DNA of 64,000 nt from Natrinema sp. SYSU A 869 (GTDB lineage: Archaea > Halobacteriota > Halobacteria > Halobacteriales > Natrialbaceae): positions 1 through 64,000 of the forward strand of contig NZ_CP082248.1 in assembly GCF_019879105.1 (NCBI RefSeq), given 5' to 3'. Shown one piece after another: positions 1 to 64,000 of this stretch; the stretch's first letter is position 1, and each line of letters opens with the position of its first letter. The position numbers and the translations under genes were made by a program. The notes beneath the pieces were generated by a model. That model did not search any database. It had not been told where the DNA came from and saw nothing but the letters and a program-made list of their open reading frames with translations.

Positions 1-157
1 GCATTCGTGTCGGCGGTGACTGCAACGACCGGCCGTCACGTGCGAGCATGGCACCGGGGGTCGGCAGCTGGACTCCTTTCAGAGCATTGAACCCTCTCTT
101 AACGTGCCGACGCCCCAGATGGTCAACACCGCCTTCAAAGAAGCTGGTCTCATGTAG
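1..157 (+). pseudogene. Possible 3' end(s) of a broken gene, unidentified
   Basis: One frame is open from base 1 to a stop at 88-90. A second frame, opened by a stop at 17-19, ends at TAG 155-157 with a protein-like tail (TPQMVNTAFKEAGLM). Neither has a start inside the window and I do not recognise either. They could be the tail of a gene cut by the window edge, with a frame break near base 80, or chance. After it, 158-252 is AT-rich and holds nothing I can name. Confidence 0.2.
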
Positions 158-252
158 TATACTAATTCGCCAGAGATTCTTTCAAATAGGTGTTATAAAA
201 ATATTATAATTTACGAGAATTTATCAAATAAGAGCAATTGGCGTGGAACTAT

Positions 253-1533
253 TTAGTCCGCTTCCGGTTCTGCGTCGACGATCACGTTCTCCTTCACCCC
301 CTGCCGATACGACGCGAGAAACTGGTCGGCTTGCGTTCGCCCCTGTGTCTTGAGCTGCTCGATGAATTCCGGTCGGCGGTCGAGTTTTGAAGCCGGGGTC
401 AGCTTCCGTAATTCTTCGAACGGCTGGTCATCACCTTCGTCGAGTTCGATCAGCCGAACTGTGATCGGCTTGTATCGTCTCGGGGCATCCTCTGAGTCAT
501 CAGCTGGCGTCAGTCGCAATTTCCCGTCCGTCACCCACTGGTTCACTCGCCTGATGTGGTAGAGTTCCTGATAGAGTGAGAGACTTCCTGCTAGTTCATT
601 CCGCCGATCGAAGATATCCTCAAGGTCATCAAGCTCTCGCTCGTGGACCGTCGGATTGATCCGGATGAGCCAGATCTCATCCGGTTTTTTGGTTCTGTCT
701 TCGATGCCCCGTAACAAGTTTCGCACTGGCGGGTTCTGTGAGAAGAGACCGTCCCAGTAGATGCTTTCATCGTCATTTCCAAGCCGAACACCCCTGAATA
801 ACGTCGGAACGGCGGCAGACGCAGCAACTGCGTCCAGTGTGAGTGGACGGCGAACATCCGTGAGCAATTCCCGATAGAGGGCCCGGAACGGGACCTCCTC
901 GGTCGAGGCGTGTGAGGTGTGGGTACCCGATTTGTGGGGCCTCTCCATCGCTCGCGTCGTCGGATTCCTCGAGTCCTCTGGCCAGTCGGAGAAGATTTCG
1001 AAACTTCCGTTGATCGCGTCCACTGCGCTGACGTAGAGCCACGGTTGGTCTGGGGCCTCCGGAGGGTCGGTTGAATCATCTTTTGGGAGGTCTTGGACCA
1101 ACTCCTCGATCGCATCCTCATCGGCAATGCCCTCAAGAATCGCACGAAACCGTTTCTCGCCTGCAGGGGCGAATGGATTGTGGTCCGGGGCGATCTGAGG
1201 GACGGGAAATCCCATTTCGGCGAACCGCTGTATCTGCACAAGACCTCTATTGGTAAGTTGTTCGGCATACGTCTGCGATTTGATATCGTCCCACACCTGC
1301 TCTAAGAGCTCACGTGCCCGCTTGTCGCCTGCTGCTGGCGTTGTGCCAGTTCGAAGGCCATACCATGCGGCAAGTGCACAGACCGCGCCGCCCGACGTCC
1401 CGCTGAATGCCGTAATCCGGTAGTCTGAGCGATGCTCTTCCAGGAGGCGGTCCAGCACCCCCGCAGTGAACGCGGTATGGCTACCTCCTCCCTGACAGGC
1501 GATGGCGACCTTCGTCTGATCAGTCTCACTCAT
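253..1533 (-). CDS. Patatin-like phospholipase
   Basis: A 426-residue patatin-family acyl hydrolase. Visible are the Gly-rich oxyanion segment CQGGGSHTAF (about residues 13-22), the nucleophile elbow GTSGG (Ser47) and the dyad Asp in YWDGLFSQNP (about Asp261), so the Ser-Asp dyad is complete. No signal peptide or membrane segment is seen, so it is probably cytosolic or peripheral. The family cleaves acyl esters of membrane lipids in bacteria and eukaryotes. Archaeal membranes are ether-linked, so the substrate here is unknown (triacylglycerol, polyester granules and foreign lipids are possible). It stands alone, and the next gene on the same strand is a decayed hutU. Confidence 0.85.
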   Translation of the reverse strand: MSETDQTKVAIACQGGGSHTAFTAGVLDRLLEEHRSDYRITAFSGTSGGAVCALAAWYGLRTGTTPAAGDKRARELLEQVWDDIKSQTYAEQLTNRGLVQIQRFAEMGFPVPQIAPDHNPFAPAGEKRFRAILEGIADEDAIEELVQDLPKDDSTDPPEAPDQPWLYVSAVDAINGSFEIFSDWPEDSRNPTTRAMERPHKSGTHTSHASTEEVPFRALYRELLTDVRRPLTLDAVAASAAVPTLFRGVRLGNDDESIYWDGLFSQNPPVRNLLRGIEDRTKKPDEIWLIRINPTVHERELDDLEDIFDRRNELAGSLSLYQELYHIRRVNQWVTDGKLRLTPADDSEDAPRRYKPITVRLIELDEGDDQPFEELRKLTPASKLDRRPEFIEQLKTQGRTQADQFLASYRQGVKENVIVDAEPEAD

Positions 1534-1626
1534 TGTGATTCCTCACGATAAGACACCGTATCAACAGGTTTAATGCCTCCTCCCAACTGCTCATCCGAAC
1601 CCACGACGCATATCTAAGGCGAAGCA

Positions 1627-2868
1627 TTACTTCGTTCGGTCCTGCCACTCCCCCCGTGTCTCAGCTTCTTCTTCTCCGAACCGGCTGCGCCAGCTCTTAG
1701 TTGGAGGCGTTCCGGGATCCGTGGTAAATACGCGGCGGGCCGTCTCGGCAGCGAGGTCGGACCCATCGAGGACGACGTGGTTGTTCGCATGGATGGCATT
1801 CCCGATACTGACGCCCCACCGTCATGGACGCTCACGATATCTGCGCCGGCGGCGCAGTTGAACAGGGCGTTGAGGGTCGGCCAGTCGGCGATCGCGTCGG
1901 AACCGTCAGCCATGGCCTCGATCTCACGATTCGGACTTGCGACCGACCCCGCATCGAGGTGATCTCGCATGACGACGATCGGGGCCGAAATCTCGCCGGC
2001 GGCGACGAGGTCGTTGATCCGGAGGGCGAAGCGAGCCCGTTCCGTTAATCCGTCCGAATCGTCGGCGCTGGCGTCATCGTTGCCATCGGTTTGAGACCCG
2101 GTCCTCTGTGGAGTCTCACTCGTCTGATACCCGAGCCAACAGACACGCGCCGGCAATCCTTGGAACTCGACTTGTTTCTATGCGAGATCGATACAGCGGT
2201 GCAGGTGGTCCTTCTCGGGAAAGAGCTCTTTGACGGCCTCGTTGGTACGCTGGATATCAGTAGGATCACCCGACAGCGCCACCCAGCGAAACGGCCCCTT
2301 CCCGCGGCAAAAGAGCGGACGAATGTACGCCGACACGAACCCCGGATAGTCGAAGGCGTTCTCGCGATCACAGTGCTCCGCGACCTGTCCACGGATGTTG
2401 TTCCCGTACTCGAACGCGATCGCGCCCTGGTCCTGCAGCGTCTTCGGCGCGCTCGATCGCCTCGTCGAGGTCGTCAGTTTTCGCCTGACAGTAGCCCCTC
2501 TCGATGCGCCGGTCGATCCGTGCCGCGTCGACTTCGGCAGCAATGCAAACACCGTGGTTCATTGTTACCGCGAGCGGCTGGGCACCACCGCTCCCTCAGT
2601 GAATGCCACCGAGCCCACCGGTGACGACAATCTTGCCGCGTAACCCATCAGAATCTGGGTAATTCTGGTTTGCCAGTTCCGCCAGCGTCTCGTAGGTCCC
2701 TTGAATTATGCCTTGGGTGCCGATATAAGCCCATGAGCCGGCAGTCATCTGGCCGTACATGATCAGCCCTTTCGCTTCGAGTTCATGGAAGTGCTCCCAG
2801 TCGTCCTACTTTCCCACGAGGTTCGAGTTGGCGATGAGCACTCGAGGGGCTCGCTTATGGGTCTTGAC
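1627..2868 (-). pseudogene. hutU: Urocanate hydratase (hutU) pseudogene, N-terminus missing
   Basis: Pieces of urocanase are readable in order on the minus strand but in different frames. RVLIANSNLVG is followed by an in-frame stop. Then come [24 protein letters not shown] (stop), [20 protein letters not shown], then [18 protein letters not shown]. The C-terminal part has [25 protein letters not shown] and [15 protein letters not shown], ending WQDRTK at 1627. The intact enzyme hydrates urocanate in histidine degradation and is over 550 residues. Several frameshifts plus at least two stops, and loss of roughly the first fifth, make this a true pseudogene. No hutH, hutI or hutG lies nearby. 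Confidence 0.88.
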
Positions 2869-3163
2869 TTATCACCGCTGGTATTGCGACGATTCACGAC
2901 ATGGAGACGCTGCGAGCCTGCGTCGCCTACGAGAACGCGAATCAGCAGCGCTCCAGATCCTCCGCCAGCTCGAACAGCGGGCCAGCGAAATCCGCACACA
3001 AGACGACTGAAGCGACAGCCGTGGGCTGTTTGTCGAAGCCTCAGTGAATGGAGGCTCGAATAATTGATCCACCGTATTAGGGACCAAACTATTATAGTCT
3101 AAACTATTATAGTCTGGTTCCTAACTTCGGAGCACATATGTATCTCCCACGACGACTGGGAGT

Positions 3164-4578
3164 ATGGACCAGTTCGTCAATCGTATCGATGAACTCGATC
3201 GGTTGCAGACCCTCTATGAGAGTGACGCTGCAGAACTCGCAATCATCTATGGGCGCCGCCAGATCGGCAAGAGCGAACTCGTCCGCCAATCGATTGCCGA
3301 CCGCGACGATGCCGTGTACTATCAGGCAGTCCAAGGAACAGCGACGACACAGCTCAGGCGGTTCGTCGAGGCTGCAGCGACAACCTATCCAGACATCACG
3401 GCCGTCAAAGAGGAGTGGGAACCACTCTTAGCGTACCTCGCCGACAGAGACGCCATCATCGTCATCGACGAATTCCCGTACCTTATCGACTCGAACGAGG
3501 GGCTCCCGTCGGTCATTCAACACCTGTGGGATACAGCTGTCGACGAGAGCCAGGCAACGCTCGTACTCACAGGCTCTGCAATCGGCATGATTCATACCCA
3601 TGTCCTCGATGGCGGTGCGCCACTCTACGGCCGGGTGTCCCAGACACCGAATGGCCGCCTCGAACTCACCCAGCTGCCGTTTCGCTCCATCCAAGAGTTC
3701 GTGCCGACGTACAATCCCGAAGAACGGGTGTTCGTCTATGGCGTCTTCGGCGGCACACCCCGATATCTCAGCCCTCTCGATCCATCACAGGGCCTCGGAG
3801 AGAACATCACGCGGCTGCTGTGCGATCCGGATGGCCCACTCCACGACGAGCCCGAAACCGTCCTCCAGATGGAACTCAACGAAGTGAACACGTATTTTTC
3901 GGTTCTGGAGTCGATGGCCAGCGGGAACCGCAGTCGAAACGAGATCGCCCAAGGAGCCGGCATCGAGAGCACCAACACGTCGTACTACTTTGACCGGCTG
4001 GAAACGCTCCAGATCATCGAGAAACACCATCCGGCGCTCGCCGACCCGGCGCACAGCAAGCGGACTCGGTACCAGATTCGAGATCCTGTATTCCGGTTTT
4101 ACTTCCGGTATCTCTACGGCCGCGAGGGGCAGTACGAACTCTACGGCGAGAACGCCTACGCGGATCTCATCGAACCGGAATTGCCCGACTTCGTCAGCGA
4201 AACGTTCGAATCGCTCTGTCACCAAGCGGTGCCGGCGCTCTATGCAGACTACCAGCTCACACAGGTCCCAAGCCAGTGGTGGTACAAGGACCGGGAGGTA
4301 GATGTCGTCGCACCAACTGACGGGTCAACGCTGATCGCTGGCGAAGCGAAATTTACCAACACCCCCCTCGGCTATGACGTGCTCGCGGATCTCGAAGACG
4401 ACGTCCCCATATCGACTGGACACCCACCGGAGGTGGTGAACCGACGTATGAATTCGCCTTGTTCAGCCGTTCTGGGTTCAAACGCTCCGTCGAGGAAGCT
4501 GCAGACGAACGTGATAACCTCCGCCTCTTCGCTCTCTCCGATATCGTTGCTGTTCTCGAGAATAGAGCCGACCATTAA
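3164..4578 (+). pseudogene. Archaeal AAA ATPase with DUF234-type C-terminus (single frameshift near the end)
   Basis: Archaeal ATPase_2 family, about 471 residues when reconstructed. Walker A is GRRQIGKSEL (Lys37), Walker B is IIVIDEFPYL, and a winged-helix region follows (about 250-300, RNEIAQGAGIESTNTSYYFD). The C-terminal domain has a PD-(D/E)XK-like core, EVDVVAP then IAGEAKFT. The frame is lost at the CCCC run 4405-4408; restoring one base gives IDWTPTGGGEPTYEF through FALSDIVAVLENRADH and a stop at 4576-4578. Without it a different 60-residue tail would be made, to 4603. Members are often found in mobile or defence-rich DNA, and their biochemical role is not settled. The start (ATG 3164) sits just before the conserved F-NR-DEL motif. 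Confidence 0.8.
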
Positions 4579-4584
4579 CGCTGA

Positions 4585-4755
4585 GTCGAGACGGAAGCTG
4601 TAGCGTACGTTGTCGGGCGATACTGCGAGCTCGATACGAGTGGCTCGGCGTTCTACCTCGCGGCGTGGGAATCGGACGATCCCGAGGCCGTTTGCGAGCG
4701 TCTCGGCCGAATCAGTCGAACAGCAGAAGAGATCATTGAGGTTCTCGAGGACTGA
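4585..4755 (+). pseudogene. C-terminal remnant of an ImmA/IrrE- or ArdC-like protein
   Basis: About 56 residues follow a stop codon with no start: ETEAVAYVVGRYCELDTSGS, then FYLAAWES, then RISRTAEEIIEVLED and TGA 4753-4755. This resembles the tail of haloarchaeal proteins combining an ArdC-like ssDNA-binding domain with an ImmA/IrrE metallopeptidase region, from memory of that family. Those proteins are common on haloarchaeal plasmids and integrated elements. Everything upstream is missing, so it is a deletion scar next to the ATPase. Confidence 0.5.
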
Positions 4756-4767
4756 ATTCTCGGCTGT

Positions 4768-4809
4768 TTAACCAACATTCGATACGTGAGTCGGCTAACC
4801 GTTGGTTAA
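4768..4809. repeat. Inverted repeat TTAACCAAC-N24-GTTGGTTAA (copy 1)
   Basis: Perfect 9-bp arms at 4768-4776 and 4801-4809. The same arrangement recurs at 5138-5178 with a 23-nt spacer, so the two copies bracket the small HTH gene at 4815-5054. It could be an operator pair bound by that regulator, or the ends of a small mobile or recombined segment. Confidence 0.7.
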
Positions 4810-4814
4810 GTTTT

Positions 4815-5054
4815 TCAGCGCCCGCGAGGGGCGGAGGCGAATTTCTCCCTCCACATTTCGACGGGTCGAACATCTGAAGGGACGACCCGCTTTCGGCGGC
4901 CGTCGCGTTCCGTGTAGACGAGCCCCTTCTCGACGAGGTCCGCAACGGCACGAGAGAGGTAGCTCTCGCTGTGGTCGAGTTTCGTCGCGAGCTCGGAGAT
5001 CATGTCGCCGCGTTCGACGGTGGTGAGGACCTTGAGTTCGATGCGCCGGAGCAC
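4815..5054 (-). pseudogene. Truncated MarR-like winged-helix regulator
   Basis: 79 residues: ELKVLTTVERGDMISELATK, then SESYLSRAVADLVEKGLVYT and a basic wing ERDGRRKR, a standard winged helix. Homologous haloarchaeal regulators, as I remember them, run on for another 40-60 residues with a second helical part. Here the reading frame stops at PRGR just where the TTAACCAAC repeat region begins, which suggests the 3' half was replaced by that repeat-bearing DNA. It is divergent from the gene at 5193 and shares a 138-bp intergenic region carrying the second repeat copy, so autoregulation or control of the neighbour is plausible. Confidence 0.6.
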
Positions 5055-5137
5055 AGTGTAACATAGTAGGAAACTGGTTTATAAAGAAATTTCGAGTAGT
5101 GTTACAGCCAGCGGATACGGGAACCGACGCCATCGTC

Positions 5138-5178
5138 TTAACCAACAAAACTACGGATTAGCGTTCCCTGTTGGTTAA
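5138..5178. promoter_or_regulatory. Inverted repeat TTAACCAAC-N23-GTTGGTTAA (copy 2), likely operator
   Basis: Arms at 5138-5146 and 5170-5178 lie in the intergenic region between the divergent winged-helix gene and the gene starting at 5193. The right arm ends 14 nt before the start codon. This position overlaps where the promoter of the rightward gene must be, so repression by the neighbouring HTH protein is a reasonable inference. Confidence 0.5.
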
Positions 5179-5192
5179 CACAAGAGCAGCCG

Positions 5193-5515
5193 ATGTCCTA
5201 CGAACCACCGGCCCCACCGGCGAACCTCCCGACGGAGGTAGTCAACACGCTCAACGGTTTCACACCGGAACACCTGCGGGACGTTGCCAGCTACGCCGAG
5301 GAACTGGCCGAACACAAGGAGCGTGAGGCTCGTCTCGAGGAAGGGTCGGGAGAAGACGAGGTCAAGGAACGGCCCGACGACCTCCCGGACGACGTCCCGT
5401 CGAAAGCCACGATCACAATCAAGGAAATCAACGACAACCGCTACTACTACTGGCAGTGGAGAGAGGGCGATACGGTCACCTCAAATACAAAGGGCCAGTC
5501 AATCCGGACGAATAG
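5193..5515 (+). CDS. Small acidic haloarchaeal protein of unknown function (one-base frame break near the end)
   Basis: About 107 residues: a Pro-rich start (MSYEPPAPPANLPTEVV), a charged helix (LRDVASYAEELAEHKEREAR), then a compact C-terminal module with ATITIKEINDNRYYYWQWRE. At the AAA run 5483-5485 the frame is lost. Adding one A gives KYKGPVNPDE and a stop at 5513-5515, a natural tail for this family. Without it the frame runs into the transposase remnant and stops at 5660. The C-terminal part looks like a nucleic-acid-binding fold seen beside small HTH genes in other haloarchaea, but I cannot name the function. Confidence 0.6.
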
Positions 5516-5522
5516 CGGCTCT

Positions 5523-5669
5523 GACTTCAGAAAGAAGCTAAAGCACGTAGGAGTGGGATACTCCGAAGGGACGCCTGTGGAGACTGCGCTCCCTGCGGGA
5601 ACCACTTGGTTCCTGCAAAGTGCGTTCGCCAGACGACGTCTGGCGGGCTGTCAGACGTAGTCTGACAAC
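5523..5669 (+). mobile_element. 3' end of an IS1341-type (IS200/IS605) tnpB with hairpins
   Basis: The segment encodes KKLKHVGVGYSEGTPVETAL, the typical C-terminal tail of haloarchaeal TnpB (OrfB) proteins; the rest of the gene is gone. It carries three tandem perfect hairpins: 5598-5613 (GGAACCA arms), 5627-5645 (CGCCAGAC arms) and 5649-5667 (TGTCAGAC arms). In haloarchaea the tnpB 3' end produces a sense-overlapping RNA, and TnpB guide RNAs map to this region in general, so this may be an orphan guide-RNA-like scar. Confidence 0.55.
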
Positions 5670-5684
5670 GGTGTTCCAAATACT

Positions 5685-5984
5685 CTAGGAAGAGAGCAGG
5701 TCGCTCACGTATTGCTGTTCCCAGTCGCGGCGGGCCTCGATCTCCCGTTCTCCGCGCCGGGTCACCGAGTACACGTTGGTCCGGCGATCCACCTCCCTCT
5801 TCTCGATCAGGCCTTTGTCGACGAGCGTATCCAGGTCCGAGTACAGTCGGCCGTGATGGATCTCCTTCTCGTAGTAATTCTCGGGTTCATCCTTGATCGC
5901 GAGGCCGTGTGGCTCCTCGAGTCCTGCCGCAACGTACAGCAGGTCGCGCTGGAATCCGATTAGGCCGTACACATCAAATATCAT
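5685..5984 (-). CDS. PadR-family transcriptional regulator
   Basis: 99 residues. The winged helix of PadR N-terminal domains is clear: FDVYGLIGFQRDLLYVAAGL, a charged loop, EIHHGRLYSDLDTLVDKGLI, a recognition helix and the wing RRTNVYSVTRRGEREIEARR. The short C-terminal helix is typical of subfamily-2 PadR, which bind DNA as dimers and respond to small ligands. Its gene ends 16 nt from the hairpins of the tnpB scar. It is divergent from the HalOD1 gene at 6151. Confidence 0.8.
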   Translation of the reverse strand: MIFDVYGLIGFQRDLLYVAAGLEEPHGLAIKDEPENYYEKEIHHGRLYSDLDTLVDKGLIEKREVDRRTNVYSVTRRGEREIEARRDWEQQYVSDLLSS

Positions 5985-6150
5985 GTCTGTAAACGGATTA
6001 ATAGGGATACCAGCCCCATATTCCTGGGTAATTATAATGTATGAAAATCGGCGAATTCACCGGACGGCTGTCCAACAATCTCTGACAATTTCCAATGGAT
6101 ACCAGGATGGTTTGGTAAGTCTTTTATATCAGGTCATGGTTGAACGGACA

Positions 6151-6465
6151 ATGTCAGAGATGAGTGCGCAGGATAACACGGAAGAATTTTCAGAAGACTC
6201 GATTACTCCTATCACTACCGAATGGGGCCGGGATTCGGAGAATACACCAGTGTTTGCCGTCGTTTCGGTGGTTGCCGATGCAGAGGATGTCGACTCCGTT
6301 GAACTACCACCGCTATACGATGCTATTGATCCAGAAGCACTGAATGGCCTGTTTACATCACGCTCTGAGTCTTCTGTGGGGAAAGTGGAGTTCCAATATG
6401 CCGGGTACGATGTTGTGGTGCGAGGGACTGGCGAGGTCGAGGTCCAGTCGATTCACCAAGCCTAA
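6151..6465 (+). CDS. HalOD1 output-domain protein
   Basis: 104 residues from ATG 6151. Haloarchaeal output domain 1 features: AVVSVVADAEDVDSVELPPL, YDAIDPEALNGLF, then VEFQYAGYDVVVRGTGEVEV. The domain usually follows sensory kinases or receivers or stands alone, and is presumed to be an output or interaction module. A TATA-like box (TTTATAT, 6123-6129) lies about 25 nt before ATG 6151, so I prefer that leaderless start over ATG 6136, which would add MVERT. Two more HalOD1 proteins lie at 9281 and 18546. Confidence 0.8.
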   Translation: MSEMSAQDNTEEFSEDSITPITTEWGRDSENTPVFAVVSVVADAEDVDSVELPPLYDAIDPEALNGLFTSRSESSVGKVEFQYAGYDVVVRGTGEVEVQSIHQA

Positions 6466-6523
6466 TCAGCACTCTCAGAAAACTGCGAGAGAAGCTAATC
6501 CGTCCCTTTTATACTGATGAACA

Positions 6524-6841
6524 GGCGCAATACCACGGCCTTCAGGCCGTGAATACGCGCCGTAAGCTTGATTGTTCGACCCCACTATACACCTCTTGTG
6601 CGCGGAGAACTGGCAGTTGACTCGGTGTTTGCCACGGCGCGAGCCGAAATCAAACAAGTGAGCCGACCGCGCCGACCGACACAAAACAAGACACCTCCGA
6701 GCCGTCAACGCGGTAGGAGTAACGGCTTCCTGGCAGAGCCAGCGCCGTCGGTCGCAAACCGTAGACTCCCAACCGTCAGGATTGACCTGCCCGGCCAACA
6801 CCGGGTGGGAGGCCCGCGTCTTTAGGCGCGGGAGGATGTCA
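6524..6841. mobile_element. Non-autonomous IS200/IS605-derived element (PATE/MITE type), copy 1
   Basis: About 318 bp without a transposase. The left end has an extended palindrome (6524-6561) centred on CCACGGCCTTCAGGCCGTG. The right end has CCCGCGTCTTTAGGCGCGGG followed by AGGATGTCAC, the usual right end of IS1341/IS605 elements in haloarchaea. Single-strand transposition by TnpA recognises such subterminal hairpins, so this copy would need a TnpA in trans. Internal sequence shows no conserved protein. Confidence 0.75.
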
Positions 6842-6842
6842 C

Positions 6843-6974
6843 TCGATACCGATCTCGTTGCTTAGTTCACCGTGGCATCTGAGCCTCTACTATCGTCTGA
6901 CGTTGTATCGTGTGGTTGACTCGCTGGACGAGCTTGAGGCATTGCTGAATGAGAACTCGTCGCGCATAGAATAG
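6843..6974 (+). pseudogene. C-terminal remnant of a regulator-like protein
   Basis: Directly after the element's right end a frame without a start reads SSPWHLSLYYRLTLYRVVDS then LDELEALLNENSSRIE and stops at 6972-6974. The amphipathic C-terminal helix resembles tails of haloarchaeal winged-helix proteins (DUF7342-like from memory). The element at 6524-6841 probably removed its 5' part. Confidence 0.3.
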
Positions 6975-7392
6975 CCGTCGGTCACTTATTTCGCATCAGC
7001 AAATATATGAAACCGGTCTATCGAGACGCTCAGAAGGTCAAATTATAATTTCTCTTTGGACCAGACTGCCGATCTGTCCGCCGTCCACGACTGCCTCAAG
7101 CGCCGGTCACTCAGGGTTCTATGTGCTGCAAAGCATATTCTTCAAACAGTGTCAATGGTTCTGTCACCATAGCCGGATACGGTGACAAACTGCGATTACT
7201 ATCCCTCTTAGATAAGGAATACCGACTTAGCATCGTAGATCCCTATTTTAGCTAATCAGAGAATGAGAAACCGTCCTCAGATTTATTCCCCACTACTAAA
7301 ACTTATGAATAGTCCTTATTCCGTCAATCATTCTAAAACTGTGGGGGAGTTTTTATCACCTGACTTTATGTGTCTATCCGTCACATACCACG
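6975..7392. other. Intergenic, no gene seen
   Basis: 418 bp, AT-richer than its surroundings. I find no conserved frame on either strand, no repeat and no RNA gene. TATA-like runs (AAATTATAATTTC near 7035, TTTTAGCTAATC near 7245) may be promoters, but none is well placed for a real gene. Confidence 0.5.
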
Positions 7393-7596
7393 ATGATGTC
7401 CGCGAGTAAACACCGACTAGCGATATCGGACGATTCCCTGTCATCACAGGCTGAATGCGACGATTTGGCCTCCCCTGTGTCGGAAATGACGGCAATAACC
7501 TGCCTTCAGGGCCTGTCAAATCTATCCAGATATACGCTTCGACCATCCATAATAACAATTGGAACGAAGGATTTTGCTTGGGGTACGGAGGAATAA
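7393..7596 (+). pseudogene. Decayed paralog of the small HTH protein at 10956
   Basis: It aligns end to end without gaps to the 71-residue protein at 10956-11171: shared start pattern MS-S, PQA/SQA, the LQ-L-LS motif of the helix-turn-helix, and TKD near the end. However, hydrophobic core residues have been replaced (LVYLSLLM has become CDDLASPVS) and the conserved LSKLTLFAVL is now LSRYTLRPSI. The frame is still open, but the fold would not be expected to form. It precedes a damaged copy of the second gene of the same pair. Confidence 0.6.
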
Positions 7597-7597
7597 T

Positions 7598-8166
7598 ATG
7601 CCAGTCAATAAGTCACTAGCGACTCCTGCTACCGCGATCGATGCAGCAGAGTCTTTTCGGATCGACTGCTATGTCCGGTCCGCTGTCCCAACTCCTCTTA
7701 TCAAGACAATTAACACAATTATTGACCGGTTGCTGCATCTCTCTGAAACGGAGATATTGCCGACTGCCACATCTCTTGTTGGCCGCCAGAAACGGTCAAT
7801 ACGGATACACCAACGCGGGATGAACTCATAACACAATTCGAAAGTTGGGCTGCGAAGCACGAGTGTTCACTAAAACCAGCGTTTCATCGAAAGCAAATTA
7901 CATCATCATTGCCTGGACTCAACGACCCATGTGAGCGTGTTCGAGTGCCAGTTGTGGCACTCGCCCTCTACGAGGCCGATACTGATGGAGAAGCCGACTC
8001 GAAGACACTCCGGGGCGTCATTCCATACACGGAAGAAACCTCTGAAGGTGGCGAGCGAACATACACCGTTGAAGAGTGGCTCTCTGCAGTCGAACGAGTA
8101 AAGGACGAGAAGAAAGCACACGATTGCCAAGATGAACAGTGGTCGCTCATAGAGGGAGAGCAATGA
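7598..8166 (+). pseudogene. HTH_63-type protein, frameshifted paralog of 11158-11754
   Basis: First frame: ATAIDAAESFRIDCYVRSAV (the family's RVDCYVRS signature) through IDRLLHLSETEI. Then the frame is lost near 7765-7785. Downstream in another frame: WPPETVNTDTPTRDELITQF, KPAFHRKQITSSLPGLNDP, RVRVPVVALALYEAD, TYTVEEWLSAVERV, ending at 8166. Residues line up with the intact copy at 11158. In the intact arrangement the small HTH gene overlaps this one, as here with a 1-nt gap. The duplicated pair points to a segmental duplication followed by decay of one copy. Confidence 0.75.
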
Positions 8167-8288
8167 TGAGGTTGCGTGGCTCGCCATCGTGCAATCACTG
8201 TGCGTGTCCGCTTTCCCGTCGGTGGTAAATAAAGTATCAGTGATTGAGAAACTATCCACAGCAATAGCGGCACCTATCTATCGAACAT

Positions 8289-8681
8289 ATGATAAACGAT
8301 AATTGTGATCAGACGCCCATATCAGAGGATCCAATTGAGTCAACCGTCCATACCAAAGACCTGTCGGAGACGGTAATGCTTAAAGCAATCGCCCACCATC
8401 AACGACGTGAAATCCTGCGGTTCCTCATGGACAGTTCCGATGCCACAACGACCATTGACGACCTAGTAAAATACCTTAAAAGCCGAGAAATCGAGCAGAC
8501 AGGGAATCACCCGGGGTGTTCCTCGACCGAGATCAAGATCTCTCTCCACCATATCCATTTACCAAAGTTGGAAGAGGCTGGTCTTATTGAGTATGACCAG
8601 CGGTCCGAGGAACTGCGATACTGGCGTCATGCTGTCCTCGAGGATATTCTTAATAGACTCCCAATTGAAGAAAATAGGTAG
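8289..8681 (+). CDS. DUF7344-type winged-helix protein
   Basis: 130 residues. Haloarchaeal DUF7344 pattern: a helix with HHQRREILRFLMDSSDATTT, IDDLVKYLKSREI, then KISLHHIHLPKLEEAGLIEY and DQRSEELRYWRH as the wing. It is presumably a DNA-binding regulator, with no effector domain. ATG 8289 is the first start. It sits 122 bp after the decayed HTH_63 copy, and a related protein occurs at 41741. Confidence 0.75.
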   Translation: MINDNCDQTPISEDPIESTVHTKDLSETVMLKAIAHHQRREILRFLMDSSDATTTIDDLVKYLKSREIEQTGNHPGCSSTEIKISLHHIHLPKLEEAGLIEYDQRSEELRYWRHAVLEDILNRLPIEENR

Positions 8682-8914
8682 GTATTGGTCATTTCCTACC
8701 TGCAATCCATTGACACTCGAGTTTATACCAGTAGTTGGTAATACTATTTCTTTATCATGCTTCCGTGCACTATGTGCCTTCTATTCAGCTCATCTCTACG
8801 AACGTCGTTTGTACCTGATGAAAATCCCGGTGTTCGGTTTGCACACATAGTTGCCGCTCGATACAGGGGATACACGTAGCAGTATCGCGATGGTGAGAAT
8901 CAGTCGTGCGGGTA

Positions 8915-9282
8915 TTGACCTCCTCCACGCCCTTCAGGGCGTGGAATCCGACCATCTGATTTCCGCCGGGTGTGGCGTTCGAGGTTCCAGCCCGCACTCA
9001 AGGGGAACCGGCAGCATACCGGGGGAACTCTCGTTTCCTCCCCTGTATAGGGCTGTGGCCCGGTCAAACAGGCCCCGTCGAATACCATGTCATCGCCGTG
9101 CGAACCACCGCTGGTTCGCCATCCTTTGTGGTTCAGGAACGGCATCTCACGGTATTCGTCGCACTCTATGCTACGACGCACCACACTAAAACAATTTTGA
9201 TGGAAATCCGTTCCGGCCATCTACGACAGTTGGTCGGATAGGCCTACCGCTCGACCCGCGCCTGAAGACGCGGGTATGCGCT
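8915..9282. mobile_element. Non-autonomous IS200/IS605-derived element, copy 2
   Basis: About 368 bp. The left hairpin is TCCACGCCCTTCAGGGCGTGGA (around 8925-8946) and the right hairpin is ACCCGCGCCTGAAGACGCGGGT (9254-9275). Hairpins with TTCA/TGAA loops near both ends are typical of IS200/IS605 termini. No tnpA or tnpB remains. Its right end coincides with the stop codon of the HalOD1 gene at 9281, whose C-terminus looks cut. Boundaries are approximate, since these elements make no target duplication. Confidence 0.65.
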
Positions 9283-9517
9283 ATCGTTCTGTATCACTGA
9301 CAGCGAATGACACGGTTGCAGTAGCGTCCGAATTGAATCGGAACAGCATATTGAGTGCTGACGGGTCAATGAAGTCGTAGAGTTGAAAGTCGAACTCCAT
9401 CAACTCAATATCTTCATACTCGGCAACCGCGACTAACACCGCCTCGCTCAGCGTTCGTCTCTCATCGGCCAAGTACAGGTGATGAGGTTCGTCTTCGTAC
9501 AGTCCAAGGATGGACAT
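9281..9517 (-). CDS. HalOD1-like protein, C-terminus probably cut by an element
   Basis: 78 residues: SEAVLVAVAEYEDIELMEFD, QLYDFIDPSALNMLF, then ATATVSFAVSDTER and stop. The HalOD1 core (V-AVAE, YD-IDP-ALN-LF) is plain, but the last two strands (a G-Y-V-V-G motif) are missing. The stop lies at the right hairpin of the IS200/IS605-derived element, so the natural end has been replaced. It may be non-functional. Confidence 0.6.
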   Translation of the reverse strand: MSILGLYEDEPHHLYLADERRTLSEAVLVAVAEYEDIELMEFDFQLYDFIDPSALNMLFRFNSDATATVSFAVSDTER

Positions 9518-9945
9518 GATAGTGGAACCGCCCAGTCCACTACCTATGGACCTTCCCGTAGCACTTGCAACGTTGTTACTAACATTTTCACATGCAGTAC
9601 TCCAAGAAAAACAGGGTGATCAGTAAAGTCTCTAAGAGAGCGATCAGTTTGCAGCTGTAGTTGCTGAATCGCCCGATCGGTTTTAGAAGTATTTCTGAAT
9701 AAAGAAACTGTGCTACTATCTACTGATGCACTGTTATGATATCTAAGCCGGTCGTATAGTTCAGGTAGCCGTGGCTAATTTCTTGGATTATACCCTGCAT
9801 GGCGAAAACCTCCTAACCATTAACTCAACTACAACTGTATGACTTTTGATGACTGCAAACGCCTATGAACATTGTTCTCGTACCACAACCGTGCCCCGTG
9901 GGTAGCCGAACCCACCATGCACAAGCCATATTGGAGGTAAAACCC
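9518..9945. other. Intergenic, promoter only
   Basis: 428 bp without a supportable gene. A purine-rich GGAGGT at 9932-9937 precedes the start at 9946, a strong Shine-Dalgarno for a haloarchaeon and so a hint of a leadered mRNA. Confidence 0.45.
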
Positions 9946-10254
9946 ATGACTGTCATAGCCCGATTTGAGGTTATCCCCGTCCACGACGGGAGTTTGTCCG
10001 AAGATATTGCACAGGCCATCGATGCGCTCGATGAGTTCGATATCTCATACAAAATGACCGCGACAGACACGGTCATTGAAGCTAACGAGGTTGATGAGGT
10101 ATTCGAAGCAATCCAAGCGGCACATAACGCAGTTGAGGCCGATCGAATCATCACATCCGTCGAAGTCGATGACCAAGGAAGTGATCAGCAAGCCGAGGAT
10201 CGCATCAAATCCGTAGCAAGCGTGCTTGGCCGCGACCCAGAGAAAAATATGTGA
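9946..10254 (+). CDS. MTH1187/YkoF-family thiamine-binding-like protein
   Basis: 102 residues: TVIARFEVIPVHDGSLSEDI, a ferredoxin-like beta-alpha-beta unit, ISYKMTATDTVIEANEVDEV, then AIQAAHNAVEADRIITSVEV. This is the DUF77/MTH1187 family (PF01910), tetrameric proteins that bind thiamine-like or other small ligands. ATG 9946 is supported by GGAGGT 9 nt upstream. Its cellular role in haloarchaea is unknown, and no thiamine genes are nearby. Confidence 0.8.
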   Translation: MTVIARFEVIPVHDGSLSEDIAQAIDALDEFDISYKMTATDTVIEANEVDEVFEAIQAAHNAVEADRIITSVEVDDQGSDQQAEDRIKSVASVLGRDPEKNM

Positions 10255-10347
10255 TGAGTCCGATAATACAGAGATGCCCTGTACAGAACGACACTGCTTC
10301 TTTTCCATTAGTCTCAAGAGATATGATCGGTCCGTGGTTTGGAAGAG

Positions 10348-10494
10348 TTACGTCTGTTCTGACGATACCCCGCTACCAACCTGTAGTTCGCGGTAAGTCA
10401 TACAGTTCGGACAGCCATGGACCTCACCATCAATGCCGAATACTCGAATAAAGTCACGCGTGATGAACGCATCACAGTCACTACAGTGAGGCAT
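10348..10494 (-). CDS. Small zinc-finger protein (two CxxC knuckles)
   Basis: 48 residues, too short for most gene callers: MPHCSDCDAFITRDFIRVFG, then VHGCPNCMTYRELQVG. Cys4, Cys7, Cys28 and Cys31 form a zinc ribbon, with the second knuckle being CPNC. Such proteins (DUF7563-like) are widespread in haloarchaea, and several small zinc-finger proteins there affect swarming and biofilm formation. It is convergent with the thiamine-binding-like gene. Confidence 0.75.
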   Translation of the reverse strand: MPHCSDCDAFITRDFIRVFGIDGEVHGCPNCMTYRELQVGSGVSSEQT

Positions 10495-10955
10495 GTCTTA
10501 ACCTTTCATCCGGGCCCCTGTATAACTGTGCTGAGAGCAGACACTTGACAAGACGTGCAGCATCAAACTAATCGAAGACTGTATCGGAACGGCATGCTCA
10601 CACTATATCCCACGTGTTGAAAGATCCTGCACGGCCACGCGGATCGGTTAACCGTACCCAATTATGTAGGGGATACAACTTTGTTCTCTACCGACATGCA
10701 TCGGAATGCGGTTAATCTAGACTGTGTATCTGGATGCACCCGCGCACGGCTGGCCGCTGCAGAGCGGTCACTCGTGGACATCATCTCAGCTACAGTCACG
10801 GTTCTTTTACGAGTGATCCGTCTGCTGTTGCTCAGCTACTAATTATTCTCCGATGATATTACTTTGAAATCACTGCTCTCTCCTTTGATTTTCCTCCCTG
10901 TATGTGCCTGTGTCTCAGTCTACATTTATACGTCGGGTTGTGGGAATGGACAGTG
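10495..10955. other. Intergenic, no gene seen
   Basis: 461 bp. No conserved frame found. It must contain the promoter of the HTH pair at 10956; a possible box is TTTATACG at about 10925-10932. Confidence 0.45.
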
Positions 10956-11171
10956 ATGTCCACGAGTCAACAGCAGACCGCAATACCGGACAATATCACA
11001 TCACCACAGGCTAAGCTTGTCTATCTGTCTCTACTCATGACCGAGGACGCGACAGTGACCGACCTCCAAGAGCTCCTCGGACTGTCCAAGCTCACACTCT
11101 TCGCCGTGCTTGAATCGCTTGCCACAAAGGATCTCATCCACCAGACAGAGGATGGCTATGCCAGCCAGTAG
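10956..11171 (+). CDS. Small TrmB-like helix-turn-helix protein
   Basis: 71 residues from ATG 10956. SPQAKLVYLSLLMTEDATVT, then LQELLGLSKLTLFAVLESLA is a helix-turn-helix with the L-K-TL-VL-SL-KG pattern of haloarchaeal TrmB-like wings. It overlaps the next gene by 14 nt (or 20 if that one starts at 11152), so translation is coupled. A TATA-like TTTATACG ends about 24 nt upstream. The decayed copy is at 7393. It probably acts with the HTH_63 protein as a two-part regulator. Confidence 0.7.
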   Translation: MSTSQQQTAIPDNITSPQAKLVYLSLLMTEDATVTDLQELLGLSKLTLFAVLESLATKDLIHQTEDGYASQ

Positions 11172-11754
11172 CCTCGCAGCGTCCCCGATCGTTCCGACTG
11201 ATACTCAGATCGACCTTCGGGTTGACTGCTACGTACGGTCTACCGTTCCGGGGCCTACTGCCGAAACAATCTCAACTATCGTCAACCGACTGCAACAGCT
11301 CTGCGACCACGGGTATATTAAGAACTACCAACTCCACCCATGGCCGCCGGAACACCATGCGATCGTTGAGACGGACAACACGTGTAAGCCGACGCGACAC
11401 GAGCTCGTGGCCGAGTTCGAACGCTGGGCCGACCAGCACGATGTGACACTTGAGCCAGCATTCCGTCAACGGGAGATTCCATCGTCACCACTTGGACTCA
11501 GCTCCGACGAACCGCGCGAGCGAGTACGAGTCCCGATTGTGGCACTGGCGCTCTACGAGGACGAACCAACTGCGACAGACTCAGAGACAGCATCCCTCCA
11601 AGGAGTTGTCCCCTATACAGAACAGCTACAGACAGACGCCGCACGGACATACACTGTCAATGAGTGGCTTACTGCAGTCGGTACAGAAGCAGGAGATATC
11701 GTCACATACGATTCTCACGACAATCAGCAGCCGCTCCTGGAGAGGCAACAATGA
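11158..11754 (+). CDS. HTH_63-family haloarchaeal protein
   Basis: 198 residues. It has the N-terminal signature DLRVDCYVRSTVPGPTAETI, then IVNRLQQL, YQLHPWPPE, and a middle part RHELVAEFERWADQHDVTLE. A conserved strand RVRVPIVALALYEDE follows, then TYTVNEWLTAV near the end. This arrangement (PF20575-like) is restricted to haloarchaea, and the function is unknown. Its stop overlaps the start of the SDR gene by 4 nt (ATGA, 11751-11754), giving a three-gene operon 10956-13985 before the IS insertion. ATG 11152 is an alternative start. Confidence 0.7.
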   Translation: MPASSLAASPIVPTDTQIDLRVDCYVRSTVPGPTAETISTIVNRLQQLCDHGYIKNYQLHPWPPEHHAIVETDNTCKPTRHELVAEFERWADQHDVTLEPAFRQREIPSSPLGLSSDEPRERVRVPIVALALYEDEPTATDSETASLQGVVPYTEQLQTDAARTYTVNEWLTAVGTEAGDIVTYDSHDNQQPLLERQQ

Positions 11755-12453
11755 GTGTGAAACAGAGAGAGCGGCCGCCCAAGTTGGAACAGCCGTCTCG
11801 CCAACCACTCGCAGGCCAAACGTGTCTCGTCACCGGTAGCTCGCGTGGCATTGGACGTGGGATTGCCCGTGAACTGGGCCGTTACGGCGCGACTGTTATT
11901 GTGAACTATCGGTCGTCGGAGGCTGTCGCCCATGAGGTCGCTGACGTGATCACGGAATCTGATACCGAGGGGACGGCTCATCCGGTTCAAGCTGACGTCA
12001 CGAGCCGTGGCGAGGTCGACGCGATGCGCGAGGCGGTCCAGGACTCGTTTGGGCCGATCGATGTCCTCGTTAACAACGCCGGGATCACATCCGATCGCAC
12101 GCTCGCCAATATGAGCCATGAGGACTGGCACCGTGTAATAGATGTTTCCCTCCACGGGACGTTCAACTGCACTAAGGCATTCTACGATGATTTCACGACT
12201 GTCGACGATGGACGAGTAATCAACATCTCGAGCGTGATCGGAAACAGGGAAATGTCGGCCAGGCGAATTATGCGGCGGCGAAAAGTGGGCTGTTCGGCTT
12301 CACCCGGTCGCTTGCGCTTGAATTGGCGGACACAGGAACAACAGCGAACTGCATTGCACCCGGCTTCACATTGACGGAGATGGTGGAGGCGATTCCAGAC
12401 GAGATTCAAGATGATCTCCGTGCCGACATCCCGCTTGAACGGTTCGCTAATGT

Positions 12454-13880
12454 CGGTAGTTCCCATCGAATCAGAAGTTAGTCGAGACTGATGAGGTTAG
12501 ATTCTCAGGAAGCGTCTGAATGGGTGTATGAAGTGCCTCTACCATCCAGACACCGTTCTTACGGCCTCTGACCTTGAAACCTTAGCGCTTGATCTCCTCT
12601 CTGAGATCCCGATCCCCGGAGTCGAAGGCTGCGGCTTCGACTCCGGGATTATCCGACAGACGCTCCTCCAGGCCGCTGTCGATCAGAAATCCATCAAGGC
12701 TGTCACTGACACCACTCGTGGAACGTACTCCGATGACTACACGCTTGCCCAACTTCACACGGTCCCGCCTGCTGAACTCGAAGCAATCGCTAACCGCCTT
12801 CTCTGTCAGCAGGCGGCGATGATCCTCGGCGCTGGGCCGAGGATCATCTGCCTCGACTTCGTCGATATCCATTATCATGGCTGTCCACACGCTGAACCTG
12901 GTGTAATCTGTCACACGAAGCCTCGCGATGGCACCTCCCAGTGCCATCGCTACCTTGCTGGATTTGTTCTTTGTCGGGCCAAACCACTGGTCGTCGCAGT
13001 CACACCCGTTCGTGGTGATGAACCGAAGAGCGACGCGGTCGAGCGAGTGCTCGACCACGTCGCGGCCCTCCCCTTTGATGTCGCTGGCGTTCTTGCCGAC
13101 CGTGGGTTCTACGACGGAACGTCGATCGAGCGACTGAATGCAGTCGCATCAGTCGCTCTTCCAGTCGTGCGGCGCGGAAAACAGATGGCAGAGAAACTCG
13201 ACACGACGGTGTCCTACTGGACGGAGTACGTGATGTACGAGGGGAGCGAGCGGGAACTACGCTTCCCGCTCGCGGTCTGTGTCTCCTACCAGCAGGGCAA
13301 TCGAGGTAAACACGGCTTGCTCGTTCGGGCGTACGTGGCGTGCGATCTGACCGATCGCACGCCGAAAGATGTCGAAGCACTCTACCAGAAGCGCTCAGCG
13401 ATCGAGACAGCTTTCCGAACGATACGTGAAGCGCGTGCACGAACCAGCACGACTGATCCAGTCGTGCGGCTGTTGTTCGTTCTGGTGAGCTTCCTGTTGC
13501 GGAATCTCTGGGTGATCGTTCGGTGGGGCGTGCTCGCCACGCCGCAGCGCGGCGGGCGAGCACTGCCTGTCTGGTTCCGGTTCGAGGTCTTCCGCGAGTG
13601 GATTGATCACGCACTCGACGACACGTTACGGCGGAAATGGGAAGCACCGACGAACTGTACCGGGATTCCGGCGACCTATAGCCAGCTGGACGCGGGCTGA
13701 GATCGCCCGCGTCCAGCGGCAACCCTATACCGGAGCGACGGCCTCGCATCGTGTCTGGCGCGACGGCTCTCTCACTGTCGTGAGATCGCCGTCTGAGCGT
13801 GCCGCAGGGAATCACTCGGTCTGATCTCTTTCAGTCCTTCTAAAAATCGAGTCAGCAATCAGGATCGATGGGAACTACCG
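12454..13880 (+). mobile_element. Complete IS element (IS4-superfamily, ISH3-like) with AATGT target duplication
   Basis: 1427 bp. The terminal inverted repeats begin CGGTAGTTCCCATCGA at the left (12454) and end with the complement at 13880. The five bases AATGT occur at 12449-12453 and again at 13881-13885, a clean target duplication. One transposase gene fills it. Perfect duplication and near-perfect ends suggest a recent insertion. Confidence 0.92.
12528..13700 (+). CDS. IS4-superfamily DDE transposase
   Basis: 390 residues. Candidate acidic residues: first Asp in RIICLDFVDIHYHG, second in VLADRGFYDGTSIERL, and the Y-2-R-3-E motif in ALYQKRSAIETAFRTIREAR. The C-terminal hydrophobic stretch FVLVSFLLRNLWVIVRWG is usual in haloarchaeal ISH3-like transposases. 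The frame is intact, so this copy may be active. It lies in the IS that splits the SDR gene. Confidence 0.88.
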   Translation: MKCLYHPDTVLTASDLETLALDLLSEIPIPGVEGCGFDSGIIRQTLLQAAVDQKSIKAVTDTTRGTYSDDYTLAQLHTVPPAELEAIANRLLCQQAAMILGAGPRIICLDFVDIHYHGCPHAEPGVICHTKPRDGTSQCHRYLAGFVLCRAKPLVVAVTPVRGDEPKSDAVERVLDHVAALPFDVAGVLADRGFYDGTSIERLNAVASVALPVVRRGKQMAEKLDTTVSYWTEYVMYEGSERELRFPLAVCVSYQQGNRGKHGLLVRAYVACDLTDRTPKDVEALYQKRSAIETAFRTIREARARTSTTDPVVRLLFVLVSFLLRNLWVIVRWGVLATPQRGGRALPVWFRFEVFREWIDHALDDTLRRKWEAPTNCTGIPATYSQLDAG

Positions 13881-13985
13881 AATGTGAGCGAGATTGCAGG
13901 GCTTGTTCGCTACCTCGCCAGCGAGGAATCGAGCTATATTACCGGCGAAGTTATCGACATTAACGGCGGACTCGACCTGTCGTAA

Positions 13986-14311
13986 CAGCTAATCTGCTCT
14001 TTACCCTCATGAGATTCTTCTCCATTCACCGGTGATGCTGTAGCAGGCTCTGAAACACTTCTATACGTCGGGATCGAGTAACTATAGTAGAATCTGGAGG
14101 TCTTTGTAGTGGCACCTGCTGAAGATTGGCGTGTCTCATCGTCTCTCGGAGATCTAATGAGAGGAGTAGACACTTCTGGAGATTACTATAGACAGTGCCT
14201 GTTCATCGAAGATATAGCCAGATACACTCTTGACCAGGGGTGTGGTTTACACTTCGATGGCGGGGGGTGGGCTTGGTCTGATAGAAGCACTAGATACACT
14301 CGTGATCGGGG
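13986..14311. other. Intergenic, no gene seen
   Basis: 326 bp. A pair of similar short tracts reads AGATACACTC-TGA (around 14220 and 14292), each followed by GGGGTGTGG, an imperfect direct repeat of about 30 bp spaced 72 bp apart. No protein-like frame. Confidence 0.4.
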
Positions 14312-14557
14312 GTGTGGAGTCCAATCGGGAACAAGACTACGTTAGATCTTCGAGTCGACTGTCGCGGAGGACAGATTTCAACACGATTTCGGTATCTTGA
14401 ACCAGCCGATGCGCCAGATAAACTAGATATCGGAACAGTAGCTACGGATGTCCTTGATAATGACCACGAGTTTCTCACATCCACGCTTAATCTGATGGAG
14501 TTACGGTCAGTACTTACGAAAAAGGAACATCTCGAGCTATCACAGACTGAAACGATC
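14312..14557 (+). pseudogene. PIN-domain-like remnant cut by an IS
   Basis: A frame ending at the IS6-type element reads KTTLDLRVDC, RFRYLEPADAPDKLDIG, DVLDNDHEFLTSTLNLMELR, SVLTKKEHLELSQTETIGTV. The DHEF-TSTLNLMELR-VL-KK pattern resembles the centre of VapC-like PIN proteins in haloarchaea, as I recall. The N-terminal Asp of the active site is not visible and the C-terminus is lost at 14558. I am not sure of the family. Confidence 0.35.
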
Positions 14558-15330
14558 GGCACTGTCTAGTTTAGCACCTCCGCTGACATCTGTCCGTTAA
14601 GTGATTGGTGCGGTCGTTGTGTATTGTAGTAGTGTATAAACTGTTCAAGTCACCCTCGGACGCTGGCCCGACTGCCAACCCATGTATTGTGGAAGCGGTC
14701 GATCCGTATTTTGAGGGTGTGAAACCACTTTTTGATCAGGTATCGGTCAGTATATTCGACCCGACCGCTCAACCCTAATCGAGCGAGGGCAGTCCGATAG
14801 CCGAATTGATCGACAAGAAATTCAGCATCTGAGAGCTCGTGTTTCTCACGGAGCCGATGCAGAAACGCAGCCGCCGGATCGGTGCCATGCCGACCAAACA
14901 ACGCGACATCAAGAATCAACTTTGTCTCGGTGTCTATTGCAGCATACAACCAATACCACTCTCCGTTGATCTTGACAGCGATCTTGTCAATCGCGACCCG
15001 CGACGGCGTCGCCGTCCTCAGAACGCTTTGCGTTCTGATGGGCCGCACGAGAGCGTTGCTCTCGTGGACGTCGGCGGGTCGCACCCGCTGTCAGCCAGCC
15101 GATGAACCCAGTTCCAAACCGCTCCGTGAGACCGTTCAACGCCTAATTCTGCTAGAATCGTTGTTGTTTCTCTGAATGAACAACCGGTCTGATGGAGGTG
15201 GACGGCGAACACCCTGATGGGCGTTCGCCGTCCGCTCGTTCTCCTAAGATTCTTCTAAACCCGTCTCATATCTCTCGCTGAGCAGGTCTGCGAGCATCTA
15301 GCCAATTCACTCAATCACCTAGACAGTGCC
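14558..15330. mobile_element. IS6-type element with TIRs GGCACTGTCTAG, decayed
   Basis: 773 bp between perfect 12-bp inverted repeats at 14558-14569 and 15319-15330. The single transposase gene on the minus strand is broken. No convincing 8-bp target duplication is left, so later rearrangement at one side is likely. A partial copy of such an end (AGACAGTGCTAG) also occurs near 23632. Confidence 0.8.
14566..15298 (-). pseudogene. IS6-type DDE transposase pseudogene
   Basis: Readable parts in order: MLADLLSERYETGLEES then an in-frame TAG. A frame change follows to VFAVHLHQTGCSFRETTTIL, LGVERSHGAVWNWVHRLADS, and another to VAIDKIAVKINGEWYWLYAA. Next come IDTETKLILDVALFGRH, FLVDQFGYRTALARLG and KKWFHTLKIRIDRFHN. 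After one more change the end reads FIHYYNTQRPHQSLNGQMSA. DDE residues fall in AIDKI, FLVDQF and the region before KIRIDRF. It has at least one stop and two frame breaks, so it is dead. Confidence 0.8.
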
Positions 15331-15369
15331 TTTGATCCCTTCCCGATATTATATTTATGACTTTTGCTT

Positions 15370-15563
15370 TCTCCTGGATTAGTGAGCATAAGTAACGGCT
15401 TGCTCAAGCGATTCATCAGTATCGAGTCACTTAAGCCAGCTATAGATCGTCCGTCACGGAACGTCGTACCACTTAGCTAACTCAGTCTTTGTGACGCCGT
15501 TTTGTACGCTATTGCCGCTAACAGCCGTGTGTCGGCTTCTTTCCCTCTACGCTGTGAAGACAT
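15370..15563 (-). pseudogene. 5' remnant of an IS630-type transposase
   Basis: From ATG 15563: TRLLAAIAYK, then in the next frame NGVTKTELAKWYDVP, stop, RTIYSWLK, stop, LDTDESLEQAVTYAH, stop. This is the N-terminal helix-turn-helix of haloarchaeal IS630-family transposases, which continue SGRKRKL. The rest is gone. It lies against the IS6-type element, making three layers of insertion between 14.3 and 15.6 kb. Confidence 0.65.
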
Positions 15564-15691
15564 CTTGTAATTCCACGACAGAGATCTCGGCGAGATGATC
15601 CACTGTACCCAACAACACATTCTGAGTAAAAAGTTCTAACAGTAGTAGAGCGATCAACTACCTGTTCGTCACGATCCGCCTATTGCCTCCA

Positions 15692-18381
15692 TTATCCCGT
15701 GTTTTTCATGCCAGCTGCGACCCCTTTGACCGTTAATCGGAGCGTCCGTTCTTCGATATCCGTTCGGTGAGTCTGATCGAGCAGATGCACCTGGAGGATA
15801 TTTAGGGGGTCGACATACGGGTTTCGTCGTTCTAAGTTCTCGCCAAGCCAGTCGCGGGTATGTAGTTGGTCGCGCTGGCCGATTTCGGTGATCAGGTCGG
15901 CTGCCCGCTCGTACTCGTTGGCCACGCGGGGGAAGAATCGATCGCGAAGGTCCTCGTCGGCCATGTCCGCGTATCGCTCGGCGATCTCAAGTTCGGTCCG
16001 CGACAGCGAGAGCGCGGCGTTGTCCAGCGTCGTCCGGAAGAACGGCCACTCCTCGTACATCTCCTGGAGCGTCTCCATCGATCCGCCGTCCTCGAGATAG
16101 GACTGCATCCCCGTTGCGATGGCGTACCAGCCGGGCAGGATACACCGCGACTGGGTCCAGGAGAACACCCACGGGATCGCCCGCAGGTCCTCGACAGTGC
16201 GCTCGCCGCTACGGGAGGCCGGGCGCGACCCCAGATCGAGGTCTTCGATGACGGTGATCGGCGTTGCCTGTTCGAAGTACTGAACGAACCCATCGCTCTC
16301 GAGGAGGTCGCGGTACTCTTGGCGGGCGGTGTCGGCCATGGTTTCCATGGCCTCGACCCACTCGTCGCGGATCTCCTCTTCGGGCTGGTCGATCGACTGC
16401 TTGCGCGCCCGGAGCTGGGCGTTGAGCATCTGCTCGATGTTGCGCTCGGCGATGCGCGGGTTAGCGTACTTCTCGGCGATGGCCTCGCCCTGTTCGGTGA
16501 ACTTGACCTGGCCCGTCACGGTCGAGTTCGGCAGCGCCAGCAGCGCCTCGTTCATCGGGCCGCCGCCACGGGAGATCGAGCCGCCGCGGCCGTGGAACAG
16601 CCGCATCGTTACGTCGTGGTCGTCACAGATCTCGCCGAGTTGGCGCTGGTTCTTGTACAGCGACCAGTTCGCCGCGAGGAAGCCATTTTCCTTGTTCGAG
16701 TCGGAGTAGCCCAGCATGATTTCCTGGGTGTGGCCGCGGGCTTCCAACACCTGCGCGTAGGCCTCGTTTTCGAATAGCGTCCCCATGATCCGACGCGCCC
16801 CTGAGAGAGCGTATTCGGTCTCGAGTAGCGGGACGATATCAATCCCCGAATGCTCGGGCAGGGAGACGACGCCGGCCTGGTCGGCCAGGAAGAGGACTTC
16901 GAGGACGTGGCTGGGTTCGTCCGTCATCGAGATGGCATAGGTGTCGATGGCGTTGACCCCGTACTCAGTCTGCCAGTCGGCGAGGCTGTCGAATAGCCGG
17001 AGGACTCGCTCGGAATCGTCAGAGAGTTCGTCAGTGTCGCTCAGATCGATCACTGGCTCGTCCTGCAGGACGGCGTCGGTCAGGAACTCGACACGGTCGT
17101 CCTCTGAGAGCCCGTGGTAGTCGATCCCCTCGGCCTCGAGGGCTTCGGCGATGGCGTCGGTGTGTTTCGCCTGATGCTCGCGCAGGTCGAGACTCGCCAG
17201 CGAGAAGCCGAAGGTGGCGACCTGCCGGCGGATCGGGTCGATGTGAGCGTCGGCGACGCTCTCAGCGCCGTTGGTACGCAGGCTCTCGGCAATGACCCTG
17301 AGATCGTCGAGGAGGTCGTCGGCCTCGTCGTAGCCGCCCGGCCGAACATCGCCAACGCGGCGGAGCCGCTCGCGCATGAGTTTGAGTTTCTGCCGGTATG
17401 GCTCGTCGGGGTAGCGCTGTTCGGCCGTGCGCGCGGTGCCGGGCAGGCGTTCGTGGTCGTGCTCGAGAGAGGCCTGAAATTCGGAGCCGGCGTCGATCCG
17501 GCTCCCATCCTGACTCAACACGCCCGACAGGCGCTTGAGCTGCTCCTGGTAGCGCTCGAGGATCAGCGACCGCTGGCGCTCAAGGGTGTTCGCCGTGACC
17601 TCGGGGGTGACGTAGGGGTTACCGTCGCGGTCGCTGCCCGCCCACGACCGGAATTCGAAGAGTTTCGGAACCTCGATGTCGCCGGGGACTTCCGCGTCGA
17701 TCGCGTCGTCGAGTTCGCCGTAGATCTCGCCGACGACATCGAACAGCGTGTTCTCGAGATACCACTGGACGTTGCGGGCCTCGTCCTCGGGTTCGGGCTG
17801 GCGATTGCGCACCTGTGGCGTCTGCCAGAGGCTCGTCACCTCGGCATCGATGTCCTGCCAAACCTGCCCTTTCTCTTTGTCCGTCAACAGTCGTTCGTCT
17901 AAGGTCTCGAGCGAGGTCGATATTTCTCGGAGTTTGGACTTGACGGTCTTGCGGCGGGCCTCAGTCGGATGGGCGGTAAAGGTCGGCTCGATCAAAACAT
18001 CGTCAAGGATCTGCCGGACGGTCTCGACATCAGCCTCGCCGAGTTCCTTAGCCGCGGTCTTGAGGCTATCCTCGAGGGTCCCTCATGAGACCCCTCCCGG
18101 ATGGTCCGGATCCGCTCTTGTTCTTCTGCCAGATTGATCAGCTCGAAGTAGGTCGTAAACGCCCGGGCGACGATCCGCTGGTTGTGGGCCGACACTCCTT
18201 CGAGTTCCGCGATCAAGGGCTCGCGAGAGTCGCGTTCGCCGGAGCGATACTCGATCGCAGCTTGTCGGCCCGACTCGACCGTCTCGAACGCCTTGCTTGA
18301 GGTCTGCTCCTCGAGGATATTCCCCAGTAGCGTGCCGAGTTCGCGGACATCTTGACTGACACCTCTGCTATTGAGTCCCAT
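15692..18381 (-). CDS. ppc: Phosphoenolpyruvate carboxylase (one-base frame break)
   Basis: Reconstructed length 896, the size of bacterial-type PEPC. It carboxylates PEP with bicarbonate to oxaloacetate (anaplerosis). Motifs: catalytic His in TFTAHPTEARRKT, SWAGSDRDGNPYVTPE, LGYSDSNKENGF, FHGRGGSISRGGGP, TEQGEAIAEKYA, and the extreme C-terminal KNTG seen in all PEPC. The N-terminal 99 residues (from ATG 18381, to RTIREGSHEG) are in another frame because the CCC run at 18080-18082 is one base short. Restoring it gives TLEDSLKTAAKELGEADVE. With that single exception the gene looks perfect. It links the PEP/pyruvate pool to the TCA cycle, useful when growth is on serine-derived pyruvate. Confidence 0.93.
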
Positions 18382-18545
18382 ACATCTAGAATATCAGTTT
18401 GAAGTTAAAAATTCTCTGTAGACGTACCGCGCTTCATCAGTGGGAGTCGGTGAGCCAATTTCATCTCTGGTGGCAGACTTCGTTCTTAAATATACGTAAT
18501 ATCACGGGCCAATAATCATTATTGACGAATGTGGACAGTACTCGT

Positions 18546-18839
18546 ATGAGTAGAAGACTCAAGGGGTCAGCGCCCGACCAAACGACTCATCATCTCCATC
18601 ATGAGTGGAACGGAGACGGGTTGATAAGCGATCAGATCGTGGAAGAGATCGCTGAGTACGAAAACGAGGATCGAGGTGAGTTGCCGCCCCTGAACAAAAG
18701 CATCAATCCTGTGGCACTCGATACGGCGTTTGAAGCGCCTGACGACGATACAACTATGGCAGGGTGCATAACGTTTTCCTACTATGGCTACACTGTGCTC
18801 GCACAGAGTACCGGTCAGGTACTGATCAAAAAGAGCTAA
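18546..18839 (+). CDS. HalOD1 output-domain protein
   Basis: 97 residues from ATG 18546. Core: VEEIAEYENEDRGELPPLNK, INPVALDTAFEAP, then GCITFSYYGYTVLAQSTGQV. Same family as the protein at 6151 (ELPPL, P-AL, G-Y motifs). It is divergent from ppc with 164 bp between starts. TTG 18522 is a possible upstream start. Confidence 0.75.
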   Translation: MSRRLKGSAPDQTTHHLHHEWNGDGLISDQIVEEIAEYENEDRGELPPLNKSINPVALDTAFEAPDDDTTMAGCITFSYYGYTVLAQSTGQVLIKKS

Positions 18840-19336
18840 TCAGTATACTGTGGCATAGATTGCGCTCACGTCGATAGAGGGAAGCTCTGGAAGGGGTTAT
18901 TTGGCGGTTCGCGAACTCCACATCACTCACACCACTTCTCACATGGCTGAAGCCGTGAGCTTTCACTCGGAAGTTCTGTGCTCGGTACCTCGATATTCGC
19001 GAGACGGATCTGGCTTTTTGAGTTCTCCGCATGATTCCGGGTTGTCGGGACGCGTCACTCCACTCGTTTCATATCTATTTTTTCTGACTCGTAGTGTTTG
19101 AGCACCTGCGAGAATATTTCCAACGAGTTACTTGTTCCCATAGTAGCTTTTCGTGTTTATACCCTCGGAGATATAACATAAAGTCATCTCATGAATACCG
19201 CACACATTCAAATATCTGTATGGCCAGCGGGCCGGTGCGCCTGTTTCGGGCGTAGCACTAACCTTTTAACTCCCACACCTGCTCTATCCACACTGTACTG
19301 TGGGACTGTGAACCCCCGCTGGAGTAGATACGCAAG
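18840..19336. other. Intergenic with an IS200/IS605-like hairpin
   Basis: 497 bp. At 18938-18959 an imperfect palindrome CTCACATGGCTGAAGCCGTGAG resembles end hairpins of IS200/IS605 elements, without a second end. Nearer the pabB gene, an inverted repeat CCACACTGTACTGTGGG (19289-19305) lies about 30 nt before the start and could affect transcription or be an operator. No gene seen. Confidence 0.45.
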
Positions 19337-20845
19337 ATGAGCCAAACGACAGTCGTTACCGATAGGGAGTCATTCCTCGCTACTGCCGAGGCTGCACCGC
19401 CCGAAGCGAGAGTACCGATTGAGGTCCGCGTCTCCGTTTCGGACCCGTTCGTGGCGTATCGACGCGCTCGCGATGACTCCGACGGGTTCTACTTGGAGAC
19501 GACCGGCGGACAGTCCGGCTGGGGATACTTTGGCGTCGCTCCGGTCGAGCGGATTCAGGTTCCTCACAACGCTGTATCGGAGGGCGAAGAGAGCCCGTCG
19601 ATAGCCGCAATCGATACTGTTCTCGATCGCGAACAGCTAGTCCGTGGAGAGTGTTCGGTCCCGTATCCTTGCGGTGCGTTCGGATGGCTGTCCTACGACG
19701 TCGCTCGCGAACTGGAGGATCTCCCGGACACAACCACCAACGATCGGAAGCTACCGCGGCTGCAACTGGGCGTGTTCGATCGCGTGGCCGCCTGGAGAGA
19801 ACCTCGCAACGACAAGCCGGTCATAGTACACGTTACGGCGTGTCCTGTCGTCGGCGACGACCCGGCCTCCGCATACGAATCGGGCCTCGAGGACGCGGTC
19901 GAACTCGCACGGGCGACGATAGAGGGGACAGAACGACAGTGCGCTCCGCCCACGACGGCGGAGAGGGCTACGTTCGAGAGCGAGTGCGGCAGAGAGGCAT
20001 TCGCAGATCGCGTCCGAGCTATCAAACAGTACATCCGCGATGGGGATACATTCCAAGCGAACGTCTCTCACAGGCTGGTCGCGCCCGCCGACGTTCACCC
20101 GATCGACGTGTTCAGTGCCGTCCGACAGGTGAACCCTGCCCCGTATTCGGGCTTACTGGAGTTCCCTGGGATCGATCTGGTGAGCGCCAGCCCCGAGCTC
20201 TTGCTTGAAGTTCGCGGCGACGAACTCGTTACGGAACCGATTGCGGGAACTCGTCCCCGGGGGACGATGACCGAGGAAGATCAGACTCTCGAAGCGGACC
20301 TCCGAGACGACGAGAAGGAGCGCGCTGAACACGCGATGCTCGTCGACCTGGAGCGAAATGATCTGGGCAAGGTGTGCGAGTACGGCTCGGTTGAGGTCGA
20401 AGAGTACAGACGAATAGACCGTTACTCGGAGGTCATGCACCTTGTCTCCGTGGTACGTGGCCGGCGGCGAGACGATGCGACCCTCGCCGACTCGGTTTCG
20501 GCGGTGTTCCCGGGCGGGACGATAACCGGTGCACCCAAACCCCGTACGATGGAGATCATCGACGAAGTCGAAGCAACCCGACGAGGGCCCTATACAGGAA
20601 GTATCGGCATTTTTGGGTTCGATAACCGAGCGACTCTCAACATTATCATTCGAACACTTGTGCGCCACCACGACGAGTACTCTCTCCGTGTCGGCGCAGG
20701 GATCGTTCACGATTCCGATCCCGCTCACGAGTACGCTGAAACGTTGGACAAGGCTCGTGCGCTCGTTACCGCTGTCGACGAAGCGCTCGGCGACCAAGCG
20801 TCGTTAGCTGTCGAAACAGCACCCGACGTGATGGGGGACCCCTGA
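19337..20845 (+). CDS. pabB: Aminodeoxychorismate/anthranilate synthase component I
   Basis: 502 residues of the chorismate-utilising family. N-terminal half: [13 protein letters not shown] and [20 protein letters not shown]. Catalytic half: [86 protein letters not shown] and [24 protein letters not shown] has Ala where E. coli PabB has Lys, a state shared by TrpE and many PabB. With only PabA/TrpG beside it, no other trp genes, and a folate-based pathway nearby, I favour 4-amino-4-deoxychorismate formation for folate; anthranilate synthase remains possible. Its stop overlaps the next start by one base. Confidence 0.8.
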
Positions 20846-21414
20846 TGATCCTGATCATCGATAACTACGACTCTTTCGTTTACAATCTCGTTCAGTATGT
20901 CGGCGAGTTCACCCCCGTTGAAGTCCGCAGAAACGACGAAATCGATGTTGAGGGGATCCGGTCGCTCGATCCGGACGGGATCGTCGTCTCGCCAGGGCCG
21001 GGGAAACCCGAGGACGCGGGCATTTCCGTCGACGTGTTCGCCGAAACTGACTACCCCGCGCTGGGAGTGTGCCTGGGACACCAGGCGCTGTGTGCCGCTC
21101 ACGGCGTTTCAGTTGGCCACGCCCCCGAAGTGATACACGGGAAGCCGTCCGAGGTGCGCCATGACGGCACTGGACTGTACGCTGGCCTCCCTGACCCGTT
21201 CGAGGTGGGGCGATACCACTCGCTTGCCGTCGAACGAGAGTCGTTGCCGTCTCGCCTCGTCGAGACGGCCTGGACAGACGACGACCGCGAGATCCTGATG
21301 GGCGTCCGGCACGCGGACCGACCGCACGTCGGCGTCCAGTTTCATCCTGAGAGCATCCTTACCGACGCGGGCAAGCGGATCATCGAGAACTTCTGCTCGA
21401 TGGCCGCCCAATAA
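20845..21414 (+). CDS. pabA: Glutamine amidotransferase subunit PabA/TrpG
   Basis: 189 residues. Class I glutamine amidotransferase: IIDNYDSFVYNLVQYVGEF, GIVVSPGPGKPEDAG, the nucleophile Cys in ALGVCLGHQALC, and the His-Glu dyad in GVQFHPESILT. It releases ammonia from glutamine for the partner synthase. Translation is coupled to pabB (TGATG at 20843-20847). The stop codon is immediately followed by the left end of the MITE at 21416; the haloarchaeal pabC that often follows is not here. Confidence 0.85.
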   Translation: MILIIDNYDSFVYNLVQYVGEFTPVEVRRNDEIDVEGIRSLDPDGIVVSPGPGKPEDAGISVDVFAETDYPALGVCLGHQALCAAHGVSVGHAPEVIHGKPSEVRHDGTGLYAGLPDPFEVGRYHSLAVERESLPSRLVETAWTDDDREILMGVRHADRPHVGVQFHPESILTDAGKRIIENFCSMAAQ

Positions 21415-21415
21415 T

Positions 21416-21598
21416 CAGTTAATCACATCGAGAGACTCACGATCTCCACCAGTAGGCACTGAATCTACGTCCGTGATGTCTGGATAGCCTTCGGAACGAT
21501 GGTGGTGGCGGGATCTGACATCAGTCAGTCGCTGTCGGCGGCGGATCGCCGCCGACGCGACAGTGTAGCCACTCACTCTAACCCGATGTGATCGACTG
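21416..21598. mobile_element. 183-bp MITE derived from the ISH3-type IS at 23926
   Basis: Its ends CAGTTAATCACATCG and CGATGTGATCGACTG match the IS ends. Bases 21416-21575 are nearly identical to the first 160 bp of the IS (few substitutions), then it jumps to the last about 22 bp of the IS. The junction lies at CACTCA, which occurs in the IS at both sides of the deleted part. It includes the long hairpin GTCGGCGGCGGATCGCCGCC (around 21534-21553). Confidence 0.85.
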
Positions 21599-21718
21599 TG
21601 GTTGTCGATGGCAGTGCCACTGACACCGACGCGTGTCGGGAGAGCATACTCTCGTCCGGTATGCTGTCAACCGAGCCACGGTCACTTATCCTTCCCACAA
21701 GCACGATGAGAGTGGCCG

Positions 21719-22057
21719 TCAGTCGGCCGTCGATCCCCCGCCGATCGTTTCGAGAGACTCGATCTCCGCGTCCGTCCAGTCGTAGAACGACTCGTCGTTC
21801 TCCCGGAGAGCCTCGACACACTCGTCGTGGCGATCGACCGCCTCTCGATGGTAGGGGTCAGCGGGATTGGAATCGATCCAGTTCCTGAGTTCCCGCAGGG
21901 CAGTCGGGGAGTAGGTGTCGATCGTTCCCTGACGCTCGATGAGTTTGACCTTCCGGTCCTCGTCAGCTAGCGTACGATACATCGCCCAGCCGCCGACCCC
22001 CCAGAGGAGGACGATCGAACTGAGCATCATAACCCACGTGATTGCTGCCAGTGCCAT
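21719..22057 (-). CDS. NSS transporter small subunit (MetS-like)
   Basis: 112 residues. One N-terminal membrane helix (ALAAITWVMMLSSIVLLWGV, then GGWAMYRTL) and a charged cytoplasmic tail (LADEDRKVKLIERQG, LRNWIDSNPADPYHREAVDR). This is the size and layout of small subunits paired with sodium symporters such as MetP/MetS for methionine and alanine in Corynebacterium, though haloarchaeal ones have longer tails. It starts 2 nt after the transporter's stop, so the two are co-transcribed. Confidence 0.75.
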   Translation of the reverse strand: MALAAITWVMMLSSIVLLWGVGGWAMYRTLADEDRKVKLIERQGTIDTYSPTALRELRNWIDSNPADPYHREAVDRHDECVEALRENDESFYDWTDAEIESLETIGGGSTAD

Positions 22058-22059
22058 AG

Positions 22060-23519
22060 TCAGTCACCTCCCGAAACAGGTGGTCGTTCGTTTTCGGTGC
22101 GCATATTCAGCGCCTGTGCCAGCCCCAGACTTATGGCGACGATGATCGCCATAAGCGCGAGGCCACCCAACATAAGTGTCTCATTCTCGGACCCAAGGCT
22201 TGTCACTGCACCGTAGGCTATGATGAAGAGCATCACAGCCGGAATGACGAACCGGACGATTGGGTTCCACCACGAGCCGATGTAGATGTCGGCGTTCCGG
22301 TTCAGGTCGAGTACGCGACCCCGTTCAGGCTGGAACTTCCAGCCCACGAGCGTGATGACTGCCAGAGTAGCGATCGGCAGCCCGAAGTTCCCGAACATGT
22401 AGTCTAACGTCCCCAGGATGTCCTGGGAGATCGCACTCGGGATACCCAGAAGCCAGATGAGGAAGACCACGCCCACGACGGTCTGGGTCCGGGAAAAGCC
22501 AAACTCCTCGTCGAGAGTGGTCACGATTGGCTCAGTGAGTGCGAACGCGGAGCTGAACGCGGCAAAGAAGAATCCAAAGAAGAACACGATCGCCCACAGC
22601 CCGCCGCCCGGCATCTGCGGGAAGACTTCGACCAGCGAGATAAACGCCAGACTCGTTCCTGCGGTGGGCTCCAGTCCGAAGGCGAAGACCACAGGGAAGA
22701 TCGCAAAAATCGCGAGCAGACCGATGCTGGTGTTCCCAACGGCCGTGAACAGCGCCCCGCCGAGTGGCACATCGTCGTGCTTGCGGAGGTAGCTCCCGAA
22801 GGTCAGAGCGACCCCCATCCGAGTCCGGTGGAGAAAAGCGCCTGCCCTAACGCTGCGACCCAGGTCTCGCCACGCAGGAAGTATTCCCAGTCGGGGTTGA
22901 ACGCGAAGGCCAGGCCCTCGACGCCGCCCGGAAGGGTCACACCACGGATGGCGACGGCGACGAGCGAGATCGCCATCAGTGGGATCATATACTTCGCCAT
23001 TCGCTCAACCCCGTCTTTGATCCCGAGAGATAGGACGGCGGCCACGCTGATCGCCGTCACCGTGTGGGTTCCAACGGTCAATGCAGGTGAGTTGATGAAG
23101 TCGTTCCAGAATGGCTCTGGCTGGAACGCGGGGTCCATAAAGGTGAAAAGCACCGAATGTACTGCATAGTACAGGATCTCGCCGACAAGCGGAAGGTAGT
23201 AAGTCATCAGCGCGAAGTTAACGATGACTACTACAAACCCGAGTCCACGCAAGGTCCGGTTGTCAAATATCTGTTTGAACGTGCCGATAATGCCTTTCCC
23301 GGTGTACCGACCGATCATCGTTTCGGCCATCAAACCAGGGATGGCGATGAGGTAAAGCAGGATGATGTAGGCGAGGAGGAATGCGCCTCCGCCGTTCATT
23401 CCGGTCGTATAAGGCATCCGCCAGATGTTTCCCGCACCGACCATCGCCCCGATCATTGCCATCATAAACCCGAATCGGGTACCCCACTCCTCACGTGACG
23501 TACTCGTTTCTTCTGTCAT
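22060..23519 (-). CDS. Sodium:neurotransmitter symporter-family (NSS) amino-acid transporter (one-base frame break)
   Basis: Reconstructed 486 residues, 11-12 membrane helices. N-terminal NSS signature: WGTRFGFMMAMIGAMVGAGN then IWRMPYTTGMNGGGAFLLAY (TM1 with the unwound Na+/substrate site). Later, ALFSTGLGWG continues as VALTFGSYLRKHDD in the next frame, and TM8-like GNTSIGLLAIFAIFP. The break is at CCCCC 22812-22816 (one base short); otherwise both halves are clean. It imports an amino acid with Na+; the substrate is not readable from sequence, though pairing with a MetS-like subunit suggests neutral amino acids. It is the cargo of the putative composite transposon. Confidence 0.88.
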
Positions 23520-23799
23520 ATGTCACCAATTGTCACTAAACCTCTACCCCGCATTAAAGTTTTCCCGTTTTATAATTATAGCTTCACTTACAACAACTCG
23601 GTTTTCGACAATCAACGCAACCCGCCTAATTAGACAGTGCTAGTTTTGAGTTTAATTATGTTTTGACACTGCCAGATTGAGGCTGAACTGAGTGGAGTTC
23701 CTCAAAAGGAGGTGGATGCTAAGCGAGGACCTCCATATTGACGTAGCGGGTTCTTCGGACGTACCGTTTTAGATAATGACTGGACGCGCACGCTAGCCG
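23520..23799. other. Upstream region of the NSS operon with IS-end fragments
   Basis: AT-rich promoter DNA (TTTTATAATTATAG, 23568-23581) for the leftward transporter. AGACAGTGCTAG near 23632 matches the end of the IS6-type element at 14558-15330 in all but one base, suggesting an IS end here that connects to the transposase remnant at 23800. Confidence 0.4.
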
Positions 23800-23925
23800 G
23801 GGATCCGGTTGGCGTGCGCTGTCAATGCTGCCTCGGCGTCGTTAGCCGAGTGTCGTGACCTCTGCGAGTGGTTCGGCGTCAGCCGAACCCGAGCAACGGT
23901 TCAACACTGGATCAAGCATCAGTTA
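23800..23925 (+). pseudogene. N-terminal fragment of an IS transposase, cut by the ISH3-type IS
   Basis: LACAVNAASASLAECRDLCE, WFGVSRTRATVQHWIKH: the helix-turn-helix start of haloarchaeal DDE transposases (IS6-like; compare LGVERSHGAVWNWVHRLAD in the copy at 14566). The frame runs straight into the end of the IS at 23926, which interrupted it. Confidence 0.6.
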
Positions 23926-25282
23926 ATCACATCGAGAGACTCACGATCTCCACCAGTAGGCACTAAATCTACGTCCGTGATGTCTGGATAGCCTTCGGAA
24001 CGATGGTGGTGGCGGGATCTGACATCAGTCAGTCGCTGTCGGCGGCGGATCGCCGCCGGCGCGACAGTGTAGCCACTCACGAGCGCTGCCCCAATTCAGG
24101 GACAGCTATCGGAAGAACCGGTCGTCGAGTGGTTGATTCGCTGGGACAGCTCTGCGCACACCGAGGGCTGTCCAGGCAGCACGAATCACCATCTCACAGA
24201 ACTCCGTGAACGACCACTCCCAGAGGCGGCGCCCCCCACGGCGGGGCGCCGCCACGTATATCCAGTGAAGGTATCGCCAGACGTTCTGTAGCAATAGACT
24301 CACGACAAACAGCAATAACCGAAGCCCGGCGTCCCGTGAACTGGTGAGAGCGAGGCTCTGCTTGGCTAATCGATAGCTTGACTCGATTCCGAAGCGCTTG
24401 CGATAGTGTTCTCGTGCATCCCGTGGTGTGTCGATGAACGGCGCGTCAGCGGCGTAGCCGTGACGCGTCACCCCGTGCTCGTCGTATCGTCCTCGCTGGT
24501 AGACACAGTCGATGAACACAGGGAATGTTACCCGCCTAGCGAGTTCGTGTTCGATCACACGACTCCAGCCTCTACTGAGTTCGTCTTGAATCGTCTCGCC
24601 CCACTTGACAATTGGCATGATGTAGGCGTAGTTGTGCGCGTACAGCAGTTCGAGACAGGTGCTGTGGTAGAATCCGCGATCAAGGTAGACGGCCTTGACG
24701 CGCAGGTCAAGACCGTTGAGGAGTTCGAGGAACTCACCAAGAGCATCGCTGGTGGCTTCGCCAGCGATCAGCTGGCGAACCGCCAGCGTGTATCGCTTGT
24801 TACGCACCCGTGCGTAGAGCGTGACGTAAGCGTGAAAGGCGGTGGTTCTCGTTTCGCCTGCGAGAAGTACAGTGACTCCGTCTCGTCCTCGTCACCGTAG
24901 TACGGATCGAGGTGGAGGTCGGCGACGACCTCCACCGGTCGATCTGGAAGCGTCTCAAGGACATCCCGTTGAAGGAGCGTGTTCCCAACCGTTTCAACGG
25001 CATCAAGATCGAACTGATCGATAAGATATCCACGGACGGTATTGGCGTGGGGTGAGTCGTTAGTTTTCTCGCAGACGTGATTGATCGAGGTCCCGCCGGC
25101 GAGGACCTCGTACAATTCCTCCGTTGTGACCGCTACGTTCTCCCGAGGTCCAACGAAAGTTCCTTCTCGAGACTGCTGACGACAAAATTAAGCAGGTGCT
25201 CTTCTTTTAGCTCGTTGTCTGCTGGGGTTGATTTCACACCTTCTCCAAGCAGACACTCATCCTAATCCGATGTGATCAACTG
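23926..25282 (-). mobile_element. ISH3-family IS element
   Basis: 1357 bp with ends CAGTTAATCACATCG (23926) and CGATGTGATCAACTG (25282). It contains one transposase gene on the minus strand and a strong hairpin (about 24042-24070) between the gene's stop and the left end, probably its terminator. The 183-bp MITE at 21416 is an internal-deletion derivative. Confidence 0.85.
24106..25237 (-). pseudogene. ISH3-family transposase (two one-base frame breaks)
   Basis: KSTPADNELKEEHLLNFVVS, then in the next frame ENVAVTTEELYEVLAGGTSI, LPDRPVEVVADLHLDPYYGD, LYFSQAKR; in the third frame TAFHAYVTLYARVRNKRYTL, VKAVYLDRGFYHSTCLELL, RFGIESSYRLAKQSLAL, QNVWRYLHWIYVAAPRRGGR, ending DDRFFR. DDE residues: ADLHLD, YLDRGF and E of the Y-R-E region. 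Breaks at CCC 25142-25144 and near 24848, each one base short. If both are sequencing artefacts this would be an intact 377-residue enzyme. Confidence 0.85.
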
Positions 25283-25840
25283 ATAATAGGTCTTTTCTAG
25301 AATATCTCGTTCGGCGCGACGTTCACGGTCGAGAACGAATCGCCGACCACCCGCCAGAACTTCACAGTGATATCACTGTTATTCTATTACTCTCCGAGAA
25401 CAGCCGTCCGTCCACCGTCGACAGAAAGTGTACACCCGATACAGGCCGGGCTTCTGGATCGTTCGATCAATAAGTTCCGTCCCGTGCGGACGGTTGTCGA
25501 CGGCCGTCGCCGAACACTCGATCAGAGTGATCCGTGTTCCGAAACACAGTGTTACGAACGACTGGAGAGTTTGAAGATCGATCGAACGTATAGACTATCG
25601 CCAGCACACACCTTGTGGAGAGGCTGTTTCGTCGCTACAACTGAGGATGAGGGGGTCGAGTTACCGGGACCCGTGTTGGTCCGTGGCTGAGGACAGAGCT
25701 ACGAGATCCGGGACGGTCCGAGGTCGGAACGACCGTTGAAAGGATCCATATTCCTCATCCTATGTAGGGCACCCGGGTCAGGCGCCATATCAAGCGTTTC
25801 TGTACCACTTAAAATATCTTCATGTGGATAGTTACGGGAG
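25283..25840. other. Intergenic, no gene recognised
   Basis: About 560 bp after the composite element. Before insertion it would have followed the pabA stop directly. I looked for pabC remnants and saw none. A 107-codon frame at 25367-25690 shows no familiar motif and has an Arg/Ser-rich makeup unlike haloarchaeal proteins. Confidence 0.4.
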
Positions 25841-25850
25841 TTTATATAAT
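25841..25850 (+). promoter_or_regulatory. TATA-like promoter of the folD leader
   Basis: TTTATATAAT at 25841-25850, an excellent archaeal box. Transcription would start near 25872, some 175 nt before the folD start. This is long for haloarchaea, where most mRNAs are leaderless. Confidence 0.55.
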
Positions 25851-25871
25851 CTTGCCAGCAGCAGTGCGCAC

Positions 25872-26048
25872 CCCGCCCCGCTTTTCCCGCAAACGGGGGT
25901 GTAGAATCCGGCCGTCCCCGCCACCCGTAAATTAATTACTTCTACCTGATGACCCTGCAACCGCCGACGCTGCGAGTAACGGCTCAGCGCCTACCGCCAG
26001 CTGTGGGAACGTTACGGTCACTGCGGAGTGACACTCGAAGGTAAACCA
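25872..26048 (+). ncRNA. Candidate structured 5' leader of folD
   Basis: About 175 nt rich in C and G with local hairpins: CCCGCAAACGGG (about 25898-25909), GCTG/CAGC arms around 25971-25989, and a perfect GTCACT-GCGG-AGTGAC (26017-26032) ending 17 nt before ATG 26049. No riboswitch class I know (glycine, THF, SAM) fits the visible sequence, so this is only a candidate cis-regulatory RNA. Confidence 0.3.
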
Positions 26049-26941
26049 ATGACAGAATCATCGATGGAAACGAGATTGCGGATCGAATCAAGACAGAATT
26101 GGAAGTGTGCGTCGAAACACTCGGTGATCACGGCGTCACGCCCGGTCTCGCGACGGTGCTGATGAGCGACGACAGCGCGAGCGAGACGTACGTGAACATG
26201 AAACAGCGGGCGTGCGAGGAGATCGGGATCGAAGGGCGTCACCACGAACTCGATCCCGAGACGTCGTCGGACACACTAGAAGGCCGGATAGAGGCGTTGA
26301 ACGAAAACCCGGACGTACACGGGATTCTCGTCCAGATGCCGGTCCCCGACCACGTTGACGAGCAAACCATCCTCGAACGGATCGATCCGATGAAGGACGT
26401 CGATGGGTTCCATCCGGAGAACGTTGGCAAACTCGTCACGGGGGATTCCCAGCTCAAGCCGTGTACTCCACATGGTATCCAGCGACTGCTCGCCGCCACG
26501 GGGGTGGAGACGGCAGGAAAAGACGTCGTGATCGTCGGCAGGTCCAACATCGTAGGGAAACCGATGATGAACCTTCTCGTCCAGAAGGACAATCTAGGTA
26601 ACGCAACGGTGACTACCTGTCACTCCCGAACGAATAATCTCGCAGAGAAAACAAGAAACGCGGACGTCGTTATCGCTGCCGCCGGCGTCCCAGAACTGAT
26701 CGACGGATCGATGCTGTCGGAAGACACCGTTGTCATCGACGTAGGCGTCAACCGTGTCGACGCGGACGACGACAAGGGGTACGAACTCGTGGGCGACGTC
26801 GAGTTCGAAAGTGCCGCGGAGCAAGCCAGTGCCATCACGCCGGTGCCCGGCGGCGTCGGACCGATGACGATCGCGATGTTGCTCTACAACACTGTCAAGG
26901 CGGCCAGCCTTCAGAAGAACGTCGACGTCGATCTTCCCTGA
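26049..26941 (+). CDS. folD: FolD: methylene-THF dehydrogenase / methenyl-THF cyclohydrolase (one-base frame break at the start)
   Basis: 297 residues when restored. It oxidises 5,10-methylene-THF to methenyl-THF with NAD(P)+ and hydrolyses it to 10-formyl-THF. Motifs: SETYVNMKQRACEEIGI (catalytic Tyr and Lys), VHGILVQMPVPDHVD, DGFHPENVGKL, CTPHGIQRLL, VVIVGRSNIVGKPM (nucleotide loop), ITPVPGGVGPMTIAML. The expected N-terminus MTE-IIDGNEIADRIKTELE appears only if one A is added at 26056-26057; otherwise translation would need TTG 26099. It sits upstream of the dehydrogenase at 27122 and receives methylene-THF from it. Confidence 0.93.
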
Positions 26942-27087
26942 CCTCTAGCGGCTCGCACTTCCCGAAAGTAACACATACATTTCATTTTGTGGGCGTTTTG
27001 TAAAATACCTAACCTCTAGTGGAGTCTCCTGCCGCTATACCGTAACTCAGTGCCTTCAGCCGGTTTTGACTTAAATGACCGTTGCAC

Positions 27088-27093
27088 TTATAA
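27088..27093 (+). promoter_or_regulatory. TATA box of the first dimethylglycine/sarcosine dehydrogenase
   Basis: TTATAA (inside CTTATAAG) lies 29 nt before ATG 27122, the spacing expected for a leaderless transcript. It supports ATG 27122 over upstream in-frame starts. Confidence 0.6.
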
Positions 27094-27121
27094 GAGAATC
27101 CACCGGATTGGGTTGTGTCAT

Positions 27122-29692
27122 ATGAGCACAGATAGCGTTCCGTCACGAGCAGATACTGTCGTCATCGGTGCGGGTGCCGTCGGTTGTAGCGTCGCATACC
27201 ACTTGACTGAACTCGGGGCGGAGGACGTCGTCGTTCTCGATCAGGGACCGCTTCCGGTGACCGGTGGCTCCTCCACGCACGCTCCGGGGATCATGTTTCA
27301 GACGTCACCGTCGAAGATACAGACGAAGACGGCTCACTACACGAGCCGACTACTGAAAGACGCCGGCGTCTACAGGGAAGTCGGCGGTATCGAAGTTGCA
27401 CGATCGGAGGAGCGCATGGACTTCCTCGAGCGCCGCGTCGAGTGGGCGAAGTCCTACGGGCTCCCCGATCCGCAACTACTCGAGCCCGAGGAAGTCGTGG
27501 AGCACCTGCCGCTCGTCGACGAGGACGAGATCCTCGGCGGGTACTACTCCCCGACGGACGGTGTGGTGTCCGGCACTGACGCCCTCCAGTGGTACATGGA
27601 GGAATCGTCCGCCGACTTCTACGGTAACACTGAGGTGACGGACATCGAGACGGCGGCGGGCGAAGTGCAAGCTGTCGAGACCGATCAGGGACGAATCGAG
27701 TGCGGGCGGTGCGTCCTCGCGACGAACAACTGGGCGTACCAGACCGGACAGATGGTCGACCTCGATCTTCCGATCGCACCCGTCGAACATCAGTACGTCG
27801 TCACCGACTCTCTGGAGAATCTCCGAGGAAACGACTCGTCGCTCGGTGACGCTACGGCCGGTCTCGAGGTGCCTGGGGATCGGAATATCACCGAGTTCAT
27901 GGCCCAGCCTCCGGATAGACCGGTCGGCCGCGATCAGGACAACTCGCTGTACTTCCGTACTCACGGCGACGGGTACGGACTCGGGTCGTACAACCACGAA
28001 CCCCTGGTCGTCGATCCCGACGAGATGGGGAAAAACACCGACGAGAGTCAGGCCTCGGTTCACAGTTTCACCGAGAAACACTGGACGAAGCCAACTCATC
28101 CGAACCGGGACAAATCCCCGCAGCAGGCGTTCGACGAACTCCTTCCCGCCACTCAGGACAAGGAGTTCCAAGTTACCGAGAACGGTATCTTCGTCTACAC
28201 GCCCGACGGGATGCCCGTCATCGGCGAAACCCCCGAAATCGACGGCCTGTGGACCGGATTGGCGGTCTGGTGGACGCACTCGGGCGGGTACGGCCGAATC
28301 CTCGCGGAGTGGATGGAGAACGGCGTCCCCCGCCTTCCGTCCGGGCCGGTCGACACAAGCGGCATCCACGTCGCTCGGTTCGCGCCCCACGCGGGTAACA
28401 AAGAGTACCTTATGGACCGCGGTGGGAAGCGATACGAGCAAGTGTACAGCATCGTCGAACCGCGCTGGCAACCGAACGAGCACCGGGGACTGCGCGAGAG
28501 CCCCTTCCATCCGCAGCAGGCGGAAATCGGCGCCGAGTTCTCCCAGAGCGGCGGCTGGGAAACTGCGCAGCGGTACGAGTACAACGAGGATCTCGTCGAG
28601 AAGTACGAGGACCAGATCCCGGAGCAGGACGGTTGGCAGGGGATCAACCGATCGCCGATCGAGGGCGCAGAGCACCTCCACACCCGAGAAAACGTCTCCA
28701 TGTACGATATGACATCGTTCAGCTCGATCATGGTGGAGGGCGACGACGCCGACGAGTTCCTCCAGCAAGTCTGTAGCAACGACATGGAGATCAGCGTCGG
28801 GCGGGTTCGCTACACTACGTTGCTGAATGAGGGCGGCAACGTAATCGCGGACCTGACCGTGGCTCGCCTCGACGACGATGAGTACATGGTGTCCACCGGC
28901 GGCGGCAATTCGCCGGGGATCCACGGCTCCTGGCTCCAGAAGCATGCTCCCGAGACCGTCTCCGTCACCGTCGAGGAGTCGGCGAAGTGCACCGTCGGAC
29001 TGTGGGGACCGAAGTCTCGGCTGTTACTCCAGCGAGTCACTGACGCCGACGTCTCTAACGACGGCTTCCCGTACTTCGGCTGTAAGCGTATGTACGTCGG
29101 CGACGTGCCGGTGATTGCACTCCGGGTGTCGTACGTGGGCGAGCTCGGTTGGGAACTGTGGGCCCCGTCGGAGTACGGTCGGAAGCTCTGGGACACCCTG
29201 TGGAAGGCCGGCCAAGACCTCGACGTCAGACCAATAGGCGACAGTGCACTCGAGTCGATGCGCCTCGAGAAGGGATTCCGCCTGTGGGGAACCGACATCG
29301 ATACGGACGTCAACCCGCTCGAGGCCGGACTTCCTTTCGCCGTCGACCTCGATACGGAGTTCATCGGGAAAGAGGCGCTCGCCGAGGCCAAAGACGATGG
29401 CCTCGACAGCCAAGTCGCCTGTCTGACGCTGGACGATTCGACTGACGTGATGCTCGGCGGTCGGCCGGTTCTCGCGGATGGCGAGGTTCTCGGATACGTG
29501 CAGGCTGGCGACTTCGGCTACTCGGTTCAGGAGTCGATCGCCTACACGTACCTGCCCAGCGAGTACGCCGAGGCCGGTACCTCTGTTCAGATCCAGTGTG
29601 AGGGTGAAACGTACGACGCGACTGTCCGCGACGAACCACTGTTCGATCCCGGCCGCGACAAATCATCCGGTGACCGAACGATTCCAATATAA
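27122..29692 (+). CDS. FAD-dependent dimethylglycine/sarcosine dehydrogenase with GcvT-like domain (copy 1)
   Basis: 856 residues, the size of mitochondrial DMGDH/SarDH. N-terminal DAO-type FAD domain: TVVIGAGAVGCSVAYHL (GxGxxG, 16-21), GGSSTHAPGIMFQ (His at the position of the flavin-linked His in DMGDH), DGMPVIGETPEIDGLWTGLA. The C-terminal half is GcvT/aminomethyltransferase-like: NVSMYDMTSFSSIMVEGDDA, YVGELGWELWAPSEYG, LRLEKGFRLWGTD-type motif and a final beta-barrel. The family oxidises N-methyl groups and passes the one-carbon unit to THF as methylene-THF. Operon with the dehydratase 8 nt downstream. Which methylamine it prefers cannot be read here. Confidence 0.9.
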   Translation: MSTDSVPSRADTVVIGAGAVGCSVAYHLTELGAEDVVVLDQGPLPVTGGSSTHAPGIMFQTSPSKIQTKTAHYTSRLLKDAGVYREVGGIEVARSEERMDFLERRVEWAKSYGLPDPQLLEPEEVVEHLPLVDEDEILGGYYSPTDGVVSGTDALQWYMEESSADFYGNTEVTDIETAAGEVQAVETDQGRIECGRCVLATNNWAYQTGQMVDLDLPIAPVEHQYVVTDSLENLRGNDSSLGDATAGLEVPGDRNITEFMAQPPDRPVGRDQDNSLYFRTHGDGYGLGSYNHEPLVVDPDEMGKNTDESQASVHSFTEKHWTKPTHPNRDKSPQQAFDELLPATQDKEFQVTENGIFVYTPDGMPVIGETPEIDGLWTGLAVWWTHSGGYGRILAEWMENGVPRLPSGPVDTSGIHVARFAPHAGNKEYLMDRGGKRYEQVYSIVEPRWQPNEHRGLRESPFHPQQAEIGAEFSQSGGWETAQRYEYNEDLVEKYEDQIPEQDGWQGINRSPIEGAEHLHTRENVSMYDMTSFSSIMVEGDDADEFLQQVCSNDMEISVGRVRYTTLLNEGGNVIADLTVARLDDDEYMVSTGGGNSPGIHGSWLQKHAPETVSVTVEESAKCTVGLWGPKSRLLLQRVTDADVSNDGFPYFGCKRMYVGDVPVIALRVSYVGELGWELWAPSEYGRKLWDTLWKAGQDLDVRPIGDSALESMRLEKGFRLWGTDIDTDVNPLEAGLPFAVDLDTEFIGKEALAEAKDDGLDSQVACLTLDDSTDVMLGGRPVLADGEVLGYVQAGDFGYSVQESIAYTYLPSEYAEAGTSVQIQCEGETYDATVRDEPLFDPGRDKSSGDRTIPI

Positions 29693-29700
29693 TTTACAGT

Positions 29701-30938
29701 ATGAGTGAATCACGGGAATTACAGATACGATACGAGGATATTCGACAGGCACACGACCGGTTGGACGACGACACGGTAGTCAAGCGCACACCGGTCGAAC
29801 AGAGTACGTCGCTCGGAGAAATGGTCGGCGCCGAGGTGTACCTGAAGATGGAGCATCTCCAGTGGACCGGGTCGTTCAAGACGCGAGGTGCCTACAACAA
29901 GATCTCTCAGTCCGTCGAAGAGGGCGTCGACGAGTTCATCGCTGCCAGCGCCGGTAACCACGCACAGGGCGTGGCATTAGCGGCGACGAAGTGCGGAGCG
30001 GAGTCGACCATCGTCATGCCGAAGACCGCTCCGCAAGCCAAGATAGACGCGACCCGCGGCTACGGTGCAACAGTCGAGCTCGTCGGTCAGGACTTCCAAG
30101 ACGCGATGTCGTACGCTCAGTCGGAAGCCGAAGACAGCGACGCGGAGTTTGTCCACGCGTATGACGATCCAGACATCGTCGCCGGGCAGGGTACGCTCGG
30201 GATCGAGATGCACGAGGACTGCTCGGACCTGGACACCGTTGTCGTTCCGATTGGCGGTGGGGGCTCATCAGCGGGATCGCTACTGCTTTCGCGCACCTTT
30301 CACCCGAGACACGGATCGTCGGCGTCCAGGCTGAGGGGGCCTCAACAGTTCACGAGAGTCTGGACAAAGGGATGCCGGTCACGCTTGACGAGGTCGACAC
30401 TATCGCTGACGGGATAGCGACTGGCGGCATCTCGGACCTGACGCTTGACCTCATCAACGAACACGTCGACGAGATCGTGACCGTCTCCGATACGGAGATC
30501 GCAAAAGCGATCTTGCTACTGCTGGAGCGCGCCAAGCAGGTCGTCGAAGGCGCCGCGGCAGCGTCCGTCGCCGCAGTTCTGAGCCCCGATCTCGACGTTC
30601 GCGGCGAGACCGTCATGCCGCTACTCGGCGGCGGGAACCTCGACATGACAATGCTCCAGACGGTCCTTATCCATGCGCTCACCGACCGAGAACAGATCCT
30701 CCGGTTGCGCGTGCGGATCAACGACGCCCCGGGCAAGATGGCAGAGATCTCCGGAACTATCGCGAATCACGGTGCAAACATTCACGACGTCCGCCACGAT
30801 CGGGCGGTGGAGGATCTCAGCGTTGGCGATTCCTATCTTGTTTTCCGGATCGAGACGAGCGGCGCCGAACATGCCGAGTCGATCATCCGGGCGATCGAAT
30901 CTGAGGGATACATCGTCGAGGACGTTAATCAAAAGTAG
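29701..30938 (+). CDS. ilvA: Serine/threonine dehydratase with ACT domain (one-base frame break)
   Basis: 412 residues when restored. PLP type II fold: LKMEHLQWTGSFKTRGAYNK (Schiff-base Lys), AASAGNHAQGVAL, VVPIGGGG then, in the next frame, LISGIATAFAHLSPETRIVG, ESLDKGMPVTLDEVDTIADG, and the C-terminal ACT domain LRLRVRINDAPGKMAEISGT. The break is at GGGGG 30259-30263, one base short. It deaminates threonine to 2-oxobutyrate or serine to pyruvate. Being in an operon with a dimethylglycine/sarcosine dehydrogenase, serine (from GlyA) is the likelier substrate; the ACT domain implies amino-acid control. Confidence 0.88.
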
Positions 30939-31216
30939 AAATTAAAATTACATATAGTGGAAGTATCGTCCCGAAAAGGGACTACTACCTCGTGATTTAT
31001 TGGTAGAATATGTTTGGTATCAATCACTCCGGGGGGTTTATACGCCACTACGAAATCTTAGGTAATGGGTACCACCGTATGCTATCACGAAACAAGGGCG
31101 CCGCGCAAGCGGAAAGACCACGAGTCAAGAATGCACGAGAGAACAGCGTCGCGAGGTCGGCCGGATTCGTACCGACACGTACATCGCGTAACCGGGGCAA
31201 ACGTTGGTGATTGTAT

Positions 31217-32845
31217 ATGGTTGATTCTGAGCCAAACGATCGGTTCACTCGGTTCGTAGACGAACTCGACGTTCCCGTGTTTCTCGTCGGGTTCCTCACG
31301 GCGTTAGTAGCAGTCGTCGGGTTCGCGCTGGCGCCGGACACAGCCGCCAACGCTATGAACAGTGTGAACTCGGCTCTGTGGCAAAACGTCGGCTGGATGT
31401 ACATCCTCGCGATGTTCTTCGTCGTGGTGTTCGCGTTGTTCCTAGTGTTCGGTCCGTGGGGAACCATCAAACTCGGCAAGCCGGACGAGGAGCCGCAGTA
31501 CAGCTTCCTGTCGTACTTTGCGATGTTGTACTCGGCCGGAATTGCGGCTGGAATCGTCTTCTGGGGCCCGGCGGAGGCGATCTTCCACTACGACACGGTC
31601 CCGCCATTCGTCGGCGCCGAGTCACAGACGGCCGGCGCAGCGGTCGGTGCTGTTCAGTACACATTCTTCCACTGGGGTATTTCTGCGTGGGCTGCGTACG
31701 CTATCATGTCGCTTCCCATAGCGTTCTACGCGTACCGGCACGACGCGCCCATGCGGATCTCGACTGTACTCGCCCCGTTCCTCGGCGTCGACAATCTGGA
31801 CAACGGCTGGGCGAAACTGGTAGACATCCTCGCGGTGTTCGCAACCCTTGGCGGTATCGCGACGACGCTGGGGTTCGTCGGGAGCCAGTTCCTGACCGGC
31901 ATCGAGTACACCACCGGGATATCAGTCGGTGACGCCGGGACGGTTCTGACGATTACCGGCCTGACAATCGCGTTTACGCTGTCTGTGACGTTAGGTATCA
32001 AGAAGGGGATCCGTCGGGTGTCCCAGTTCAACCTGGGGCTGTTCATGATTGTCATGCTGTTGGCGTTCGTGCTGGGTCCGTCAGTGTACATCATGACGGT
32101 CACGACGGAAGCGATCGGGCAGTACATCAACCAGTTCGTCGCGATGAGTTTCTTCATGAACACGGGCAACGGTGCGAGCTGGGTCGGTAGCTGGACCATC
32201 TTCTACTGGGCCTGGTGGTTCTCCTGGACGCCGTTCGTCGGTCTGTTCATCGCTCGCATTTCGCGCGGCCGTACGATCAGGCAGGTCGTCTCTACGGGCG
32301 TCCTGGCGTCAACGGCGATAACAATTCCGTGGTTCGGGATCATGGGTGGTGCCGCGATCAAGCTACAATCGACCAACGCGGCGAATATCCTAGGTGCCAT
32401 CTCCGAGTACGGTGTCGCTGGCTCCGGGTACCCATTATTCGAGGCGCTTCCCCTCGGTGGCGTACTGAACCTCCTGTTCTTGCTGTTGATCACGACGTTC
32501 TTCGTCACGTCGGCAGACTCCTCAACGCTGGCGCTGGGGATGCTCACGACCGGCGGTAAACTCAACCCGTCTACGATCAACCGCGTGATCTGGGGGGCCT
32601 TGGTCGGGTCGCTAGCGTCCCTGCTAATGGTTGTCGGCGGTGTCGATGCGCTTCAAGCGTCGGCGATCATCACCGGCGGTCCATTCGCCATCATCACTAT
32701 CCTCGCGGTGCTGGCGATCAGTTACCCCTGTCGGGAAATCTGTCCGTTGTTCTTCGACACCGATCAATCGGACACCGTGTCGCGCTCGTCCGCGACACTC
32801 GACGCTTCAGAGGAGATGTCAGCCGAAGGGACAGATGATGACTGA
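31217..32845 (+). CDS. BCCT-family betaine/choline/carnitine transporter
   Basis: 542 residues, 12 membrane helices. Signatures: GPWGTIKLGKPDEEPQYSFL, SYFAMLYSAGIAAGIVFWGP, HWGISAWAAYAI, and the BCCT Trp motif in SWTIFYWAWWFSWTPFVGL then FIARISRGRTIRQV; TM10 FVTSADSSTLALGML. BCCT carriers import glycine betaine and related trimethylammonium compounds with Na+ or H+. The start is ATG 31217. A TATA-like TTTATACG at about 31036-31043 implies a leader of roughly 150 nt. Lying between the dehydrogenase and glyA, it is the likely uptake system for the pathway substrate, whether as nutrient or osmolyte. Confidence 0.93.
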   Translation: MVDSEPNDRFTRFVDELDVPVFLVGFLTALVAVVGFALAPDTAANAMNSVNSALWQNVGWMYILAMFFVVVFALFLVFGPWGTIKLGKPDEEPQYSFLSYFAMLYSAGIAAGIVFWGPAEAIFHYDTVPPFVGAESQTAGAAVGAVQYTFFHWGISAWAAYAIMSLPIAFYAYRHDAPMRISTVLAPFLGVDNLDNGWAKLVDILAVFATLGGIATTLGFVGSQFLTGIEYTTGISVGDAGTVLTITGLTIAFTLSVTLGIKKGIRRVSQFNLGLFMIVMLLAFVLGPSVYIMTVTTEAIGQYINQFVAMSFFMNTGNGASWVGSWTIFYWAWWFSWTPFVGLFIARISRGRTIRQVVSTGVLASTAITIPWFGIMGGAAIKLQSTNAANILGAISEYGVAGSGYPLFEALPLGGVLNLLFLLLITTFFVTSADSSTLALGMLTTGGKLNPSTINRVIWGALVGSLASLLMVVGGVDALQASAIITGGPFAIITILAVLAISYPCREICPLFFDTDQSDTVSRSSATLDASEEMSAEGTDDD

Positions 32846-33447
32846 CCGCTTTCGACGGCCGTGCTCGGCTTCGAGCGGCCGAAGTAGGAGCCACGGGAGC
32901 ACACCCTGTCGATGAGAGCCGTCGCGTCGAGGAGCACAATCGGCCGAAAACGAGACTACAGTAGCCACTGAACGTCACTATACACACAATCGTACGACGG
33001 GATCGCGGTTCGGAGCGAGCATCGTGAGCGAGAACCGCGGATTGTATGATCGGTACGTAATTCGTTTCAGTTACCACGATAGACCATTCGATCGTGGTCA
33101 AGGGTCCGAGTCAGTGCAGTCGACGTAGCCCAGACTGTCCTTTTACTGCTCGCCGCACAGTGATCTGTCCTCGTTGCCGTTGCATCGATCACCGTACTTC
33201 TCTGGCGATGTCTAGGGACACGCTCTCCCGGCCACACAGCGGCAGACAGCGTCGCGCAGTTTGATCATAGCGTCCGTCACTCGAGGCGGCGGGCCGTTCA
33301 GCCCTCGCGTGTCCGGTGTGGCCTTAAACGCAGTCTGCAGTCACGCAGCGTCGTTAGCCTGAGAGATAGGCGCGACGCCATTACTGCTCGAACCTACCTG
33401 CAAAAGAGTCGTGTGTACTCGTCAACCTGAGACGAGAGTCTCGCCTG
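32846..33447. other. Intergenic with hairpins, no gene
   Basis: 602 bp between convergent genes. Two inverted repeats: CGCGGTTC at 33004-33011 with GAACCGCG at 33032-33039, and ACCACGAT with ATCGTGGT at about 33073-33098. They may end the BCCT and glyA transcripts. No protein-like frame was found. Confidence 0.45.
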
Positions 33448-34698
33448 CTACCCGTAGATCGGGAACTCTTGGCAAAGGTGTTCGACTGTCGAAGCGGCTC
33501 GGTCGTGAATTTCCTCGTCTTCGGGATTGTCGAGCACGTCCACGATGAGGTCGGCGACGGTCTTCATCTCCTTTTCTCCGAATCCCCGGGTCGTGAGCGC
33601 CGGCGTGCCGACGCGGATCCCGCTGGTAACCATCGGCGACCGCGTTTCACCAGGAACGGTGTTCTTGTTGACGATGATGCCGACGTCGGACAGTAGCTCT
33701 TCGGCTTCCTTACCTGTGATATCGGGGTGGGAGTCGCGGAGATCCACGAGCATGAGGTGCTTGTCCGTTCCACCACTCACCAGCGAGAGTCCTCGGTCAT
33801 CGAACTTGTCGGCGAGCGTATCCGCGTTAGCTATGATCTGCACAGCGTAGGACTGGAACCCATCGGTGCTCGCTTCTGCGAACCCTGCGGCCTTGCCGGC
33901 CACGCTGTGCATCAATGGCCCCCCCTGCGCGCCGGGGAACACTGCGGAGTTGATGTCGTCCGCAAACTCCTCGTCACACATGATGATGCCGCCGCGGCCG
34001 GCGCGGATCGTCTTGTGCGTGCTCCCGGTGACAAACTCCGCATGTTCGACTGGCGATTCGTGGACGCCGGCAGCGATGAGTCCCGTCACGTGAGCGATGT
34101 CCGCGAGGTGGTACGCGTCGACCGTGTCCGCGATATTGCCGATACGTTCGTACTTGAATTCGCGGGGATACGCCGAGGAGCCACTAACGATGATGTCCGG
34201 GTCGAACTCGTGAGCGTGGCTCTCCAGTTCGTCATAATCGATGTAGCCCGTCTCGGGGTCGACCTCGTACTGTTCGACATCGTAGAGCTGTCCCGAGAAG
34301 TTGACGTTGTGGCCGTGAGAGAGGTGTCCACCGTGCGAGAGTGACAGCGACAGTATCTTGTCGCCCGGTTCGAGCACGGAGAAGTACACGCCCATGTTGG
34401 CCTGCGTACCGCTGTGGGGCTGCACGTTGGCGTGGTCGACTCCGAACAGTTCCTTTGCGCGTTCGATAGCGAGTTCCTCGACGGTGTCGACGTGTTGGCA
34501 GCCGCCGTAGTATCTCCCGCCGGGGTATCCCTCAGCGTACTTGTTCGTGAGGACGCTCCCCTGTGCTTCGAGCACAGCTTTCGAGACGTGATTTTCGGAG
34601 GCGATCATCCCTAGCGTCGATTCCTGCCGCTCACGCTCGAGGTCGATAGCCTCAGCCGTATTCGGATCTATCTGCTCGAGTGACTGTTTGAACGCCAT
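33448..34698 (-). CDS. glyA: Serine hydroxymethyltransferase
   Basis: 416 residues. Interconverts glycine plus methylene-THF and serine plus THF. Motifs: GMIASENHVSKAVLEAQGSV, NKYAEGYPGGRYYGGC, VDHANVQPHSGTQANMGVYF, VVADIAHVTGLIA-type stretch (HLADIAHVTGLIAAGVHESP), PLP Lys in TGSTHKTIRAGRGG, GGTDKHLMLVDLR. It consumes both products of sarcosine cleavage (glycine and methylene-THF), yielding serine for the dehydratase. It is divergent from the RidA-type gene. Confidence 0.96.
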   Translation of the reverse strand: MAFKQSLEQIDPNTAEAIDLERERQESTLGMIASENHVSKAVLEAQGSVLTNKYAEGYPGGRYYGGCQHVDTVEELAIERAKELFGVDHANVQPHSGTQANMGVYFSVLEPGDKILSLSLSHGGHLSHGHNVNFSGQLYDVEQYEVDPETGYIDYDELESHAHEFDPDIIVSGSSAYPREFKYERIGNIADTVDAYHLADIAHVTGLIAAGVHESPVEHAEFVTGSTHKTIRAGRGGIIMCDEEFADDINSAVFPGAQGGPLMHSVAGKAAGFAEASTDGFQSYAVQIIANADTLADKFDDRGLSLVSGGTDKHLMLVDLRDSHPDITGKEAEELLSDVGIIVNKNTVPGETRSPMVTSGIRVGTPALTTRGFGEKEMKTVADLIVDVLDNPEDEEIHDRAASTVEHLCQEFPIYG

Positions 34699-34836
34699 AT
34701 CTAGATGTCGATTATGGACGGTAAGTATCTTGCGTGCAGCGGGTATCCAACCTCAAAAAATAATATATCTGATGCTATATGCTGGTAAACCCGCGCATTA
34801 CCTGGCTTTAAGATACAGGAGTGAATATCGGTGTCT

Positions 34837-35217
34837 ATGAAGCGTGCAATCAGTACCGACGATGCTCCGGCAGCCGTGGGCGCGTACAGTCAGGCAACTA
34901 CGAACGGTGAGCTGCTTTTCACCGCAGGTCAGCTCCCGCTTACAACAGACGGTCAACTCCTCGACGATGCGCCGGTCGGTGAACAGACCCGGAAATGTCT
35001 TGAAAACGTCAGCGCGATTCTCCAGTCCGAAGAGGGATCGATGGACGATGTCCTCAAGACGACCGTATTCCTCGATGATATCGATGACTTCGACGAGTTC
35101 AACCAAGCGTACAGCGAGTTCTTCGACGAAGAGCCGCCTGCCAGAAGCGCCGTTGAGGTCGGCCGCGTTCCCAAGGGGGCGGCAGTCGAAATCGAGGCGC
35201 TCGCGGTAATCGAGTAA
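34837..35217 (+). CDS. RidA-family enamine/imine deaminase
   Basis: 126 residues: ISTDDAPAAVGAYSQATTNG, LLFTAGQLPLTTDGQLL, ALSED-like helix, then PARSAVEVGRVPKGAAVEIE with the substrate-binding Arg (PARSAVE-G-LPK signature). RidA hydrolyses 2-aminoacrylate and other enamines released by PLP dehydratases, protecting PLP enzymes such as GlyA. Here it is divergent from glyA and near the dehydratase, a fitting place. I use ATG 34837; GTG 34831 would add two residues. Confidence 0.9.
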   Translation: MKRAISTDDAPAAVGAYSQATTNGELLFTAGQLPLTTDGQLLDDAPVGEQTRKCLENVSAILQSEEGSMDDVLKTTVFLDDIDDFDEFNQAYSEFFDEEPPARSAVEVGRVPKGAAVEIEALAVIE

Positions 35218-35387
35218 TCGCAGTCGTCTACGTGGGAATCGATCGTCCACAACGTGACGTGTTCGCACGGACGCCGTCTAACGGCGTTCTGACAGTGAGG
35301 CTATGACCGGGTTGTCGACTCCGGTACAGTCGGCCGTTGCTCGGTTTTACCGATACGCCTTTTCCGTTCGGCGTGATATAGTCGTCT

Positions 35388-35549
35388 ATGTGTCAATACT
35401 GCAGCTACCGGTACCACGACGGCTGGACGCAGTTATTACAGTACGACGACGTGTACCAGAACATCATCAGTACAGAGTCGGAGGCGACGTACGGGTTCCA
35501 CGAATCGTGGGACGAACTTCGAGAGGAAGTCGGCTACGGCGCGTCCTAA
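35388..35549 (+). CDS. Small CxxC protein, 53 residues
   Basis: MCQYCSYRYHDGWTQLLQYD, DVYQNIISTESEATYGFHES, then WDELREEVGYGAS. An N-terminal CxxC, no second pair of Cys, acidic and Tyr-rich. A TATA-like GTGATATAG lies about 20 nt upstream, which fits a leaderless start. Not recognised. It could bind metal as a dimer or be a redox peptide. Confidence 0.5.
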   Translation: MCQYCSYRYHDGWTQLLQYDDVYQNIISTESEATYGFHESWDELREEVGYGAS

Positions 35550-35867
35550 TGGGGTCAATTCGGCTGAAGTTTTCGCAGGCAAGACTCGCACTTGATCCGA
35601 GGTAGTTCCGGTCGAGCCGCTTCGTCGGTCGGAGACCGATCTATCCCGTTAGCACTGGCTGCGGGCGACTGCTGTTCGCGGCCTGGAGCAGTCACTGGCG
35701 AACGACGATCATTCCGTAGCACTCGGTTTTCCGTAATAAGCGCAAGACGGAGTCTTGCGGACCGTTCGAACGGGGACAAGCCGCCGTGAACAGATGACAG
35801 ATGTCGCCGATGGTGTGACCCCTTCCCTTGTCTCCGAGACAATCGACCGGAGAACCGTCTCTTCGGT
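35550..35867. other. Intergenic, no gene seen
   Basis: 318 bp. High-GC frames exist on both strands but none has protein-like composition. GCAAGAC and GTCTTGC arms occur around 35579 and 35749, far apart and probably fortuitous. Confidence 0.4.
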
Positions 35868-36011
35868 GGCCCGAACTTTTGGACGCACGCAGCAATCTAC
35901 GTGATCGGTCCGGTCGCCGGCGCCATTGACTACGAGAAAATCGTTCTGACTCCCTACCAGACGCGGGATAAGACCGTACAGGGGACCTCGTCGAACGAAC
36001 CGGCAGACTGA
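35868..36011 (+). pseudogene. Possible aquaporin/MIP-family C-terminal remnant
   Basis: A frame without a start reads GGPNFWTHAAIYVIGPVAGA then IDYEKIVLTP and stops at 36009-36011. The FW-Y-IGP--GA pattern resembles the last membrane helix of MIP-family channels. No NPA motif is seen. Short, so low certainty. Confidence 0.3.
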
Positions 36012-36176
36012 TTCTCGGCGATACGGCCGGCGAGAGGTCCGCTGGTTAGTGTTTGTTTTCGGCTCGTGCGCTTCGAGAGCGCCCGAACCGGGCGGTGATT
36101 CGATGACTCTGTGATAGCTCCGATACAAGAAGTTTGCTCGAACAGAAGCAGTCGATGAGCGAGATGCCCGCGACGA

Positions 36177-39100
36177 TCAGTCGTCGCTGGCTGCGGTTCT
36201 GCCGTTGCTATCGACTCCTGCGTCGGGCGCCCGCAACACGTCCGGATCGGCGTCCGATCCAAGCGGCTCGACGCGGACGCTGGACACCTTGTACTCGGGA
36301 ATTCCCGTGTGCGGGTCAAAGTTCTCCTGGGTAAGCTTATTGACCGCGCCGGCAGCGAAGTGCATCGGGATGAATAGCGTCCCGTCACCGACGCGGTCGG
36401 TCACGGTCGCCTTGACGACGATGTCTCCGCGGCGAGACTCGACCCGAACATACTCGCCGTCGGCGACGCCGAGTTCGTCGGCCGTCGAGGGGTTGATCTC
36501 GACGAAACTTTCGCCGATGTGGCTCATGAGCCCCTCGACACGTCGGGTTATCTGGCCGGTATGCCAGTGGTAGAGCACCCGCCCGGAGGTGAGCGTGAGT
36601 GGATACTCTTCGCCAGGTAGCTCGCCGGGATGCCCGCCGTCCGCGGGCACGAAGCGCGCCATGCCGTCGTCAAAGTTGAACTCTCCGTCCTCGTAATCGT
36701 AGAGGTACGGCGTTCCGGGGTGATCTTCGTCCCAGCAGGGCCACTGGAGTCCGTGCTCGTCGCCCGACTCGAGGCGGTCGTAGCTGATGCCACCGTAGAT
36801 CGGGACCAGGTCGCTGATCTCGTCCATGATCTCCCGCGGATGGTCGTAGTCCCAGTCGTACCCGAGCCGGTTAGCCAGGTCCTGAGTGATCTCCCAGTCC
36901 TGGCGCGCCGTCCCGGGCGGTGTCGCAGTTGGCCGCACCCGCTGGATGCGACGCTCGGTGTTGGTGAACGTGCCGTGTTTCTCCGGCGACGTCGCTGCGG
37001 GAAGGATCACGTCCGCGTGAGTCGCCGTCTCCGTCATGAAGATATCCTGGACGACGAGGAACTCCAGTTTCTCGAGCGCCGCTTCGGCGTGCTGGATGTC
37101 GGGTTCGGACAGCGCGGGGTTCTCCCCGACGACGTACATTCCCCGAAGGTTGCCTTCGTGTGCCTCTGAGAGCATCTCCGGCACCTTGAGCCCCGGCTCC
37201 TCGGGCGGACGCTTGCCCCATGCTTCTTCGAACTTTTCGGCGACCTCGGCGTCCGCTGGATCCTGATAGCCCGGGAGGCTTCCGGGAAGCGTCCCCATGT
37301 CACCACCGCCGCCCTGCACGTTGTTCTGGCCCCGGAAGGGCGAGAGTCCGGCGCCGGGCTTGCCGACCTGGCCGAGCGTGAGAGCGAGGTCGGCCATCGC
37401 GAGGAGGTTCTGCGTGCCGTGGCTGGACTGGGTCATCCCCATCGCCCAGCCGAAGACGACGCTCTCGGCGTCGGCGAGCGTCTCGGCGGCGGACTTCAGC
37501 TCTTCGGGCGGAACGCCCGCCAACTCTTCGACTTTCTCGGGCGTGAACGCCTGTACCTTCTCCTCGACCTTCTCGAACCCCTTCGTGTTGCGCTCGATGA
37601 ACGCCTCGTCGTGGAGGTCGTTCTCGATAATGTACCGGATGAGACCGTTGAGCCAGGCGACGTCGTACCCGGGTCTGGTCCGCGTGTACTGGTCGGCGTG
37701 CTCGGCGATGCCGACCTCACGGGGGTCAAAGACGACCAGGTCGGCCCCGTCTCGGACGTTTTGCTTGATTCGGGTTGCCAGAACCGGGTGCGACTCCGTC
37801 GTGTTCGACCCGGTGATGAGGTAGGCGTCGGCCTCGCCGATGTCCTCGTTGATACGGTTGGTCATGGCGCCGTACCCGAGGGTCTGTTGCAGCGCCGCCA
37901 CCGTCGTCGAGTGACAGAGCCGCGCACAGTTGTCGATGTTTTTCGTCCCGAGAACCTGACGGGCGAACTTTTGGACGAGATACGCCTCTTCGTTGCTCCC
38001 CTTCGACGACGCGAGACAGCCGACCGCGTCGACGCCGTGTTCGGCCTGGATCGCGCTCAGTTCGCTTGCGACGCGATCGAGTGCCTCGTCCCAGGACGCC
38101 GTCTCGAACTCGCCGTCGTCGTTACGCACGAGCGGTTCCGTGATCCGCTCGTCGCTGTTGGCGAACTCGTGTCCGAACTTCCCTTTCACGCAGGTCGAGA
38201 AGTTGTTGGCGGGCGCCTTCGCGGGGTCTTCGACAGGTTGGACACCGATCGCGTCGCCGTCTTTGCCCCACATCTCGAACCGACAGCCGACAGCACAGAA
38301 CCCGCACGTCGTCTCCTCCTTGTCGATCTTACCGAGTCGGTAGTCGCTCACGGCCGACGCGACGTCGAACAACCGCCCCTCGGGGAGTACCTTCGTCGCG
38401 ATGTTCTCGGCGGTGTGTTCGCCCGCCAACATGGCTTTACGACCGTACTCTGTGGCGAGGTCCATCGCACGGTGCCTGCTCTGGGTCATAAACCGTGCGA
38501 CGCCGCTTCTGTCGGCCGGACTCACGCTGGGACTAGCACCCAGCCGATTCTCTCCACCGGAGTCGGGCGAGCGGTTCGGTGCCGTCGTGTCATCGAGCGT
38601 TTCGACCTCTTCGTGTTCGACGACTTTCCCGACGGAGTTGCGCTGGGTGAACCCCGGAAGCGGGAGCGTCGCGGCGCCGCCGATGTCCTTCTCTGTCAAC
38701 GCGCCTGTCGGACAGACGGTCGCGCAGTGACCGCAGGAGACGCAGTCGGACTCGGCCATCGTCTCGGCGTCGGACTGGAAGCCGATGCGCGTATCCTCGC
38801 CGTGGCCCTCGATACGGAGCACGCCCTCGACCTGGACATCGTTACACCCCTCGACGCACCGGTTGCAGAGGATGCACTTGTTCCGGTCAATCTGGATGAA
38901 CGACGAACTGTCGTCGACGGGTTCGTACTCGTCACGGTCGTCGAAGACGCCATAGCGCGGGTGGTCGACGCCCTCGCTGATTGCGGTGTCCTGTAGTTCG
39001 CAGCGGCCGTTGCCGTTACAGGTCGTACACCGGAGGTTGTGGTTCGAGAGGACCAGATCGAGGTTGACGCTGCGCGTCTCTTCGGCGTCGGGGGTGTCCG

Positions 39101-39512
39101 TCTGCACGGTGAGCCCGTCCTCGGCCGGAAACGAACACGAGGGAACGAGGCCGTGCTCGTCGGTCTCGACCATGCAGGTCCGGCACTCGCTCCGCGGGCC
39201 AATCTCGCCGCTGCAATCGCCGTCGCGGTCGTAGTAACACAGCGCTGGGACATCGGCGTCGTCATCAACGCCGTCCGCGCCGGGGTCGATGCTAACCGTC
39301 TCGTCGTCGACGGTCTGCATCGCGTCGATGATGGTCGACCCGGGTGGAACAGTCACCGGTTTGCTGTTGATCGTCACCGTCGTCGGCTCGTCGCCGTCGG
39401 TACCGACGGTGAGGTCGTTCGCGGTGCCGGTCTCGAACTCGGCGGAGACCGGCGTATTCGGTTGCGGGTCTTCGATATCGGGAACGGCAGGGAATGTGTC
39501 GTCAGTACTCAT
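36177..39512 (-). CDS. Formate dehydrogenase, large subunit with NuoG-like N-terminus
   Basis: 1111 residues. N-terminal 2Fe-2S ferredoxin (ALCYYDRDGDCSGEIGPRSE, CRTCMVETDE), a NuoG-type His-containing 4Fe-4S segment (LSNHNLRCTTCNGNGRCELQ), two 4Fe-4S modules (KCILCNRCVEGCNDVQ; DCVSCGHCATVCPTGAL). Then the molybdopterin part with its own 4Fe-4S site (TTCGFCAVGCRFEMW, STCVKGKFG), the active-site Cys in CARLCHSTTVAAL with GAMTN, and MGMTQSSHGTQNL. The C-terminal domain has PLTLTSGRVLYHWHTGQITR. It oxidises formate to CO2 at a Mo/W-bis-MGD centre; Cys replaces Sec. No twin-Arg signal, so cytoplasmic. Overlaps the NuoF-like gene by 4 nt. Confidence 0.9.
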   Translation of the reverse strand: MSTDDTFPAVPDIEDPQPNTPVSAEFETGTANDLTVGTDGDEPTTVTINSKPVTVPPGSTIIDAMQTVDDETVSIDPGADGVDDDADVPALCYYDRDGDCSGEIGPRSECRTCMVETDEHGLVPSCSFPAEDGLTVQTDTPDAEETRSVNLDLVLSNHNLRCTTCNGNGRCELQDTAISEGVDHPRYGVFDDRDEYEPVDDSSSFIQIDRNKCILCNRCVEGCNDVQVEGVLRIEGHGEDTRIGFQSDAETMAESDCVSCGHCATVCPTGALTEKDIGGAATLPLPGFTQRNSVGKVVEHEEVETLDDTTAPNRSPDSGGENRLGASPSVSPADRSGVARFMTQSRHRAMDLATEYGRKAMLAGEHTAENIATKVLPEGRLFDVASAVSDYRLGKIDKEETTCGFCAVGCRFEMWGKDGDAIGVQPVEDPAKAPANNFSTCVKGKFGHEFANSDERITEPLVRNDDGEFETASWDEALDRVASELSAIQAEHGVDAVGCLASSKGSNEEAYLVQKFARQVLGTKNIDNCARLCHSTTVAALQQTLGYGAMTNRINEDIGEADAYLITGSNTTESHPVLATRIKQNVRDGADLVVFDPREVGIAEHADQYTRTRPGYDVAWLNGLIRYIIENDLHDEAFIERNTKGFEKVEEKVQAFTPEKVEELAGVPPEELKSAAETLADAESVVFGWAMGMTQSSHGTQNLLAMADLALTLGQVGKPGAGLSPFRGQNNVQGGGGDMGTLPGSLPGYQDPADAEVAEKFEEAWGKRPPEEPGLKVPEMLSEAHEGNLRGMYVVGENPALSEPDIQHAEAALEKLEFLVVQDIFMTETATHADVILPAATSPEKHGTFTNTERRIQRVRPTATPPGTARQDWEITQDLANRLGYDWDYDHPREIMDEISDLVPIYGGISYDRLESGDEHGLQWPCWDEDHPGTPYLYDYEDGEFNFDDGMARFVPADGGHPGELPGEEYPLTLTSGRVLYHWHTGQITRRVEGLMSHIGESFVEINPSTADELGVADGEYVRVESRRGDIVVKATVTDRVGDGTLFIPMHFAAGAVNKLTQENFDPHTGIPEYKVSSVRVEPLGSDADPDVLRAPDAGVDSNGRTAASDD

Positions 39513-41032
39513 AGTTTCTCCGCGCAGGTGCCGCTGGGACAGCGGCCGTCGGTATGCGCTCGGAACTCCGGTTCGAACTCGTCAATCGCGGTCGTTACGG
39601 GGCGGGGCGCGTGAGCGCCGATCCGGCAGTTGCTCGACCGTGTCATCACTCGACCCAGTTCGCGGATCGTGTCGACCTCGATCGATCCCTGGTAGACGTC
39701 TCGCAGGAGTTCGGTGAGCTGTTGCGTCCCTTCGCGGCCTGGCACGCAGCGGCCGCTGTTTTCGGTGGATGCGAACCGGGCGCGCTCGCCGACGTCGGCG
39801 ACCACGCACCGGTCGTCGTTTAGGAGCTCGACGACGCCGTCGGTCCCGAGATCGGCCGCAGTAAGCGACTGTGCGGTTGGAGCGATGTCGAGGTCTCGCA
39901 CGATGCCGCCGAGGACGCCGCCGACGCAGGCCATCTTGAACGACCCTGTCAGATCGACGGCATCTCGAACCACCGAAAGGCTGCTGTCCGACAGGAGTTC
40001 GATGGTTGCCGGATGGGCGATATCGCCGGTGACGGTGATCAGCCGGGTGCCCGGTTCGGCGGCATTTGCATCGAACGCGTCCGGATCGCGGATAGCCCGC
40101 CGTACCTGTGCGAACGTCCGCGGCGTGTGGATGACCGTCGGCCGTCCGTAGAGACCGTGCTTGGCGGGTGACGGCGGCTGGAGACGCGGTTCGATGCGGT
40201 CGGCCCCTTCCATCGCCTCGAGGGCGGCCGTCGGGGCGCCGGCACGGTACTCATCGGGGCCGGCCACCAGCTGCGGAACGATCGGCAGTTCGCCGGCGAC
40301 TGCATCGATCGCTTCGCGGAGGTGTCGATGCAGGTGACTATCCTCCTCGTTCAGGTAGACGATAGCGTCGTCGGCACCCAGATACTCGGCGACGGCTGCT
40401 ATCCCGTCGAGGACGGCGATCGGCGCTCCGCCGAGCAGTACCTCGTCCGCTCGCTGCTCGTCGCGCGTCTCGTTCGCATTGGCAACCACGACCGGGTCTC
40501 CGTCCGCGTCCCGGGCGGTCTCCCACGCGTCGGCGACGGGGGCATCGGCGGTGGCGTCGCCGCGTCCCCGACCGAGGAGTCCGATATCCGTCACCCTCTC
40601 GGCGGTTCGTTCAGACGCGACGACCGGCCACTCTTTTGGATCGAGCGGGTCGACCCATCCACACCGATCGAGCACCGACCGCCGACCGACTGAGAGCGGC
40701 CCCATGTTCGGGATCGGGAGCGACATCGTCTTGGGTCCGTGTTCGACAACCGCGTCAGCGTCATCTGTCGGGATGGTTCCGTCTTCCAGCGTGTCGACGA
40801 CGTCCCGGGCGGTCGACGGCTTCGCGTCGGCAAAGAACGCTGTTCGGCCCTCGTGCGTCGCCATGACGAGTGGTTCACTCCCCATTACACCGGTCGGTCC
40901 CGTGCGGACCACCGGTATCGAGTCGGCTTCGTCTTGCATCGCCGTCACGACTTGTTCGTCGCCGTTCGCCGCGATGTCGATCGCGACGCGGACGAGAGTT
41001 GAGCTATCAGCGGTGCTTGGACCCCGTTTCAT
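39509..41032 (-). CDS. NuoF-like (51-kDa) partner of formate dehydrogenase, with eroded cofactor motifs
   Basis: 507 residues, layout of complex I NuoF/FDH beta: thioredoxin-like N-terminus (about 1-90), Rossmann-like domain (about 150-330), SLBB (about 340-400), and a C-terminal 4Fe-4S domain. Signature loops are degraded. GRGGAGFP is GLLGRGRGDATA, and NADEGEPGTFKDR is NANETRDEQRADEV. The cluster motif ESCGxCxPCRxG is ENSGRCVPGREG, keeping one Cys, plus one later in SSNCRIGAH. It probably binds FMN/NADH and the N3-type cluster poorly or not at all, so electrons may leave by another carrier. The start overlaps nothing upstream; fdhD is not in the window. Confidence 0.75.
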   Translation of the reverse strand: MKRGPSTADSSTLVRVAIDIAANGDEQVVTAMQDEADSIPVVRTGPTGVMGSEPLVMATHEGRTAFFADAKPSTARDVVDTLEDGTIPTDDADAVVEHGPKTMSLPIPNMGPLSVGRRSVLDRCGWVDPLDPKEWPVVASERTAERVTDIGLLGRGRGDATADAPVADAWETARDADGDPVVVANANETRDEQRADEVLLGGAPIAVLDGIAAVAEYLGADDAIVYLNEEDSHLHRHLREAIDAVAGELPIVPQLVAGPDEYRAGAPTAALEAMEGADRIEPRLQPPSPAKHGLYGRPTVIHTPRTFAQVRRAIRDPDAFDANAAEPGTRLITVTGDIAHPATIELLSDSSLSVVRDAVDLTGSFKMACVGGVLGGIVRDLDIAPTAQSLTAADLGTDGVVELLNDDRCVVADVGERARFASTENSGRCVPGREGTQQLTELLRDVYQGSIEVDTIRELGRVMTRSSNCRIGAHAPRPVTTAIDEFEPEFRAHTDGRCPSGTCAEKL

Positions 41033-41114
41033 TGGTTATAACGTTGAATCGCAGGGATAAAAACTCTCATGACCGGACTACTGTAATTACTTTGCATACT
41101 AACAGGTGAAAAAT

Positions 41115-41142
41115 CCACGACTGAAGTCGTAGGTGTGTCACA
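41115..41142. repeat. IS200/IS605-like right-end hairpin, solo
   Basis: CCACGACT-GA-AGTCGTAGG (41115-41133) followed by TGTGTCAC, the same layout as the right end at 6812-6841. No matching left end is near, so it is a solo end or a remnant. It lies in the upstream region of the NuoF-like gene. Confidence 0.4.
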
Positions 41143-41277
41143 ATCGGGTTGTTGTGGTTCCATGTTCCCTGTTACAAATTTGTCCCCCATACCCGCCCAC
41201 GGCCAACCTAATCCCTCGCCAATCAGTCACTTAGCTTATCAAAGAGGTTAGGACCCTCTGGGATCATATCAGGTACG

Positions 41278-41550
41278 ATGACGAACCCCCGATTCGAGGA
41301 AGTCAAAACGGAAGCGGCGGAGGCAGTCTCCGGTAACGATCTCCGTTCGGTGTACACTGGTATTGTCCACGAGAACGGCCGCCACGAGTACTATTTCGGT
41401 AACGATACTGAGGAAGCGGCCGAACTTCGGGAAGCCGCAGCGATTCAGCTCGGCATGCTGGTGCGCGTACTCGCCGACCGTTCCGACAGCCCTGTCGAGG
41501 AGATCGCCGATCTCGCAGTCGAGCGCGCCGAGCAAATGGAGCTTCGGTGA
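41278..41550 (+). CDS. Small conserved-looking haloarchaeal protein, unknown function
   Basis: 90 residues: FEEVKTEAAEAVSGNDLRSV, YTGIVHENGRHEYYFGN, then AAAIQLGMLVRVLADRSD and EIADLAVERAEQMEL. One beta hairpin between helices, acidic, no Cys. It resembles small haloarchaeal orphan families that I cannot tie to a function. ATG 41278 is the natural start. It is divergent from the formate dehydrogenase pair. Confidence 0.65.
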   Translation: MTNPRFEEVKTEAAEAVSGNDLRSVYTGIVHENGRHEYYFGNDTEEAAELREAAAIQLGMLVRVLADRSDSPVEEIADLAVERAEQMELR

Positions 41551-41740
41551 GCGCTTGACGGCCGGGATTTCGTGGCTGCATCCTCTCGGGTAACGCGGCC
41601 ACACGCTGTTCCGTGGTGCAGACTACAAAACATAAGATGGACGATAGTATTTGCTTTCGTAATTCTATGTTTGGGCATAGAGAAATATAATTATACTCCA
41701 CCAACACACTTTTAGCATAATACGGAAGTACGTAGTTATA

Positions 41741-42115
41741 ATGCCGAATAACACTCCCTGTTCGACTGCAGCCCCGGGGCCAGATCCCACCGATATCGAA
41801 TCAATAGCAGCGGATACCGCGCTCGAGGTTCTGTCGAACGAGCGCTGTCGGTGCGTGCTTCAATGCCTGCTACCGGTCGACAACCCGATGGCGTTAGCGG
41901 ACCTGGCAGATGAAGTCGCCGCTTCGGAGAACGGCACCGGGACGACCGATGTCTCGAAAGAGGACGCGAAAGACGTCTACGTGTCGCTCTATCACGCAGC
42001 GGTTCCGAAACTAGCAGATGCGGATATTGTCGAGTACGATCAGGTCCAGAACACAGTCTCGCTAACACAGAACGCTGCGGAGCTACGTCCGCTTCTGGAA
42101 GTTGCCGACGACTGA
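41741..42115 (+). CDS. DUF7344-type winged-helix protein
   Basis: 124 residues: ALEVLSNERCRCVLQCLLPV, MALADLADEVAASENG, then VSLYHAAVPKLADADIVEYD and the wing QVQNTVSLTQNA. Same haloarchaeal family as the protein at 8289 (H-RR-IL, LHH-HLPKL, GLIEYD pattern). A TATA-like AATATAATTATAC lies at 41683-41695. It may regulate the divergent or convergent neighbours, including the AOR-like gene. Confidence 0.75.
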   Translation: MPNNTPCSTAAPGPDPTDIESIAADTALEVLSNERCRCVLQCLLPVDNPMALADLADEVAASENGTGTTDVSKEDAKDVYVSLYHAAVPKLADADIVEYDQVQNTVSLTQNAAELRPLLEVADD

Positions 42116-42239
42116 CCGCTGTAGTTACCAAACGACCAGCTTCGTCCGGACTGGTGCCGGACGAGCGCCGAAACGATTCGGCCGCGACTGCTGGCCGAGA
42201 CGGCCTGGCGTCCTGACGGAGCAGTGGCCGTTGCGACAC

Positions 42240-44009
42240 TCATTTCCGTTCCATGGGTCGCTCGGCCAGCGGCGTCTCGTCATCGACGACCTCGTCCAAC
42301 CCGAGACGATCGACCGTCTCGCGGGCCGGTCGACCGTCGGCTCCCCACCCGCGCTCCGCGTAATAGGCGTCGAGCATCGCTTCGAAACGATCCTCGTCGA
42401 CCGCCTGCCCGTCGTTCGGACCCGACTCCAGGGGTTTTCGGAGCGCGGGCGGTAGTTCGTCGTCCGCTCGAGAGATCCCCTCGCGAACGTTAAACAACCG
42501 GGTAAGCGTCCAGATGCGCTCCCCGATCGTCTGCAAGTCTCCGTCGGTGTCCAACCCCACGGCGTCCAGCCACTCGGCGCCGAGATCCTTGAAGACGTCG
42601 CCGACGAAGTCGTCGACGATCAGGCACCAGAGAATCGAGCGCTGGTCCTGTTCAGTTACGACGGCGCGGGCGGCCCGCCCCGGACTCCAGTTCTCGAAGA
42701 TCTCCCGCTCGATCGGGATCGCTCGCCGGTGGCAGGCGCCGCGATCGCTTGTGGCATAGGCCAGCGCCATGCTTTCGGCGCCCCGGGGATCGTACGCGGG
42801 CAGTTCCATCGCCTTAACCGTCGGCACGAGATTGTCGCCGCCGAACCGCTCGGCCGCCGCGTCGACTCCCTCCGCCAGTACGTCGCCGAGCGTTGTCTCT
42901 CGGGTCGCGATGTCGCGAAGCAGCGACCGTGCGTCGTCGGGATCACCGAACGCAAACGAGTGATCGAGCAGGCTCGCCTCGCTGGCACGGATGGCCCACG
43001 CGACGGTGTTTCCGGCGCTGATCAAATCGAGACCGAGTCGGTCACACGTCGCCCCGAGTTCCGCCACGGCGTCGAAATCGTCGATTCCCAGGCCCGCGCC
43101 GAGCGTCATCGCTGTGGCACCGCGGGGGACGCTCTCGCCCGCGTCAGTCTCGACCCGGTACCCTCCGGGGTCTTCGTCGTCCGGGTACTCCCGCTCTCGC
43201 GCCAGTTCGCGGACGGCGGCGATGCCGATGTCGTCTGCGCCCTCGAACTGCCCGTCTTGCCATCCGCGCGTCGGGAGGACGCCGGTCTCGTTAGCAAAGT
43301 CGACCGTTTCGACGGTGCCGCTCGCTTGCAGCCACCTTCCAGCGTCTGATTCGCGATAGCGTTCCGCATACCGTTCGCGCAGGTTCTCGAGGCCCGACGG
43401 GGGATCGCCCCGGGCGACGACAGCCTTGAGCCGCTTGGCACCCATCACGGCGCCCGCGCCGCCCCGACCAGCGTGGTGGTCGCCGGCGTCGGACGAAATG
43501 GTCGCGTAGGCGACCTGGTTCTCCCCTGCGGGACCGACACAGGCGACTGCGGCGTCGGAAAAGTGCTCGTCAGTGGCGACGGTATCCGTTCCCCAGGTCT
43601 CGGCCGACTCGATATCCACGTCTCCGTCCGCCACGACGAGTCGGACTGGCTCTGACGCCCGGCCGGTGACGAGGATGCCGCCGGCGTCACGTAACGCACC
43701 CGCGAGCACTGCCGGGAACGTCCCTCCGGCGTACGAGTCGAGGAAGCTCCCGGTCAGAGGGGACTTCGTGATCGCCGCGTAGCGACTCTCTCCCGGAAGG
43801 AGTCCCGATACCGGGCCAATCATGAACAGCAGGACATTATTCGGTCCGAGCGGATCAGTACCGGCGTCCAGTTCCTCGTAGAGGTACCGCGCTCCGAGAC
43901 CCTTGCCGCCGACGTAGCGCCGTCGCCACTCGTCCGGGACGGAAACGCGGTCCACCGACTCCGTCGAGAGATCGACGCGGATGAGTCGATCGGGCGCGCG
44001 AAGGTGCAT
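42240..44009 (-). CDS. Aldehyde ferredoxin oxidoreductase-like protein without the usual Fe-S cysteines
   Basis: 589 residues from ATG 44009, normal AOR length. N-terminal domain: IRVDLSTESVDRVSVPDEWR, YVGGKGLGARYLYEE, GPVSGLLPGESRYAAITKSP, LTGSFLDSYAGGTFP (pterin-binding region), AGRGGAGAVMGAKRLKAVV. C-terminal: TLGAGLGIDD, LGLDLISAGNTVAWA, ATSDRGACHRRA. AOR enzymes oxidise aldehydes with a tungstopterin and one 4Fe-4S cluster bound by CxxCxxxC plus a distal Cys. Here the first motif region reads REREYPDDEDPGGYRV with no Cys; only the distal Cys (SILWCLIVDD) remains. It may be inactive, or use the pterin without a cluster. It lies in the C1 island, so formaldehyde is a conceivable substrate. 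Confidence 0.85.
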   Translation of the reverse strand: MHLRAPDRLIRVDLSTESVDRVSVPDEWRRRYVGGKGLGARYLYEELDAGTDPLGPNNVLLFMIGPVSGLLPGESRYAAITKSPLTGSFLDSYAGGTFPAVLAGALRDAGGILVTGRASEPVRLVVADGDVDIESAETWGTDTVATDEHFSDAAVACVGPAGENQVAYATISSDAGDHHAGRGGAGAVMGAKRLKAVVARGDPPSGLENLRERYAERYRESDAGRWLQASGTVETVDFANETGVLPTRGWQDGQFEGADDIGIAAVRELAREREYPDDEDPGGYRVETDAGESVPRGATAMTLGAGLGIDDFDAVAELGATCDRLGLDLISAGNTVAWAIRASEASLLDHSFAFGDPDDARSLLRDIATRETTLGDVLAEGVDAAAERFGGDNLVPTVKAMELPAYDPRGAESMALAYATSDRGACHRRAIPIEREIFENWSPGRAARAVVTEQDQRSILWCLIVDDFVGDVFKDLGAEWLDAVGLDTDGDLQTIGERIWTLTRLFNVREGISRADDELPPALRKPLESGPNDGQAVDEDRFEAMLDAYYAERGWGADGRPARETVDRLGLDEVVDDETPLAERPMERK

Positions 44010-44324
44010 CGGTTTGATGTATCCCCTTGCGGTGTAAAAAGGTACCTCGTCTCCGGATGTACAGCACCGTTCAGACGGCCGTGTCCGTGCGCGGGCTTCA
44101 ATCGCCGCGGCCGTTCGACGCGTTTCAGCGAACCGGACCACCACTGTCACTGACGCACTCGTGGTCAACTGCCGGACAAGCTAGGGTTCGCCGATCGAGA
44201 TGCGAATAGACTGTCACTTTTCGACGGCGATGGTCCATTCGATCGCACGACAGAGCGCCGATCCCGTCAAGGGAAAGTGAAAATTCGGACACTAACCCCC
44301 AGTGTGCCGTCGAGTGCGCGCCTT
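44010..44324. other. Intergenic, no gene seen
   Basis: 315 bp upstream of the AOR-like gene and downstream of the second dehydrogenase. No protein-like frame. It must hold the AOR promoter; an AAAAAGGTAC tract at 44034-44043 is the only AT-rich piece close to the start. Confidence 0.4.
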
Positions 44325-46898
44325 TTAATCGAGAAGCGGTTCCTCGCGGACAGTCGCGTCGTACCGTTCGCCCTCGTACTGGATCTCGAGTTCGGTCCCG
44401 GGCTCCGCGTACTCCGGCGGGAGGTACGTGTAGACGACGCAGGCGCCGACCGTGTACCCGTACTCGGCGCTGTGTACGTAGCCGATCGGTTCGTCACCGT
44501 CGAAGATCGGACGGTGAGGGAGGATCGTCGCCTCTTCGTCGTCGAGGGTCAGGCACGCGACCTTGTGGTCGATGTTGTTACCCTCGGCCGCTTCGACGAC
44601 CGCCTCCTTCCCGATGAAGTCGGTCTCCAGGTCGGTGGCCCACCCGAGGCCCGCTTCGTAGGGGTTGTGCTCGGTGTGGAGGTCCTCTCCCCATAGCCGG
44701 AAGCCCTTCTCGATACGCAAGGCGTTCAACGCGCCGTTGCCGTACGGGCGAAGGTCGTACTCTTCGCCGGCCTCCATGAGGTGCTCCCAGAGCTGCTCGC
44801 CGTACTCGGAGGGCGTGTACAGCTCCCAGCCGAGTTCGCCAGCGTAGGACACCCGAAGCGCGGTGACGGGCACGTTTTTGATGAAGAACTGCTGACTCGT
44901 GAAGAACGGGAACGCCTCGTCGGAGAGGTCCACGTCCGTCACCTTGGAGAGCACCTTCCGCGCGTTCGGACCGGTACAGACCATCGCCGCCAGGCTGGAG
45001 GTGGCGTCGTTGACGACCACGTCCTCGGGGGACTGCTCGCGGACCCATGCGACGTGGTTGTTTCCGACCTCGCGACCCGTCGTCAGGAGGAGGTAGCGGT
45101 CGTCGTCGACGCGCGTGACGGTGATGTCGGCGCGGACGCCGCCTCCCTCGTTACACATCAAGGTGTACCGGACGTCGCCGATGTCGAGGTTCATGTCGTT
45201 CGTACAGAGGCGCTGGACGAAGTCTCCGGCGTCGCTCCCGACGACCTCCATCTTGTTGAACGACGTCATGTCGTGGAGGCCGACCTTGTTGCGGACGTGG
45301 AGCGCCTCCGCGCCCTCGATGGGCGACCAGTACTTGCCCTCCCAGCCCTCACGGTCCGGGATCTGCTCGCCGTACTCGGCGAGCAGGTCGGCGTTGGACT
45401 CGAACCACTGCGGTTCCTCCCAACCGGCTTCGGCCCACAGCTCGGCGTCGAGTTCCTTGTGGCTGTGGTACATCGGCGTGCGGCGGATGTCGCGCTGGTG
45501 ATCCGTCCACACCCACTTCGGGTGCATGATGTTGTAGACGATGCGGTACTCTTCGCCCCCGATGTCTCGAGCGAAGTCCCAGCTGCCTTCGTGGGCGTCG
45601 AACCGATTGACGTTGCAGTGACGGAGACCGATCGGCCCGTCAGGAAGGCGGGGGACGCCGTTCTCCATCCACTCGGCGAGCGCCTTGCCGGCGCCGCCGG
45701 CGTGAGTGACCCAGATGGCTGCCGCAGTCCAGAGCCCGTCGTACTTCTGGACTGGCCCCATCACCGGCAGGCCGTTGGGGGACTCTGCGAACATGCCGTT
45801 GTACTTGTGTTCGAGTTCCCTCCCCTCAGTGGCCGGCAACAGTTCGTTGCTGGCCTGTCGCGGGGCCTTGTCCGGTCGATCCGGGTGCGTCGCGTTGTTC
45901 ATATGGTACTCGGTGAACTCGTGGATCGAGCCCTGTTCAGCGTCTTCCTCGTTGCCGCCGAGCTCCTGCGGGTCGGGCACGACGGATTCGTGGTTGTACG
46001 ACCCAATTCCGTAGGAGTCCCCGTGCGTCCGGAAGTACATCGCGTTGTCCTGATCGCGGAGGATCGGCCGATCAGGACCCGCGAGCAGGCGGTCGACTTT
46101 GTCTCCGGAGACGCCCTTATAGTTCTCGTACAGCGGGTGATCGCTGACGTCGATCTGGTTGTCGGCGAGCTCCTCGAGCGACTCGGTCATCGTGTACTGG
46201 TGTTCGACTGGCGTCACCGGGAGGTGAACGTCGAGTTTCTCGCCCAGCTGACGCGCCCAGATATTCGTCGCGATGACGACTTCGTTACACTCGATCGTCC
46301 CGTTTTCGGTGATCACCGAGCTGACCGACCCGTTCTCGGTCTCGACGTCTTCGGTGCGGGTGTGCGGAACGAACTTTGCTCCCCGATCCATGGCCTCGCG
46401 GGCGAGGGCAGCGCATGCGACGACACCAGATACCTGGCCGTCTGTCGGCGAGTAGTACCCTCCCTGGATCTCGTCGGTATCGACGAGCGGTAGTTTCTCT
46501 TCGACTTCCTCGGGCGAGAGGATCTCCGAGTCCGGGAGCCCCCAGGACTCGGCCCACTCGACACGGCGCCGTAGGTAGTCCATCCGCCCGTCGCTCCGCG
46601 CGACCTCGATACCACCAACTTCGTTGTAGGCCTGAACGCCGTCGTCGTCCTCTAGGTCCGAGTACAGGTTACGGCTGTACTTGGCGAACTTTGAGAGGAT
46701 TTTCGACTCGGAGGTCTGGAACATGATCCCCGGCGCGTGGCTGGAAGATCCACCAGTGGTTGGCATCGGTCCCTGATCAACGACGACGACGTTGTCTCGA
46801 CCGAGTTCAGTGAGCTGGTACGCCAGGTTGCACCCGACGATACCGGCACCGACAATAACAGTGTCTGCTTGGTCCGGCAAGCTGTCGTCTGCGTTCAT
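44325..46898 (-). CDS. FAD-dependent dimethylglycine/sarcosine dehydrogenase with GcvT-like domain (copy 2)
   Basis: 857 residues, homologous over its whole length to the protein at 27122 (856 residues). FAD site TVIVGAGIVGCNLAYQL, GGSSSHAPGIMFQTSESKI, NGLPVMGPVQKYDGLWTAAA; GcvT-like half VGLHDMTSFNKMEVVGSDAG, YAGELGWELYTPSEYG, ALRIEKGFRLWGEDLHTE. The two copies differ enough (for example KYSRNLYSDLEDDDG versus HYTSRLLKD) to suggest different substrates, perhaps dimethylglycine for one and sarcosine for the other. ATG 46898 is preferred because a TATA-like AATTATATTTG (minus strand, about 46933-46943) precedes it; TTG 46931 would add 11 residues. Confidence 0.9.
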   Translation of the reverse strand: MNADDSLPDQADTVIVGAGIVGCNLAYQLTELGRDNVVVVDQGPMPTTGGSSSHAPGIMFQTSESKILSKFAKYSRNLYSDLEDDDGVQAYNEVGGIEVARSDGRMDYLRRRVEWAESWGLPDSEILSPEEVEEKLPLVDTDEIQGGYYSPTDGQVSGVVACAALAREAMDRGAKFVPHTRTEDVETENGSVSSVITENGTIECNEVVIATNIWARQLGEKLDVHLPVTPVEHQYTMTESLEELADNQIDVSDHPLYENYKGVSGDKVDRLLAGPDRPILRDQDNAMYFRTHGDSYGIGSYNHESVVPDPQELGGNEEDAEQGSIHEFTEYHMNNATHPDRPDKAPRQASNELLPATEGRELEHKYNGMFAESPNGLPVMGPVQKYDGLWTAAAIWVTHAGGAGKALAEWMENGVPRLPDGPIGLRHCNVNRFDAHEGSWDFARDIGGEEYRIVYNIMHPKWVWTDHQRDIRRTPMYHSHKELDAELWAEAGWEEPQWFESNADLLAEYGEQIPDREGWEGKYWSPIEGAEALHVRNKVGLHDMTSFNKMEVVGSDAGDFVQRLCTNDMNLDIGDVRYTLMCNEGGGVRADITVTRVDDDRYLLLTTGREVGNNHVAWVREQSPEDVVVNDATSSLAAMVCTGPNARKVLSKVTDVDLSDEAFPFFTSQQFFIKNVPVTALRVSYAGELGWELYTPSEYGEQLWEHLMEAGEEYDLRPYGNGALNALRIEKGFRLWGEDLHTEHNPYEAGLGWATDLETDFIGKEAVVEAAEGNNIDHKVACLTLDDEEATILPHRPIFDGDEPIGYVHSAEYGYTVGACVVYTYLPPEYAEPGTELEIQYEGERYDATVREEPLLD

Positions 46899-47343
46899 AA
46901 TTGTACACTCCTTGGTGTCGGTCGGGTACAAATATAATTATCGCTCATTCGGATCTGTCCCAAAACCTGATAGAAAAATCACAATTAGAGTTTTCGAGGT
47001 AGCTGGAGATAACAGTGATGTCACTGTTAGTCTACGGTGCCATCGCCAAGCGACGGCGCTCGGTTCCGTGCACGGACACGCTAACGGTTGTTCGGAGGCA
47101 TCACTGAGGCTGCGGAGAAGCACAAACCATCATGTATGTTATATATTTGGCGATAGTAACGCTGAATCGCGGGATGATGGCTTCCCTTTGCAGCCTCCCG
47201 AACAAATTAAGCGAATCCTGGGGATATCCGGATACATAGCCTTCAATGAGATATAATTCCCCACCAGTTTCCCGTAAATCATGCCGCGTGTCGAGGGAAT
47301 AACGGCAACTTATTTTATGATAACGTCTTATCTTCCTCTTGGC
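46899..47343. other. Divergent promoter region
   Basis: 445 bp between the second dehydrogenase and the GlcG-like gene. TATA-like AATTATATTTG (leftward, around 46938) and TTATTTTATGATAA (rightward, 47310-47323) face outward. Another AT-rich stretch ATGTATGTTATATATTTGG is at 47131-47149. No gene seen; frames lack protein-like composition. Confidence 0.5.
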
Positions 47344-47787
47344 ATGGTAGAGTCCATTCCGCTGGAGACAGCGACAGACCTGATAGAAGCGGCAGAAGCA
47401 AAAGCAGACGAGATCGATAACCCGATGGTAATCACGGTTGCAAACAGCGAGGGCAACCTCATCGCCCAACACCGCATGGACGGCGGCTGGCTGGCCTCTG
47501 TGAGTATCTCGCGTAACAAGGCGTATACGTCGGCTGCGTTGGAGATGCCGACTCACGAACTGGCAGAGCCCTCCGAACCGGGCAACTCCCTATACGGCCT
47601 CCAGACGACCGACGACGACCAAATCGTCATCTTCGGTGGCGGCTATCCACTCGAGCGAGACGATGAAGTCGTCGGTTCGATCGGCGTCTCCGGCGGCGCC
47701 GTGAGCCAGGACCGCGAAGTCGCCGAAGCTGGCCTCGAACGGTGGAACGACCTCGTCAAAGAGGAAGCGATCACGGCAGACGACTGA
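47344..47787 (+). CDS. GlcG/HbpS-family protein (DUF336)
   Basis: 147 residues: ETATDLIEAAEAKADEIDNP, MVITVANSEGNLIAQHRMDG, LASVSISRNKAYTSAALEMP, IVIFGGGYPLERDDEVVGSI and GVSGGAVSQDREVAEAGLER. This is the complete GlcG/HbpS fold (PF03928), known from haem-binding HbpS and from glycolate, propanediol and other catabolic operons, with unclear chemistry. ATG 47344 lies about 27 nt after the TATA-like box, so leaderless. Its place between the second dehydrogenase and the creatininase suggests an accessory role in methylamine breakdown. Confidence 0.85.
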   Translation: MVESIPLETATDLIEAAEAKADEIDNPMVITVANSEGNLIAQHRMDGGWLASVSISRNKAYTSAALEMPTHELAEPSEPGNSLYGLQTTDDDQIVIFGGGYPLERDDEVVGSIGVSGGAVSQDREVAEAGLERWNDLVKEEAITADD

Positions 47788-48012
47788 TCAGCGAGAAACA
47801 CGGAAACACGGAGTCACTCGTCCGGTGAGCGACTGAACTCCCGACGTCTTTCAGTCGCTTCTTTGTGGCTCTGCTGAAGCGCAGTTCTCACACGGGTCAC
47901 GTTGGAGACTGCTCGGAGTCCACCAGGAGTTCCTCCTGTCGAATTAATCTGTCCCATCACTGAGACACTGATAGGAGCGGTGGTCGGGACGAGTCGCCGG
48001 TGTACGGCCGTG

Positions 48013-48750
48013 TTACCGATGTGTGGGACGGTTTGGATCGTGCTTGGCCACGGTTTCGAGCAACTCCACGAGCGCTTCGCTCGCGGCGTCGAGCAGTTCC
48101 TCACCCAGGTCGGCGCTCGCCTCGCGCGGATCGCCGATGACGCCGTTCTCGGTGAACTCGGTCGAGTCAAACGCGAGATTGACCCGTCCCTGCCAGTCAC
48201 CCCACCGATCGCTGGCTTCCGCTGCCGCGTCGTCGAGACACTCCTCGCGCACGTGGACCGGGTTCGCGTGCTGGAGCAATGCCGTCTCCAGCGGACCGCC
48301 ATGGCCCATGCGGGAGGTATGGTCACCGACCTCCTTGAACCAGGTGAACGGGACCGCGTACGCATCGTCGTGGCGCGTGATCGTTCCGGCGACTTCCCGG
48401 AGCGCCGCTGCGTTTCCACCGTGACCGTTCACCAGCACGACGCGGTCGAAGCCGTGTGATGCCAGACTTCCGACGATGTCACGGACGTACGACCTGAACG
48501 TCGATTCGGATGTCCAGAGCGTTCCGAAAAACTGTCTGTGTTCCTCGGCGATGCCGACCGGAACTGCCGGGGACACGACGACGGGGTCGTCGAGTCGTTC
48601 GGCGGTGGTCTCAGCGACTGTCTCAGCGTTGAGCGTGTCGGTACCCAGCGGGGCGTGAGGACCGTGCTGTTCCGTGCTGCCGATCGGCACCATCGCTAGA
48701 TCTGTCTCCACGCCCTGGACGTCGGTCCACGTTGCGCTCTCAAGGTGCAT
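48013..48750 (-). CDS. Creatininase-family amidohydrolase
   Basis: 245 residues. Metal-site motifs: MVPIGSTEQHGPHAPLGTDT (Glu, His and Asp ligands), VPVGIAEEHRQFFGTLW, RVVLVNGHGGNAAALREV, GHGGPLETALLQHANP. Creatininase opens creatinine to creatine, which creatinase turns into sarcosine, so it would fit the pathway; no creatinase is in the window. The same fold includes the archaeal riboflavin/F420 enzyme ArfB and peptide-modifying MftE, so the substrate is uncertain. ATG 48750 is chosen since family N-termini begin just before W-E/D. Confidence 0.85.
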   Translation of the reverse strand: MHLESATWTDVQGVETDLAMVPIGSTEQHGPHAPLGTDTLNAETVAETTAERLDDPVVVSPAVPVGIAEEHRQFFGTLWTSESTFRSYVRDIVGSLASHGFDRVVLVNGHGGNAAALREVAGTITRHDDAYAVPFTWFKEVGDHTSRMGHGGPLETALLQHANPVHVREECLDDAAAEASDRWGDWQGRVNLAFDSTEFTENGVIGDPREASADLGEELLDAASEALVELLETVAKHDPNRPTHR

Positions 48751-48828
48751 ACACTGGCTGCTGTTCGGGAAGCGCATAAAAACCCGTCCTCTCCGACACT
48801 TCCAAGCCTTGATACTCGGGAGATGCAG

Positions 48829-49236
48829 TATGAACCGCAAGCGCGCTACGCATACGGCTACCGAGCGCCGTCTCGCTCGGTTGCCGTCCGGCTCTGATTT
48901 TCCATTTACCGTCCACCGGTACGAGGGCAGCCTCGGCCCGACGGTGTACGTTCAGGCTGCACAGCACGGCATCGAACTCAACGGAATTGCTGCGCTGTGA
49001 CGCCTCCACGATCACCTCACGTCTACCGAGATCGCAGGGACAGTTCTCGTAGTACCCGCGACAGCGACTGCATCAGTGCTGACGATTCGGGTCTCTTCGA
49101 AGTGGCTACTATCCTTCATAGGATTCCGCCCTCTCCGAGAACTGCAGCTACCGCCACTGTCGTCCGTCCGACTACACTCATTAGAGCGCGCGACAGAGAC
49201 TATTGCCATATATGTCGGGCAGGAAACAACTCATGT
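48829..49236 (+). pseudogene. AstE/aspartoacylase-family N-terminal remnant
   Basis: RLARLPSGSDFPFTVHRYEG, GPTVYVQAAQHGIELNGIAA then an in-frame TGA, and the same frame goes on as RLHDHLTSTEIAGTVLVVPA. This is the start of succinylglutamate desuccinylase/aspartoacylase-like zinc hydrolases (H-G-E metal motif seen as QHGIELNG). After about residue 85 similarity ends. A CGA to TGA change and a missing body make it a pseudogene. It is divergent from the creatininase gene. Confidence 0.65.
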
Positions 49237-49250
49237 TCCTCGTCTCTAAG

Positions 49251-49264
49251 CCGTTTTATATAAA
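49251..49264 (+). promoter_or_regulatory. TATA-like promoter of the two-HTH regulator
   Basis: GTTTTATATAAAGG at about 49252-49265, a near-ideal haloarchaeal box, with the start codon at 49325. It predicts a short leader of about 35 nt. Confidence 0.5.
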
Positions 49265-49324
49265 GGGGTTCCCTATTCCTCATGCACAACTATACCACCA
49301 AGCAAATAATTGTGTTTCTGTACC

Positions 49325-50554
49325 ATGGGTGTCAGTACCCCGTTCAAAGAACTCTCCCAAGTGATCGAGCGATACGAGTCGGATGGCGGGAGGATCCACA
49401 GTGTCGAAGCGGAGACGCCCGACCAGGAATCTGAGACCGGGCTAACCGTCACACTCGACGTTCCCGTCTCCCTGTGTTCGGGAGAAGAATTGGGAACCGA
49501 AGCGTCACCGCAGGCGGCGACGATCACGGATGATGGGGGGATACAAATACAGTTTTCCCCATCGATGCTACCGGGGTTAGACGAGTACGTACCCGAAGAC
49601 GTATCAACCATCCGAAAAGACGCTCGCGTGACCGATGATGGCTCCCTGGTGGCGACGTTCACGCTTACTTTCGAGACAGAGGCGGGGCACCGACGTTCCG
49701 AAGCAGTAACCGCCGATACCGGTGACTCTCGAGCCCCGTCAGCGCCAGTCACTGCCGAGAGCGATGAAGCGACCGGCGACGAGCCAGAATCGGCTGATAC
49801 GAGTCCTGCGACGGGAGTTCGTGGAGAAGCGGTCGACGACGCGGACGGTATCGGTGAGCACGAGGACACCCAGGTAGCGAACGAGGAGTCGGCGAGCGAC
49901 CGGAACGAAGTAGCGGAGAAACTCGACGCCGCACGCGCCGACGACCTCCCACCGTACGAAGACGACGAGTATCTCCAGTGTCTGTACGATTCCTTTAACA
50001 CGTTCGCTGAGATGACCGAGTACATCGAGATGGATGTCGCCTCGGAGACCGTTCGGCGATACATGACCGAAGCCGGCATCCACCAGCCGACGTCGTACGA
50101 TACAGCCGACGAGGCCGACGCGGACGACTGCACGGCAGACGGCAGTACAGCGGCGGTAGATGCCGGTGACACAGTCGACGAGACAGACGGCCGAGTAGCC
50201 GCTAAAGAGTATGCCGAGGACGCGCAGTCGTCACCTGAATCGGAGTCGGAGCAGGATTCAGCGGCCGGCAGAGACGACCCGATCGAGGACGTCTCCAATA
50301 CACAACTCGCTGCCGACGGGCTCGGTCTCCCGGACGGCCTCACGATCGAAAAGGTTGCAGATGCTATAGAGTCGTCGATGACCCTGTACGACGTACAGCG
50401 ACAACTGGACCTCGGCCGGGAACGGACCCAAGAGTTACTGGAGCAATTGAACCTGATCGATCTCGTCACACATAGAATTTCGCACGAGCCCGATCAGGAA
50501 GACACTCGTGAAGAGATCGCCAAGCGGATTCACAGCAGCGCTATCAGCGGCTGA
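49325..50554 (+). CDS. Acidic protein with two helix-turn-helix segments, candidate pathway regulator
   Basis: 409 residues from ATG 49325. The N-terminal beta-rich domain (about 1-135: LTVTLDVPVSLC, LVATFTLTFETEAGHRRSEA) is followed by a long acidic linker. HTH 1 is YLQCLYDSFNTFAEMTEYIE then VASETVRRYMTEAGIHQP. A second acidic linker leads to HTH 2: IEKVADAIESSMTLYDVQRQ, LDLGRERTQELLEQLNLIDL. I do not recognise the family by name; similar two-HTH proteins occur in haloarchaea. Its place between the creatininase gene and the first oxygenase makes it a candidate regulator of betaine demethylation. Confidence 0.6.
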   Translation: MGVSTPFKELSQVIERYESDGGRIHSVEAETPDQESETGLTVTLDVPVSLCSGEELGTEASPQAATITDDGGIQIQFSPSMLPGLDEYVPEDVSTIRKDARVTDDGSLVATFTLTFETEAGHRRSEAVTADTGDSRAPSAPVTAESDEATGDEPESADTSPATGVRGEAVDDADGIGEHEDTQVANEESASDRNEVAEKLDAARADDLPPYEDDEYLQCLYDSFNTFAEMTEYIEMDVASETVRRYMTEAGIHQPTSYDTADEADADDCTADGSTAAVDAGDTVDETDGRVAAKEYAEDAQSSPESESEQDSAAGRDDPIEDVSNTQLAADGLGLPDGLTIEKVADAIESSMTLYDVQRQLDLGRERTQELLEQLNLIDLVTHRISHEPDQEDTREEIAKRIHSSAISG

Positions 50555-50971
50555 GACCACGATTCTCCGTACTACCCATCGCCACAGCGTGTCTCTCAGC
50601 TATACGAGCTTCCGCTGAGAAAGAATGATGAGCACCACCTCGTAGATGCGTCCTCCGGCACCCCTCCTGTTCGCGTTCTGGACACGTTACCCGTAAAACG
50701 GCGTGAGAGTCAGGGATCACGCTCGACGAGACAGAACTCTTCTGGGACACCTTCCTGGATCACCGTCACTGCAACCCTCCATCAGGATCGGTAACTGATT
50801 ACGTGGAACACGTCGACTGGTCACGAGCCGAGATCACGAATGCGTTTCTGCTCTCCTGTGTGGACGATGCTTCGTCCGTTCGTCGACACCCCCCGAATCC
50901 TCACTAGTTTATAATGTGGTTCAGTATCACAGGTGAACTGTTTTTTATGGGTGTGCCATCTGTGGTCCTGT
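50555..50971. other. Intergenic with promoter of the first oxygenase
   Basis: 417 bp. TTTTTTATGG at 50941-50950 lies about 25 nt before ATG 50972, and TTTATAATG at 50910-50918 is a second box. No gene seen in the remainder. Confidence 0.5.
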
Positions 50972-52105
50972 ATGACACAGTGGGACGAATCACAAACGCA
51001 AGTAGTGAGTTCGGATATCACGGAGAAGTCGAACGCGTTACCGGCGAAGTACTTCACCGACCCGGAAATCTTCGAGAGAGAGAAAGAGAAAGTGTTCGGC
51101 CAGTACTGGGTATACGCCGGACACGTCAACTGCATCCCGGAAGCGGGCCAGTACTTCACCCGGACGATCGGTGATCGACAACTGATCATCGTCCGCGGTC
51201 ACGACGGTGATATCAAGGCGTTCGACAACGTCTGCGCCCACCGCGGCTCGAAGATGGTCGAGGATACACCGATGACCGACCCCGGCGATGCAAAGCGAAT
51301 CAAGTGTCCGTACCACCTCTGGACGTACGACCTTGAGGGAGAACTCAAAAGCACGCCCAAGAGCTTCGATGAAGCCGGTCTGAATCCCGACCTTGAGGAC
51401 GAGGAAGTACAGGAGTTCGACGCCGAAGAGAACGCCCTGAACGATGTGCACGTCGACAGCATCGGGCCGCTGCTCTTCGTGAACCTGAGCGATGACCCGA
51501 TGCCGCTGGCCGAGCAGGCCGGCGTGATGAAAGACCGTCTCGAGGCGCTCCCGCTGGGGGAGTACGAACACGCCACTCGGATCGTTTCCGAGGTCGAGTG
51601 CAATTGGAAGGTGTTCGCGAGCAATTACTCGGAGTGTGACCACTGTCAGGCAAATCATCAGGACTGGATCAAAGGCATCTCGCTCAACGAGTCCGAACTC
51701 GAGGTCAATGATTACCACTGGGTGCTTCACTACACCCACGCCGAAGACGTCGAGGACGAGATGCGCATCCACGACGAACACGAGGCACAGTTCCACTACT
51801 TCTGGCCGAACTTCACGGTCAACATGTACGGGACCGCCGACGGCTACGGCACCTACATCATCGATCCCATCGACACTGGCCGCTTCCAGTTGATCGCGGA
51901 CTACTACTTCCGGGACAGCGAGCTCTCGGAGGAGGAACGTGAGTTCGTCCGGACGAGTCGCCAACTCCAGGAAGAAGACTTCGAACTGGTCGAGCGCCAG
52001 TGGAACGGACTCAAAACGGGCGCGCTCGCACAGGCCCAACTCGGCCCCAACGAACACACCGTCCACAAGTTCCACCAGCTCGCACAGGACGCCTACGACT
52101 CGTGA
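50972..52105 (+). CDS. Rieske-type aromatic-ring-hydroxylating oxygenase family protein, candidate glycine betaine monooxygenase
   Basis: 377 residues. Rieske cluster: NVCAHRGSKMVEDTP and IKCPYHLWTYDLEGEL (CxH, CxxH). The catalytic domain has NYSECDHCQANHQDW with the two iron His residues and IIDPIDTGRFQLIADYYF downstream. The short interval between Rieske and iron motifs and the size match GbcA/choline-monooxygenase-like enzymes that demethylate glycine betaine to dimethylglycine plus formaldehyde. A reductase partner is not in the window, so electrons must come from elsewhere. Leaderless start 25 nt after a TATA-like box. An oxygenase with a nearly identical C-terminal half is at 55674. Confidence 0.85.
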   Translation: MTQWDESQTQVVSSDITEKSNALPAKYFTDPEIFEREKEKVFGQYWVYAGHVNCIPEAGQYFTRTIGDRQLIIVRGHDGDIKAFDNVCAHRGSKMVEDTPMTDPGDAKRIKCPYHLWTYDLEGELKSTPKSFDEAGLNPDLEDEEVQEFDAEENALNDVHVDSIGPLLFVNLSDDPMPLAEQAGVMKDRLEALPLGEYEHATRIVSEVECNWKVFASNYSECDHCQANHQDWIKGISLNESELEVNDYHWVLHYTHAEDVEDEMRIHDEHEAQFHYFWPNFTVNMYGTADGYGTYIIDPIDTGRFQLIADYYFRDSELSEEEREFVRTSRQLQEEDFELVERQWNGLKTGALAQAQLGPNEHTVHKFHQLAQDAYDS

Positions 52106-52163
52106 TGGTATCGCTGCGACATAACCGATCACTACTCAAACACGACAATCAGACACAGAACCC

Positions 52164-52522
52164 ATGAGTACCCAAGATCAGGCACCGTACGTCGCGTCCT
52201 GTCCGAAGTGCGACGTCGATCTGCAAACCGACGCTCCGAACGAAACCATCGAGTTCTACCGCCGTCATTATCGCGTGACGGGTCACGAGGTACAGTTCAA
52301 ACACGCACAGTTGAATTTAGAAGAGGACATCACGAGCGACGGTCTCAAGGACGTCGTCTGGGAATTACAGGAACAATACGAGAACGGCGTCCCGATCGGG
52401 GTCGTCGCGGCAGTTATGTCCGAACGCGGGCTATCAATCGGTGAGACGATAGACGAGATCCACGAGGTGCGGATGACCGGGGACTGTACGAACCACAGGA
52501 CGATCATCTGGGCGCGTTCTGA
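52164..52522 (+). CDS. Zinc-knuckle/winged-helix small protein (one-base frame break)
   Basis: 119 residues when restored. N-terminal zinc site: VASCPKCDVDLQTDAPNETI, then FYRRHYRVTGHEV (C2 plus two His). The C-terminal part, LKDVVWELQEQYENGVPIGV, VAAVMSERGLSIGETIDEIH, looks like the small winged helix at the end of MCM-type proteins. At GGGG 52479-52482 one G is missing; with it the protein ends GLYEPQDDHLGAF, otherwise a 163-residue frame runs into the next gene. It directly follows the oxygenase (58 nt) and is probably co-transcribed, as regulator or accessory. Confidence 0.65.
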
Positions 52523-52573
52523 CGTTCCTCAGAATACAGCGACCGCGCCTCAGACCGCTGATAACTACTCCTC

Positions 52574-53359
52574 TCAACGAGTCTCCTCCGTTTCGGGCCA
52601 CTTATCGTCCGGATCGACCGGCCTGACGGCGCGGGCCAGTTCGTTTTCAGTGTAGTCCCGATCCTCGAGTCGCATACTTCGAAGTCGCCACTGACGGCTC
52701 AGTTCGGGTTCTTCCTCTGGACCGACGCGGGCGCCGTGTGTCCTGAAGAAGGCGCCATCGCGACCGAGTCGCTTCCCCTCGTACGTGTGTTGGTCGAAGA
52801 CGGCGTCGTACGTTCCGCCGGGTTCGAGCTCATCGAGGGGATGATCGTACCGAGGCTCCCGGTCCTCTTCGAGTGCGGTCGCCCGTTCTTCCGAGAGTTC
52901 ACCGAAGTAATCGTCGGCGTGTGCGGCCTCGCGAGACGACGGGGCTCGAGCAGCCGCGAGGGCGGCGTGGACCGCACAGAGCCGTCCGCGCCAGGAGTCT
53001 TCGGACCAGCGTTCGCGGGCCAGTTCCTCGTAGCGACTCACTACGAGGGCGATCTCGTGACCCGCTCGCAGGTCTTCGACGACGTAGAGGTTGATCCGGT
53101 TCCAGAAGTTCCATGCGTATCCCGATCGGACTAGCTCCCACGCGGCCCACGCCGCGATCTCCTCGTCCGATCGCCGAACTGCTTTCTGAAGTAAACTGGA
53201 GACCACGTACCGATTCGCTCCCGATTTGGTCTCGTTCTCGCCGAGTTCATCGCCGTAATCACTGTGAATCGACTCCGACTCGTCATCAGTCGCGTCCGTC
53301 TCACTATCGGTCTCTAATTCGCCTTTGGCGCCGAACCGGGTCTGTTTCCCATCGTCCAT
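52574..53359 (-). CDS. RarA/MgsA C-terminal-like protein without AAA domain
   Basis: 261 residues. After an acidic N-terminus (about 1-45) comes YVVSSLLQKAVRRSDEEIAA, WELVRSGYAWNFWNRINLYV, EDLRAG, WRGRLCAVHAALAAARAPSS, HADDYFGELSEERA, ELEPGGTYDAVFDQHTYEGK and RLGRDGAFFRTHGARV. The S-LQKA-R-SD and YVVEDL-AG patterns match the C-terminal tetramerisation region of RarA/MgsA replication-associated ATPases. The AAA module is absent. Could modulate RarA or be a free-standing haloarchaeal offshoot. Confidence 0.6.
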   Translation of the reverse strand: MDDGKQTRFGAKGELETDSETDATDDESESIHSDYGDELGENETKSGANRYVVSSLLQKAVRRSDEEIAAWAAWELVRSGYAWNFWNRINLYVVEDLRAGHEIALVVSRYEELARERWSEDSWRGRLCAVHAALAAARAPSSREAAHADDYFGELSEERATALEEDREPRYDHPLDELEPGGTYDAVFDQHTYEGKRLGRDGAFFRTHGARVGPEEEPELSRQWRLRSMRLEDRDYTENELARAVRPVDPDDKWPETEETR

Positions 53360-53449
53360 ATTTGGTTTCTCCGTGGTCGACGGAAATAGGTGGCTACTCC
53401 TAGTGACGCGGTAGAACAGAGAGTAACAACAGCGCTGAAGATTAGACTT

Positions 53450-53551
53450 TTAGTCCGCTCCGAGAGACGGAACGTGTCCACACTGTTCACACATTGGGTG
53501 AGTTTGTTCGCACGGTTCGACCATTGTCTGTTCGCATTTGGGACATTGCAT
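53450..53551 (-). CDS. 33-residue CPxCG zinc-ribbon microprotein
   Basis: MQCPKCEQTMVEPCEQTHPM then CEQCGHVPSLGAD. Two CxxC knuckles (Cys3/Cys6 and Cys21/Cys24) with an extra Cys14. This is the zf-CPxCG class of haloarchaeal microproteins. It lies 90 bp upstream of the RarA-like gene on the same strand, so the two may be co-transcribed. Confidence 0.65.
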   Translation of the reverse strand: MQCPKCEQTMVEPCEQTHPMCEQCGHVPSLGAD

Positions 53552-53837
53552 CGGTATCTTCTGTGACACCCCACTAAACAATAAGCGTAGACGTGATAAA
53601 TGACAGGAGATTATAAACCTCAGCGAGCACGACTACAGTGCATAGCGGAAGCGTGACAGAACGGCTTATGCTGTCTCTGCCAAAAACCTCCGCCGCGGCC
53701 GTGACGACTTAATCGATCTGTTAGCCGAGGCAGTCGTTGGGGTTCGACTCTCAATCCGCTTATTACCTTGCCAACAGTAATAGTGATACATATATAATTG
53801 GATCTATAGCGAAAATATTCCGGGACTCCCAGCTATC

Positions 53838-54186
53838 GTGACGATAGTTATGTGGGGACCATGGGTAATTTTCGTTAGACTCGCGATGAACTCCCTCCTT
53901 CCGGAGACGGCACTGGTCATCTCCTACGTGATCGGGATCAGTCAGAAAACACCGACAGACGTGGTCTCTGCTGGCTTGTTCTCCGCTGCACTCGTTGACA
54001 TTCGGGGGCATAACCCTATACGCAGCGCTTGCGAGGGGTGATACTGTGATCGTGGCGACCATTAGCGCCCTTTATTTCATCGTCGTAGCGGTCATCGCAG
54101 TCATCTTCTTGAAAGAATCCCTGCAGATGACCGATGCAGTGGGAATTCTATCGGTTAGGATCGCTATCGCGTTGATTGCGAAGTAG
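53838..54186 (+). pseudogene. EamA/DMT-family transporter remnant
   Basis: IVMWGPWVIFVRLAMNSLLP, VISYVIG, AGLFSAA, then in another frame TFGGITLYAALARGDTVIVA and TISALYFIVVAVIAVIFLKE then SLQMTDAVGI. This is one four-to-five-helix EamA repeat with a frame break near 53998. The second repeat is absent. A separate C-terminal EamA piece on the other strand is at 57235. Confidence 0.65.
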
Positions 54187-54947
54187 CTGCGTTCACGGAC
54201 GAGTACAACCGGGGCGCATGAATACTGGAAAACTCATAGTGAAAAATATCTTATTTGTCGGGTTCTCGAATCTCGCAAACCATTCGAGTTCTCTGACTAG
54301 GGTAGTGATGAGACCTCGATTTCGATGCGAACGCAACGCGGTAGTCGTTCTGACTGCTCCCAGCAATAGTCCGATATCCGCCTGTGGGTAGTGGCTGGTG
54401 ATCGGGTGAAAACCATCTCATGTCGACACCGGCAGCCAGTACGGTATCTGGAATGCGACGTTAATCCGGAGACAGTATCCCAGGTATGCACTTCTCAAGC
54501 GGGGCGACTCGTGAGGAGTCCCGAACGCATAGCGTGACTCCCTGTTCTCTTCCAGAAAGCTGATCGCGAGAGGAATTAGGTTAGGCTAGCTGTGCCGATT
54601 ATCTGTCCATCTCTCGGTAGTTTTCGTCGATAGCTCGTTCATCAGCACTCTCTTTGGCGACCGTATTGCGTATGACTATGGCGAGCGGCACTATTTTACA
54701 CGCCCTATATTACATCTATACGTTTGTAATCATAGGCGCCCCTGTCTATAGGCACCAAATATCGAGCGGAGCGGGCTTAACGGAGATGCTATGTTCGCAG
54801 GAGAGGACAACCTCTCGCTTGTGATTCTGCCTGCGAGGCTAAATTCAGTACCTCACAAGACATCTTCAGCTGAGCCGGTTTGAAGCCTGAGTTCCGTCGT
54901 CGGTCACAGTAATCGGTTTGATTCTTCTCAACGATCGGTGAGGAGCT

Positions 54948-54993
54948 GTCGCTGTCGGCAGCGGTTAGCCGCCGACGCGACAGCGTTGCCACT
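54948..54993. repeat. Diverged copy of the ISH3/MITE hairpin
   Basis: Matches 21531-21576 and the corresponding IS bases in the pattern GTCGCTGTCGGC-GC---GCCGCCGACGCGACAG-GT-GCCACT, with several substitutions. The ends CAGTTAATC are not seen, so it is an old fragment of the same IS family. Confidence 0.5.
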
Positions 54994-55644
54994 TGGGATA
55001 GGGCGTACTTGGTCGGTGGTTAGCGGTGAAACTGATCGTTCGGTGGCCGATTTACGGGGACGGCCCGACGTACTCAGGATCAACGACAGTGCACATCCGC
55101 CACCAGTAATTGCCAATCTGAATCACTGGCTGATCAACCACAACGCATCTGGTATCTTATTAGTTTGGTTGTCAATCGGGCGTAGCGCGTCTCCATGGAT
55201 CCCACTGCGATTATGTTTCGAGTCTGATGGCAAATCACTTAGTTACATTCGAAAGCTCTGTAGAAGAGATTCGGACGCTCTCATCGGGAGGAGTGTCCGC
55301 TCTCCAGCGTCGATCGAGTCGTCATAACCGCTCTGACGATCGCTTTCGGTGTGCAAATCATAAGGCCCTCTTGGTACGAGTTCATCCGACTACCAGCGAA
55401 AGCGAGAGTCAGACCCGAGACGGGAACCCCGTGCAGATGGGCGCACGCACCGGATTGCCGTGCAAACGTCATCGACATGTCCCGTTCGGAACGCGAGCGG
55501 GACCGTGTTTGACGGCACGAACCCACCAGACAAGGAACAAGATCGGACACATCGTCTCTGTGTGCTGTATCCGTTATTTGGCTGTCTATCTATCGATACC
55601 GTGACCGGTCATATAATGGGTTTCTATATAACTGGTCAACCCTT

Positions 55645-55650
55645 TTTATA
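55645..55650 (+). promoter_or_regulatory. TATA box of the second oxygenase
   Basis: TTTATA inside CCCTTTTTATAGC, about 26 nt before ATG 55674. It supports transcription of this gene as a leaderless mRNA in spite of the missing Rieske cluster. Confidence 0.55.
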
Positions 55651-55673
55651 GCTTCTCTCGATTATGCGACTGC

Positions 55674-56684
55674 ATGACGCAGTGGAAAGAGACCCAGACG
55701 AAGCCAGTTAGTTCAGACATCACAGAGAAATCGAACGCGCTACCGGCGAAGTACTTCACCGAAGACGATATATTCGAACTCGAAAAGGATAAGATCTTCG
55801 GGCAGTACTGGGTCTACGCGGGCCATTCGAATAGTATCAGTGAACCAGGTCAGTTTTTCACCCGAGACATCGGTGGTCGGAACCTGGTCGTTGTCCGGGA
55901 CAAAAATGGCGAGGCGCGTGCCTTCGAGAACTTTTCGGCCCACGATGGCTCGGCGATCGTAGACGATACGCCGATGACCGATCCCGAACGTATCGATCCG
56001 GACGAACTCGAGGAAGCAGACGATATTCACGTCGACAGCATCGGGCCGCTGCTCTTCGTGAACCTGAGTGACGATCCGATGCCACTAGCTGAGCAGGCCG
56101 GCGTGATGAAAGACCGACTCGAGGCGCTCCCGCTGGGGGAGTACGAACACGCAACTCGGATCGTCTCGGAGGTCGAGTGTAACTGGAAGGTGTTCGCGAG
56201 CAACTACTCGGAGTGCGATCACTGCCAGGCTAACCATCAGGACTGGATCAAAGGCATCTCGCTCAACGAGTCCGAACTCGAGGTCAACGATTACCACTGG
56301 GTGCTTCACTACACCCACGCCGAAGACGTCGAGGACGAGATGCGCATCCACGACGAACACGAGGCACAGTTCCACTACTTCTGGCCGAACTTCACGGTCA
56401 ACATGTACGGGACCGCCGACGGCTACGGCACCTACATCATCGATCCCATCGACACTGGTCGCTTCCGTCTGATCGCGGATTACTATTTCGAAGATCCGGA
56501 CCTCTCCGAGGAAGAGCGAGAGTTCGTCCGGACGAGTCGCCAACTCCAAGAAGAAGACTTCGAACTGGTCGAGCGCCAGTGGAACGGACTCAAAACGGGC
56601 GCGCTCGCACAGGCCCAACTCGGCCCCAACGAACACACCGTCCACAAGTTCCACCAGCTCGCACAGGACGCGTATAACTCGTAA
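55674..56684 (+). CDS. Rieske-cluster-deficient paralog of the oxygenase at 50972
   Basis: 336 residues. N-terminus similar to the first copy (SSDITEKSNALPAKYFTE, GQYWVYAGHSNSISEPGQFF). The first Rieske motif is NFSAHDGSAIVDDTP (Cys to Ser, Arg to Asp; His kept). The segment with the second motif is replaced by ERIDPDELEEADD, a net loss of 41 residues. From HVDSIGPLLFVNLSDDPMPL on, it is almost identical to the first copy, including NYSECDHCQANHQDW. It can bind the mononuclear iron but not a 2Fe-2S cluster. The frame is clean and a good promoter is present, so it may be a subunit of mixed oligomers or a protein with altered chemistry rather than debris. Confidence 0.85.
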   Translation: MTQWKETQTKPVSSDITEKSNALPAKYFTEDDIFELEKDKIFGQYWVYAGHSNSISEPGQFFTRDIGGRNLVVVRDKNGEARAFENFSAHDGSAIVDDTPMTDPERIDPDELEEADDIHVDSIGPLLFVNLSDDPMPLAEQAGVMKDRLEALPLGEYEHATRIVSEVECNWKVFASNYSECDHCQANHQDWIKGISLNESELEVNDYHWVLHYTHAEDVEDEMRIHDEHEAQFHYFWPNFTVNMYGTADGYGTYIIDPIDTGRFRLIADYYFEDPDLSEEEREFVRTSRQLQEEDFELVERQWNGLKTGALAQAQLGPNEHTVHKFHQLAQDAYNS

Positions 56685-57234
56685 TAACCGACAACCCTGA
56701 TTTTCGGGGTGTCGAGTGGGAGCGGGGAGAAACATGACAGAGAGCGGATGGCGATCGGGCGTCGGTACGCCGTAGACCGAAACGAACGTAAACTCCGTCC
56801 TTGAGTCCACGTTCATATCGATATCCGTCGCGAGGAGACGTCCACCGGACAGCGTGTTCCCCGCACGCATCGTAGTACTAGTTGAGTGCACCTCAGTCAG
56901 GCATCCGCATCTAGATTTCCCAGCGCTCGGACGTGCCTGCCACGTGGAGTAGACTGGTGTCCAATTGGCTCTGTTGAAATTCTCGTCTGTAGATACAAAC
57001 TCTCGTGGAAACACCGCTCACTATAGGTACATGTGTAACACGGAAAGAACTCCAGATCGATCGAGTTAGGCCGATTAGTACAGATGGGGGTGTAACGGGT
57101 TGAAATTAAACCAATCTCAGCACTACAAAGAATGACACAGCGAGGAGCGTCCTACTTCTCCGTGTTGAGAACATGCTTTAATTTGCTTCTATCCGGCAGT
57201 ACCGACTCACACACGATGATTGTATAGCGCCGAT
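56685..57234. other. Intergenic, no gene seen
   Basis: 550 bp downstream of the second oxygenase. No conserved frame found; T-rich tracts are few, so no clear terminator. Confidence 0.4.
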
Positions 57235-57352
57235 CTATCGAGTAACTAGGACGATACCAATGACGGCGAACACGATTCCAGCAAATTTCGTTATTGTAAC
57301 ATCGTCTCCGAGGACGACCATACCGATGATAGCCGCGACCACCAGCGATCAA
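57235..57352 (-). pseudogene. EamA/DMT transporter C-terminal remnant
   Basis: SLVVAAIIGMVVLGDDVTIT, KFAGIVFAVIGIVLVTR and stop at 57235. It is the last helix pair of an EamA transporter (E/D-T--K--G--L---G--L pattern). An upstream stop (TGA) and absence of the other helices mark it as a remnant. 57353-57688 holds nothing I recognise apart from the promoter region of the next gene. Confidence 0.55.
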
Positions 57353-57688
57353 CAAGTTTGACGGAGAACTCACGAAACTGTGAGCCGATCTCGCCTGATC
57401 GTCGAGATGCTCTGTCTGCTGCCACCGCCACGAAAATGAGAGGCTGCGAGCACATCTCGACTGCCAGTGCTGATCCCTCTATGCTCAAGCTGTCATCCGT
57501 CCAATTAAAAGGAGCCATTTTGACTCCTCGTGCCAACATTCCAATGCGAGTATATGGTGAAAGACAGATATGTAGAACGCATCCTTCCCACCAACGGTTG
57601 GGATTTTCACATCTTGAGTTTTAACCGGTATTATAAACATTGAATATAAATATGGTCCGCTCGCAGGTAACAGTGGAGATATCGATCA

Positions 57689-58851
57689 ATGTCCATGAAT
57701 GCCGTCGTTTACAAAGGCGAACGCGAGGTAGCAGTCGAAGAAGTCGAGCAACCCCAGATCGAGCACCCGAACGATGTCGTGATCGACATCACGACGTCGT
57801 GCATCTGCGGGTCCGATCTACACATGTACGAGGGCGGACGGCCGCGGAGTCAGGGATCGTATTCGGGCACGAGAACATGGGTATCGTGACCGAGGTCGGC
57901 GACGCGGTGAGTTCCCTCGAGGTGGGCGACCGCGTCGTCGCGCCGTTTAACGTCGCCTGTGGCTTCTGTGAGAACTGTGAGAACGGCTACACGGGCTTCT
58001 GTACGAACGTCAACCCCGGATTCGCCGGCGGCGCGTACGGGTACGTCGCGATGGGGCCATACCAAGGCGGTCAGGCCGAGAAACTCCGCATTCCGTACGC
58101 GGACTTCAATGCGCTCAAACTGCCTGACGGGGACGAGCACGAGGATTCGTTTGCACTGCTCGCGGACATCTTCCCGACCGGCTGGCACGGCACGGAACTC
58201 GCCAACCTCCAGTCCGGTGACTCCGTCGCTATCTATGGCGCCGGTCCGGTGGGCCTGATGGCGGCCTACAGCGCCAAGCTCAAGGGTGCCGCGGAGATTT
58301 ACGTCGTCGACCGCGTTCCCAGCCGCCTCGAACTGGCTGAGGAACACTGCGACGCGACGCCGATCAACTTCGAGGAGGGAGATCCGGTCGAACAGATCAA
58401 AGACATCCACGGCGGCGGCGTCGACAAGGGCGTTGACGCCGTCGGATATCAGGCCATCGATCCAGATAAGGAAGGTGACGGCGCGTATGACCCTGCTCGC
58501 GAGAACCCGGCTGTCGTCATCAACAACCTCATTCGGACGGTCCGCCCGACCGGTGAACTCGGGATTCCGGGTCTGTACGTCCCCGAAGACCCCGGAGCAC
58601 CGGACGACATGGCCTCACAGGGACGTCTTGGCATCGACTTTGGCCTCCTTTTCGAGAAGGGGCAGGCGCTCGGTACCGGTCAGTGCAACGTCAAGGAGTA
58701 CAACCGCGAACTCCGCGACATGATTATCGAAGGGCGTGCCGATCCCAGCTGGGCCGTCTCGCACCGCGTCGACCTAGAGGACGCGCCGGAGATGTACGAG
58801 AAGTTCGACAACCGCGAGGAAGGCGTCACGAAGGTCCTGCTGGAACCGTAA
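57689..58851 (+). CDS. fdhA: Glutathione-independent formaldehyde dehydrogenase-like zinc MDR enzyme (one-base frame break)
   Basis: 387 residues when restored. Zn-dependent MDR: VVYKGEREVAVEEVEQP, TTSCICGSDLHMYEG, then in the next frame RTAAESGIVFGHENMGIV (GHE motif), structural-zinc Cys set ACGFCENCENGYTGFC, NPGFAGGAYGYVAMGPYQGG, ADIFPTGWHGTELANLQSGD, VAIYGAGPVGLMAAYSAKLK (NAD site). The long insertion around GGAYGYV and the ADIFPTGWHG motif are those of Pseudomonas-type formaldehyde dehydrogenase/dismutase, which keeps NAD tightly bound. The break is at 57835 (GGC-GGAC, one C short). It would oxidise formaldehyde released by the oxygenase to formate. Confidence 0.88.
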
Positions 58852-59093
58852 CCCTCGCGCGATCAGACGCCTCCGTTTTAGCGTGACTACGTCGCTCTGA
58901 GTCATGTGGTAGCAGATCACTCACACAGAGTTTTTCGTACCTAGACGGCTGGACGCAAGGGACCGAGTACGAGACGTGGACGAGTACCCGAGTACGACGC
59001 GAACCGGACAGTAACCGGCGATGGATCAACGTCGGCTGTGAGGCTTCTGCGGGCGCTGGAATGACCAGCGAAGGGATCGGATCCGGACGGAGA

Positions 59094-60224
59094 TCAAGCG
59101 GATCCGCGGGGGAAGGGATCGGTAGAGTACTCTTCGGTCTGTTCGTCGGATGCCGCCAGACAGCCGTCGAGTTCATCGGTTACGGCCGCTTCATCGAGGT
59201 CGCTACCGATGAACACTAGCCGCGTCGCCGGATCATCATGGCCCCATTCGCCGATCGGGCCAGCCTGGACAGACGGACCGGCTTGACTCACCCCGAGAAC
59301 CGTCTCTGGGCGACTCGCTACCCACACGAACCCTTTCGCGCGGATGATCTCGCTGTCCCAGTCGTCGAGCCACGCGTCGAACCGTTCAGGGTGGAAAGGA
59401 CGCTCTCGCCGATAGACGAACGACCCGACTCCGTGTGCCTCGGCCGCCGAGACGGCATCGCCACCGTGGTCGTGACCCGGATCCTCGTTTGCTGCTTCTC
59501 CCGACAGGGCTCGTTTCCAGCCTTGCTGCCGCCGCGCCGCTTCGAAGTCGAACGATCCGGTGTCGAGAACGTCACTCGGGTCGACATCGCTGTACGTCGT
59601 TCGATGAAGCGTCGCGCGCGGCTGGAGTTCGCGGATGGCGGCCTCAATAGACTCCCGCGCATCGTCGGGTACCATATCGCACTTGTTCAGCAGCAACACG
59701 TCGCAGAACTCGATCTGGTCGACTAACACCTCGGTCAACGGGCGTTCCGGGTCCGGGGCAGCATCCGGGAGGGATTCTTCGGAATCGAACGCTTTCCAGA
59801 ACCCGTAGGCGTCGACGACCGAAACTGTCGTATCGAGGCGGAACCGGTCCGGAAGGCTGTCTTCTTTTGTCCCCTCCGTGAGCGTACGAGCGATGGGAAC
59901 CGGTTCGCTGATTCCTGACGCCTCGACGACGAGGTGGTCGAACGAGCGCTCCTCGGCCAACCGCGTCGATTGAGCGATGAGGTCGTCCTGGAGCCGACAG
60001 CAGATACACCCGTTCGAGAGGTCGACGACACTCTTCTCCGTCTCGTCGGCGATTAACTCCGCGTCGACGTTGACCTCGCCCATGTCGTTGACGATGACGG
60101 CGATTCGCCTATCGCCGGGATTGTTCAGCAGTCGGTTGACTAGCGTCGTTTTGCCTGCACCCAGCGGTCCGCTGATAACAGTGATCGGAATCTCGGATGA
60201 AGATGTGACCATACCGTATGGCAT
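59094..60224 (-). CDS. COG0523 (CobW/G3E) GTPase, metal chaperone
   Basis: 376 residues. Walker A ISGPLGAGKTTLVNRLLN, the zinc-binding CxCC in LSNGCICCRLQDDLI, VVEASGISEPVPIARTL, NKCD in VLLLNKCDMVPDD, and a His-rich DPGHDHGGDA insert before the C-terminal CobW_C domain (VYRRERPFHPERFDAWLDDW). Such GTPases deliver metals (Zn, Co, Fe) to client enzymes. Beside a zinc-dependent formaldehyde dehydrogenase and PurU, it could load one of them. MVTSSS at 60212 is an equally good start. Confidence 0.88.
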   Translation of the reverse strand: MPYGMVTSSSEIPITVISGPLGAGKTTLVNRLLNNPGDRRIAVIVNDMGEVNVDAELIADETEKSVVDLSNGCICCRLQDDLIAQSTRLAEERSFDHLVVEASGISEPVPIARTLTEGTKEDSLPDRFRLDTTVSVVDAYGFWKAFDSEESLPDAAPDPERPLTEVLVDQIEFCDVLLLNKCDMVPDDARESIEAAIRELQPRATLHRTTYSDVDPSDVLDTGSFDFEAARRQQGWKRALSGEAANEDPGHDHGGDAVSAAEAHGVGSFVYRRERPFHPERFDAWLDDWDSEIIRAKGFVWVASRPETVLGVSQAGPSVQAGPIGEWGHDDPATRLVFIGSDLDEAAVTDELDGCLAASDEQTEEYSTDPFPRGSA

Positions 60225-60521
60225 CTCGTGTCGACGTCTAATGAATCTCCCGTCATCACCGAGAGTGATGGTTCGTGGCCCCCTACAATATCGACGATAC
60301 AGAGGCCGTTATTGCAGTTTTATGTTCATGATTGGCGTCGCGGTCGGAACGAGGACACGTCCGCTACAGACTCGCTCGCACCGTCCACAACAGATTATTT
60401 ACTTGATGTGTTGCGGAGAACTGGAAAACGTGCCGGTTCGTCTAGCGCAATACGGGAAAGAAATCACTCTCTCGTCGCCTCTGCGACGGACCCCGTGGTC
60501 AAGCTTGAAAGGCGCCGCGAG

Positions 60522-61498
60522 TCAGTCATCCGCCGTCGCCGTCTCGTCCGTTTCGTCGCCAGCCACCGCGTCGAAGCCGTCGACCGGCTGGTCGGGGATC
60601 AGCCGGTTAAGTTCCTGGGGAGCGCCGAGCTGCGTGTCGGTCTCGTCGGGATTTCGAGTTCGGTGCGTCCGAACTGCACGGAGAGCTCTTCGTCGAGATG
60701 GAGCTTCATCGCTTCGAGAAGGGCCTCGGCTTCGAGCGGTTGGCCGAGCCGCTTGAGGTCTGCCTCCGTGGCATCCGAAGGGACGTTGAACGACCGCTGG
60801 GTGATGATTGGGCCCTGGTCGAGATCGGTGGTCACGTAGTGGGCGGAGACACCGGCGATGCGGGCTCCCTCTTCGAGAGCCTGTCTGTACGCAGCGGCAC
60901 CGGGGAATGCCGGGAGCAGACTCGGATGAACATTGATGATCCGACTCTCGTAGCGGAAGACGACTTCGGGCGAGAGGATGCGGATGTAGCGAGCCAGCGC
61001 GATCAGGTCGATGTCGTAGTCGGTAAGCAGGTCGAGCAGTTCTTCTTCGTTGGGAGCCCCCTTCTCGTCGCCGATATCGTGAAAGGGAACGTCGTACTGC
61101 GCCGCGAGCGGCTGAAGGTCGTCGTGGTTCCCGATGACTACCTCGATGTCCGCGTCCAGTTCGCCGCTGTTCCAGGCCTCGAGCAACGCTTCGAGGCAGT
61201 GACTCTCCTTGGTAACGAGGACGGCGATGGACTGGTTCTCGCAGTCGGACGGGAACCGAACCTGGACGTCAACCCCGAACCCGTCGCAGAGGTCCTCGAG
61301 GTCCTCCTGGAACTTCAGTTGGGTAGTGACCATCTCCGATGTATCGACCTCCATAGTCATCCGGAACGTACCGTCCCGAACGGCCTGGTCGAGGTCCACG
61401 ATGTTGGCGTTGCGCTCGAAGAGGAAGGAGGTCACCTCGGCGATGAGGCCCGTATCGTCTTCGCCCACGACCGTTATCTCAGTCCACTCGCGAGTCAT
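60522..61498 (-). CDS. purU: Formyltetrahydrofolate deformylase PurU (one-base frame break near the end)
   Basis: 325 residues when restored. N-terminal ACT domain: EITVVGEDDTGLIAEVTSFL, FERNANIVDLDQAV. Formyltransferase-like hydrolase domain: SIAVLVTKESHCLEALLEAW, IGNHDDLQPLAAQYDVPF, LIALARYIRILSPEVV, INVHPSLLPAFPGAAAY, AGVSAHYVTTDLDQGPIITQ (catalytic Asn, His and Asp: GNH, HPS, TTDLDQGP). It frees formate from 10-formyl-THF. At GGG 60648-60650 one base is missing; the restored tail is acidic (RLIPDQPVDGFDAVAGDETD and so on) and ends at 60522. Without it the protein ends LPRNLTG at 60599. It closes the folate branch from FolD to formate dehydrogenase. Confidence 0.93.
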
Positions 61499-61819
61499 AC
61501 CTGCATCCTCCGACTACTGCCGTCGGTCGTTCTACTCGTTTTCCATCGGTTCGATTCGAGAGAAGCTTTGCGTTCACGTAGCAGTGATCCGTAGTCCGCC
61601 GAAGCGGACGTCTCACTCTCTTTGAGAGGCATTCCGGACGTGACTTCCAGTCCTCCGGTAATTAACCTTGTTCCTCCTGAAACACGGGGGATACGATGTG
61701 TTTTCGGAGTCGCAATATGCCAATGAATTCTGACAACATGAGAAGGAAGACGTACGGTGTATGGGATACCGAGCGACAGCGGAAGTGCAGTCGCTCCAGG
61801 TAATGGTGCGCCGAAGCGG
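61499..61819. other. Intergenic, no gene seen
   Basis: 321 bp upstream of purU and downstream of the alaX-like gene. No protein-like frame. It should contain the purU promoter. Confidence 0.4.
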
Positions 61820-63024
61820 CTACGCCTGCTCCCGCAGGTACTCGACGATGGTCGTCGGTTCCTCGTCCAACCCACCGCCCTGCGCAAAGGTCGAACCGCC
61901 GCCACCGCCACCGCCGAACTCCGCCGTGACATCGTCGATGATCTCGCTGGCGTCCGGTTCGCCCGTCGTCGCGACGACCATGAACGAACTACCGTTGACG
62001 CCGGTAAGTGCGATCACGTCCCCTGCGTCTCCAGCGAGTTTTCTGACTCGCTCGGAAACGTCGTTTGGACCCATCCCCTCGACTTCGCCGACTAGCCAGT
62101 CGTCACCGTTCTTCGATACGGCTTCGTCCGCCAGGGTCGTCAGGCGTTCCTCCAACAGACGCTCGTGTAACTGGTCGATCTCTTCCGTGAGAGAACCGTT
62201 CTCCTGTACGAGACTGGTAGCCCGTTCTGGAAGGTCATTGACGCTCGTATTCAGCACGTCCGCCGCACGTTCGGCGTTCTTTCTATCGTCGATCCGTGTC
62301 TGGATGGCCGTATGACCGACAGCGTACTCGACGCGGATGAGATCGGACCCTGGATTCGAGACGTCCAACACCGATATCGGCCCGATCTCATCGGTATTCT
62401 TCACGTGGGTACCACCGCAGGCCGCGATATCCCACTCGTCGATCTCGACCACGCGAACGGTATCAGACAATTCGCCGTCGTCAGTTACGTTGAACACCAC
62501 GTCGTCGCGCTGACGGGCGCGCTCACTGTCCATTTCTTCCCACGTGACGTTCCGCGAGTCCCAGACGACTTCGTTCACCATTCGCTCGAACGTGACAGCG
62601 TTTACGTCGTCCGGATTGTGATCAGTTTCGAAGTCCAGACGACCTTTCTCCGAACTGATATCGAATCCGCCGTATCCGGGGTCCTCGAACAGTTTCCGTC
62701 CTGCACCGTACATCAAGTGACTCGCCGTGTGCGCTCGCATGCAGTAGGTCCGGAACTCTTCGTCGATGCGACCCGTGACGGCCTCTCCCGCTTCGAAGCC
62801 AGGCACAGTCGCGAGGATATGGATGGTTTCCCCGTCTCGTTTTTGCACGTCGGTGACGTCAATACCGTCCAGAAATCCGTTGTCGGCCGGTTGTCCACCC
62901 CCTTCCGGGTAGAATACGTCCGGTCCAAACGGACCGCACGACCGTCGACGGACCGAACGGTCGCCTCGAACTCGGTCACGTATGGCTCTTGGGCCGCTAT
63001 ATTGTTCGTCGAGTCGGTGGCCAT
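61820..63024 (-). CDS. AlaX-type alanyl-tRNA editing protein with DHHA1 domain (one-base frame break)
   Basis: 401 residues when restored (ATG 63024). EPYVTEFEATVRSVDGRAVR, LDRTY then FYPEGGGQPADNGFLDGI in the next frame. Editing-site metal motif HTASHLMYGAG (HxxxH) with CGGTHVKNTDEIG (CxxxH), then the DHHA1 part GSLTEEIDQLHERLLEERLT and FGGGGGGGSTFAQGGGLDEE. Such proteins deacylate Ser- or Gly-tRNA-Ala. The break at AA 62913-62914 lacks one base. A Ser/Gly-tRNA-Ala editor in an island that produces glycine and serine is notable but may be coincidence. 63025-63352 between it and folC shows no gene. Confidence 0.85.
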
Positions 63025-63352
63025 AATGGGGATCTCGTCACACACTTTCATAAACAACACGGTGCCCGTAAAGCGTAAGACGCAGTTGGCCGACAGAGGG
63101 TTGCACTCTATCAAAAGATGCGACCGGTCGGCCAGCAGAGGCGGTGCGAAACGCGACTTCAGATCGGTGGCAGGACAAGGATGGCACCCCAACCTCGATA
63201 TATAAACCACACTACAAGCTGTGGATACGTGAGCAGTGCCGACCATGAATCGAGGGCTATTTTCTCGGTAGAGACACCTGATTGTGGACGCTAACCGGCC
63301 GAGATAGCGATGCGGCAACACATTAATACCGATACCGGTGTCCCTATTTGAC

Positions 63353-64000
63353 ATGGAGTACCACGAGGCAGTCAACTATCTGGAGAGTCTGGACCGTTCC
63401 CGTCCGAAGCTCGGGACGGAGACGACCGCTAGGATGCTATCCGCTCTCGGAGATCCACACGAGAAAGTCGACTGCGTCCAGATAGCGGGGTCGAACGGGA
63501 AAGGGAGCACAGCGGTGATGCTCGAACGGGTACTGCGGGAAGCGGGCCTTAACGTCGGCCTATATACCTCCCCAGACCTGAACGACTTCCGCGAGCGGAT
63601 CCGGATCAACGGAGGGAAAGTCTCGAAGGAACGCGTCCGATCGTTCGTCGAGGAGATCAAACCATGTCTCTCACGACTGCGCGGCGACGGTGACTGTCCA
63701 ACGTACTTTGAGGTACTGACCGTACTCGCATTGCAGCATTTTGGCAGTGAAGACGTCGATGTGGCAGTCCTCGAAGTCGGTATCGGTGGTCGGCACGACG
63801 CAACGAGCGTCGTAGACCCAGTGGCCGGTGCCGTCACGAACGTGAGCCTAGAGCACACCGACGTTCTCGGCGAGACGATCGAAGAGATCGCCCGAGACAA
63901 AGCGCAAGTCGCACCGGACGGGAAACAGCTCGTAACGAGTGCAAATGGCGAAGCGCTCGAGGCGATCCGATCCGAAACGGAGGTCGTCACTGTGGGCGAA
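63353..64000 (+). CDS. folC: Folylpolyglutamate/dihydrofolate synthase FolC, 5' part (runs off the window)
   Basis: The first 216 residues: YHEAVNYLESLDRSRPKLGT, ETTARMLSALGDP, P-loop VQIAGSNGKGSTAVMLERVL, GLYTSPDLNDFRERIRINGG, YFEVLTVLALQHF, VAVLEVGIGGRHDATSVVDP, VTNVSLEHTDVLGETIEEIA (Mg and folate site). Adds glutamate to dihydropteroate or to folates. In haloarchaea this N-terminal module is often fused to FolP (dihydropteroate synthase); the fusion cannot be judged here. It supports a real folate cofactor, and with pabAB it provides the carrier used by the C1 genes. Confidence 0.92.
   Translation, partial: MEYHEAVNYLESLDRSRPKLGTETTARMLSALGDPHEKVDCVQIAGSNGKGSTAVMLERVLREAGLNVGLYTSPDLNDFRERIRINGGKVSKERVRSFVEEIKPCLSRLRGDGDCPTYFEVLTVLALQHFGSEDVDVAVLEVGIGGRHDATSVVDPVAGAVTNVSLEHTDVLGETIEEIARDKAQVAPDGKQLVTSANGEALEAIRSETEVVTVGE

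Follow-up and report, generated by a model that had tools for sequence, protein, structure and literature searches.

A probable ISH3-family compound transposon carrying an NSS symporter operon in Natrinema sp. SYSU A 869

In Natrinema sp. SYSU A 869, a 3.87-kb block lies between pabA, a folate-synthesis gene, and folD (positions 21411-25287). It is probably an ISH3-family compound (composite) transposon that was assembled elsewhere and reached this site in a single insertion. The window, by which we mean the whole 64,000-nucleotide stretch of DNA analyzed (G000:C2:1-64000), belongs to an 881-kb replicon in a genome of 5.67 Mb. As in compound transposons, two related IS ends enclose a cargo, a 5-bp target duplication is present at the outer sides only, and a clean empty site exists. 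The block belongs to a known kind of element; both its host and its cargo are unusual.

The two end elements lie in the same orientation, 183 bp long on the left and 1363 bp on the right, and share their first 161 bp at 98.8% identity (Table 1). ATAAT stands at each outer side of the block, as the first-pass annotation had reported, and the mismatch that it noted between the inner flanks was confirmed as well: TGGTT follows the left element and AGCAT precedes the right IS. Consequently, neither end element has a target duplication of its own, the left one being flanked by ATAAT and TGGTT. On its outer sides the block ends in a left tip and a right tip of a single IS family, ISH3, which together form the natural pair. 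In an unbiased scan of the window for 5-bp repeats combined with inverted tips, the block ranked second, behind an unrelated IS at 12449-13885.

Table 1. Features of the block and of its target site (positions in the window)
Feature	Position	Strand	Remarks
pabA, left flank of target site	20845..21414	+	
Target duplication, left copy ATAAT	21411..21415	.	includes pabA stop codon TAA
Left end element, 183-bp internally deleted ISH3-family copy	21416..21598	+	
orc1/cdc6, captured 5' sliver	21599..21680	-	DNA homology to G047 to 21627; peptide GSVDSIPDESMLSRHASV vs GSVDSMADEDMLSWDESI
Small protein gene, 112 aa	21719..22057	-	conserved beside NSS in G047; no Pfam match
NSS/SNF sodium symporter gene	22060..23519	-	two frames, 1-bp deletion in G run near 22803-22818
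Left end of another IS	23667..23919	+	resembles copies in other haloarchaea at ~76-81%; truncated by right IS
Right end element, ISH3-family IS	23920..25282	-	transposase on minus strand
Target duplication, right copy ATAAT	25283..25287	.	
folD, right flank of target site	26054..26941	+	1-bp deletion in A run at 26058

A 5-mer would match by chance with a probability of about 0.001; the 5-bp duplications of full sister IS copies and two empty sites are more telling than this figure. Sister ISH3 copies carry the 5-bp duplications AGGAT (L003), AGTAT (L019) and GGGAT (L020), and the published ISH3B, ISH3C and ISH3D copies of Halobacterium salinarum likewise show 5-bp duplications (PMC10264941). 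The first-pass annotation had instead pointed to the other intact IS in the window. That element is real: it is intact-looking, 1427 bp long, with perfect tips CGGTAGTTCCCATCGA and the 5-bp duplication AATGT. Its tips differ from those of ISH3, however, so its duplication says nothing about this family, for which the sister copies are informative.

The empty site that had been predicted, with the end of pabA joined to the right flank, was found twice. In a congener (G025), pabA runs straight through the insertion point without the block, at 86% identity over the joined stretch; its junction reads ...GGCCGTCCGATAACCGGTCTTTGC..., against ...GGCCGCCCAATAAT followed across the insertion point by AGGTCTTTTC... 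in the window. The Haloterrigena turkmenica plasmid pHTUR02 (NC_013745.1) is likewise empty, with 78% identity over 628 bp through the point; the next annotated gene there is a BCCT transporter, not folD. Plasmids of Halostagnicola larsenii and Halosolutus gelatinilyticus have pabB, pabA and folD adjacent without an insert. Neither empty site contains the NSS genes. At its empty site the congener's pabA (L048 6295-7055) has lost its start and no pabB is seen beside it, which indicates that this pab copy is decaying.

The cargo is foreign to the genus. Window positions 21627-23544 are 84% identical in DNA, with the same gene order, to two genomes of another haloarchaeal family (G047 and G072), whereas the best paralogs within the genus reach about 65%. 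Between the NSS protein and its G047 counterpart, identity is 90-91%; the best host paralog reaches 56% over most of its length. A scan of genome contigs with the G047 NSS protein brought up only distant MAGs. The G047 gene order is orc1/cdc6, the 112-aa protein, NSS and a MutS-like gene, and among the NSS loci examined (with about 1.5 kb of flank in most) orc1 adjoins NSS only in G047 and G072. On one side, the homology to G047 passes the small gene into the first orc1 codons and ends 28 bp before the left element; on the other, it ends 25 bp upstream of the NSS start, and an IS remnant follows. The left element thus sits in the orc1 sliver and the right IS in the remnant of another IS, and these limits of homology place the two end elements in two different donor sequences. 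Assignment of the remnant to the IS6 family was considered and rejected, its rve_3 match being weak and below the cut-off. Judged by these sequence comparisons, the NSS operon seems to derive from haloarchaea of another family. Together, the empty sites and the foreign origin of the cargo uphold the original proposal of a composite transposon with an NSS cargo.

The family assignment of the right IS rests on several observations. Plasmid matches to it carry ISH3 annotation, and an intact sister copy in the host genome scores 358.4 bits against the ISH3 transposase model NF033541 (cut-off 225). The window transposase fragment scores 216.4 bits, below the cut-off, because the gene is split: it is frameshifted in the assembly, with two 1-bp deletions and one 12-bp deletion relative to the two intact ISH3 sister copies elsewhere in the genome (L002 and L003; C2, C3). 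A search for the direct parent of the right IS returned closest relatives of only 95% identity. The tip CAGTTAATC is common to both end elements and occurs in no other copy sampled. L002 (G000:C2:626877-628262), whose transposase is identical to that of L003, has the unmatched flanks AGCCT and AGGAT and is possibly the end of another rearrangement.

The left element consists of 161 bp of the IS left end and 22 bp of a right tip, joined at a CACTCAC repeat. The first-pass annotation had taken it for a MITE, with the right IS as its parent. In form it resembles one: the element is short and non-coding, its tips are intact, and its ends are the terminal inverted repeats of the IS; moreover, other internally deleted ISH3 copies occur. 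Membership of a true MITE family is nevertheless quite improbable. No second 183-bp copy was found in 29 genomes of the genus (28 besides the host), 392 genomes sampled from the order or 72,556 plasmids, all but the 22-bp tip is plain IS left end, and the deletion breakpoints meet at a 7-bp repeat, as would follow from a single, isolated deletion. The known-family label therefore does not hold, and the element is best described as a lone internally deleted IS copy. Nor is the right IS its direct parent, since their right tips are of different ISH3 subtypes: CTCTAACCC, the right tip of the left element, belongs to the subtype of G250, G189, G061, G197 and others, is absent from the right IS, and has an exact counterpart in G250, in a right end of ISH3 type close to the end of a contig. 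When a parent of the left element was sought, no copy carrying both of its ends turned up. The two end elements are therefore closely related sisters that differ in their right tips, and neither is the parent of the other. In other haloarchaea, internally deleted ISH3 copies of about 385 bp (G375; L154 1378-1762) and about 390 bp (G238; L153 1601-1993; loci in the order listed) were observed, indicating that such shortening recurs.

Two further histories of the block have to be weighed. In the first, two unrelated elements inserted next to an NSS operon that was already in place, and the five bases match by chance; this would also leave differing inner flanks and ends in different sequences. 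We give this almost no credence: such a match is rare, and the absence of the NSS genes from both empty sites, together with their foreign origin, excludes a coincidence. An unlikely but more substantial alternative is a history in two steps, in which a lone full ISH3 entered at ATAAT and a circle or plasmid segment carrying NSS and a shortened ISH3 then integrated by homologous recombination within the 161 bp of left end common to both. The block would end up with the same ends, and the outer duplication fits both this and a single insertion of a compound transposon. Left ends that are nearly identical and share a private tip, combined with right tips of different subtypes, are also what a crossover or conversion would give. 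Against it, the two-step history requires a donor circle whose shortened copy connects the orc1 sliver with a foreign IS remnant, an extra step of which there is no trace, and no strain carrying just an IS at this site was observed.

The preferred reading, a single insertion of a preformed compound transposon, would run as follows. The donor would have had the genes for Orc1, the small protein and NSS in that order; an ISH3-type element would have landed in the first orc1 codons and a second, in the same orientation, in the IS upstream of NSS. An ISH3 transposase could then have brought the left element's left tip together with the right IS's right tip, ends that it also pairs in a single IS, though here they lie 3.87 kb apart rather than 1.36 kb. 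The left element may have been short by then or may have lost its middle later. The whole segment would have moved into the pabA-folD spacer just behind the pabA stop codon, duplicating ATAAT. The transposase could have come from the right IS while it was intact, or from an intact copy in trans. The proposal had also called for a search for the same block elsewhere, which would support the reading without being indispensable to it: the block is single-copy in its own genome and was found in none of the other genomes searched, and no genome with the block at the donor site was found. We therefore infer movement as a unit, and propose on the same footing that there was one transposition event, which transposase drove it and how the block passed between species. 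Tentatively, neither end may have had a working transposase, so that an intact ISH3 elsewhere in the cell drove a non-autonomous natural compound transposon, a variant to which we give less than even weight. If true, this would document that IS elements can carry a transporter operon from one haloarchaeal family to another.

Haloarchaea are rich in IS elements and foreign genes. Compound transposons are known from bacteria, and well-documented natural archaeal cases seem few. Tn10 is a bacterial compound transposon with one defective IS end. The same holds for Tn5, with IS50L (cited in PMC10969869). The block resembles Tn5 and Tn10 in that two copies of one IS flank a cargo, the outer tips are used and only the outer target is duplicated. 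Unlike them, it is of the ISH3 family, its left end retains 183 bp and lacks an entire transposase gene, its host is archaeal, and it carries a transporter gene instead of one for resistance. Mobile units flanked by MITEs are described in Acinetobacter, in class 1 integrons and a MITE-297 block (PMC6382973, PMC10969869). There, too, a non-coding IS-derived end bounds a cargo segment; both ends are identical MITE copies, however, whereas here a lone deleted copy is combined with a full-length IS. The H. salinarum ISH3B, ISH3C and ISH3D copies share the transposase family and the duplication length; they are single insertions, and the part of PMC10264941 consulted describes no pair that carries a cargo. 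In the open-access literature, as far as its titles, abstracts and text excerpts were consulted, we found no natural composite or compound transposon of such kind in haloarchaea or other archaea. In haloarchaea, a cargo between IS ends has seldom been documented together with its target duplication, an empty site and a gene order that points to the source, and with this block the ISH3 family can be tested as a vehicle for genes.

The state of the genes was unremarked in the first-pass annotation. The loss of 1 bp in a G run interrupts NSS, and 1-bp losses split the transposase as well. Relative to the congener, 1-bp losses also occur nearby in folD, ppc and a threonine ammonia-lyase-like gene, so that window positions 16000-30500 contain five genes with such losses; 1-bp coding losses relative to this genome lie mostly in base runs. 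The losses in this region represent either assembly errors or decay of a redundant region. Sequencing error is likely behind some of the frameshifts, perhaps including those of NSS and the transposase. We rejected the frameshifts as proof of decay, the 1-bp losses being mostly in base runs and the chromosomal NSS paralogs of the host being split too; given the low coding density in parts of the replicon, true decay may still contribute. A second folD lies at C3:817579. Elsewhere in the window, two Rieske-type oxygenase-like genes at positions 50933-52105 and 55674-56684 are near-duplicates of each other and have long stretches in common.
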